In this document: positions 1-37,117 of the stretch, one piece after another
How positions within the stretch are numbered: the stretch's first letter is position 1
How the letters are laid out: each line of letters begins with the position of its first letter
Assembly: GCA_903828645.1 (NCBI GenBank)
Contig: CAIKNA010000184.1
Coordinates: 1 to 37,117 of the forward strand
DNA length: 37,117 nt
Direction of reading: 5' to 3'
Origin: an uncultured Bacteroidales bacterium
Lineage (GTDB): Bacteria; Bacteroidota; Bacteroidia; Bacteroidales; FEN-979
Made by a program: the position numbers and the translations under genes
The notes under the pieces: model-generated
Databases searched by the model: none
Told to the model about the DNA's origin: nothing
The model's input: only the letters and a program-made list of their open reading frames with translations

Positions 1-333
1 TAGCATATCGCCGTTATTCGCACCCTGCGGAGGGGAGACAGGAACCCATTTTATCCCGTTCCAATAGTAATATCCTGCCAAAACATTGTTGGGTTCCACA
101 CCGGAAACAGCAGTATTATATATAAGCAACCCGGTGGCCGGTGAGGTGACGGGAGCAGCGACATTGGCCGATGTGAGTGCAACCCGGGGAGGGAGGAATC
201 CTTTGGTGGATGATTTGGTATCAAGTATTGCCGATGCATCAGGTGCGCTGTTATCAGTGTTGATTCCTACCTGGGCAAACATCATACAACGAAATATCAG
301 CATCATGGTAATCAGTGAAACGATTTTTTTCAT
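1..333 (-). CDS. Secreted multidomain protein, N-terminal part only (runs off window)
   Basis: An open frame of 111 codons runs from an ATG at 333 to the window edge with no stop, so this is the 5' end of a longer gene. It begins with a signal peptide (MKK, hydrophobic core, cleavage after FAQ). The signal is followed by a stretch almost identical to the start of the divergent gene at 700: QVGINTDNSAPD, then a KGFLPPRVALT motif and an NNVLAGYYYWNGIKWVPV motif. This GINT...LD...KGFLPPR module is common at the N-terminus of large Bacteroidetes surface proteins that carry FISUMP or similar C-terminal domains. The two genes are head to head and look like an old duplication. What follows the module is unknown because it lies outside the window; a FISUMP-type surface protein is likely by analogy with its neighbour. 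Confidence 0.85.
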   Translation of the reverse strand, partial: MKKIVSLITMMLIFRCMMFAQVGINTDNSAPDASAILDTKSSTKGFLPPRVALTSANVAAPVTSPATGLLIYNTAVSGVEPNNVLAGYYYWNGIKWVPVSPPQGANNGDML

Positions 334-699
334 AATTCACAATTTTGGTCGTATGAAAATAAGAGGTTGAAGATAAAAAGAATGTTAAGGCATAAAATTA
401 CATTAATTATTGGAAAAACCAGGCAGCTCAGCTAAATCCTTCGCAACCGGTTGCTTCCAAACATGCATTATCTGACATATTACGGCGTTTCGATGTCGTG
501 ATGACTGCGAAAATAAATATTTTGTTTTTGTCATTTATTCAACCTTTTATCATATATTTAATAGCCTCATTGTCAAGGATAAAGAGTTATGAAAATGCCA
601 TTACACAACCACTAATGGAGTTCTCGCTCTCAATTCGTTGTGAAATCCATAACAAATGATTCCATTCAATAATTTTTCCATTCCCCAAAACCGGCAACT
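334..699. other. Intergenic region between two divergent paralogues
   Basis: These 366 bases separate the start codons of two head-to-head paralogous genes and must hold both promoters. I found no perfect TAnnTTTG box on either strand. The closest matches are weak (a TATTTTCG reading on the minus strand and an A/T-rich TATTTTG tract on the plus strand, near 505-530). No coding potential or RNA gene was recognised. Confidence 0.5.
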
Positions 700-3600
700 A
701 TGAAAAGGCTTTACATTCTGATGTTGATATTTGTTTTAATGGCTGCAACCGCCCTCGGGCAGGTTGGAATAAACACTGACAACAGTGCTCCTGATAATTC
801 GGCAATGCTTGACGTGAAATCGCCGGTCAAGGGTTTTCTGCCACCAAGGGTGGCACTTACAGCAATAAACAGCGCAACGCCCTTGGTGCTGCCTGCAACC
901 GGTCTGTTTGTCTACAATACAGCCTCTGCCGGTACTGCCCCGAATAATGTAGCACCCGGTTATTATTGTTGGAACGGAGCCCGTTGGGTTGCTGTAATCG
1001 CCCCATTGGGCATAAGTCCCGGCGATATGCTCTATTGGAACGGTACCCAATATGTCGGCGTTCCGGCAGGTCTGCCCGGGCAGTTTCTGCAAATGTCCTC
1101 AATGTATGTGCCCACGTGGGCGGGAACGGTTTTCGCAACAATGATCACCTACGATGCCACAAACATAACTGCAAGCAGTGCCGTGAGCGGGGGGAACATA
1201 ACTGCTGACGGGGGTTCTCCAATAACGGCAAGGGGCATCTGCTTCAACACATCGCCAAATCCGACAATTGCCAATTACAAAAACACGGAGGGTTCGGGCA
1301 CCGGATCCTTTACCTCGTCCCTAATCGGGCTTACAGCCGGAACCACCTACTACTTAAGAGCATTTGCCATCAATGGTTCAGGAGCATCCTATGGTAACGA
1401 AATAAGCTTTACAACACTCTCAAATGCCACGCTCCCCACGGTCTATACAAATACCATCACCGAAATTATGGCATCAACGGCAACAGGCGGGGGAACTGTC
1501 AATACAACCGGCGGGGCAACGGTGACGGCACGAGGGATATGCTGGAGCACCCTGCAAAATCCAACCATCCTTGACAGCCATACGCTCAACGGCTCGGGTA
1601 CCGGCGGATATTGGAGCTACCTGACCGGGCTGACCCCGAATACATCATACTACGTCAGGGCCTATGCAACCAATATTGCGGGAACGGGCTACGGCAATCA
1701 GGTAACCTTTACAACTAATTGTGCCTCTTATTTGGCAGTGAGCGTTTCAATATCTGCATCTGCCAACCCGGTGTGCGTTGGAACATCGGTTACATACACA
1801 GCTACTCCGACCAACGGTGGCTCAACACCAACTTATCAATGGAAGGTAAACGGGACGAATGTTAATGGGGCAACGAATGTAACCTATACCAATATTCCGG
1901 CAAATGGCGATGCTGTCACCTGTTTGTTAACATCGAATGCTTCCTGCATCACGGGGAGCCCTGCATTGTCCAATACCCTTGCGATGACGGTTACTTCTTT
2001 ATTACCGGTTAGCGTTTCGATTGCAGCATCGGCAAATCCTGCTAGTTCAGGAACATCAGTGACGTTTACTGCCACGCCGGTGAATGGAGGCGGTTCTCCA
2101 GGATATCAGTGGGTTGTTAATGGGGTTAATGTCGGAACCAATTCGCCAACTTACTCCTATGTTCCGGTTAATAATGACAGCGTCAAATGTGTTTTAACAT
2201 CCAACCAGGCTTGTACATCGGGAAGTCCGGCAACATCAAACATGATCGTGATGGTTGTTACAGGCGGAACGGGGTTGCCTTGTCCGGGTATATCATCGGT
2301 GACCTATGGAGGTAAAACATATAATACGGTTCAGATTGGAAATCAATGCTGGTTCAGGGAGAACCTGAATATTGGGACAAAAATTGATGGTGTTCAGGAG
2401 CAAACAAATAATGGTGCGGTAGAAAAGTACTGCTATAATGGTTTGGAATCAAATTGTGATATGTACGGCGGATTGTATCAATGGAATGAGATGATGAATT
2501 ATTTGCCATCAAGCAGTTCGAATCCAAGTAATTTGCAGGGTATTTGTCCAACAGGCTGGCACCTCCCCTCAGATTCAGAGTGGTGCCAAATGGAAACATT
2601 TTTGGATGCCACATTAGATTGTTCTGGCCTGCAATGGCGTGGAAATGATGCAGGAGGAAAAATGAAGGAGGCAGGCAACAGTCACTGGACAAATCCGAAC
2701 TTTGCCACTAATATTAGTGGTTTCACAGCACTACCAGGTGGAAAAAGGAGTAATGAAGCGTTGTTTCAGGTATTAACAAGTAACGCATACTTCTGGTCTG
2801 CAACCGAAAATAGTGCTGAAGATGCCTGGCCCCGCAACTTGGCTTCAGCTATTGCGCAGGTTTACCGAAGTTGGCACACAAAAACCTATGGTTTCTCCGT
2901 TCGTTGTGTCAAAGACACCTGTTCCACCTACTCAACCACCGGCGTGTCCATAACCCCATCAGCCAATCCCGACTGTTCCGGCACATCTGTTACATTTACG
3001 GCAACCCCGACAAATGGAGGCACAACGCCCTTCTTCCAATGGAAGGTCAATGGAACTCCTGTGGGTACGAACAGCCCGACCTACATTTATGTCCCGGCAT
3101 ATAATGACGCGGTTACCTGCGTGATGACATCAGGCACCCCTTGTGCTGCTAATCCGGCAACATCGAATGTGGTGCATATGATTGTTAATACGCTTCCAGC
3201 AGTTCCCATTGCGGGCACACAAATTGCGTCTGCAAACCAAATTCAATGGAATTGGGATGCAGTTTACTGGGCAAACGGTTATAAGTGGAACACAGAAAAT
3301 AATTACACTACTGCGTCCGAGATGGGCCAGTCAACCACAACGACGGAAACGGGTTTGACCTGCAATACTTCGTATACACGATATGCCTGGGCCTATAATG
3401 TCTGTGGAAATTCAGCACCGGTCACATTGACTCAATCCACACCTGCCTGCCTGCCCGGCTGTGGAACAATCATTGTATCCCACACAGCAGGACCAGTTGC
3501 ACCGGTATCAAAAACAGCAACTTATGGCACCGTTACAAATATTACAGGCGAAACTTCAAAGTGTTGGATAACAAGCAACCTTGGTGCTGACCACCAGGCA

Positions 3601-4797
3601 ACTGCTGTTGATGACGCCACCGAAGCTTCAGCCGGTTGGTATTGGCAGTTCAATCTAAAACAGGGATATAAACACGATGGTACAATACGAACACCCAATA
3701 CAATTTGGATCTCAAGTATAAACGAGAATTCTGATTGGTTGACTACAAATGACCCGTGTTCAATAGAACTTGGAAGTGGATGGAGAGTACCAACCATAAC
3801 CGAATGGACAAATGTGGATGCAAGCGGAAATTGGACAGATTGGAATGGCCCGTGGAATTCGGGATTAAAACTCAACGTGGCCGGGTATCTCAGCATGAAC
3901 AATGGTTCAATAAGCACGCGGGGTGGAACAGGTAACTATTGGAGCAATGTCCAAAACAACGCGACAACCGGATGGTACCTGACATTTTACAGTGCCAGCT
4001 CTTTTGTTATGAATAATTACAAAACGGTTGGTAACTCCGTCCGTTGCATCAAAGACTGCGCCACCGCACCTTCTTCCCCTTCATCCGGCACAAACATACC
4101 AACTCAGACTCAAATCATTTGGAATTGGAATGCCGTTTCAGGTGCAACAGGGTATAGGTGGAACTTTACCAATGATTATGCCACCTCCTACGATCGGGGA
4201 TCCTCCACCACAATGACGGGACAGGGGTACGCACCAAACACTTCATATACGACGTATGTATGGGCATATAATAGCTGCGGGGCATCGCCGGTGACAATAT
4301 TGACAAGTCAGACTTTAGCTTTTACTGTTGGGCAAAATTACGGTGGGGGAATTATTTTCTACATCTATCAGCCCGGAGATATTGGTTATGTTGCAGGAGA
4401 AACTCACGGGCTTATTTCTGCAACAAGTGACCAAGCTTCTTTTAATCAATGGGGCTGTTATGGATTACTCATTGGTGGTACATCAAATAATCTCGGGACT
4501 GGTCAATCCAATACCACCAATATTGTAAATGGATGCATTACGCCGGATATCGCGGCTCGAATCTGCGATAACCTTGTTTGGGGTGGATACGATGATTGGT
4601 TTTTACCATCTTTAAACGAACTGGCTCAAATGTATATTCAAAGGAATGTGATTGGTGGGTTTCCGACAACAACCTACTATAGCTCCACTGAAAGCTCAGA
4701 ATTTCAGGCCCTTAAATATGATTTCACTCCTGATGGCAGTGTTGTTTCGGGAGTTAAAAATAGTGGTGCATCAGTTAGGGCTATACGGGCGTTTTAG
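700..4797 (+). CDS. Large secreted protein with FN3-like, Ig-like, two FISUMP and one DUF1566-like domain
   Basis: A 1365-residue exported protein. Residues 1-20 are a signal peptide (cleavage after LGQ). Residues 21-54 hold the GINTDNSAPD...KGFLPPR module shared with the divergent gene. Approximate domain order: two fibronectin-III-like repeats (145-340, each with an ARGIC motif and a TYYLRA/SYYVRA motif); two Ig/PKD-like repeats (345-530, starting VSISASANP or VSIAASANP); FISUMP domain 1 (527-742, with QIGNQCWFRENLNIG, GWHLPSDSEW, FWSATE and GFSVRCVKD); a third Ig-like repeat (745-830); an FN3-like linker; FISUMP domain 2 (917-1120, with CWITSNLGA, GWRVPTITEW and SVRCIKD); another FN3-like linker; and a C-terminal DUF1566-like domain (1207-1365, with GGGIIFYI, WFLPSLNEL and VRAIRAF). 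FISUMP and DUF1566 are small domains found on surface proteins, related in fold to C-type lectin-like modules; binding to polymers or cells is a reasonable inference. No T9SS sorting domain is visible at the C-terminus. Confidence 0.9.
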   Translation: MKRLYILMLIFVLMAATALGQVGINTDNSAPDNSAMLDVKSPVKGFLPPRVALTAINSATPLVLPATGLFVYNTASAGTAPNNVAPGYYCWNGARWVAVIAPLGISPGDMLYWNGTQYVGVPAGLPGQFLQMSSMYVPTWAGTVFATMITYDATNITASSAVSGGNITADGGSPITARGICFNTSPNPTIANYKNTEGSGTGSFTSSLIGLTAGTTYYLRAFAINGSGASYGNEISFTTLSNATLPTVYTNTITEIMASTATGGGTVNTTGGATVTARGICWSTLQNPTILDSHTLNGSGTGGYWSYLTGLTPNTSYYVRAYATNIAGTGYGNQVTFTTNCASYLAVSVSISASANPVCVGTSVTYTATPTNGGSTPTYQWKVNGTNVNGATNVTYTNIPANGDAVTCLLTSNASCITGSPALSNTLAMTVTSLLPVSVSIAASANPASSGTSVTFTATPVNGGGSPGYQWVVNGVNVGTNSPTYSYVPVNNDSVKCVLTSNQACTSGSPATSNMIVMVVTGGTGLPCPGISSVTYGGKTYNTVQIGNQCWFRENLNIGTKIDGVQEQTNNGAVEKYCYNGLESNCDMYGGLYQWNEMMNYLPSSSSNPSNLQGICPTGWHLPSDSEWCQMETFLDATLDCSGLQWRGNDAGGKMKEAGNSHWTNPNFATNISGFTALPGGKRSNEALFQVLTSNAYFWSATENSAEDAWPRNLASAIAQVYRSWHTKTYGFSVRCVKDTCSTYSTTGVSITPSANPDCSGTSVTFTATPTNGGTTPFFQWKVNGTPVGTNSPTYIYVPAYNDAVTCVMTSGTPCAANPATSNVVHMIVNTLPAVPIAGTQIASANQIQWNWDAVYWANGYKWNTENNYTTASEMGQSTTTTETGLTCNTSYTRYAWAYNVCGNSAPVTLTQSTPACLPGCGTIIVSHTAGPVAPVSKTATYGTVTNITGETSKCWITSNLGADHQATAVDDATEASAGWYWQFNLKQGYKHDGTIRTPNTIWISSINENSDWLTTNDPCSIELGSGWRVPTITEWTNVDASGNWTDWNGPWNSGLKLNVAGYLSMNNGSISTRGGTGNYWSNVQNNATTGWYLTFYSASSFVMNNYKTVGNSVRCIKDCATAPSSPSSGTNIPTQTQIIWNWNAVSGATGYRWNFTNDYATSYDRGSSTTMTGQGYAPNTSYTTYVWAYNSCGASPVTILTSQTLAFTVGQNYGGGIIFYIYQPGDIGYVAGETHGLISATSDQASFNQWGCYGLLIGGTSNNLGTGQSNTTNIVNGCITPDIAARICDNLVWGGYDDWFLPSLNELAQMYIQRNVIGGFPTTTYYSSTESSEFQALKYDFTPDGSVVSGVKNSGASVRAIRAF

Positions 4798-5309
4798 TAT
4801 CTTTTAATTATAATCAAAACAGCACTTTTTACATGACCTTTGGTATATTGAAATTGCTAAAAAATGGTTACGATATTCAAGAATTTTAATACTGTTTATG
4901 GACAAAACCGGTCAACAAAACCACCTGCTGCCGTAAATTAAGGATCGGAGAAGATGAGATTTATCAGGAATTGGCGATTGTTAAAGTTGATCTTTCATGG
5001 AATCATTACCTTTACTTTGATGAATTTCTGGCTGAAGAATTGCCTGACCCATATTCCCCGCTGAGGATGCGGCTGTGCCCGCAGATGAACGATTCGAAAA
5101 GGAATGCCATACATTAAATTATCCACTAAATCCAACGCATCAGCTGTTGATATCCAATTTTCGGCTACCAATTCAGTCAAAGATTGTGAAATCCCTTTGC
5201 CGGTGAGTGGTATTCATATTGGCGCCAGCTTTTGTTATACGCCACGTTGAATCCACACTCACGCAAGCGCCAGCATGGATTGAAAGCTATATGTCAGGGA
5301 CTGATTGAT
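4798..5309. other. Gene-poor AT-rich stretch with a remnant of a duplicated gene
   Basis: Between the stop at 4797 and the stop of the minus-strand gene at 5310 there is no convincing intact gene. It holds the frameshifted remnant at 4925-5109 (listed separately). A 17-base string, TGGACAAAACCGGTCAA, at 4899-4915 recurs at 16043-16059, which suggests shared mobile or decayed DNA. A 61-codon minus-strand frame (4995-5180) lies partly antisense to the remnant and was not accepted as a gene. Confidence 0.5.
4925..5109 (+). pseudogene. Frameshifted 3' remnant of an unknown gene, copy A of a duplicated segment
   Basis: This 185-bp stretch is roughly 85-90 percent identical by eye to 7660-7845. 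In frame it reads ...LRIGEDEIYQELAIVKVDLS... then WNHYLYFDEFLAEELPDPYSP, matching copy B (DEIYQELLIVKVDLS, WNHYLCFDDFLAEELTDPYSS). Most differences are third-position or conservative, so the parent was coding. Copy A lacks one base after CCATATTCC relative to copy B; restoring it brings back the downstream match (PADERFEKECH versus PAYEQFEKECH). After about 5109 the copies diverge completely. The family is not recognised, and this copy is not functional. Confidence 0.65.
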
Positions 5310-5732
5310 CTATTTTATTTTTATGAACACCAATGTATCTTGTTCTTTATTCTTGTTTTCTGGATTTTTGAAGAAATTGCCAATTAACATTTTATTTTCC
5401 CTGGTTATCAACTTGAAATAATATGATTGAAATGAACCATTTGAAAGAAACCAATACAATGAAATACTATTCGCAGTCAGTTTGTACCAATAAGGGCCCG
5501 AATAATAATCCGGAAGCTTATTTCCATCTGCTATTCTGAAACCTCTTTTAAGTTCGAAGATAGCATTTTGTCCATCAAATTCTGATGCAAAGACAATTGT
5601 ATCAGTTTTTTTCGATATTTCAATCCAGGTTCCATTTAACGGACTTGTTTTTAGAATGTTCTTTTGACAATATGAACTACTAGAAAACAAAATCATCAAA
5701 AAGCTCAAAATTAATATTTTAACAGCTATCAT
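5310..5732 (-). CDS. Small secreted hypothetical protein
   Basis: A 140-residue protein starting at an ATG at 5732. It has a hydrophobic signal peptide (residues 1-22, ending SSSSYCQ). The C22 context lacks a good lipobox, so it is more likely cleaved and periplasmic or secreted than a lipoprotein. The mature part is rich in Tyr, Phe and Lys, with a GTWIEISKK segment and a later YWYKLTANSISLYWF segment that suggest a small beta-sheet or lipocalin-like fold. No family is recognised. It lies 51 bases downstream of the aspartic protease gene on the same strand and probably shares its transcript. Its base composition is strongly AT-rich compared with genes beyond 9661. Confidence 0.75.
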   Translation of the reverse strand: MIAVKILILSFLMILFSSSSYCQKNILKTSPLNGTWIEISKKTDTIVFASEFDGQNAIFELKRGFRIADGNKLPDYYSGPYWYKLTANSISLYWFLSNGSFQSYYFKLITRENKMLIGNFFKNPENKNKEQDTLVFIKIK

Positions 5733-5783
5733 AAGTTTCAGTTTTTGTGCTTAGGTTTATACCATTTGCCGACACGGCAGAAG

Positions 5784-6890
5784 TCAATATATATTTTCCT
5801 TTTTAAAGGTAAATTGCTTCCCATCCTGTAACTCTACGGTTAATGTGTTCTCTTTTGTCAATAATTGATACCTCAGAAGTTCGCAATAATCTGTAAAAGA
5901 TTTGCCATTGATTGATTTTACCTTCTCATTTACTTTCACTCCGCTTTTTATAATTTGTTCTGTGAATGTCAGTGAGTTGACAATTATCGAATCATTTAAA
6001 ATTTTAAAAAAAACACTGAATGTTTTTTCCTTTTCGGTATTAACTACCCTGAAAAGCAATTTATTTTTTGTCCAGCTTAAAAAGATCTGATTATGCCCCC
6101 AAAATTCATTGCCTATTTTATTCTCACCAACAGATATTGTGTTAAACAATGTGCGGTGTTTTCTTAAATCCAAATTTTCAGGTTGAGTATTAACTATTAT
6201 AAGTGATTCTTTTGATTGTTTTCCCATAGATGACGCCCCACTCATTGTAGTGATTGCTTCATATGATTGCACTATTTCATCTTTTATTTTTCCATAGCAC
6301 TTTTTATCGATTGTATTTGTATTTGATCCACTGTCAAATAAAAAATCAACAACCTTATTTCCTATTTTTAACTTAATTCCTGGCCTTAATTTATTTTTAT
6401 GGAAATCCATCGCGACAAAATCACTAAATCCTTTAATCGTATCGGAAGGATCTATTTTTACTATCTGCTTTTTATCAAAATCGACAAGCCAATCGAACCG
6501 TTTTATGATGTCAATGCCAATAATTCCTTCAATTCCCAAACAATTAAATAAAGGACTGTTTGGAAATGTAACAACTGACAGATTGCTTATATCACTATTC
6601 CCAAATTTTAACGATTGAACCACATACGTTGATTGGGTCGTTACATGATTATTTGCATCTTTTATCTTTTTCCTGGAACAATGAGTTATATCCAGAGTTG
6701 AGGTATTATCTTCTCTGATAGCTGTTATTTCAGCCCCGGTATCAAACATGAAATATTTTTCTTTTCCATTTATCTGGATAGGTATTTTTATTAATCCGAC
6801 TAAATTTTCAAATTTTATGGTGTCTTGATTTTGAGCAAATGTGTAATCATAAACCAATAATGCCGACAAAAGAAACAAATATTTTTTCAT
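5784..6890 (-). CDS. Two-lobed retropepsin-like aspartic protease with C-terminal PDZ domain
   Basis: A 368-residue exported protein. The start at 6890 was chosen because it gives a clean signal peptide (MKKYLFLLSALLVY..., cleavage after FAQ, residue 20). The frame is open back to 7163, but that extension adds 91 residues with no signal or known domain. Two aspartyl-protease motifs are visible: FMFDTGAEI at residues 48-56 (catalytic D50) and FLFDSGSNT at 183-191 (D186). Each is followed by a flap-like region and a closing strand (GIIGIDIIKRFDWLVDF near 122-138; GNEFWGHNQIFLSW near 260-273). Residues from about 295 resemble a PDZ domain (GVKVNEKVKSINGKSF). Clan AA proteases of this layout are common in Bacteroidetes and act in the periplasm or at the surface; the substrate is unknown. 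Probably co-transcribed with the small secreted protein downstream. Confidence 0.85.
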   Translation of the reverse strand: MKKYLFLLSALLVYDYTFAQNQDTIKFENLVGLIKIPIQINGKEKYFMFDTGAEITAIREDNTSTLDITHCSRKKIKDANNHVTTQSTYVVQSLKFGNSDISNLSVVTFPNSPLFNCLGIEGIIGIDIIKRFDWLVDFDKKQIVKIDPSDTIKGFSDFVAMDFHKNKLRPGIKLKIGNKVVDFLFDSGSNTNTIDKKCYGKIKDEIVQSYEAITTMSGASSMGKQSKESLIIVNTQPENLDLRKHRTLFNTISVGENKIGNEFWGHNQIFLSWTKNKLLFRVVNTEKEKTFSVFFKILNDSIIVNSLTFTEQIIKSGVKVNEKVKSINGKSFTDYCELLRYQLLTKENTLTVELQDGKQFTFKKENIY

Positions 6891-7220
6891 CTTATTAATA
6901 GACTTATTGATCGTTAATAAGCACACAATCATATAATTTCGACTGACAACTTCAATTATACGCCCCATATCGTTTATATAGATTGCAGGCATAAAACAAT
7001 CAATGCCAGGAGTAAAAGTAAATAAAATTTCAATGATAGATGGTTCGATGTCTGATATATCAAATTGCCTGCACCGATGCCGGACCAAACCTGGTATCCA
7101 TTGAATTCCAGGTACCCCGGGTTTCAGAAACTCCGGCGAATCAATCCACCTGTTCAACAACATGCAATCGTTGTAATGTTTCGTATCGGCCCCCTTCTCA
7201 ACAACTCATTCCCCTTACTT
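6891..7220. other. Upstream region of the protease gene, no gene seen
   Basis: These 330 bases lie between the protease start and the left inverted-repeat arm. The protease frame stays open to 7163, but the translated extension lacks any recognisable domain. No perfect TAnnTTTG box was found on the minus strand; TATGATTG around 6930 is a one-mismatch candidate. No RNA gene was recognised. Confidence 0.4.
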
Positions 7221-7368
7221 AGGGCTTGGTGAAAAAGTAACTATGAAAACACAAAAAATGATTCGACGAACTCATCAACCAATGCGCCCCGGAGGGGCGT
7301 TATCTTGTTAGCCTGAGAAAAAAGTACCACCTGTGAGCCCCGGCGGGGCGAAATGAAAACATTTTTAA
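7221..7368 (+). repeat. Left arm of a ~147-bp imperfect inverted repeat pair
   Basis: This 148-bp segment is the reverse complement of 9199-9344 at about 90 percent identity by eye. It starts AGGGCTTGGTGAAAAAGTA and ends GAAAACATTTTTAA. Inside are two GC-rich palindromic cores, GCGCCCCGGAGGGGCG and GCCCCGGCGGGGC, separated by AT-rich DNA. Such GC-cored palindromic units recur in many Bacteroidetes genomes. This arm abuts, and seems to truncate, the HTH gene remnant on its right. Confidence 0.85.
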
Positions 7369-7381
7369 TTTGTATAGAATC

Positions 7382-7509
7382 CTACCCCATCTCAATATCA
7401 AAGATTACTTTCTTTCCACCCCTGCAAGTTCCGCCATTTGCACACGATTTAATTTGGCAGCTTTTCTATGCATCCTTATTATTTGTGCCAATTCCTGAGC
7501 CTGTTCCAT
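7382..7509 (-). pseudogene. Truncated, frameshifted HipB-type XRE helix-turn-helix gene
   Basis: From an ATG at 7509 the minus strand reads MEQAQELAQIIRMHRKAAKL then NRVQMAELAGVERK and a stop. Shifting one base at the AGGGGTGGAAAG site continues the family pattern as GKKVIFDIEMG, giving the usual HipB-like string of helix 1, recognition helix and (V/I)xDIExG. About 43 codons remain; the gene normally continues with a KETVRLxTLLKVL segment, which is missing because the sequence runs into the inverted-repeat arm. No HipA kinase gene accompanies it. It is a remnant of a DNA-binding antitoxin-type regulator and is not functional. The opposite-strand frame at 7353-7595 is its shadow. Confidence 0.65.
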
Positions 7510-7649
7510 GTTTCACCTTTATAGCGGTAAAATTGCGCATTTTCTATTATACAAACTATTGGCAGCCATCTACCGCCAAAGCAGTAATATATTAACAAAC
7601 AACCCTTTTCTTTATTAAAAATATCATAAAATACTGCTAAAGGGGTAAC

Positions 7650-7885
7650 ATGTACTAATCTGCTGCCGTAGATTAAGGATCAGAGAAGATGAGATTTATC
7701 AGGAATTGTTGATTGTTAAAGTTGATCTTTCATGGAATCATTACCTTTGCTTTGATGATTTTCTGGCTGAAGAATTAACCGATCCATATTCCTCACCTGG
7801 GGATGCGGATGTACCCGCATATGAACAATTCGAAAAGGAATGCCACCCTGTACCAATTGATTTGATTGTCGTTAGTTCAATATAA
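7650..7885 (+). pseudogene. 5'-truncated remnant of an unknown gene, copy B of a duplicated segment
   Basis: An open frame without a start codon follows an in-frame stop (TAA at 7647) and ends with TAA at 7883-7885, six bases before the next gene's ATG. It reads ...RRLRIREDEIYQELLIVKVD... and ends ECHPVPIDLIVVSSI. The 7660-7845 part matches copy A at 4925-5109. Because the reading frame is intact to its own stop, this is probably the genuine C-terminus of a family member whose 5' end has been lost. The acidic FDDFLAEEL region and short length do not point to a known family. Confidence 0.55.
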
Positions 7886-7891
7886 AAACCA

Positions 7892-8890
7892 ATGAGACAA
7901 CCCGCCAGCATAATTAGCAAACATTTCAGAAAGCGCCTGTTTGCTGTTCTGATTCTACTGCTTATTTTTTCTTCATATACCTCTGATTATCGGACAAGTG
8001 ACAAAAATTATCATCTGGATGGCAAATTGCCGGGAACCGTTAAAATCGGAGCGAATTTTTTCTGTGACAAAAATGAAATATCAAATGAGGCCTGGGATGA
8101 ATATATTTATTGGGTCAAATTTGTATTTGGAGCAAATTCCGAAGAATATAAATCTTCGTTACCTGACACAAATGTGTGGAATGAAATCTATCCATGCTTA
8201 AATTGGGCAAAAGAAGTCAAATTAAATAAGAAAACTAAAATTGTTACCGCAATCCCATTCTCTCAATATTATTTCAGACATCCGGCCTACAGAGATTATC
8301 CTGTCGTTGGTGTGACCCGGAAACAAGCTTTGGAATATTCAAAGTGGCGTTCTGACAGAGTATTTGAAATGATTTTGATAAAACACAATAAAATTCAAAT
8401 GCACCCTTACCAGAATAGGAATAATTATTTTACTATCGAAAAATATCTGAGTGGAAACTATCTGTTTTATGAACCTGACTCCAATTTTAGATTTTATCCA
8501 AATTACAGGTTGCCCTCCTTAAAAGAATGGCGTTACATTAAAACCTATGCAGATTCAATAGACAATGCCTATTACAAAAAACATAAAAACCGAAAATGCG
8601 ATTATTGTAAGACAAGTTGGGCAGATTGTCAAATAAACATCGTTCCGTGCAATCACGATACTCTTTTAAACTTTCCAACAGCACCGGTTTATGCTTATGA
8701 AAAAGCATCACCAATCAGTAACCTGACAGGAAATGTAAGCGAATGGACATCAGAAAATGAAATTTGTGCAGGTGGTGGCTGGGTAGATAGCATGGAAAGA
8801 ATTATTAGCAGCGATACATTCCACTTGAAAACACAAAATGCATGGACAGGGTTTAGAAATGTTTGCGAATGGAAAGAATGGGAAAAATAA
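7892..8890 (+). CDS. SUMF1/FGE-like (formylglycine-generating-enzyme fold) exported protein
   Basis: A 332-residue protein with an N-terminal signal or anchor (basic stretch, then FAVLILLLIFSS, residues 17-28). The rest has the FGE-sulfatase fold signature in order: FFCDKNEISNEAWDEYIYWV, HPAYRDYPVVGVTRKQALEY, YRLPSLKEWRYI, a GNVSEWTSE motif, GGGWVDS, and a final GFRNVCEW. In Bacteroidetes this fold is used by formylglycine-generating enzymes, GldJ/GldK-type gliding and T9SS lipoproteins, and many surface proteins of unknown role. The catalytic cysteine pair of true FGE is not apparent in the GGGW region, so a binding or structural role is more likely than sulfatase activation. There is no lipobox as in GldK. 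The gene lies between inverted-repeat arms and directly after the copy B remnant, in an AT-rich island. Confidence 0.8.
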   Translation: MRQPASIISKHFRKRLFAVLILLLIFSSYTSDYRTSDKNYHLDGKLPGTVKIGANFFCDKNEISNEAWDEYIYWVKFVFGANSEEYKSSLPDTNVWNEIYPCLNWAKEVKLNKKTKIVTAIPFSQYYFRHPAYRDYPVVGVTRKQALEYSKWRSDRVFEMILIKHNKIQMHPYQNRNNYFTIEKYLSGNYLFYEPDSNFRFYPNYRLPSLKEWRYIKTYADSIDNAYYKKHKNRKCDYCKTSWADCQINIVPCNHDTLLNFPTAPVYAYEKASPISNLTGNVSEWTSENEICAGGGWVDSMERIISSDTFHLKTQNAWTGFRNVCEWKEWEK

Positions 8891-9198
8891 CGCACTATAA
8901 CAACTCTTAATTCTGCTTTGACAGACTAAATAAAAGGCTTGATAACACTGCTGTTTCAAAAAATTATTGTATCATTAAGTCATCGAAAAGCAGGCTCCTT
9001 ATAAAGTATTCCTTCACCAATGCCAACCTTGAGCAATACACTCCCGAAGCGTTAGCATAGATAGGGGCTGGTGAAAAAGAAGCAACCATCTGAATATTAA
9101 AATATATGTGTTTGGCAACATAGTTGCCTGATCTTTGTAGGGATAAATGGAAGGATTGATTTAAAGCAGCGGAGCTGCGACATCTGTCATTCGCTACA
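8891..9198. repeat. Intergenic stretch with clustered short palindromic units
   Basis: No gene is seen. At 9061-9083 the sequence ATAGGGGCTGGTGAAAAAGA resembles the outer end of the left inverted-repeat arm in direct orientation. GGCAAC-ATA-GTTGCC at 9114-9128 and GCAGCGGAGCTGC at about 9166-9178 (followed by GACATCTGT) are short palindromes of a type scattered through Bacteroidetes genomes. Together with the right arm they form a 240-bp cluster of stem-loop units. Confidence 0.6.
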
Positions 9199-9344
9199 TT
9201 AAAAATGTTTTCATTTCGCCCCGTTGGGGCTCACAGGTGGTAATGTTTTCTCAGGCTGCCAAGGTAACGCCTCTGGGGCGCATTGGTTGATGAGTTAGTC
9301 GAATCATTTTTTGTGTTTTCATAGCTACTTCTTCACCAAGCCCT
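9199..9344 (-). repeat. Right arm of the ~147-bp imperfect inverted repeat pair
   Basis: Reverse-complement partner of 7221-7368. It begins TTAAAAATGTTTTCATTTCG and ends TTCACCAAGCCCT. The GC cores are CGCCCCGTTGGGGC and CGCCTCTGGGGCG; the palindromes are partly conserved by paired changes relative to the left arm. No transposase lies between the arms. Confidence 0.85.
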
Positions 9345-9563
9345 ATATACAAGATGAGAGATTTTTTATAGAACATTGCATCAAAGAGGCAAAGGACATT
9401 CTGGGTTTGGACCAGTTAATAACTAATGGGCTAAACGCAAGAAAACACCGTAAAAAGACAGCTTCTGGTAATGGGTAAAACCGCGGGGAATGCGCCCGCG
9501 GGGATTCAAAATCTGCTCCGGCCGTGGCAACCGGATGGTCACTGTTTACGTTTGCAGATATCA

Positions 9564-9599
9564 GTCGAGGCTGTTTCAGCAATCTGAAACAGCCTCGAC
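9564..9599. terminator. Perfect 16-bp stem-loop beyond the 3' end of the giant gene
   Basis: GTCGAGGCTGTTTCAG (9564-9579), loop CAAT, and its exact complement at 9584-9599. On the plus strand it is followed by CATTTTTAATT, so it resembles an intrinsic terminator in that direction. On the minus strand there is no U-tract, although it lies 61 bases past the stop of the gene ending at 9661, so it may stabilise or end that transcript. A second hairpin-prone string, CCGCGGGGAATGCGCCCGCGG, lies near 9481-9501. Confidence 0.7.
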
Positions 9600-9660
9600 C
9601 ATTTTTAATTATTGTCCCGCCCTTAAAATTATCGGCAGCAATCGTAAATAACCATTGTAC

Positions 9661-12600
9661 TTATTGCCTGATGATCTTTGTCATGCCCATCTCTTCTCCG
9701 TTTATTACACGGATCAGGTAGATACCCTGTTGCCTCTCGGAAAGGTCAAACACATGTTGTGTTGAACCGCCCATTTCAGTTTTCATGATTTTCTCACCGA
9801 GAATCCCGTAAATCTCCACTGAAACCTTTGACGATTCTGAAACACCATTCAGTTCCAGGGTGAAAGTTCCGGTGGTTGGGTTGGGATACACTTTGAAGAA
9901 TGGTTTGTTGCCATCGGCTTGGATTCCCGTAACCCCGTTCAGGATGGCCGGTGCCTGGGGTATGACATTGCAGCAATATGCGGTACTGATAACAGCGTGC
10001 AGGTATGAACCGTTGTTTCCCCTGGTTCCTGCGAGGAGGTTGATTTTCTGACCGGCTATCATATTTACGCTTCCGCCACTCTGAACAATGAACGATGTAC
10101 CATCGCCCGCTGCTGAAATTGACTGGATCGCATTATAACAATTACTTTGACCGGAAGGTATGGTGATATTCTGAAGTGGAAGTATTACCGCTATCGGGTT
10201 AACCTGTGTAACAGTGACCGGAACACTGGTATGTGCATGGAACACCCCGTCGAATGCATCAACATAATAGGTGGTATTAACCGCCGGATGATCAACAGGG
10301 TTCTGCAAGACAGAGGTAAAGCCCTGCGGTATGGAAGACCAGGAATAAACTACTCCATTTGTACCGCCGGCTTCTGCATGAAGCTGAACCTCCTCCCCGC
10401 TGCAGATCGCACCGGGCGCAGCTGTTGCGGTGACGAGTAACCCGGTAATACTGGTCAGGGCTGAAACGCCATTTGGCGTAAATACCCCGTTATAATTGGG
10501 ATATGTAAGATCATAGGTGACATAAAGCGGGTCTACATAACCGGCGACCTCAGAACATAACCTCCAGTCAAAGACCTCATTGACGGCAAAACCGTCTTTG
10601 ACGGGAGTCGCCGGGTTGTCCCCGTGTGCAATCAAAATCTGGTTACCGGTACCGGTGTACTCCGTCATTCCGCCACATGCCAGTACTCCGTTGTCGTCAT
10701 GATAGAATACCCCGATTATATCGCCGGGAGTAATATTTCCCAGGTTGCCCGGAAGAGTGATACTTTGATCGATCGGGGTATAGGTAGTAACCCAGTAAGG
10801 ACACTCAAGAGCCCGGTAGTCTTCAACTTCACCATCAAGTGCAAGACCGAAATAGTTCAAACCTCCAACGGTATTATACCTGAATCTTGCCCGGGTAAAC
10901 CCATATTGTGCAGTCATCGGAATCATAAAGGAAAGGTTGTTTATCCCGGCAACCAATGGCTGGTTGGTAAAGATCTGTTCTCCGGCATCCGCCCAGTCTC
11001 CATCTTTACTGAAATCCATCCAGGCATTGAGAAACCCGGGTACTGAAGCAGTTACCTTAACATGGGCAAGTTGTCCGACAAACATGGTTCCGACAAACTG
11101 TACACCATCCTCATCGGCAAGGCCTGCCGTGTCATCACCCGTTGCCGTAGCGTTTGGCTGACCATCTGGTTCGGCATCGATCAGTGCTCCCAGGTGAATA
11201 CCGGGATCGATTATATGACGTGCTCCGTTGCTGGAAAGCAAGGTGGGATAGTGATAACCGATCGGTGTATTATCAGGGGCATCACCAAAGTCAAGCCCAT
11301 GGCAACCTGTGCAACTATCAATATATACAGGATAATCTTCTACTTCGCCACTGGTTGCAAGACCATCATAGGAAAGTGCGGTACTGGCCAGCCGGAACCT
11401 GAAGCGGGCATAGGATTGACCAACGGCCGATCCGGTTGGTACCACGAAAGTAAGCGGGTTGGGACCGGCGGTCAATGGGAGCGTGTTAAAGACATGTTCC
11501 CCGGCATCAGCCCAATCTCCGTCAACATTGTAATCGATCCACGCGTCAAGATACCCGGCAACCGAGGCCTGGACAACGATGTGAACTGTCGCCCCGATCA
11601 TCACCGTTGCCGGCATGGTAACACCATCTTCATCATCACCAAGGGAAGGATAGACACAATCGTTGTCGTCGCAGTTTGCGCCAACACCGGGCTGTCCGTC
11701 GGGTTCCGGATCCACTTTCGAACCCAGGTAAACACCAGGTACGATGATGTGCCGTGCACCATTGCTGGCAAGTAATGTGGGGTAGTCCATCAGGGTTTCC
11801 AGGTTGTCAGGTGCATCGCCGAAATCCATTCCGGGAACTGGTTCACAGTGCTTTACATTCAAACAATAAACACCGGCGGTGTCCCGGCAGGCATGGGCAG
11901 TTTCCACAACAACCGAAATCTGATGATTCCCGGGACTGCCTGGTATAAAGGACAGGGTTTGTCCCAATCCTACCGGTGTGGAATAGTTTCCGTTGTCAAT
12001 CCATTTAATGAAAGGATAAGCACTGGCATAGGTGTCAAAGGGGGGTGATGCATTAAGCGGCAATGGAATATAAAAATGAAACGTAGCTGTGTCGCATATC
12101 GTGTCACACCCCCGAGGGAACAGGCTTAGGTCCGGCAGTGGAAAAATCGTTGCAGCAGGCATGGATGCCGTGCATCCTGATATTTTATCGGTGATGATTA
12201 AACCGTAATTTCCGGCCGCAGATACTGTAATGACCGGGGTAGTCTTTCCGTTGCTCCATTGATAATGATATTTCGCCGGATTATTTGGCATTGGAATTAA
12301 TGTTGCTGCCGGCCCTTCGCATCCGCTATAGAGTGGCACACTCAACGATGGTGATTCGTTAAATGTCACACAAAGTGTATCAAAGTTCTCACAGCCGCTG
12401 ACAGTGTCGGTAACCTTAACAATGAACATGGCGGTATATGGCAGGCTGCATGGCAGGGTAAGGCTGGCATTTGTGATATAACCCAGGTGGCTGTTGTTCG
12501 GTGAAAAGAGCGCCCCGGCCGGGACACTTGACCAGTTGTACGAATATCTACTGTCAAAGAACGACGAAAGCTGGAATGTCGCAAGGCCGCACGCAGTTGC

Positions 12601-15414
12601 ACAAATATTGCCTTCACCTGTAATTATTGCCGCCGGTGATGCTTTTTCGTAGATGAAGATCTCATTCGATTTGTTTGTACATCCAAAAAGATTTGTAACT
12701 ACCGACCAGTAATTACCATAATGATTTGCATTATAAACACTGCTGTTTGCCCCGCTGACCGGGGTTCCGTCTTTATACCATTGGTAAGAAGCCATTCCGG
12801 GACAACCGGTAAATGCCGAAAAACTTCCGGGGCAGAACATCGTATCATTAACTGTGATCGGGCAATTTGGCGTGGGTTCAACAATAACCGGGATCACTTT
12901 GGTTGCAACACAGGTTCCAAGTGTGGCCGTCAATGTAACATTGTAAATTCCTGCAAGCCCGAATGAATGTTTCGTTGGTGACCTGAATGAAGTGGAACCA
13001 TCACCAAACGACCATTGGTAATAGAACCCCGGGTCAGTTATGTTAGGCAGCACTTGTATTGCAGTAAAAGTCGCATCTTCTCCTGCACACACAGGATTCG
13101 GGTTAATGGTAAAATCGATGGCACAATTAACCGGATTTGGTGGGGTACCTCCTCCTCCGCAGTTTCCGATGAGGACCTGGCAATTGGAAGATACAGAACA
13201 TTGCCCGTTTGATACGACCACTGTATAAACATACGACCCGTCAACCGCCGGAAATGGAGGGGGGGTATAAAAGCGGCTGGTAGCTCCGCTGATGATGCCG
13301 CCCGGACCATACCACTGGTAAGTCGGATACCCGGCGGGGACACCCAGCTTGTAACCTGCCGGTGGCAGATTGGGCAGGCAATAGGTAAATAATCCGTTAC
13401 TGGCGGATATGACGGGTTTTGCAGGTGAATTTAAAATCGTAACAGAGATTGAACCTGATCCGCCACAACTTGTTGCAGTCACTGTGGCAATGGAACCAGG
13501 TCCGTGCCAGCGGATACTCACAGCGCCCGAACCCTGTCCTGCAGTGATTGTACCACTGGTAGGCGGGGTAATGGTCCAGGTTATCCGGCCGGCACCCGTG
13601 GCAGAAAAGCCGGTTTCATCATCAATACATACAGGCGACGAACCTGTAACAACAGAAGGCCCGTAAGCATTCACAACCAGGGTCTGCGGCAATGAGGAGC
13701 AGAAAACGGCAGGACTGATCTCGATCCGCTGAACCACAGTGATGGTCCAGGGCCCGGTACCAGTCAACATGATGATGGCCTGGCTCTGGTCAGCGGCAAA
13801 CTGCGTCTGAACCGTTCCACCTGCTGATACAGACCAGGAAAACGGGACGCCGGCTGTATTGGAGGTAATGGTGTAGGCTTGTTTTGAACCCGGGCAAACC
13901 ATTGTCGGGCCTGTAATCGGGCCCAAAACCGGGATGGCAACCACCCTGACGGCCTTTATGGCATTCACATTACAAAAAGAACCTGGAGGTGGTGTGGCCG
14001 TAATCGTGTATAAACCCGGTGTGTTCCATGTAATGGCAGTCGGATTGCCGGATACCGGGGCAATGGTTGGCACACCAGGCCCGGTAACCGACCATGATGC
14101 AGATCCGCTGCCAATATAATTCTCTGTTGAACCGGGACATACCTTTTCAGGCCCTGAGATTGAGAATACAGGCAGGATGGTTACTGTAAAAGAGCTGGTT
14201 CCGCTGCAACCGGCCAATGGATTGTTATAATTGCAAACGATCTGGAACGTTCCGGCACCGTTGAAGGTTATATTTACACTTGCAACATTCCGGTCAGCTT
14301 CATTAAATGTGTATGTTCCGACCGGCGCTGTTGTAGTCCATGTATAATAGGTGCCCGGCATGGAAGGAAGAAAATAGCTGCCGCCAGCCCCGACACACAA
14401 TGGCGTTGGGCCGGTGACCGGGAGATTCGGATACAGGACAGGCACCTGGATCGTTGTTGTACCTGCGCATGTAATACCGGGACAACCCGGCACAGCCAGG
14501 GAGACTGTGGTTGGAACCGTATATACCGCATTCCACTTAACTTTAATACAGGAGGTACCGGCTCCGGCAAAAATTACCCCCCCTGCCACACTCCAGTTAT
14601 AGGTACTGCAAACCTGGGCGGTGCAAAAAGAGGAGGTATCTCCGGGGCATCTCGTGCCAAAACAGCAGGTTGTTTCAATTTTTGGTCCCACCCCGGCCAG
14701 AACATGAACAATTACAGAAGCTGTATCCGAACAACCGCAGGGGATGGGCAGTTGCGCAAGATGAGGCCCTTTATCGGTTGCCGTAAGAATAACCGTATAA
14801 AATCCTGGTCCGGGGAAAATATGATCAGGCGGGTTTGCCTGGTCAGAGGTTGTTCCATCGCCAAAATCCCATAAATAATCACTGCCACCGGCGGAGGTAT
14901 TCGTAAAATGTACATGGGCACCCGCACACACAGGGTTTGGAACTGCGCTAAAATTCGCCCTGGGCCCGTCAACGATACAGATTGACTGTGTGATTGAATC
15001 ATGGCAACCTGTTCCGCCATTGATCACAACTGTAATATACCCGGTTGCACCAGCCCCCCAGGAGATCGCAAGAGGATTACCTGCAGAACTTACCGGGGTA
15101 CCTCCTGTTATTGTCCAGGTATACGTGTACCCCAAAAGGTTGGGAAAAACAGTATAGGTATGAACGCTCAATTTGCAGGCGACCAGTGGATTCGCCTGAT
15201 TGCCCTGACCTGCAGTGCAGGCCTGGGCGGTGGGGCAAATTTCAACAGCATCCTGCAACCTGAAATCGGGGCAACAGACCTGGGCTTCCGATTTTATAGT
15301 TAAAAAAAAGAACATGAATAAGACGGCCATTAATGACAAACGGTTGGTCCTCCATACCTGTGAGTTTAACCTGCAACTGTATGATTTTCCTGAATTGGTA
15401 ATTTCTATATTCAT
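9661..15414 (-). CDS. 1917-residue T9SS-secreted protein with PKD, Ig-like and GEVED domains
   Basis: Starts at the ATG at 15414, preceded by AGGAGG six bases upstream. The N-terminus is a long signal peptide (basic n-region, then LMAVLFMFFFLTI, cleavage near SEAQ). The body is a chain of beta-sandwich repeats. A PKD domain near residues 150-235 carries YLWDFGDGTTS, and another near 775-860 carries YYQWSFGDGSTS. Many Cys-containing Ig-like repeats lie around them. Two GEVED domains follow (about 1196-1360 and 1377-1531), each starting DFGDAPD and ending GEVEDY. Before the C-terminus comes a GQKINLLAGTRGNNGSYLHA motif common in such proteins. Residues 1840-1917 are a type A T9SS sorting domain (FFKVYPNPTTGTFTLEL ... 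GIYLIRVINGE ... KIIRQ). It is therefore exported by Sec, crosses the outer membrane by T9SS and is probably surface-anchored or released. Function is likely adhesive or structural. Confidence 0.9.
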   Translation of the reverse strand: MNIEITNSGKSYSCRLNSQVWRTNRLSLMAVLFMFFFLTIKSEAQVCCPDFRLQDAVEICPTAQACTAGQGNQANPLVACKLSVHTYTVFPNLLGYTYTWTITGGTPVSSAGNPLAISWGAGATGYITVVINGGTGCHDSITQSICIVDGPRANFSAVPNPVCAGAHVHFTNTSAGGSDYLWDFGDGTTSDQANPPDHIFPGPGFYTVILTATDKGPHLAQLPIPCGCSDTASVIVHVLAGVGPKIETTCCFGTRCPGDTSSFCTAQVCSTYNWSVAGGVIFAGAGTSCIKVKWNAVYTVPTTVSLAVPGCPGITCAGTTTIQVPVLYPNLPVTGPTPLCVGAGGSYFLPSMPGTYYTWTTTAPVGTYTFNEADRNVASVNITFNGAGTFQIVCNYNNPLAGCSGTSSFTVTILPVFSISGPEKVCPGSTENYIGSGSASWSVTGPGVPTIAPVSGNPTAITWNTPGLYTITATPPPGSFCNVNAIKAVRVVAIPVLGPITGPTMVCPGSKQAYTITSNTAGVPFSWSVSAGGTVQTQFAADQSQAIIMLTGTGPWTITVVQRIEISPAVFCSSLPQTLVVNAYGPSVVTGSSPVCIDDETGFSATGAGRITWTITPPTSGTITAGQGSGAVSIRWHGPGSIATVTATSCGGSGSISVTILNSPAKPVISASNGLFTYCLPNLPPAGYKLGVPAGYPTYQWYGPGGIISGATSRFYTPPPFPAVDGSYVYTVVVSNGQCSVSSNCQVLIGNCGGGGTPPNPVNCAIDFTINPNPVCAGEDATFTAIQVLPNITDPGFYYQWSFGDGSTSFRSPTKHSFGLAGIYNVTLTATLGTCVATKVIPVIVEPTPNCPITVNDTMFCPGSFSAFTGCPGMASYQWYKDGTPVSGANSSVYNANHYGNYWSVVTNLFGCTNKSNEIFIYEKASPAAIITGEGNICATACGLATFQLSSFFDSRYSYNWSSVPAGALFSPNNSHLGYITNASLTLPCSLPYTAMFIVKVTDTVSGCENFDTLCVTFNESPSLSVPLYSGCEGPAATLIPMPNNPAKYHYQWSNGKTTPVITVSAAGNYGLIITDKISGCTASMPAATIFPLPDLSLFPRGCDTICDTATFHFYIPLPLNASPPFDTYASAYPFIKWIDNGNYSTPVGLGQTLSFIPGSPGNHQISVVVETAHACRDTAGVYCLNVKHCEPVPGMDFGDAPDNLETLMDYPTLLASNGARHIIVPGVYLGSKVDPEPDGQPGVGANCDDNDCVYPSLGDDEDGVTMPATVMIGATVHIVVQASVAGYLDAWIDYNVDGDWADAGEHVFNTLPLTAGPNPLTFVVPTGSAVGQSYARFRFRLASTALSYDGLATSGEVEDYPVYIDSCTGCHGLDFGDAPDNTPIGYHYPTLLSSNGARHIIDPGIHLGALIDAEPDGQPNATATGDDTAGLADEDGVQFVGTMFVGQLAHVKVTASVPGFLNAWMDFSKDGDWADAGEQIFTNQPLVAGINNLSFMIPMTAQYGFTRARFRYNTVGGLNYFGLALDGEVEDYRALECPYWVTTYTPIDQSITLPGNLGNITPGDIIGVFYHDDNGVLACGGMTEYTGTGNQILIAHGDNPATPVKDGFAVNEVFDWRLCSEVAGYVDPLYVTYDLTYPNYNGVFTPNGVSALTSITGLLVTATAAPGAICSGEEVQLHAEAGGTNGVVYSWSSIPQGFTSVLQNPVDHPAVNTTYYVDAFDGVFHAHTSVPVTVTQVNPIAVILPLQNITIPSGQSNCYNAIQSISAAGDGTSFIVQSGGSVNMIAGQKINLLAGTRGNNGSYLHAVISTAYCCNVIPQAPAILNGVTGIQADGNKPFFKVYPNPTTGTFTLELNGVSESSKVSVEIYGILGEKIMKTEMGGSTQHVFDLSERQQGIYLIRVINGEEMGMTKIIRQ

Positions 15415-15551
15415 CTTATTCCTCCTGTTTTCTTAAGCCTCGTTCAAAAGGGAATTGGCATTCCTTTCTCCATGACAATTTTTCAACCAACTGATTACCA
15501 ATATTGAACGCTGACGATGTTTTGTTAAAATAATTTCATGAAATGTTTATA

Positions 15552-15577
15552 CATTAAGGTACGCATATACCTTAATG
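15552..15577 (-). promoter_or_regulatory. Perfect inverted repeat at the expected transcription start (operator or 5' hairpin)
   Basis: CATTAAGGTA (15552-15561), spacer CGCATA, TACCTTAATG (15568-15577). The repeat starts about four bases from the -7 box and would cover the first transcribed bases of the giant gene at 15414. It could be an operator for a dimeric repressor or a stem-loop capping the 5' UTR. The sequence alone cannot separate these. Confidence 0.65.
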
Positions 15578-15580
15578 CGG

Positions 15581-15611
15581 CAAATATACGCTATCCGAAT
15601 GGTGATGTCAA
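15581..15611 (-). promoter_or_regulatory. Bacteroidetes-type promoter for the giant T9SS cargo gene
   Basis: On the minus strand TTG (15611-15609) is followed by 20 bases and then TATATTTG (15588-15581), a full match to the Bacteroidetes TTG / TAnnTTTG arrangement. Expected transcription starts near 15575, leaving a 5' UTR of about 160 bases before the ATG at 15414. Confidence 0.75.
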
Positions 15612-16261
15612 GTATTTAGTAATATTAATTTGTGTTATAAATATAACAACGACAGTGCCTTAAGACAACTTCCTTGTCCTTATGAATCATATTTTCGGGT
15701 ATGCTGGTCAGGTTGCGCCGGTGAAGACTGGTCAGTGTGATCGCTTCTCCCAAACTTACAACAAAATGACTTCAAGACTGTATGATTGGCTAAATTTCGA
15801 TAGCTTTGCCCCTTTTACCGCACGATCCTGGTAATGGATAAAAAATCCCTCTCCGAACGCGATATCCGCTCCAAATATATCACGCGCAGCGCTGAAACGG
15901 GAAAACACATACCGCAGGCCAGGTCGTTTACCGGCTATCGAAAGCCGGCGTGAAGAAAAGAATGTACTGAAGGTGTATTGCCACGGGCTACCGGGGTTGG
16001 GTCACCGGCAGAAACTTTGTTTTAATTGTAAGAATACCAGCCTGGACAAAACCGGTCAAATAATCACATGCGGCCGTTTTTGGTTAACAATCTTTTATGG
16101 AGCGATTAATAGGTAAACCTGGTCTCCGGCTTTTTCCCGGCTTTTCCCCCCCTTATTCACGGCATTTTGAAGGCAAGTGCTCCCGGGTTGCAACCGCGTT
16201 ACACCCGGGTTGGTTCCGGCCAATGGAAGGAAATACTCCCGTCTCAAGCCTTCCAATGCAC
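15612..16261. other. 650-bp gene-poor stretch with a restriction-gene scrap
   Basis: Apart from the HsdR-like remnant at 15834-15953 there is no supported gene. The string TGGACAAAACCGGTCAA at 16043-16059 also occurs at 4899-4915. A direct repeat of CCCGGGTTG around 16180-16213 gives a GC-rich unit of unknown role. No tRNA was seen. Confidence 0.45.
15834..15953 (+). pseudogene. N-terminal scrap of a type I restriction enzyme R subunit (HsdR-like)
   Basis: Forty codons from an ATG read MDKKSLSERDIRSKYIT then RSAETGKHIPQARSFTGYRK and a stop. The SLSERDIRSKYIT stretch matches the characteristic start of HsdR/DEAD-helicase-type restriction subunits (typically SLSExDIRTKFITPAL...). After that, similarity is lost through frame disruption, and nothing resembling the nuclease or helicase domains follows. 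Only the beginning of the gene remains, so this is a relic of a lost restriction system. Confidence 0.5.
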
Positions 16262-16492
16262 TTATGTTTTGGGTTTATTTAAAGAGGTCACAAGTCCGTT
16301 GCCCAATCGAGCATCATACCTTTTTCTTGTTTCAGCCTCCTTGCTCTTATCATCAATAAATATAATTGTTCTGCCACCATCAAGGACTACGGGATATTTA
16401 TCCTTGGTGGAACCCGATAATAGCTTTGAATCGGGTACTTTTAACCGTTGCCGCTCCTGCATCATTCTGTACTCCAACGTATCTTTTTTCAT
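16262..16492 (-). CDS. Small protein of an unrecognised three-member family, paralogue 1
   Basis: A 76-residue soluble, charged protein beginning MKKDTLEYRMMQERQRLKVP. It shares MKKDTLEYRMMQE with the protein at 17517-17741, and a core KYPVVLDGGRTIIFIDDKSK followed by EAETRKRY with both paralogues. No signal peptide or membrane segment is present. The conserved LDGGRT turn followed by a beta strand and a charged helix suggests a compact beta-alpha fold. Upstream, CAAGATACGGATAA (16524-16537) recurs ahead of paralogue 3 and may be part of a common promoter (TTATCCGTATCTTG on the coding strand). No function is recognised. Confidence 0.75.
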   Translation of the reverse strand: MKKDTLEYRMMQERQRLKVPDSKLLSGSTKDKYPVVLDGGRTIIFIDDKSKEAETRKRYDARLGNGLVTSLNKPKT

Positions 16493-16655
16493 TGCTGACT
16501 TGTTTAAAATTCATCTATTTCAGCAAGATACGGATAATAATTGAGTGTTGCAGGTTAATTTTGAATATCGCCAAGATTTCATTGCTTTTTACCCGGTGAC
16601 ATTCATCATCGCAGCAATTCTGACCCGTCAGGCAGGCGCAATCAGCCTGATGCTC

Positions 16656-16868
16656 TCACTTTCGCAGGGCATATTGCGCCCTGATCTCTGTTTCCCTGCT
16701 TTTGTCGGTGATGTATATAATGGTTCTGCCACCGTCGAGGACAACAGGGTACTTGTCAACCACTGAACCTGTGGAGAGTTTTAACTTTGAAACCTTATTC
16801 TGATGGTTTGACATCTCCCTCCTGTTGTCAAATGCATCATTTGTCGTAACCGGGCGAATGTTTTTCAT
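16656..16868 (-). CDS. Small protein of the same unrecognised family, paralogue 2
   Basis: A 70-residue protein starting at the ATG at 16868. Its first 30 residues differ from the other two members (MKNIRPVTTNDAFDNRREMS), but the second half carries the same core: LSTGSVVDKYPVVLDGGRTI then IYITDKSRETEIRAQY. Conservation of this core despite a divergent N-terminus argues that it is truly translated and that the core is the functional unit. It ends with ALRK, lacking the extra C-terminal tail of paralogues 1 and 3. It is 163 bases upstream of paralogue 1 on the same strand. Confidence 0.72.
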   Translation of the reverse strand: MKNIRPVTTNDAFDNRREMSNHQNKVSKLKLSTGSVVDKYPVVLDGGRTIIYITDKSRETEIRAQYALRK

Positions 16869-17089
16869 AGCAGCTAGATTGTTTATCGTATGTTTTTTCA
16901 GCTATTTGAATTTCCATGCAGTTGATCAAACTGCGACAGCCACAAAATATTTTTCTCCTGTTGCAGTATTAACTTTTATTTAACAACCGGGTTACCATAA
17001 ATGTAAAAAGGAAGAATGGCAGGCAGCATATCTTTGAAGAGGTTGTAACTAAATTATTTTCAAATTTTGAAGAAATAATTCGTTAAAAG

Positions 17090-17121
17090 TTGATTTTAAT
17101 TGTTTTATGTTATTACCTTTG
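17090..17121 (+). promoter_or_regulatory. Bacteroidetes-type promoter of the small lipoprotein gene
   Basis: TTG at 17090-17092, 21 bases, then TACCTTTG at 17114-17121. The ATG follows 28 bases after the box. The same TACCTTTG string serves aspS at 33520. Confidence 0.7.
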
Positions 17122-17149
17122 CACTCGAATTTTAAAAAATCAATAGACA

Positions 17150-17452
17150 ATGAAAAAACTTGCAACAATTTTAGTGATCGCCGCTGTAGCTTTCATGACC
17201 TCATGTGGACCCAGCGCAAAAGAAAAAGAAGCAAAAAGAATTGCCGACTCCACCAGGGTAGCTGATTCCATGGCAATGATCCAGGCTCAGCAACAGCGTG
17301 TAGCCGATTCAATTGCAAAGGTTCAGGCAGCTCAGAAAGTTGTAGCTGATTCACTTGCTCATCAGGATTCAATTAAGAAACACCTGATTAAACCAGCTAA
17401 ACCAGCTAAGGCTGTTAAACAAGCTCCTGCCAAAAAAGCTCCAAAAAAATAG
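17150..17452 (+). CDS. Small lipoprotein with ADS repeats and Lys/Ala/Pro-rich tail
   Basis: A 100-residue protein with a type II signal peptide: MKKLATILVIAAVAFMTSCG, lipidated on C19. The mature part is a predicted helix built on repeated xADSx units with aspartates at positions 33, 39, 53, 67 and 73. The spacings are 6 and 14 residues, consistent with a heptad-type coiled coil. Residues 80-100 are a basic tail of KPAK and AKKAP units. Similar ADS-repeat lipoproteins occur in many Bacteroidetes, and their role is not established; the basic tail could contact cell wall, nucleic acid or acidic polysaccharide. It has its own promoter and a strong terminator, so it is a single-gene transcript placed between paralogues 2 and 3 of the small-protein family. 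Confidence 0.85.
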   Translation: MKKLATILVIAAVAFMTSCGPSAKEKEAKRIADSTRVADSMAMIQAQQQRVADSIAKVQAAQKVVADSLAHQDSIKKHLIKPAKPAKAVKQAPAKKAPKK

Positions 17453-17480
17453 TTTTTTTGCAATGGATCAGATCAAAAAA

Positions 17481-17508
17481 GAGCCCGGCAACCCGGGCTC
17501 TTTTTTTT
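17481..17508. terminator. Bidirectional intrinsic terminator between convergent genes
   Basis: Stem GAGCCCGG (17481-17488), loop CAAC, CCGGGCTC (17493-17500), followed by eight T residues and preceded by an A-run (17475-17480). It ends the lipoprotein transcript on the plus strand and also suits the small gene ending at 17517 on the minus strand. Confidence 0.9.
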
Positions 17509-17516
17509 ATATCAAC

Positions 17517-17741
17517 TCAGCTTTTCTTCGAATAGACCAGGAGCCTGTTGTTCATGCGCAGTTCATAATTTGTTCTTGTCTCCGCCTCCTTGCTTTTATC
17601 CGATATATATATAGTTGTTCTGCCACCATCAAGGATCACCGGGTATTTTCCTGCCAGTGATCCGGTGAGTAGTTTTGAATCGGGGATTTTTAACCGGTTA
17701 TGTTCCTGCATCATCCTGTATTCCAATGTGTCTTTTTTCAT
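17517..17741 (-). CDS. Small protein of the unrecognised three-member family, paralogue 3
   Basis: A 74-residue protein. The start at 17741 was chosen because it gives MKKDTLEYRMMQEHNRLKIP, matching paralogue 1; the frame is open to 17789 but that extension is not shared. The core is GKYPVILDGGRTTIYISDKS followed by KEAETRTNYEL, and the tail RMNNRLLVYSKKS parallels paralogue 1's RLGNGLVTSLNKPKT. CAAGATACGGATAA occurs 46 bases before the start (17787-17800), as before paralogue 1. It is cytosolic by sequence, with no recognised function. Paralogues 1 and 3 are the closest pair, so the recent duplication spanned or skipped paralogue 2 and the lipoprotein. Confidence 0.78.
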   Translation of the reverse strand: MKKDTLEYRMMQEHNRLKIPDSKLLTGSLAGKYPVILDGGRTTIYISDKSKEAETRTNYELRMNNRLLVYSKKS

Positions 17742-17858
17742 TATAAGAATGTTTATAAAACCCCATAAAAAATAATGGTATTCCTCCAAGATACGGATAA
17801 ATTCTGGATTTTGACGAATTTGTTTTCCGGAAAATCAACAAAGCCTTCGCGGCCCCTG

Positions 17859-19505
17859 CTAATGCCGGCAGATCATCTTTCCTGTTTCCACCCGGTCGCC
17901 GGTCATCAAACGGTAAAAATAGATACCGCCGGTCAGTTGCGCGCCGACTGCCTGATCATCAGGTGGAAAAACGACTTCATAATTTCCCGGTGATTTGATC
18001 TCTTTCACGGGTTCAGCGATTTGAACCCCGAAGAGATCAAACACTTTTAACGAAACAAACCCCTGGGATGCAACCCTGTAGGTGATCCTGGTCTGTTCAT
18101 GAAACGGGTTGGGATAATTGCCGGTCAATCCGCCCGAAACGGGGAGGCCCCCCTTCTCATCAACCCCTTCGAGGCTTGAAAAATCAATCGGAACGGTCCA
18201 TATCTGGTATATGCCGCTGGAATTATCCATCCAAACCGTCCATATTTTTGAATCCGTGGAAGTGAGATCGATGACATCGCCCTGGTAGCCCTGCCCCAAC
18301 CCCCCGATGGGAGCCGGCGCGAAATGGTGGTCGCTGATTTCATACTCCTTCCAGGTTGTGCCGCCATCGGGCGACCGGGCCAGGAAAACGCCCGTTGAAT
18401 CATTGGTAGTCGTCCGGTCATCGTAAAAAATAATGTCTACAGCCCCAAACTTATCGATATGGATATTGGGAAAATACTGTGTTTTCCCATTGTTCATGGC
18501 ATCCTGGTTGACCCTGATCCCCCCTGACCAGGTCAATCCGCCATCCGTGGAACGGTAAAGTATAATGTCGGGATCGCTCCCGGCGGGTGCCAGGTTCTTC
18601 TGCCCGGTCACAATGTAGATCCATCCCCGGCGGGGTCCGTTGGTAGTATCAACAGCAACGCTTGGTAACCCGTTGACCCTGATATTATTTTTTCCGGCCA
18701 GGATGCCGGTTATCCCGTTCACGCTGAAGGCGTTTTCGGTTATATGCCAGTCGCCGCCCCCGTTTGCCGACGAGGCAAATCCAACCATGATCTCCTTGAA
18801 GGGGGAACTGTCGGTCACCCCTGCCCAGCAAAGATAAACTTCCCCGTTCGGTCCAAGGGCCAGGTCACCCCCCGCACACCTGTTTGAGGGATTATTTACC
18901 TGTTTTGGTGCCGTCCACGACTGGGCGCCATTGTCGCTGTAAGAAAACATCAGTGGATACGGAAGTGCGAATTTTACCCACGCGGCATAGGTTCTCCCGG
19001 AGAATGAACTTGCAGCTATAGCATCCGTTGTCAACGATGCCCGCTCCAGGTCGTCGGAAGAGATTACCTTTTGCGATGACCAGGTTTTACCATGATCGTA
19101 TGAATAGTGGGAATACAACCCGACAAACGGTAGCCTGCCCATCCTGGTAAGGATGAATGTGCCATTTTTGTCAATAACAATCCCCGGATCCCCGCCATGA
19201 AAATCAATCCATTCACCCGTGCAGGTGTCATTTCCCTGCCAGGTAGCCCCCCCGTTGGTGGTCGAAAAGATTCCCTCGCTGATAAAGAAGGGCAGGAAAT
19301 TAATCGTATTGCATGCGGCGAAAAGGATGTTCTGATCCAGGGGGCTTTTAACGAGAAACACCTCAGTTTGAGACACATTGCCAGGATAAATCCTGTAGTT
19401 TTTCCCGATCTTCAACGGGATGCTTTCCGCGACAGGAACCTGCGCCGGCAACTCGTTGAGCGTAAATAGAATGATTAACAATAAATATCCTTTTCTGACT
19501 GACAT
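17859..19505 (-). CDS. T9SS-secreted Asp-box (BNR) repeat protein
   Basis: A 548-residue protein. The start at 19505 gives a good signal peptide (MSVRKGYLLLIILFTLNELPAQ); the frame extends upstream but overlaps the preceding gene. At least five Asp-box motifs are visible: STTNGGATW, SYDHGKTW, SYSDNGAQSW, RSTDGGLTW and RSPDGGTTW. They mark a six-bladed beta-propeller of the sialidase superfamily. The C-terminal 80 residues are a T9SS sorting domain (GNYPNPFHEQTRITY ... LKVFDLFGVQI ... GGIYFYRLMTGD ... GKMIC). Asp-boxes alone do not make a sialidase: I did not find a convincing RIP motif and arginine triad, so glycan binding or another glycosidase-like role remains open. It starts 22 bases after the TonB-like barrel gene and is probably co-transcribed. 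Confidence 0.85.
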   Translation of the reverse strand: MSVRKGYLLLIILFTLNELPAQVPVAESIPLKIGKNYRIYPGNVSQTEVFLVKSPLDQNILFAACNTINFLPFFISEGIFSTTNGGATWQGNDTCTGEWIDFHGGDPGIVIDKNGTFILTRMGRLPFVGLYSHYSYDHGKTWSSQKVISSDDLERASLTTDAIAASSFSGRTYAAWVKFALPYPLMFSYSDNGAQSWTAPKQVNNPSNRCAGGDLALGPNGEVYLCWAGVTDSSPFKEIMVGFASSANGGGDWHITENAFSVNGITGILAGKNNIRVNGLPSVAVDTTNGPRRGWIYIVTGQKNLAPAGSDPDIILYRSTDGGLTWSGGIRVNQDAMNNGKTQYFPNIHIDKFGAVDIIFYDDRTTTNDSTGVFLARSPDGGTTWKEYEISDHHFAPAPIGGLGQGYQGDVIDLTSTDSKIWTVWMDNSSGIYQIWTVPIDFSSLEGVDEKGGLPVSGGLTGNYPNPFHEQTRITYRVASQGFVSLKVFDLFGVQIAEPVKEIKSPGNYEVVFPPDDQAVGAQLTGGIYFYRLMTGDRVETGKMICRH

Positions 19506-19527
19506 GAACTGTTTTTTATTGATCCTG

Positions 19528-21273
19528 TTAAAACACATATCCGATATTGACCGAACCAGGAAAATTCCTTGGGGCACCCGCATTATAAAACCGTTTATCT
19601 GCCGAGTTGATGTTTGCATAGCCGGCATATACCTGGTCAAACAGGTTGTTGACCCCGCCTGAAGCCGAAATGATAAAATGTTTCAGTTTTATATCAAACC
19701 CCAGCACAGCATTCACCAGGCTGTATGACCCGGTTTGACCGGTATTTCCATCATCAACCCAAAGACCGCTGAGATACTGGTAACTTGCCTTTACAAAGAT
19801 ACCCGTTTTTTTTCCGACCGGGTGTTTATAGTACAACGACAGTCCCAGTTTATTCCGGGGAATATTCGGTTCGCTTTTCCCGGCGAAATCCCGGTAGATG
19901 TTCACAATATTCCCGGTGGAGTCGGTTTCCCATGAATTGGCGGTGTAGGCATTGTAAATATAATGAGCATAGGCGTAATCAACTGAGAAAAAGAGCTCTT
20001 TATAAAGTTCCATCCGGCTTTCCAGCACAACTCCATACCGGGTGGTCCTGGTTGCATTCCGGAAATATTCGTCCCCGAAAATTTCATAGGGAACAATTTC
20101 CTTGTCAATTTTGGTACTGAAAAAATATGCCTTGCAATAAAGCGATTTAAAAAACAAAGCAGTGCCTTTTTTCGAGAAGTTGGTCTTAAACCCGGCTTTT
20201 ACGATTGCCGAGGTTTGAGGCATGAGTTCCCTGTTATACAAGGATGCCGGATTGGGGCTCTCCAGCTCCTTATCGGTCGGATTTCTGAAGTTAACCTCAT
20301 AGGATGCGAACAGGGTGAGCGCCGGGATGACGATGTAATTCAACGCCAGCTCGGGAGTAAGAGCATCATATCGTTTTGTATCTGAAAGAGATGGCGACAT
20401 CTGTTCAGCCACACTGTAAATCACATGATTGTATCTCCCTGTGACCAGGGCAAACAATTTTCTTTGAACCACTTCGAAATTCTCCGAGAGATAGCATGAT
20501 GCAGTGCTGGTCTTTTCGGTCTCTATCTGTTCCAGCCAGTCGCTTTTTTGCCCGCTGAAATTTTCATACTCCTCTTTTCTTTCAGGCTGGTGGAGAAGCC
20601 CTCCCCCCACTGTAAATTCACTTTTCCTGTGCCAGAACCATCCGGTATAAATGTACCTTGCAGCAACTCCCATGATATACCGGGTGGTAATTTTGTACTC
20701 CCTTGTTGAACGCTCAAAATATTCGATCACCCCGTTGCCTGAAATTTCGATCTTTTGATTCAATGATTTACCAAACGCCGTACTATAGTTTATATCCAGG
20801 TTTTCCCTGGTGGCAACCCTCTTTTCATCGCGATTCACCGCACGCGGGTCGGCCTGGAAAGGGTCCTGCCCGAATTCACTTTTTGTAAGTGATCCCGGGC
20901 GTTTGTCAGCCCCGGTAAAATAATTCCCGGTGATCTGAAGGGTGGTATTGACCGATGGGGTCGTTTCCAGCATCAGGTTCAGGGTGTGCGAATATTCGTT
21001 GCTGTGAACCCGGTAACCATCGAAATTCCGGTAATTGTACCTCGGAGCCACCGTGTATTTATCCGTCCGCACACTTGCGGATATCCCGTTTGAAAACAAA
21101 CCAAACGAACCGAACTGGTTAAACTGGATGATGCTGTCGCCATGCGGGCGATCGAATTTTTTTAACGAATCGGCGGGAGTGACTTCAGGATTAAATTGCT
21201 GCGCCACAGCCTCACCGGACGGGAAAAAAAACATCATCAACGGAATGAAAAATGCGAGTGTGCGTTTCACCAT
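19528..21273 (-). CDS. TonB-dependent-receptor-like outer-membrane barrel without plug domain
   Basis: A 581-residue protein. The ATG at 21273 (not the in-frame TTG at 21288) gives a signal peptide MVKRTLAFFIPLMMFFF...AVAQ. After only about 25 residues it enters what is normally the first barrel strands of a FecA-type receptor (FGSFGLFSNG, YNYRNFDGYRVHS, PGSLTKSEFGQDPFQADPRA). It ends with the canonical last strands (GVNNLFDQVYAGY, RFYNAGAPRNFPGS, VNIGYVF). The usual N-terminal plug of about 130 residues and the TonB box are absent. A complete barrel plus signal peptide suggests an open pore, a repurposed barrel, or a recent in-frame deletion. The neighbours are two T9SS cargo genes, 57 bases upstream and 22 bases downstream, in an apparent operon. 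Confidence 0.82.
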   Translation of the reverse strand: MVKRTLAFFIPLMMFFFPSGEAVAQQFNPEVTPADSLKKFDRPHGDSIIQFNQFGSFGLFSNGISASVRTDKYTVAPRYNYRNFDGYRVHSNEYSHTLNLMLETTPSVNTTLQITGNYFTGADKRPGSLTKSEFGQDPFQADPRAVNRDEKRVATRENLDINYSTAFGKSLNQKIEISGNGVIEYFERSTREYKITTRYIMGVAARYIYTGWFWHRKSEFTVGGGLLHQPERKEEYENFSGQKSDWLEQIETEKTSTASCYLSENFEVVQRKLFALVTGRYNHVIYSVAEQMSPSLSDTKRYDALTPELALNYIVIPALTLFASYEVNFRNPTDKELESPNPASLYNRELMPQTSAIVKAGFKTNFSKKGTALFFKSLYCKAYFFSTKIDKEIVPYEIFGDEYFRNATRTTRYGVVLESRMELYKELFFSVDYAYAHYIYNAYTANSWETDSTGNIVNIYRDFAGKSEPNIPRNKLGLSLYYKHPVGKKTGIFVKASYQYLSGLWVDDGNTGQTGSYSLVNAVLGFDIKLKHFIISASGGVNNLFDQVYAGYANINSADKRFYNAGAPRNFPGSVNIGYVF

Positions 21274-21330
21274 TTTGATAGACCGCAAGGTTCCCTGTTC
21301 ACAAAAGTCTCCCGCTGTTTTTTGTTATAA

Positions 21331-24273
21331 CTACTGTGGGGTGTAAGTCATTTTACAAACCGATGACAACCCCTGCGGCCCGGTCAGCCGGATTAGGTAC
21401 ACCCCGGCAGGTATTTGACTGTTCCCGGTAATTTCAGTAAGCGGAAGACGGTAATTTCCGGCATTCAACTGTTTGCATGATCGTGCAATGCCAATACCCC
21501 GGAGATCGGTCAGCTCAAGGATCCATTTTCCGGCAGCCGGCAACGTAAAACACACTTCACTGTTTTGCCCGGCAGGGTTTGGGTTAACCTGCAGGTTTGT
21601 CCTCATTTTTTCTCCCGGAAGGCCGGTAATATAATAATCAAACTGCATGTGATGATTGCCGGCCGAAACGATGGTGTCGGCAAATGCAGGATATATCCCG
21701 AGGAAGGTGGCTGAACCATGGTAGGTTCCATAGGGAACATGCGGGAAAACAAGAGAATCGGTCAGGATGGTGCCGGTGTATGGTCCTTCAGGACCCTGGA
21801 TCACCACATCCACATTGTTCAGCAAACCCAGCATGCCATCCACGGCCTTGCAGACTAGGTCGGCCCTGTTGACAGTAAGCAGGAAGTCAATCCCGGTTGT
21901 GGGCTGGCCCGACATGACAACCACATTGCTGATGGTTTGTGTCGTTGTGTAGGGGTGGGTGGCTGTAACGGAATAGCTTCCTGCCGGAACCACGAGGTTG
22001 TAATTGCCGGAAGCATCGGGATGCATGGAATAGCTCCCTGCGGAAACGCTGGCAAGGGTAAGTTCAGCAGGTGCACCGGTGATGGTGATATGGCCCTGGA
22101 TGTTTCCTGAATTTGCTGCCGGAACCAGGGTGAAGTTCACATTGGGGGTCGTCTGGTTCACAACTACCGGGACGCCGATCAGCATCTGGGTGGCATAGCC
22201 GCTGAGGCTGGCGGTAACGTCATAGTTGCCGGCCGCAAGGTCAAGTGTGTAAAAACCGCTGGCGTTGGGATTGGTGGTGGCCACCCCGCCCCCTGCGCTG
22301 ACAACGACCTGGGTTACATTTCCGGTCCCCCCGTTCAGAGTTACAGTCCCGGTCATCAGGCCATTGGTCGGTGCAAGAACGAGTGAAAAATTGATCCCGT
22401 TCACCGTCTGCTGATTTGCGACCGAAACATTGAACACGGTGTCGGGGATATAGGCTGCCAGGGAGGCGATCACACCATAGGTTCCCGGTGAAACCTGCAG
22501 CGAATAATGTCCGAACTGGTCGGGATGGGTGGTATTGGTTCCTGCGCTGATCAGGACCTGGGTCATGATCCCGAATCCGCCGACAAGAGAGACTGTCCCC
22601 TGGATAAATCCCGATGGAACCGGGATCAGCGTAAGATTCACGGTGGAGGTCTGGTTTGTTTGCACGACAATGTTTGACTGTGATGTACTGATGTACCCTG
22701 CCAGGCTGGCTGTCACGGTATACGTTCCGTTGACAACGGTCATCGCATAATGCCCCGTGGCGTCGGGGCTGGTGGTCGAGGTCCCGGCCTGTACGACCAC
22801 CTGGGTCACATTGCCTGTTCCTCCGTTGAGGGTTACCGTACCCGAAATAGTTCCTGAAAAAGCCGGGCCAAGACTCCCATCCAGCTGGATATTCTGGGCA
22901 TAGATGTCGGAATTGCCGTTGCGGTTATCTTCCCAGGCAACGATCCACTGGTTGTTGGCGAATTCATTCACCACGGGATGTACCTTTTCAGAAGAGACGG
23001 TGCAGATATCCTTTTGCGCCGGGGTCCATACGAAGGCTCCTGAAGGAGAGATGCGCATGGCCCTGATCATGCCATCCACGGCATTCGAGTACTCTTCATA
23101 AACCAGGATCATGTCGGTCGGACTGCTCCTGGCCTCATAAGGGTAAACATCCGTGGTGGAAACCGGAATGAAGGTCATGCCGCTTCCTCCCCATTGCAAT
23201 GCACCGGATGCATTGATCTTCTGCCCGAAAATTCCCCACTGGCTTTGAAGCCCGTTCATTTCATTCCAGTAAACGAAAACATCGGTTGAACCGGGCGGCA
23301 GGGCAAGCTGGGGGTAATAATGATTCATGTTCGAGGCCGTAGAGGCTTCCACACCGTTGGCAGGAAAGAGTACCGCTCCCGTAGCGCTTACATGCTGTAC
23401 AAAAACGCTTGCGCGCTGGTTGTTGTCGCGGTCGTCGTGCCAGGCAATATAAAAACCGTCACTTCCGTCGTTGATGAACGGAAATATCTGTGTCCATGCC
23501 GAAATTCCGCCGGCAAGAGAGATAGCCGCAGCACTGCTCCAGACCGAGGTTCCCGCGGAGCTGTAACGCTGTGCGAGGACGTGGCGGGTAGGAGCGTTTG
23601 GCGGCCCGCTGTCATCAAAGTATTTCAGGATTACCTCGTCGGCCCCGACCGGCAGGAGCTGGGGCCAGTTCAGGGTGTTGGGCGATGATAGCGTGATCCC
23701 TGCAGGGCCCCATAGGAGCGTCCCGGAAGGACTGACTTTCTGCATGATGATGACATTGTCGGCCGACCAGGCAAAAACAAGGTTACCGGCTGCCGTTGAG
23801 ATTACTTTTGGTGAAACGTTGAAGGCCGAACTGTTCGACAACAGGATGCCGTTGGCACCCCATACAAAATTTCCCGAAGGGGAGATGCGATAGGCCACCA
23901 CGTTGGTATTCCCGGTTCGGATGTCGTTGAAGGCAAGGATCGCATGGTCTGCGGCATCACAGGTCATGTCCCAGTCGGTGAGCCAGGTCTCCTGGGGGTT
24001 GGAACTGATCAGGATTCCGTTTGGAGCCCACAGGATGTTCCCCAGTGCATCGAGCCGTTGCAGCCTCACATCATAGTTTCCGCTTTCATTGGAAAAATAG
24101 CCAACATAGGTGTCCCCGTTGGCGCATGTGGCGATTTTCGGAATGGCCTGCTCTCCCGAAAGGTTGCAGATGACATTGTTGACCGCGGGATTGGTGCTCC
24201 ATTGAGAAAACCCGTTGAAGGAAAACAGGCATATAAAGACCGGTACCAGGGAAAAAGTAAAAAATATTTTCAT
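21331..24273 (-). CDS. T9SS-secreted protein with propeller-like N-half and carboxypeptidase-regulatory-like repeats
   Basis: A 980-residue protein with signal peptide MKIFFTFSLVPVFICLFSF...GFSQ. Residues 25-470 contain repeated units of the type W(G/A)PxG followed by a Ser/Val-rich strand (ILWAPNGILIS, FVWGANGILLS, LLWGPAGITLS, LQWGGSGMTF, FVWTPAQKDI), suggesting a beta-propeller. Residues about 473-815 are four CarboxypepD_reg-like/Ig-like repeats: GTVTLNGGTGNVTQVVV (units 1 and 3 near-identical), GTVSLVGGFGIMTQVLI and GHITITGAPAELTLASV. Each repeat then has a DxxGxY strand and a Y(T/D/G/S)VxAS strand. A further beta-sandwich precedes a T9SS sorting domain (from about residue 900; LQVNPNPAGQNSEVCFTL ... 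IPAGVYLIRLTG). It is surface-exposed or released; the role is probably binding. It heads a likely operon with the plugless barrel and the Asp-box protein. Confidence 0.85.
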   Translation of the reverse strand: MKIFFTFSLVPVFICLFSFNGFSQWSTNPAVNNVICNLSGEQAIPKIATCANGDTYVGYFSNESGNYDVRLQRLDALGNILWAPNGILISSNPQETWLTDWDMTCDAADHAILAFNDIRTGNTNVVAYRISPSGNFVWGANGILLSNSSAFNVSPKVISTAAGNLVFAWSADNVIIMQKVSPSGTLLWGPAGITLSSPNTLNWPQLLPVGADEVILKYFDDSGPPNAPTRHVLAQRYSSAGTSVWSSAAAISLAGGISAWTQIFPFINDGSDGFYIAWHDDRDNNQRASVFVQHVSATGAVLFPANGVEASTASNMNHYYPQLALPPGSTDVFVYWNEMNGLQSQWGIFGQKINASGALQWGGSGMTFIPVSTTDVYPYEARSSPTDMILVYEEYSNAVDGMIRAMRISPSGAFVWTPAQKDICTVSSEKVHPVVNEFANNQWIVAWEDNRNGNSDIYAQNIQLDGSLGPAFSGTISGTVTLNGGTGNVTQVVVQAGTSTTSPDATGHYAMTVVNGTYTVTASLAGYISTSQSNIVVQTNQTSTVNLTLIPVPSGFIQGTVSLVGGFGIMTQVLISAGTNTTHPDQFGHYSLQVSPGTYGVIASLAAYIPDTVFNVSVANQQTVNGINFSLVLAPTNGLMTGTVTLNGGTGNVTQVVVSAGGGVATTNPNASGFYTLDLAAGNYDVTASLSGYATQMLIGVPVVVNQTTPNVNFTLVPAANSGNIQGHITITGAPAELTLASVSAGSYSMHPDASGNYNLVVPAGSYSVTATHPYTTTQTISNVVVMSGQPTTGIDFLLTVNRADLVCKAVDGMLGLLNNVDVVIQGPEGPYTGTILTDSLVFPHVPYGTYHGSATFLGIYPAFADTIVSAGNHHMQFDYYITGLPGEKMRTNLQVNPNPAGQNSEVCFTLPAAGKWILELTDLRGIGIARSCKQLNAGNYRLPLTEITGNSQIPAGVYLIRLTGPQGLSSVCKMTYTPQ

Positions 24274-24322
24274 GGAAAGATAGTTTCGTACCAGGATTCA
24301 CGACAGTGTATAAAATTTCAAA

Positions 24323-24330
24323 CAAAAGTA
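24323..24330 (-). promoter_or_regulatory. Candidate -7 box (TACTTTTG) ahead of the T9SS cargo operon
   Basis: The minus strand carries TACTTTTG, a full match to TAnnTTTG, 50 bases before the ATG at 24273. No TTG is found at the usual -33 distance, so it is weaker than the promoters at 15581 and 33233. Confidence 0.5.
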
Positions 24331-24374
24331 ATCAATAGATTACCTCCCGGCTCTATAACTTTCAAGATTTGTTC

Positions 24375-24992
24375 TTAAAAACTATATCCAAAACTCATGC
24401 CCACCCATGGCACAAATGCATCTTTGGTTCCAAGTTGCATATATGAGGTCCGGTTTTCAGGAAATTCAGTAATTTCATAAACCGGTGTAAAACCGAACCG
24501 GAACAAAAACCCCTTCTTTTTCTGCAACCTGATTCCTGCGTATCCCGTCAGGAGGAGATCGATAAAACTCCCGCTTTCGTGCCAGGTTGAACCTGAGACC
24601 TGTCCGTCGTCGCTGTTATATCCATTCCAGAAAGTCCAGGTAAAGTTGACCCCGAACCCCAGTTCAATCAGAAACACGTTGGAAACCTGGTAAAATCCAT
24701 TCGTCAGAATGGGTAACGACAAGGTGTTGATGACAGGAGGGGTGTATCCGAGTCCAATTCTGCCTGTAATATAAAAATCGTGTGCATGAAAAAACACCCT
24801 TTCATAATTTACAGAGACAACATTCATATGCCCGGCCAATTCAAGGTAAATGCTGTTATCGGGAATTCTCCTGTGTTTTTTCAGGAGGGCTGAAAAATCA
24901 ATCGGCCTTGATAAGTCAATCGTATCCGGTTGCTGCCCTGAGCAGCAATAAAAAGAGACGACAAAACTGAAAACGAAAATGATCTTTTTCAC
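24375..24992 (-). CDS. Outer-membrane beta-barrel protein (hypothetical)
   Basis: A 205-residue protein starting with GTG at 24992 (GTGAAAAAGATC), the only start that keeps the signal peptide KKIIFVFSFVVSFYCCSGQ. The mature part alternates polar and hydrophobic residues, with aromatic strand ends typical of an eight-stranded barrel: IYLELAGHMNVVSVNYERVF, FYITGRIGLGYT, GYAGIRLQKKKGFLFRFGF, and a final WVGMSFGYSF ending in Phe, as BAM substrates do. It has no named family. It begins 16 bases after the SDR stop and is therefore probably the last gene of the aminolipid-type operon, with an acyl-chain or product-export role possible but unproven. Confidence 0.75.
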   Translation of the reverse strand: MKKIIFVFSFVVSFYCCSGQQPDTIDLSRPIDFSALLKKHRRIPDNSIYLELAGHMNVVSVNYERVFFHAHDFYITGRIGLGYTPPVINTLSLPILTNGFYQVSNVFLIELGFGVNFTWTFWNGYNSDDGQVSGSTWHESGSFIDLLLTGYAGIRLQKKKGFLFRFGFTPVYEITEFPENRTSYMQLGTKDAFVPWVGMSFGYSF

Positions 24993-25008
24993 AAAAGGTA
25001 ATGGAATA

Positions 25009-25812
25009 TCACAACCTGAATTTTCTCCTGGTTCCTAACTCATATAACCTGTAACACAGGAATTGCAAAAATGGTGCTATCCTTGACTGTTTCCCGACCG
25101 GGTAACCGAACCCGGCTTTTGGTGAATTCAGTATTTTCATAACGGTGCATGCAACCCGTTCGGGAGCCTCTGCCCGTTCAATGGTATCGTTAAAAACCGG
25201 CAGTGCCCTCTCTCTTATCCTGTCATATCCGGCAATTGCGGGTTCCGCATATTCAAACGCATTGTGCAGGTTTGTCTTGAAAAATCCCGGTTCAACTAAA
25301 GATACCTGGATGTTGAACGGGCGAACTTCAATTCTCAGCGATTTAAAAAAACCTTCAAGGGCATGTTTTGATGCCGAATAATAACTTTGTAAAGGAACAC
25401 CGATAAGGCCTGCCAGCGATCCGATCGTGATGATTTTACCGAAACCCTGGCGCCGCATCACAGGAAGGATGGCCCTGGTCATTTTAACGGCTCCCCAAAA
25501 ATTCGTTTCAACCTGCCGGTAGGCTTGTTCCAGCGAGGTCTCTTCAGCAGTGCCGCAAATGCCGATCCCGGCATTGTTAACCAGTGCATTTATTGCGGCT
25601 GTTTTGGATAACACCGTGTCAATGCAATTTTGAATGGAGGTTTCAGACGTAATATCCAGTTCTATAAGTTCAAACGGCAGGGTTTGACGGTGTTTTTCAG
25701 GATTCCGGCTTGTTCCGAAAACCTTAAAGCCGCTTTTGTGAAGCAGATTTGCGATGACAAATCCAATACCGGAAGTTGCACCTGTGACGAGAACGGTATC
25801 CATGCGAATCAT
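25009..25812 (-). CDS. Short-chain dehydrogenase/reductase (classical SDR)
   Basis: A 267-residue cytosolic oxidoreductase. The cofactor glycine motif TGATSGIG is at residues 10-17, NNAG at 79-82, the catalytic Ser at 132 (ITIGSLAG), and Tyr145-xxx-Lys149 in YYSASKHAL. A PG motif after the active site (VEPGFFKTNL) is typical of the classical family. Arg36 in GTSRNPEK suggests NADP(H) preference. The C-terminal extension (FLQFLCYRLYELGTRRKFRL) is hydrophobic then basic and may touch the membrane, as in SDRs acting on lipid substrates. The gene is 66 bases downstream of the GNAT gene. In this context a carbonyl reduction on a lipid intermediate is a reasonable inference. The start could be the ATG at 25812 or the one at 25803. 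Confidence 0.9.
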   Translation of the reverse strand: MIRMDTVLVTGATSGIGFVIANLLHKSGFKVFGTSRNPEKHRQTLPFELIELDITSETSIQNCIDTVLSKTAAINALVNNAGIGICGTAEETSLEQAYRQVETNFWGAVKMTRAILPVMRRQGFGKIITIGSLAGLIGVPLQSYYSASKHALEGFFKSLRIEVRPFNIQVSLVEPGFFKTNLHNAFEYAEPAIAGYDRIRERALPVFNDTIERAEAPERVACTVMKILNSPKAGFGYPVGKQSRIAPFLQFLCYRLYELGTRRKFRL

Positions 25813-25878
25813 GTTATTTCGTTTTAATAAATGTTACGCTGTACTGAAAAATGCAATGCTGTGTCCGTCAGATCAATG

Positions 25879-26991
25879 CTAAATACCTGAAATATCTATA
25901 TAAGGCAGATGGTTTCTTACCGCTCCATCCTCAAGCCATTTGTCATTTGCCGAAAACAAAATGATGTTTGAAAGAACAGCCTGCCTCATGAACCCGCTGG
26001 CTGCCGTCAACAACGGATCATCTGCCGAACTTCCCCAGATCATGAAGTGATAGCAAAGTTGCCGGTATTCCCGGTAAACAGCTCTTAACAATGCGTTCAT
26101 CACCTCCGGATCACGATCCCTTGCTGCATAATCCGTGATGGTGACCTCCCGGAAATGACCCCCTGGTTTAGGGAGCGACGGGCGGTTGAATAAAACTGTG
26201 AAGGCCTTCCAGGCGATCCGGGAAGGAAAAAATGCCCTGCCGTAACGCAGGATCCTGGTCTGTTTCATCTGGTGCATATCCCACGCGGCACAAACCCCGC
26301 AACATTTTCCGCTCCTGTCGAAGGCAAGAAAATAATCCCCGATGGATAACCCGGTGTTCCGCATTAAATACCCAGGGAAGGATGCCTCGGTGTAAATATG
26401 CCCGAATAACCGATCCCTGTGCTCAGCCACCAGGAGCCTGACGATTTCGGGGATGTCGTCCATTTGAGCACGCCTGATAGCATACTTGCTGTTTTGGGGA
26501 ACAGGCCAGGCAAGCATAATGGTGTTGATCATCAGCTGGTTTATGATCATGGAACCCGGCGAATACCGGTTGTTTTCGGGTTTCCTCCCGACAAACCGGA
26601 GGCTTGCGCTGTTTCCGTGCATGATCACCCCATAGCCCACGGGAGCGCGGTGAAGATGCTCCCTGAAGTGATTTTCCGTGCTTTTTGCCACAAACCCCCT
26701 GCCCCTGGATTCGGGCAGGATATAAAGGTCCCTCGCGCAAAAGAGTTCTGCAGGTTCACCGTTCACCAGCCCCCTGTGATATCCGGCCATCCCGAATCCT
26801 TTCAGGGTTTCTCCGTCGTAGAGCCCATCGTAATAGAAGTCATCATATTTACACCTGGCCAGCGCAAAGATATCCGGCTGGCGGTCGAAACAGATCGTCA
26901 GCCGGTCTGTTTCGATCGGGGAACCCCGGAGGATCTCCAGCATGACCTTGTTACAGGCCTGATCAAGAGATCTGATCTGGTAGTTGCTCAT
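25879..26991 (-). CDS. Tandem GNAT-type N-acyltransferase-like protein
   Basis: A 370-residue protein if started at 26991 (MSNYQIRSLD...). An ATG at 27066 would add 25 residues and enlarge the overlap with the upstream gene from 29 to 104 bases, so 26991 is preferred. The N-terminal half looks like a GNAT domain: conserved ICFDRQPDIF, then the acyl-CoA binding strand-turn ARDLYILPESRGRGF (R96-G-R-G) and a later YGVIMHGNSASLRF. The second half, from about residue 169, restarts a GNAT pattern (YAIRRAQMDDIPEIVRLL ... FLAFDRSGKCCGVCAAW) and ends with LPYIDISGI. Acetyl or longer acyl transfer to an amine is the family activity. Its 29-base overlap with the BtaA-like gene implies translational coupling, which places it in the same pathway. 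The substrate is unknown. Confidence 0.72.
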   Translation of the reverse strand: MSNYQIRSLDQACNKVMLEILRGSPIETDRLTICFDRQPDIFALARCKYDDFYYDGLYDGETLKGFGMAGYHRGLVNGEPAELFCARDLYILPESRGRGFVAKSTENHFREHLHRAPVGYGVIMHGNSASLRFVGRKPENNRYSPGSMIINQLMINTIMLAWPVPQNSKYAIRRAQMDDIPEIVRLLVAEHRDRLFGHIYTEASFPGYLMRNTGLSIGDYFLAFDRSGKCCGVCAAWDMHQMKQTRILRYGRAFFPSRIAWKAFTVLFNRPSLPKPGGHFREVTITDYAARDRDPEVMNALLRAVYREYRQLCYHFMIWGSSADDPLLTAASGFMRQAVLSNIILFSANDKWLEDGAVRNHLPYIDISGI

Positions 26992-28075
26992 GATGAACGT
27001 GTTTGATGGGAATGACTGAACTAAAAGGAAACCGGTCAGTTTTGATGAGTTCTGCTCCAAGCGCATGATTGGGTCTTAAAAATGACGATGCCGCGGGAAT
27101 CTCATGTTCCAGGTAAATGTATCGCAGCACCACCTGACTGCCGGGACTGGTTTTCTCCTGGATTTGTCTGAAAATCCCTGCCATCGATTCCTTAGGCATC
27201 CAGTCTCCGATGTTTGACAACAGGATCTTATTGAATTGCCCCGGCTGCACGGCAGATAGAAACTCCTCCATCGGGGATGAGACAAACGAAACCTGGTGAT
27301 TGTTCCGCAGAAAGACTTCACGGTTTTCGGCTTTCAGGTACTCCGGAATTGCCCCCGGGAACAAGGAGTGCCGGAAAAAAACATACTGCAGCAAAAAATT
27401 GTCCCTGGCCGGCGTACTGCAGCAGAAACTCCGAAAACAACCGAAAAAAAAGTCTCCGATATTTCCATCCTCCCCGCGATGCTGCATCCCCACCGCGTCG
27501 ATCCCCCTGTTTTTATAAATACGCGGATGAAATGCTGTTTTAAAGATCATCTTCAGGAGGGGGCGCGCAAAACAACGGTCGAATATCTCTTCCTGTTCCC
27601 TGGCCGTATCACATTCGAACAACCGGTAAAAATTTTTCCTGCCGATGACGGCAAGCGCCGGCAGGGATGCTTTTTTAATAAACCGTTCAAACTTCCCTTC
27701 ATGGATCAGCCCGTTGCTGATAACCGGAATATTGTTTCGCCAGAAAACAGCGTCTTCCTTTGAAAGTGAAGGGAAGATCATTTTATAAAAGAGGTTTTCC
27801 CGCCTGGTACTGACCATTTCCGTGTACCCCAGGAAGCCTGCAGCGTCTTTGGAATCAAGAAGGATTGCCGCCTGCCGCTTGATCCGGCATATGCGCAACT
27901 GGTTTTCGGAAGAATCCACGGCGACAATGGTCACGTTTTTCAATGCAGAGATGCTGAGCGGAACCTCACCCGCGCCGGCAATGCAGAGCAGTGAGTCCCC
28001 ATCCCTGAGATCGAGCCCCCTGATCTCCGTCAAAGGATCTTCCTGCGACAGGCCGAAATTATAGCGTGGTACCAT
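26963..28075 (-). CDS. BtaA-like (DUF3419) SAM-dependent 3-amino-3-carboxypropyl transferase
   Basis: A 370-residue protein with the layout of DUF3419, the family of BtaA, which transfers the 3-amino-3-carboxypropyl group of S-adenosylmethionine to diacylglycerol in betaine-lipid synthesis. Visible features are an N-terminal YNFGLSQEDPLTEIRGLDL; a Rossmann SAM site CIAGAGEVP (31-39) followed by VAVDSSENQL (51-60) and an RICRIKRQAA helix; a central helical insertion with ECDTAREQEEIFDRCFARP; NFLLQYVFFRH; and the late motif NIGDWMP followed by GSQVVLRYIY. No BtaB methyltransferase lies nearby, so DGTS itself need not be the product. It starts eight bases after the stop of the fusion gene and overlaps the GNAT gene. 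The acceptor could be a diacylglycerol or an amine or alcohol made by the neighbouring fusion enzyme. Confidence 0.75.
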   Translation of the reverse strand: MVPRYNFGLSQEDPLTEIRGLDLRDGDSLLCIAGAGEVPLSISALKNVTIVAVDSSENQLRICRIKRQAAILLDSKDAAGFLGYTEMVSTRRENLFYKMIFPSLSKEDAVFWRNNIPVISNGLIHEGKFERFIKKASLPALAVIGRKNFYRLFECDTAREQEEIFDRCFARPLLKMIFKTAFHPRIYKNRGIDAVGMQHRGEDGNIGDFFFGCFRSFCCSTPARDNFLLQYVFFRHSLFPGAIPEYLKAENREVFLRNNHQVSFVSSPMEEFLSAVQPGQFNKILLSNIGDWMPKESMAGIFRQIQEKTSPGSQVVLRYIYLEHEIPAASSFLRPNHALGAELIKTDRFPFSSVIPIKHVHHEQLPDQIS

Positions 28076-28083
28076 GATTGTTA

Positions 28084-31000
28084 TCAGGTGGTTACTTTAT
28101 AACTTTTTATGCTTCCAAGGTGGTTGAATAACCCATGTTTTTCGGCTAACTCCGCTACTTTTCTCATCGACCCGGGAAGCAGGTGCCCTTTCAAAGGGAG
28201 CGGGAATGGTTCCAGCCCCAGCAGCATCGCTTCAGCGGCGCAGCAGAAAACAGTTCCCGCAGGCGAGTAAGAGCTGATCACCGCCCCCGGATCCTCCGGC
28301 ATGCATACGTATGCTGCAAAGGGCATGATGATCACATTGGGAAGCGACGCCGTCTCTTTTGCCAGTGCTGACGGCACCGACAGATCGGAAATAAGGACCG
28401 GTTTCAGCGGTGAAATATGATGCGGATATACCAGTGGATCGTTTGTATTGGCGCATAAAATCAGGATGTCGGCCGATTTTAACCGTGACAATGCAGTAGT
28501 GGTTTCAATGCTGATACCGGGTGCTTTTCCTGCTTCAAGTTCACTGGCGATGGCATCCAGCCGTTTTTCCGACCGGGCGACCAGCAGCAATCCGGCACAG
28601 ATATCTTCCTGTGTGGATAGTATTCCGGCAATCACCTGTCCGATATTGCCGGTTGCACCGACAATCGCAATCCGGGCAGGCTTTTTAAATTCAGGAGTGG
28701 CAAACAGGTATTTCCGGAGGTTTGTCACCCCGGAAGCGGCAGTAAGTGTATTCCCGGTGATGATGCGGCAACCCTCAGGTTCGGCCAGTGACATCCCGTT
28801 GCAGGTCAGGATCGAAGTATAGCCTCCAAGACTGATCACGGATGCTCCTTCTTTTGCAGCCAGGTTAACCGTTTCCTGTATCCTGGAGATGACTCTCCTG
28901 GTTTTCCCGCTCTTATGCAGGTGTTCCAGTTCGGCAGAATCAACCGGCAGCACATAAAAGGAAAAATGGATCCTTCCGTTAAAGAGGTTGTTCCCGATCA
29001 GCCGGAAGGGCTTCATCTCCATCAGCAACTGCATGCGGTTGAAGAGAATGCGCAGACCGGTGTCTGATGCGCGGCAAAGATCGGGTTCAAGCATGCGAAG
29101 TTCATTTACCGGATTCACAAAATGGGCGATAAATGCCACCTTCTCTGCGCCTGGCGAAGCATCCTCAACGATTGTCCGGTAGCGCCCGATCTCCGGCAAT
29201 GCTCCCTTGTTGTCGTCGAAAGGGTCATCATCCATCAGGAATGAAAAAAGGTCATACAACCGTTTTTCAACGAGGATCTGGCACAACTCTTCAAGCGCCA
29301 GGCAAAACCGGTCTGCCTCTTTTTCGGTGAGAAAGGCGGATGGCTCGACCCGGAGAGTCTCCGGTGCTGAAAGCGTGGGAAATACCCTGATCCTGTGTTT
29401 GTGAAAAAACCAGGCAGCAAAGAAATATCCGGCTTTTTCGGTGTTGAAGAGCGCCCTCAGCATCACGTTTTCCGACCCGCAGGAAGGGTTGAAAGAGACC
29501 CCCAGCATGACCCCTTCCCCCCTGACATCAAGTATCACCCGGGAATATTTCTCCCTGATTTTTGAAATTTCCCGGACAAGGTAATTTCCGGCAAGCAACG
29601 CCTTTTCGGGTAATTTCTCCGCTTCGATGATCTCCAGCGTTGTCAGTGCAGCAAGGGCGGCCATCTCGCCGTTTCCGAAGGTGCTGACATAATTTTCGCT
29701 GAAATCGAACCGAAACCGCCGGCTCTCTATCAGCACGGCTGAAATTTTTTCAACGCCTCCTCCAAGCGCTTTGCCGAAAAGATAATAATCTGCATTGGAA
29801 AAAGCAGGAAACCGGCCGGTACGTCCCAGTCCGCATTGAATCTCATCAGAGATCATCGGGAATTCGAAACCGGCAAGGTATTCAAGAACCTCCGGGTTTA
29901 CACTCCTCACACCTCCTTCGCCGATAACCGGTTCGGCCATGGCAGCAATGACAGTGCAGACCTTAACACGTTCAACCACTGCATGCCCGTTGGTTTGTAC
30001 CACCTTCTCCAGGTGAATAAAGGAACTGTCAAGGATTTCCCCGATCCGCTGTTGCCAGTCCTCGCTCCGGTCATCCACAAACCAGGCTTCAACCTTAGCC
30101 AGGTTGGAAAAGCAGGATCGTTTCCTCAGGTTTCCCAATGCGCTCCGGGCGCCGGTCGTATGCCCGTGAAATGCGCCGGCAATGGCAATCGTCCGGACCC
30201 CGGCCTGACGGATAATTTCCTCATTTTTATTCCATATCCCGGCAACATCAAGGTAAGTGAGGCTTCCAAACATCTGCAGTTGAAAATCGCGCAGCCTGGC
30301 AAGCCTTTTTTTCCATTCAAACAGGGCATGGTGCAGGGCGATCTCCACGGCTTCTGAACCACTGTTGCCAAACAGCACCCTGAAACTTTTTCCCGTTTTC
30401 TCTCCGACCGCCAGGCTCAGTTTTTCAGCGAGCAACCCCGTGTAACAGGGAATGCTTAACTGGTTGTTAATCGCAACTCTTCCCGACGTCAAAAAACCGG
30501 TGATGGCCTCCCTGATGCGTGAGTTTGAATGGCCCACCAGGTTTGTTCCATATCCTCCTGCAAGATCCAGGATTTGGGTCTCTTTTCCATGGATATAGGT
30601 GAATAACGAATCTTTTTCCCCTTTGTGGAAAACAAGGTTCATTTTTAAAGCAGAAAGCATCATGCCTATCTGGGGACTGATATACCTTGAATATTTGTCT
30701 GTCGACTGGTAATGACTTTCTGTAATCTCTATCCCGGCCGAATCCTTTCTGCAATCCTGGAGTCTCTCTATCAAGGTTCCGTAAAGAGTATGGATCTCCT
30801 TCAGGGAAACCGTGCCTTTTGGTGTAAGCGGCGGGGGCTCGTTAACGATTGCGATCCTGCAGATATGCCTGTGGTCAAATTCGAATGGCTCGATCTGCTC
30901 TTTCAACCGGTCGTTCATTCCTTCGATGGTGCCGGCATGTTTTTTCAACACCGTTGCATTGGTGACAATCCCTTCCGGCACTCCTGTCTCCGCCACAAAA

Positions 31001-32487
31001 AGAAGTGCAGACAACCCGGGGAAATTCGACATCGGGAAAAATTCGGCATGAAGCACCTGTTGAAACAATCCGCGATAATACTCTTTCAGCGCCCCGACCG
31101 GGATTTTCACCCCGAAATTGTCCTTGAAATAATCCCTCCCGGCACGCCCGACGTAAAACAGCCTGTTGTCCCCGGTCAGTTTGACAATATCTCCCGTATC
31201 AAAATACTCCTGGTTTATCTCCTCCCCGATGCAGTATTTGTGGCCAAAAACAGCGCGTAAAAACAGTTGGTAACAATCTTTCCCTGCATCGGAGGCGACA
31301 AGTCCAGCGGTTACCCCGGGCAGAGGATTTCCAAGGGGAACCAGCCCCTCGCCGGGGTCACTTTGTTTGTCGGGCAATGTTGAAAACACCTGCTGGGTTT
31401 CCGTAGTACCCAAAGCGTTGTGAAGCCGCAGTCCGATTGCATCGAATACCTCCCGCGCTGTGGCAGGGTTGAAACCGGCACCGCTCGAAACCAGTGTTTT
31501 TAAATGGGGTGCGAGGGCGGATTTAAGTTCCGGGTATATGCGGTAAAGTTCCAGGAAGGCATTGTAAACAGCAGGTCCGCCGGTAATATGAGCCGGTTTC
31601 ATTTTCAGCAGCAGGTAGCGCACCGTTTCCGGTTTACGGGTAAACCATTCGGTTATGATCAGGCACACCGGCGAGCCGGTCCACAAAGCATTTAGAAAAG
31701 CCCTGACTCCCATGGTATGGGTAAACATTGGCGTGAACCCGGTCCCGCCAAGCAACTCCTCATGATAAAATCCTGCCTGCTGCCAGGCCTTGCAATTCAG
31801 CCAGTACGCTTCATGGGTATAAACCACCAGTTTCGACCGGCCTGTTGTTCCCGAAGTCGTGATGACCAGGGCCTCATCTGAAGGCAAAACCTGCTGCAGG
31901 GATGCCAGGACTTCTGATGTTACCATCCGGTCAGGGATCGGGTCCCTGCCAACATTTTCAATGGCATTGAAATCAGAACAGGTATCCAGCAAGGGAATCA
32001 TCCGCGATTCAGCAATCCTGCTGATGACATTTACACAATCCTTTTCTTTGTCGTGTCCCTCAAGGCTCATCACCTCTCCCACCGGCAGTATGACATGTTT
32101 AACGCTGGCAACTTCCAGCCAATGGCCGAATTCGGTTGTTTCTGAGAACATGGGCAGGAAAACCCTGCATCCTTTTGTAGCCAGGGCCAGGAAAAACAGT
32201 GCGGTATACATCTCATTGCACCCGGGAAAGTTCAGCAATGCAACGGTTTCTCCGCAAAGGATTCCGTGACGGGAAAAATCCTCCACGAGTTCTGAGACAA
32301 TGAACCTGAGCCTGCGCAAACTCACTTCTGTATATTTCGTCTCAACATGGCTCAGGATGATCAGGTCATCTTCACTCCTGCCCGGCAGATCATTAAACAG
32401 CATCCGGCCAATGGTTTCCGGGCTCTCTTCGCCAAGGTGGATCGGGTTTTCCAGAATCTTATCAAACGGTATCATCCTGGTGCGCAT
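28084..32487 (-). CDS. Fusion enzyme: acyl-adenylating ligase, class III aminotransferase, acyl-ACP-reductase-like domain
   Basis: A single 1467-residue frame with three enzyme parts. Residues 1-575 are an AMP-binding (ANL) ligase: TTSGTTGRSK (210-219), ALGTTETQ (358-365), YFDTGD (428-433), a hinge YVGRAGRDYFKDNFG, and the C-terminal PLTPKGTVS loop (553-561). Residues about 600-1075 are a class III PLP aminotransferase: GNSGSEAVEIAL (707-718), AFHGHTTG, ISDEIQCGLGRTGRF with D881, and FGKALGGG with the PLP lysine K906. Residues 1115-1467 resemble cyanobacterial acyl-ACP reductase: an N-terminal FIAHFVNP, ISLGGYTSI (1218-1226), IITGNTLTA, the NAD(P)H loop VGATGNIG (1276-1283), and FCCAAEAMLL (1414-1423) aligning C1416 with the AAR cysteine. 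No phosphopantetheine carrier site was seen. The likely chemistry is fatty acid to acyl-AMP/CoA, to aldehyde, to primary amine. The downstream genes fit aminolipid tailoring; the product is inferred. Confidence 0.85.
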   Translation of the reverse strand: MRTRMIPFDKILENPIHLGEESPETIGRMLFNDLPGRSEDDLIILSHVETKYTEVSLRRLRFIVSELVEDFSRHGILCGETVALLNFPGCNEMYTALFFLALATKGCRVFLPMFSETTEFGHWLEVASVKHVILPVGEVMSLEGHDKEKDCVNVISRIAESRMIPLLDTCSDFNAIENVGRDPIPDRMVTSEVLASLQQVLPSDEALVITTSGTTGRSKLVVYTHEAYWLNCKAWQQAGFYHEELLGGTGFTPMFTHTMGVRAFLNALWTGSPVCLIITEWFTRKPETVRYLLLKMKPAHITGGPAVYNAFLELYRIYPELKSALAPHLKTLVSSGAGFNPATAREVFDAIGLRLHNALGTTETQQVFSTLPDKQSDPGEGLVPLGNPLPGVTAGLVASDAGKDCYQLFLRAVFGHKYCIGEEINQEYFDTGDIVKLTGDNRLFYVGRAGRDYFKDNFGVKIPVGALKEYYRGLFQQVLHAEFFPMSNFPGLSALLFVAETGVPEGIVTNATVLKKHAGTIEGMNDRLKEQIEPFEFDHRHICRIAIVNEPPPLTPKGTVSLKEIHTLYGTLIERLQDCRKDSAGIEITESHYQSTDKYSRYISPQIGMMLSALKMNLVFHKGEKDSLFTYIHGKETQILDLAGGYGTNLVGHSNSRIREAITGFLTSGRVAINNQLSIPCYTGLLAEKLSLAVGEKTGKSFRVLFGNSGSEAVEIALHHALFEWKKRLARLRDFQLQMFGSLTYLDVAGIWNKNEEIIRQAGVRTIAIAGAFHGHTTGARSALGNLRKRSCFSNLAKVEAWFVDDRSEDWQQRIGEILDSSFIHLEKVVQTNGHAVVERVKVCTVIAAMAEPVIGEGGVRSVNPEVLEYLAGFEFPMISDEIQCGLGRTGRFPAFSNADYYLFGKALGGGVEKISAVLIESRRFRFDFSENYVSTFGNGEMAALAALTTLEIIEAEKLPEKALLAGNYLVREISKIREKYSRVILDVRGEGVMLGVSFNPSCGSENVMLRALFNTEKAGYFFAAWFFHKHRIRVFPTLSAPETLRVEPSAFLTEKEADRFCLALEELCQILVEKRLYDLFSFLMDDDPFDDNKGALPEIGRYRTIVEDASPGAEKVAFIAHFVNPVNELRMLEPDLCRASDTGLRILFNRMQLLMEMKPFRLIGNNLFNGRIHFSFYVLPVDSAELEHLHKSGKTRRVISRIQETVNLAAKEGASVISLGGYTSILTCNGMSLAEPEGCRIITGNTLTAASGVTNLRKYLFATPEFKKPARIAIVGATGNIGQVIAGILSTQEDICAGLLLVARSEKRLDAIASELEAGKAPGISIETTTALSRLKSADILILCANTNDPLVYPHHISPLKPVLISDLSVPSALAKETASLPNVIIMPFAAYVCMPEDPGAVISSYSPAGTVFCCAAEAMLLGLEPFPLPLKGHLLPGSMRKVAELAEKHGLFNHLGSIKSYKVTT

Positions 32488-32501
32488 TTATGTTTTGACT
32501 C

Positions 32502-33164
32502 CTACTTTTTTCCAAGCGGAAGCAGGTATCCGAGTGAAACAACAAAATTCCTGTTGCACAGCGACTTATAACCATCGGGTTTGTTTGTCATCTGCTGGAT
32601 ATCCATCAATCCGTAATTATATCTCAGGTCAAGAAAAATATGACCCGGCCCGGCTTTGATTCCGGCTCCCAGGTCGGCTGACCCTCCGGCATCAAACCTC
32701 CTGTAGTTATCCTTTCCAAACTCGATTTTATCATTTGAACCGGGAGCAACGACTTTACCATTAATCGCATATCCGATGTATGGTCCGATTCCGCCAAAGA
32801 TTTTAACATTCCCGAATGAGTGGCCAAATTCCACGAGGATGGGCAATGTGATGTAATTTATTAACAACGATACTTTGGTGGTTATTCCCTGGTACGTCGT
32901 CTGCAGCTTTTCCCCCTTTTGCTCATACAACAGTTCAAATTGAAGGGAAACCAGGCTGGTGAAGGCTGCATTACCGGTCAAACCGCCATCAGCCATGATG
33001 TTGGGTGACCGTTTGAGCATATCTTCATAATCTTTGAAATTGGAAAGGTAGGAAAAACCCACCCCGGCTTTTGCCCCGATTGAAAATCCCTGTCCCGAAG
33101 TTTGAGCCGTTCCTGCCAGCAGGATCATGGCCAGTAATGAGAAGGCAACTAATCTTGTTTTCAT
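32502..33164 (-). CDS. PorT-like outer-membrane beta-barrel protein
   Basis: A 220-residue exported barrel. Signal peptide MKTRLVAFSLLAMILLAGTA, cleaved near SGQ. The mature protein starts FSIGAKAGVGFSYLSNF and has the features of the outer-membrane-protein beta-barrel family seen in PorT and many Bacteroidetes proteins: FELLYEQKG, YITLPILVEFG, FGGIGPYIGYAINGK, FLDLRYNYGLMDI and a last strand FVVSLGYLLPLGKK. It is the first gene after the promoter at 33233 and ends 14 bases before the fusion enzyme, so it is probably co-transcribed with the lipid genes. PorT proper is larger and belongs to T9SS; this protein is only a member of the same broad fold family. Confidence 0.82.
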   Translation of the reverse strand: MKTRLVAFSLLAMILLAGTAQTSGQGFSIGAKAGVGFSYLSNFKDYEDMLKRSPNIMADGGLTGNAAFTSLVSLQFELLYEQKGEKLQTTYQGITTKVSLLINYITLPILVEFGHSFGNVKIFGGIGPYIGYAINGKVVAPGSNDKIEFGKDNYRRFDAGGSADLGAGIKAGPGHIFLDLRYNYGLMDIQQMTNKPDGYKSLCNRNFVVSLGYLLPLGKK

Positions 33165-33232
33165 GGTCTTTCTGTTTTAGGTTGATGTTGAAATTGATCT
33201 CCATTGTCCATCCGGAGGTTTTTTAAGCAATT

Positions 33233-33263
33233 CAAAATTATAACAGGGAAAAAGCGTTTCAAA
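33233..33263 (-). promoter_or_regulatory. Promoter of the putative aminolipid operon
   Basis: On the minus strand TTTG (33263-33260) is followed by 19 bases and TAATTTTG (33240-33233), a full match to the Bacteroidetes consensus with correct spacing. The start codon of the first gene is 68 bases downstream. No other comparable promoter was found before the genes at 32487, 28075, 26991, 25812 or 24992. Confidence 0.72.
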
Positions 33264-33438
33264 ACTGCTTTCCACAAGAACTCATTCCAGTGTTGCAGAA
33301 AATCCGACTTCCATGCTAATCTGAATGGTCCGTTGCAGAAAATCAAAAAGAGCTTGATTACCATGCCCCTATTTGCAAAAAATCCCACTTTATCCGTCCC
33401 CTGGCAGAAATCAATCCCGAAAACTTCCGCAATTAAAG

Positions 33439-33451
33439 CCCCCCCCCCCCC
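33439..33451. repeat. Thirteen-base homopolymeric C tract
   Basis: A run of 13 C residues lies between the divergent operon promoter and aspS. Homopolymers of this length are prone to slippage, so copy number may vary between cells, or the count may be a sequencing error. Confidence 0.85.
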
Positions 33452-33462
33452 ACTTCATTTGC

Positions 33463-33501
33463 AAATCGTAAATCGTAAATCGTAAATCGTAAATCGTAAA
33501 T
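33463..33501. repeat. Five tandem AAATCGT heptamers
   Basis: AAATCGT is repeated five times (33463-33497) and followed by a partial AAAT. It ends 18 bases before the aspS -7 box and overlaps the place where a -33 element would be. Similar AAATCGT/ACGATTT microsatellites are common between Bacteroidetes genes. Confidence 0.9.
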
Positions 33502-33519
33502 AAAATAGGACTTTCTTTC

Positions 33520-33527
33520 TACCTTTG
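33520..33527 (+). promoter_or_regulatory. aspS -7 promoter box
   Basis: TACCTTTG matches TAnnTTTG and lies 25 bases before the aspS ATG. The -33 position lacks TTG and is occupied by the AAATCGT repeats. Confidence 0.65.
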
Positions 33528-33552
33528 CACACTTGTAATTAATTCTGTTATT

Positions 33553-35298
33553 ATGCTCCGAACACACACCTGCGGCGAACTGACCATGGCTCAAGTGGGC
33601 CTTGAAGTGACGCTTTCCGGCTGGCTCCAGCGCTCTCGCGACATGGGCGGGCTCACCTTTCTCGACCTGCGCGACCGCTATGGAATAACCCAGCTTGTCT
33701 TCAATCTTGAAGTAAACAGCGCGCTGTGCATGGAAGCCCGCAAACTTGGGCGTGAGTTTGTAATCTCCGCCAAAGGAAAGGTGGCAGAGCGAAGCAACAA
33801 GAACATGAAACTGCCAACCGGCGACATAGAGATACTGGTCGACAGCCTAACCGTGCTGAATGTATCAAAGACCCCCCCGTTCACCATCGAAGACAACACA
33901 GATGGCGGTGAAGAGTTGCGCATGAAATACCGTTACCTCGATTTGCGGCGCAGCGTGAACCGGAAAAACCTGGAGTTGCGCCACAGGATGGGCATTGAAA
34001 CCCGGAATTACCTGAATAACCAGCAATTTCTGGAGATTGAAACACCATACATGATCAAATCGACCCCCGAAGGTGCAAGAGACTTTGTGGTTCCCTCGCG
34101 CATGAACCCCGGACAGTTTTACGCCCTGCCGCAATCACCCCAAACCTTTAAGCAGCTGCTGATGGTGGCAGGTTTTGACCGCTATTTCCAGATCGTCCGG
34201 TGCTTCCGCGACGAAGACCTGCGTGCCGACCGGCAGCCCGAATTCACCCAGATCGACTGCGAGATGGCTTTTGTGACCCAGGAGGATATCCTCAATACCT
34301 TCGAAGGCCTTGCAAAACACCTTTTCAAATCGGTTCTGAACATCGATATGGGCGAGTTTCCCAGGATATCCTACGATGAAGCCATGAGACTTTATGGCTC
34401 CGACAAACCTGACATCCGTTTCGGAATGACTTTCACCGAATTGACTGAACTGGTGAAAGGAAAAAATTTCAAAGTGTTCGATGATGCAGAATTGGTCGTG
34501 GGAATAAATGCCACGGGTTGTGGCGATTATTCGCGCAAACAGCTGGATGAGCTCACTGATTTCGTGAAAAAACCGCAGGTTGGCGCCTCCGGGCTGGTTT
34601 ATGTCAGATGTGGCCCCGACGGGGTTGCAAAATCATCTGTAGATAAATTTTACACCCCGGATGATTTGCTGGCCATCGTGGCTAAATTCAATGCCGCCCC
34701 CGGCGACCTGATCCTGATCCTTGCAGGTAAAGAAGAAAAAACAAGATCGGCCCTCGGAACCCTGCGACTGGAAATGGCGAAACGCATGGACCTTTTACGG
34801 GGTGGTGATTTCAAACCCTTATGGGTGGTTGATTTCCCGCTTCTCGAATGGGACGAAGAAACCCGTCGTTTCTATGCGAAACACCATCCCTTTACAGCCC
34901 CCAAGCCTGAAGATGTTCCATTGCTTGATACCGATGCAGCTGCCGTTCGCGCCAATGCATACGACCTGGTCATCAATGGGACGGAAATCGGCGGCGGCTC
35001 CATCCGTATCCATAACAAGGATCTGCAGAAAAAAATGTTCTCCGTGCTGGGCTTTTCTGATGAGGATGCAGCCGACCAGTTTGGATTCCTGATGAATGCA
35101 TTTGAATATGGCGCACCACCCCATGGCGGCATCGCATTTGGTTTTGACCGGTGGTCAACGATCTTTGGCGGCGGGGATTCCATTCGCGATTACATCGCCT
35201 TCCCGAAGAACAATTCCGGCCGCGATGTGATGATAGATTCCCCTTCGGCCATCAAGGAAGAACAACTGAAAGAACTGCAAATCAAACTGGTAAGGTAA
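33553..35298 (+). CDS. aspS: Aspartyl-tRNA synthetase
   Basis: A 581-residue class IIb synthetase that charges tRNA-Asp (or tRNA-Asp/Asn if the cell lacks AsnRS). It has the bacterial-type architecture: an N-terminal OB-fold anticodon-binding domain (residues 1-105; [19 protein letters not shown]), class II motif 2 ([20 protein letters not shown] from about 216), the GAD insertion (about 285-410), the [13 protein letters not shown] segment (near 479) and motif 3 ([20 protein letters not shown] from about 525). It ends [20 protein letters not shown], as in other Bacteroidetes. Length is normal and no key motif is missing. It is transcribed divergently from the aminolipid-type operon and converges on the small lipoprotein gene, with only three bases between the two stops. 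Confidence 0.98.
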
Positions 35299-35301
35299 TA
35301 A

Positions 35302-35679
35302 CTACTTCATTCCCTTCTCAAAGTTGTCACGGTCTTCTTTTGAAAGACTTTTACATTCGAGCATCGATTCATTCAGGTACCTGCGAAACTGACCGGTAAA
35401 TTCCCTGGTCGCCGACTTTGCTTCATATTTTTTCCTGAATTTCCCGTAAAGGATCGTCAGTTCGTTCTCCACTTTTTTATACTCCGCCTGTAACTTCCTT
35501 ATCCGGATGGAATCCGCCGGGTCGGCAGATTTCAGATTTTTCATCGCTTCCAGGCTTTTGCACATGACATTGGCTATTTCCGTGGCGTCATTTTTCAACT
35601 CCTTGTTTTCACTTTTACAACCTGAAACTCCAGAAATGCAGGCAAAAATTACAGAATATACGATGACCATGAATTTCAT
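35302..35679 (-). CDS. Small putative lipoprotein
   Basis: A 125-residue protein with a type II signal peptide, MKFMVIVYSVIFACISGVSG followed by C21. The mature part is mostly charged helix (IRKLQAEYKKVENELTILYG, KFRKKYEAKSATREFTGQFR), consistent with a small coiled-coil envelope protein. Cys39 and Cys113 could form a disulphide. No family is recognised. A TATTTTTG box on the coding strand (35703-35696) lies 17 bases upstream of the ATG and may be its -7 element. The gene runs convergently into aspS with no visible terminator in between. Confidence 0.78.
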   Translation of the reverse strand: MKFMVIVYSVIFACISGVSGCKSENKELKNDATEIANVMCKSLEAMKNLKSADPADSIRIRKLQAEYKKVENELTILYGKFRKKYEAKSATREFTGQFRRYLNESMLECKSLSKEDRDNFEKGMK

Positions 35680-35695
35680 AGACTGGATTTTTTAA

Positions 35696-35703
35696 CAAAA
35701 ATA
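35696..35703 (-). promoter_or_regulatory. Candidate -7 box for the small lipoprotein
   Basis: TATTTTTG on the minus strand matches TAnnTTTG 17 bases before the start codon. No clear TTG lies at the -33 distance; transcription may also enter from the pabB/pabC pair. Confidence 0.4.
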
Positions 35704-35710
35704 GTTGATT

Positions 35711-36307
35711 TCAGGTTATTTCCGTTGCAGGAATCAACGCATCTTCCTCCGGATCACGCATCGCGTTGATCAGCTTACATCCGGTGAAATGGCCGATATC
35801 ACCGGGGCGGATCTCCCTGTCTGTCAGCCGCCCTTCGGACAAAAGCCTGTTCCGGCAAGTGCCCTTTAAAAGCGGATTTGCCGGAGTGTACCAATCTTTT
35901 CCCTCGAGGAAAATAAGATTAGAGATCAGTGTATCCGTTATCAGCCCGTTTTTAACAATGATAACATCATCCGACCCTCCTCGGAGCATAAAAAGCGATT
36001 CCAGCAACGACCGGTCGCTGTATTTCAGGTGATAGTCAATGGAATTGCACTCCACCATTTTCAACGACCGGATAACACGTCTCCTGTAATATTTAAAACT
36101 GATCTTCTGCTCACCGGGTCCGTAAAAAATGTTGCATTGAACCAATCCCGTCGAAAATTCAGGGGGAACAGTGATTTCCTGACTTAGGAGAAAGGGTTTT
36201 CCGTCGTTCCATAACTCCTTCCCTGCCTGGTTCATGCGTCTCTCATGCCAGGCCAGGTGCTGAGGCACCCCATTTACCACCCGGATCGTTTCAAATAACC
36301 GGCACAT
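35711..36307 (-). CDS. pabC: Aminodeoxychorismate lyase-like class IV aminotransferase
   Basis: A 198-residue PLP enzyme of fold type IV. The PLP lysine is K95 in DYHLKYSDRSLLESL. The GLITDTLISNLIF (121-133) and TPANPLLKGTCR (141-152) motifs are the usual cofactor-phosphate and substrate signatures of PabC/IlvE-type enzymes. It is short for the family (often 230-280), but all key motifs are present, and this compact form is common in Bacteroidetes beside pabB. It would release pyruvate from 4-amino-4-deoxychorismate to give 4-aminobenzoate for folate. The ATG lies inside the end of the pabB-like gene with a 17-base overlap, indicating translational coupling and supporting the assignment over a branched-chain aminotransferase. 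Confidence 0.82.
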   Translation of the reverse strand: MCRLFETIRVVNGVPQHLAWHERRMNQAGKELWNDGKPFLLSQEITVPPEFSTGLVQCNIFYGPGEQKISFKYYRRRVIRSLKMVECNSIDYHLKYSDRSLLESLFMLRGGSDDVIIVKNGLITDTLISNLIFLEGKDWYTPANPLLKGTCRNRLLSEGRLTDREIRPGDIGHFTGCKLINAMRDPEEDALIPATEIT

Positions 36308-37117
36308 AGATCTTTTGAATCATTTCATGATATTCACTTTCCATTTCACTCAGCGCAGTAATGCCTCCCCCGCTCTTAAACACAAGTCCGTCGAAGGTCT
36401 GTTCAATAAAACGAATGGAAACGGCCGATGTAAGCTCGTGACCGTCAAAAAAACCAAATATTCCGGTATAAAAACCTCTTTCGTACGATTCCGCTGACCG
36501 GATGATTTCCACCGTCTTTTCCTTTGGCGCACCTGTCACCGACCCAGCAGGCAGCAGGGCAAACAGGATATCTCCAATATGTTCCGTGTAATTAACAGGG
36601 AGGTCGCCGCTGATTTCGGAACTCATCTGGAGCAAATCCCCGCGGTTGGTATGTATCCGTTCCAGGTACCTGGACCGGGTAACGGCAACATTTGTCGACA
36701 CCATCGCCAGGTCATTTCTGATAAGATCGACGATGGTGTTGTGTTCGAAGGACTCCTTGTCATCCGCAAGCAATTTCAGGCCTGCACCGGGAATGGCTGC
36801 GTCAATGGTCCCTTTCATCGGGCAACAGGATATGCGGGAATCCCTGATGTGCACAAAAGGTTCGGGTGAAAACACGACAAAATGGCCAGGGACAAAAAGT
36901 TTAAACCGGGCGTGGCTTATATCAAAAATTCCGGAGAGGGAATAATTTGAGCGCACCCCGGTTGGGAACGTCAGGTTGAGCAAATAGCTATCGCCTCGCT
37001 GAAGGTGATATTTCACCTTTTCAAATGCTGTTTGATATGCTTCAATCCCAACCGGAAAAAGATCGAATTTCAAAGGTGTTTCACTCCTTTTTTTTTCATG
37101 CTTTTCCGGCGTGCAGA
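36291..37117 (-). CDS. pabB: Aminodeoxychorismate synthase component I-like, 5' end beyond window
   Basis: About 275 residues of a chorismate-binding enzyme whose frame stays open to the window edge. A TTG at 37073 is in frame but is not a real start, since PabB proteins of this type are about 320 residues. Diagnostic motifs: GDSYLLNLTFPTGV, CCPMKGTIDA, the VDLIRNDLAMVS segment, LLPAGSVTGAPKEKT, a GFYTGIFGFFDG loop, and SGGGITALSEMESEYHEM at the end. It makes 4-amino-4-deoxychorismate from chorismate and ammonia or glutamine; a PabA glutaminase is not in the window. With the overlapping pabC-like gene it forms a folate pair. Isochorismate synthase or TrpE alternatives are less likely given the pabC neighbour and the short length. 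Confidence 0.88.
   Translation of the reverse strand, partial: CTPEKHEKKRSETPLKFDLFPVGIEAYQTAFEKVKYHLQRGDSYLLNLTFPTGVRSNYSLSGIFDISHARFKLFVPGHFVVFSPEPFVHIRDSRISCCPMKGTIDAAIPGAGLKLLADDKESFEHNTIVDLIRNDLAMVSTNVAVTRSRYLERIHTNRGDLLQMSSEISGDLPVNYTEHIGDILFALLPAGSVTGAPKEKTVEIIRSAESYERGFYTGIFGFFDGHELTSAVSIRFIEQTFDGLVFKSGGGITALSEMESEYHEMIQKIYVPVI

Follow-up and report, generated by a model that had tools for sequence, protein, structure and literature searches.

In Pseudoalteromonas tunicata, PtTamA and PtTamH together make the C12 amine of tambjamine YP1; the available part of the report describes recombinant PtTamH as forming no amine from C12-CoA and needing an acyl carrier protein (ACP) partner (PMC9594044). 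PigE of the prodigiosin pathway (PDB 4ppm) holds a reductase and a transaminase in one protein. We take the name BtaA to denote a member of the DUF3419 family. Transfer of the SAM aminocarboxypropyl group is the known chemistry of BtaA, whose characterised DUF3419-type form makes a betaine lipid, and in the microcin C system MccD and MccE combine such a transfer with decarboxylation, MccE using PLP and the acceptor being a phosphate (excerpts of PMC10491745). N-myristoyltransferase (NMT) uses its own C-terminal carboxylate as the catalytic base (PMC7048800, in part). NMT-type structures have been reported in bacteria, and double GNATs of NMT-like fold can be acetyltransferases, as far as the accessible text of PMC12219266 goes. 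Phosphorus-free amino-acid lipids are made via the N-acyltransferases OlsB, OlsF, GlsB and GluB, which according to the available text share PF13444 (PMC11631085).

The locus described here lies in a 37,117-nt stretch of DNA (the window), from which the ORF spans were read. It comprises six genes, all on the minus strand. The ORF of the GNAT protein begins too early (25879-27066), and its start was trimmed to 26991, the position matched by its four closest homologues (L012, L013, L014 and L016). With this start, the gaps between the six genes are exactly 14, 8, -29, 66 and 16 bases, which agrees with the same-strand layout and spacing given in an earlier note on this DNA. The promoter proposed in that note also finds support: at 33233..33263 on the minus strand, 68 bases ahead of the first gene, stands the only exact match within the window to TTTG-N19-TANNTTTG, which we take to be the Bacteroidota-type promoter consensus. 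At least one exact match also arose in 21 of 200 mononucleotide shuffles, so the site is suggestive of a promoter and no proof of one; it was absent from the output of a sigma-70 scan.

Comparison with 15 named relatives reduced the conserved unit to three of the six genes, which encode a three-domain fusion, a protein of the DUF3419 family and a double GNAT. Most of these relatives belong to the Bacteroidota and Aminicenantes, joined by Fodinibius, an Actinomycetales and a Planctomycetota MAG. Conservation of the three-gene cassette extends neither to the two predicted barrels nor to the SDR. The first gene (32502..33164, minus strand) encodes an outer-membrane beta-barrel protein (OMP_b-brl_2, 3.3e-20) that we regard as accessory, no homologue being found at E 1e-4 among the ORFs called in the 18 other loci. 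The product of 25009..25812 (minus strand) is a classical SDR (adh_short, 6.9e-48) distantly like 3-ketodihydrosphingosine reductase (KdsR model 219.5 bits, below the cut-off of 400); the relatives' loci offer only SDRs of 25-28% identity, in L015 and L011/L022. The last gene (24375..24992, minus strand) encodes a predicted secreted or barrel protein. A Pfam search with it gave no match, so its outer-membrane barrel label was assigned by eye only in the earlier note, and it has one homologue among the relatives' called ORFs, on the opposite strand in L013. The family calls for the first barrel and the SDR are thus sound, and the claim that the barrels and the SDR belong to the pathway is not supported, as, apart from that one homologue, they are not kept near the cassette in the relatives' called ORFs.

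The first core gene (28084..32487, minus strand) encodes a fusion of 1467 aa, delimited by Pfam, PDB matches and a 16-row alignment. Its domains, all on the minus strand, are an acyl-adenylating ANL domain (residues 1-577, 30757..32487; AMP-binding, 6.4e-24), a class III aminotransferase domain (residues 578-1085, 29233..30756; Aminotran_3, 1.5e-40) and an AAR-like thioester reductase domain (residues 1090-1467, 28087..29220), the last recognized by PDB matches; Pfam also gave a Rossmann-type match in the fusion. These are the acyl ligase, class III aminotransferase and AAR-like parts that the earlier note had named. Invariant in all 16 alignment rows are the A10 lysine K557 and the TSG of the P-loop in the ANL domain, the PLP lysine K906 in the transaminase, and GxxGxxG (G1277/G1280/G1283), C1415 and C1416 in the reductase. 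The P-loop lysine is absent in two of the 16 rows (L012 and L024), which counts against a fatty-amine-derived lipid as the product. A free-standing 577-aa ANL homologue occurs in L026. The best PDB matches of the transaminase domain are CrmG (5dds) and, second, PigE (4ppm), and the reductase domain matches the acyl-ACP reductase 6jzq (E 1.3e-9) and PigE (5.9e-9), with C1416 aligned to residue 294 of the 6jzq chain, the catalytic Cys.

By these matches the transaminase-reductase (TA-TR) half is of the predicted fatty-amine-making TamH/PigE type, and the fusion as a whole reads as a predicted fatty-amine synthase. In the available published description, PtTamA/PtTamH share with it activation by an ANL enzyme, the TA-TR order, GxxGxxG and the catalytic Cys. 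In contrast to that system, here the ANL domain is fused ahead of TA-TR in one chain with no fused ACP, and the genes linked to it encode DUF3419 and an NMT-type GNAT. PigE, judged by the matched ranges, has the reverse order with the reductase part first, and its matched 861-aa chain is without an ANL part. No PP-binding match was found in the 1467-aa fusion at E up to 1, and the window cassette contains no ACP gene. Set against the ACP requirement of PtTamH, this counts against a fatty-amine-based lipid.

The second core gene (26963..28075, minus strand) encodes a predicted SAM 3-amino-3-carboxypropyl transferase of the DUF3419 family (PF11899). With 145.4 bits against a cut-off of 28.2, the earlier assignment to DUF3419 is solid, and the structure model (pLDDT 90.4) has a class I SAM-enzyme fold. 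In a tree that took in no characterised BtaA, 18 cassette-type DUF3419 rows stood apart from three others with support 99/99, two of these three carrying a long-branch warning. On this phylogeny, whose branching mixes phyla, the cassette proteins are a clade of their own, separate from the three higher-scoring DUF3419 proteins compared. They differ from BtaA also in their setting, since no BtaB N-methyltransferase partner was present among the six window genes or the relatives' scanned neighbours, a part of all neighbours, and in the amine acceptor that we propose. The known acceptor of DUF3419 in BtaA is the hydroxyl of diacylglycerol, not an amine, and this counts against an amine acceptor.

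The locus might be read as yielding two separate products, with the fusion amine serving another purpose, and DUF3419 acting on diacylglycerol to give an unmethylated homoserine glycerolipid, the amine of which would be acylated by the GNAT. The betaine lipid made by BtaA fits such a division, as does a genome (G638) with a DUF3419-GNAT pair and no fusion, which also counts against a fatty-amine lipid. However, in 14 of the 15 named loci DUF3419 adjoins either the fusion or the ANL part of it, its cassette form is a distinct clade, and Fodinibius carries, in addition to a cassette-type DUF3419, a separate one with a high score (E 7.1e-104). PEMT, the methyltransferase family to which DUF3419 is fused in G727, did not turn up among the scanned neighbours of the loci (again part of all). 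We regard two separate products as improbable.

The third core gene (25879..26991, minus strand) encodes a predicted N-acyltransferase. A Pfam search with the window protein gave no match, and at E up to 10 Acetyltransf_1 was matched by 10 of the 13 GNAT family members (best value 8.2e-10); together with the structure model this confirmed the double GNAT that had been proposed. The 13 members matched 11 families, with PF13444 absent and no NMT family model among the Pfam matches at E up to 10. The model (pLDDT 92.6) has a double GNAT fold and superposes on NMT 4uwi up to the C-terminus (Z 23.3, rmsd 3.9, 307 residues). NMT structures stand at the top of the Z list, with a mycobacterial tandem GNAT close (Z 21.9); Foldseek ranked the latter over the NMTs, which, like the acetyltransferases among double GNATs of this fold, counts against a fatty-amine lipid. 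Residue 370 of the model is matched to the C-terminal Gln of human NMT1, residue 496, and the chain ends four residues past a conserved Asp/Glu in 20 of 21 aligned proteins and five past it in the other. The protein is thus modelled as an NMT-type double GNAT. With N-myristoyltransferase and HisAT-like double GNATs it shares the modelled full-length fold, and its fixed C-terminal end may be placed as in NMT. It differs from NMT in its identity (9-13% among the matches listed), in lacking an NMT family match in Pfam, in its lipid-type operon and in a small-molecule amine as the likely acceptor. The NMT type and the absence of PF13444 are points that the earlier note did not see.

Linkage in relatives, which that note had proposed as a check, recurs across phyla for the three core genes, the GNAT being linked to the cassette in 12 of the 15 named loci. 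Neither unrelated families nor a lack of linkage was found, the two outcomes named beforehand as speaking against the proposal. All 17 genomes examined contain DUF3419, a GNAT-profile match and the fusion parts, split in one. Two of them (G610 and G690) have only a divergent, unlinked GNAT, and in G528 and G764 a close GNAT is present, with both DUF3419 and the fusion missing; both observations count against a fatty-amine lipid. In Fodinibius the DUF3419-GNAT pair sits at a separate locus. Pairwise distances of the cassette proteins correlate over 12 loci (r 0.98, 0.94 and 0.93; 0 of 2000 permutations each). The spread is patchy, with the cassette in 4 of 393 genomes of the order and 1 of 395 of the phylum sample.

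In the Planctomycetota genome ANL, DUF3419 and GNAT lie together, and the TA-TR protein is on another contig, adjoining ANL-like and ACP-like genes (both read by eye); the ANL beside DUF3419 may therefore serve another step, which counts against the fatty-amine lipid. It could make the acyl donor for the GNAT, leaving the reductase-transaminase to act on a fatty-acid-synthase thioester, and KS/FabG-type genes near the cassette in L015 and L022, the latter also with an ACP, would suit this. Against it, every one of the 14 other named copies joins ANL to TA-TR in a single protein, and TamA-TamH offers a direct example of an ANL enzyme supplying TR. We think this role for ANL very doubtful.

Some clusters carry further genes that had escaped the earlier note. 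A divergent phosphatidylserine decarboxylase (PSD) paralogue lies next to the GNAT in two of 15 loci, L012 (PF02666, 5.9e-35) and L020 (1.1e-35). Both proteins contain SPADG, VHxNRAP and MGS, presumably the Asp, His and GS cleavage motifs of PSD; they are 54% identical to each other, their identity to the remaining PSDs in the comparison does not exceed about 30%, and all PSD-like matches fall under the NCBIfam cut-offs. MMPL-type exporter genes lie near six of 15 loci and fatty-acid-synthase-type genes in two. That PSD and fatty-acid-synthase genes occur in only two loci each counts against a fatty-amine lipid.

The cassette might instead make a secreted small-molecule natural product, such as a tambjamine-like alkylamine conjugate or an opine-like chelator: the fusion would give a short- or medium-chain amine, DUF3419 would add aminocarboxypropyl in the manner of CntL in the staphylopine pathway, and capping with acetyl or a short acyl group would fall to the GNAT. 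TamA/TamH and PigE do act in secondary metabolism, acetyltransferases are described among double GNATs in the text available, and the patchy spread and phylum-mixed tree suit a transferred accessory pathway. However, NMT structures head the Z list over the full length, with the mycobacterial tandem GNAT close behind, and a lipid is suggested by what accompanies some copies, namely MMPL-type exporters, fatty-acid-synthase-type genes and a PSD-family enzyme. We consider a secreted product unlikely.

For a fatty-amine-based aminolipid as the product of the three-gene cassette, we see the case as evenly balanced; our data show gene content, linkage, co-occurrence, domain identity, catalytic residues and predicted folds, and from these we infer the substrates, step order, chain lengths and product, an envelope aminolipid. 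Of the aminolipid pathway put forward earlier, the fatty-amine synthase, DUF3419 and cross-phylum linkage stand, and the barrels and SDR as members do not. In the proposed route the ANL domain would activate a fatty acid with ATP, the reductase would convert the thioester (ACP or CoA) to an aldehyde via its cysteine, and the transaminase would turn this into a primary alkylamine. DUF3419 would transfer the SAM 3-amino-3-carboxypropyl group to the amine nitrogen, giving N-alkyl-2,4-diaminobutyrate. The GNAT, with its own C-terminal carboxylate as base, would place an acyl chain from acyl-CoA or acyl-ACP onto an amine, producing a lipid with two tails and neither glycerol nor phosphate. The PSD-family decarboxylase of some genomes would remove the carboxylate to leave an aminopropyl head group resembling PE, and MMPL lipid exporters may serve some clusters. 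Pyruvoyl enzymes of the PSD family need a free alpha-amine; the acyl chain would therefore sit on the secondary amine.

This chemistry resembles that of MccD/MccE in its SAM aminocarboxypropyl transfer and decarboxylation, the decarboxylase here being of the PSD family. It resembles the OlsB/OlsF/GlsB/GluB pathways in leading to phosphorus-free amino-acid lipids via an N-acyltransferase, and differs from what their available description gives in that PF13444 is found in 0 of 13 members and SAM would provide the amino acid, assembled directly on the lipid. Tentatively, and with more doubt than confidence, we extend the proposal to a class of N-alkyl-N-acyl-2,4-diaminobutyrate lipids without glycerol, sphingoid base or phosphate. 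Their alkylamine tail would come from a fatty acid by reduction and transamination, the head group from SAM on the lipid and the second tail from an NMT-type acyltransferase; in a subset of bacteria, decarboxylation by a dedicated PSD-family enzyme would give an aminopropyl lipid and so imitate the PS-to-PE step without phosphorus, and exporters would bring the lipid to the outer membrane. No description of such a pathway was found in the literature searched, and we know of no report of these enzyme kinds working together.

The cassette occurs in a cultured organism, Fodinibius sediminis DSM 21194, and in what seems to be an isolate, Marinilabiliaceae bacterium A049, which makes the idea directly testable. 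The three-in-one fusion could be useful for turning fatty acids into amines with one protein chain. If correct, the proposal would add a membrane-lipid or lipid-like pathway joining these enzyme kinds, assign a function to the DUF3419 proteins of the cassette and to an NMT-type acyltransferase from bacteria, and provide searchable marker genes for lipidomics of lake and other MAG source samples.

The six minus-strand genes that the earlier note had read as an aminolipid or fatty-amine operon are all present with their gaps and single promoter, except that the double GNAT gene starts at 26991. The promoter was absent from the output of a sigma-70 scan and was matched solely by the Bacteroidota-type consensus. 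The SDR and the two barrels, put forward as further pathway members, were dropped as core genes because they are not conserved in relatives. No homologue of the first barrel was found among the ORFs called in 18 other loci; in called ORFs of the other loci the SDR matched only SDRs at 25-28% identity, and the last gene, a predicted barrel, had a single homologue, in L013 on the opposite strand. An aspartyl-tRNA synthetase gene (33553-37115, named by eye) is divergent from the operon and adjoins its promoter, and in locus L014 this gene and the three window genes next in line all have homologues, kept upstream of the cassette there. The window also encodes two large secreted-type proteins, one of 1917 aa with PKD/GEVED domains and a C-terminal secretion sorting domain (9661-15414), the other of 980 aa with carboxypeptidase-regulatory repeats (21331-24273).

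The fusion of an acyl ligase (ANL), a class III transaminase (TA) and a thioester reductase (TR) is rare. Of 393 genomes sampled from the order, 4 had it at E 1e-30, among them the window's own, and in a sample of 395 genomes of the phylum it occurred only in the window's own. One scan of a species-genome collection, with a four-row alignment and two peptide patterns, yielded 15 loci, a lower bound because the scan relied on those patterns. Fourteen hold a full fusion (34-79% identity) and L026, from the Planctomycetota genome G794, the ANL part only. L024 is a single MAG record in which misbinning is possible; L021 and L022 were treated as the same genomes as G690 and G624, respectively. The linkage in relatives that the earlier note had proposed checking was borne out: 14 of the 15 loci have the DUF3419 gene beside that of the fusion (or ANL), the exception being L023 of Fodinibius, and the GNAT gene comes next in 12 (exceptions L021, L022 and L023). 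The DUF3419 genes of L018, L024 and L026, which lie in GC-rich DNA with overlapping wrong-frame ORFs, were located by six-frame HMM search. Apparent GNAT fusions of 702, 531 and 634 aa were discarded as artefacts of such ORFs, and ORF picking may still hide genes elsewhere in the neighbour tables of the relatives.

All 17 genomes that have the fusion or its parts carry DUF3419, and each of them also matched the GNAT profile. The GNAT match was strong (E 1e-104 or better) in 15, 13 of these being rows of the profile itself and G624 and Fodinibius independent finds. In G610 and G690 the sole match was a divergent relative (E 8.4e-10 and 7.6e-12), which a closer search aligned over the full length. 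Fodinibius has its DUF3419 and GNAT genes side by side, at a locus other than that of the fusion. Pairwise distances of the three core proteins correlate at 0.98, 0.94 and 0.93 across 12 loci (0 of 2000 permutations each; shared species history not corrected for). PF11899 was matched in 7 of the 393 genomes of the order, namely in all four fusion carriers plus another three; of the latter, fusion-less G638 carries a DUF3419 of the cassette clade with a GNAT gene 0.9 kb away, and the DUF3419 of G727 is a PEMT-DUF3419 fusion. The GNAT profile matched 13 of the 393 in total at E 1e-10, the weaker matches included. As a counter-pattern, G528 and G764 carry a close GNAT relative with neither DUF3419 nor fusion, at L076:6601-7707 (minus strand) and L077:4360-5583 (plus strand), both with hemerythrin/PAS neighbours. 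These two proteins keep the same C-terminal end, and the GNAT family therefore has other uses. A same-strand gene run in G652 (L081:4981-9824) with a radical SAM/B12 protein, a GH3-family enzyme and a distant GNAT relative (6372-7493) may be another unstudied pathway.

In the 1467-aa fusion, residues 1-577 form the ANL domain, 578-1085 the class III transaminase domain and 1090-1467 the reductase domain. The best PDB matches of a 16-row fusion profile were CrmG and PigE. For the reductase domain, matches included an acyl-ACP reductase from cyanobacteria (6jzq, E 1.3e-9) and, in PigE, the corresponding reductase part (4ppm, E 5.9e-9), which supports the AAR-like assignment made from the sequence alone. 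All 16 rows keep the catalytic residues K557, K906, C1415 and C1416 and the glycines of GxxGxxG. In the alignment with the reductase chain, C1416 falls on residue 294; C294 is the active cysteine of the S. elongatus reductase according to PMC9594044. The ANL domain alone gave one weak PDB match (5jjq, 9.7e-6), so its substrate class is not readable from sequence. We consider it likely that the fusion produces an aliphatic amine.

The DUF3419 model (pLDDT 90.4) adopts the fold of class I SAM enzymes, and its middle part is large and mainly helical. Foldseek returned weak SAM-enzyme matches and a PDB search with the DUF3419 sequence profile none at E up to 1. The model aligned with an m1A58 methyltransferase (Z 14.5, 158 residues, rmsd 2.6); CntL appeared at rank 47 (Z 12.7) among many tied rows, which alone is no evidence for aminocarboxypropyl transfer. 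In a tree without characterised BtaA, the 18 cassette-type sequences formed a supported group (99/99) apart from the second DUF3419 of Fodinibius, G727 and G654, although two of the latter branches are long and false joins are possible. This separation suggests that the cassette DUF3419 is probably a subfamily using another acceptor. DGTS synthesis was dropped as the main reading, since no partner was seen among the neighbouring genes scanned and the protein falls in a separate clade; we lean towards an alkylamine acceptor on the strength of the gene linkage.

The window GNAT had no Pfam match. Acetyltransf_1 was matched by ten of 13 family members at E up to 10, the best of them at 8.2e-10; PF13444 and the NMT families were absent from all 13 in the same Pfam search. 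The predicted structure is a double GNAT (pLDDT 92.6, pTM 0.91). The top Foldseek match was 7q3a, a tandem GNAT of mycobacteria, followed by a GNAT from Enterococcus, with NMTs appearing from rank 4; a second structural aligner put NMTs at the top (Z 23.3, 307 residues, rmsd 3.9; 7q3a Z 21.9). The alignment extends to residue 496 of human NMT1, whose catalytic base is the C-terminal carboxylate of Gln496 (PMC7048800, available in part). Among 21 aligned GNATs (the 13 rows of alignment A3 and 8 others, the remaining order-sample profile matches lying outside), 20 end exactly four residues past a conserved Asp/Glu with a final Ile, Leu or Thr; that of L080 ends five residues past it. PMC12219266 defines NMT-type proteins by a C-terminus that enters the active site and reports such proteins in bacteria; by the same source, the double GNAT HisAT prefers short chains and also accepts myristoyl and palmitoyl. 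Owing to the NMT-like fold, the fixed C-terminal end and these precedents, the window GNAT is a predicted N-acyltransferase, for which HisAT leaves chain length wide; a long chain is somewhat favoured.

Relatives vary around this core. In G794 ANL, DUF3419 and GNAT share a contig, which ends after GNAT; a TA-TR protein of 989 aa is encoded separately on another contig (L090:5081 to about 9970), where by eye an ANL-like gene overlaps it by 4 bases and an ACP-like stretch lies upstream. By analogy, this would be a TamA/TamH-like fatty-amine set. As G794 shows, a genome with the cassette can have TA-TR as a separate protein; either of its ANL parts may feed it. L012 and L020 have a PSD-family gene after GNAT on the same strand (gaps of 163 and 179 bases), the two products sharing 54% identity with each other and about 30% or less with other PSDs compared; each genome has one further PSD. 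The genome of the window has three PSD-family genes (C16:47491-48000, C150:13684-14187 and C274:74-697), and its close relatives G783, G784 and G786 two or three. The longer PSDs (286 to 336 aa) of this genome and its near relatives bear only weak likeness to the cluster PSDs and were not counted as such. Some copies have alpha/beta-hydrolase-like genes nearby (L015, L023 and L075 by Pfam, two of the three sub-threshold; L025 by clustering), which were dropped as a fourth core gene because of their scattered occurrence, and a pectinesterase beside L009, L010 and L021 was likewise considered and dropped. MMPL/RND-type genes occur near 6 of the 15 loci (L015, L017, L018, L019, L022 and L025); four were domain-scanned, with MMPL matches in three and a sub-threshold ACR_tran in L019, and L017 and L018 were assigned by clustering. 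After its cassette L015 has a FabA/FabZ-like gene, a sub-threshold KS protein, a FabF-like KS and a FabG-like gene (10888-14556); L022 has the same four kinds by clustering, plus an ACP and the RND/MMPL-type exporter (15517-22786). These sets recall polyene or flexirubin-type clusters, and the acyl chain may be special.

Every enzyme family of the cassette is already known. The available text of PMC9594044 gives PtTamA/PtTamH as a precedent for conversion of fatty acid to amine; unlike the window fusion this system has a fused ACP, a real difference because PtTamH yielded no amine from acyl-CoA. Microcin C is a precedent for aminocarboxypropyl transfer and decarboxylation, with the step order there unsettled in the portion available (PMC10491745). 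The DUF3419 papers found concern algae, plants and a fungus. No description of the gene combination, the single-chain ANL-TA-TR enzyme or the proposed product was found in literature coverage outside which lay most subscription journals and bioRxiv preprints; 'fatty amine' and 'diaminobut' were absent from the available part of a 2024 aminolipid review (PMC11631085), and the accessible lipid data for the Bacteroidota isolate Labilibaculum (PMC12927429) include none of the proposed type. On the PtTamA/PtTamH model, the fusion would convert a fatty acid to an alkylamine. DUF3419 would transfer the aminocarboxypropyl group of SAM to its nitrogen, and the GNAT would acylate the product. In the DUF3419 tree Aminicenantes and Fodinibius are intermixed among Bacteroidota, a mixing of phyla which suggests that the cassette DUF3419 spread by transfer.
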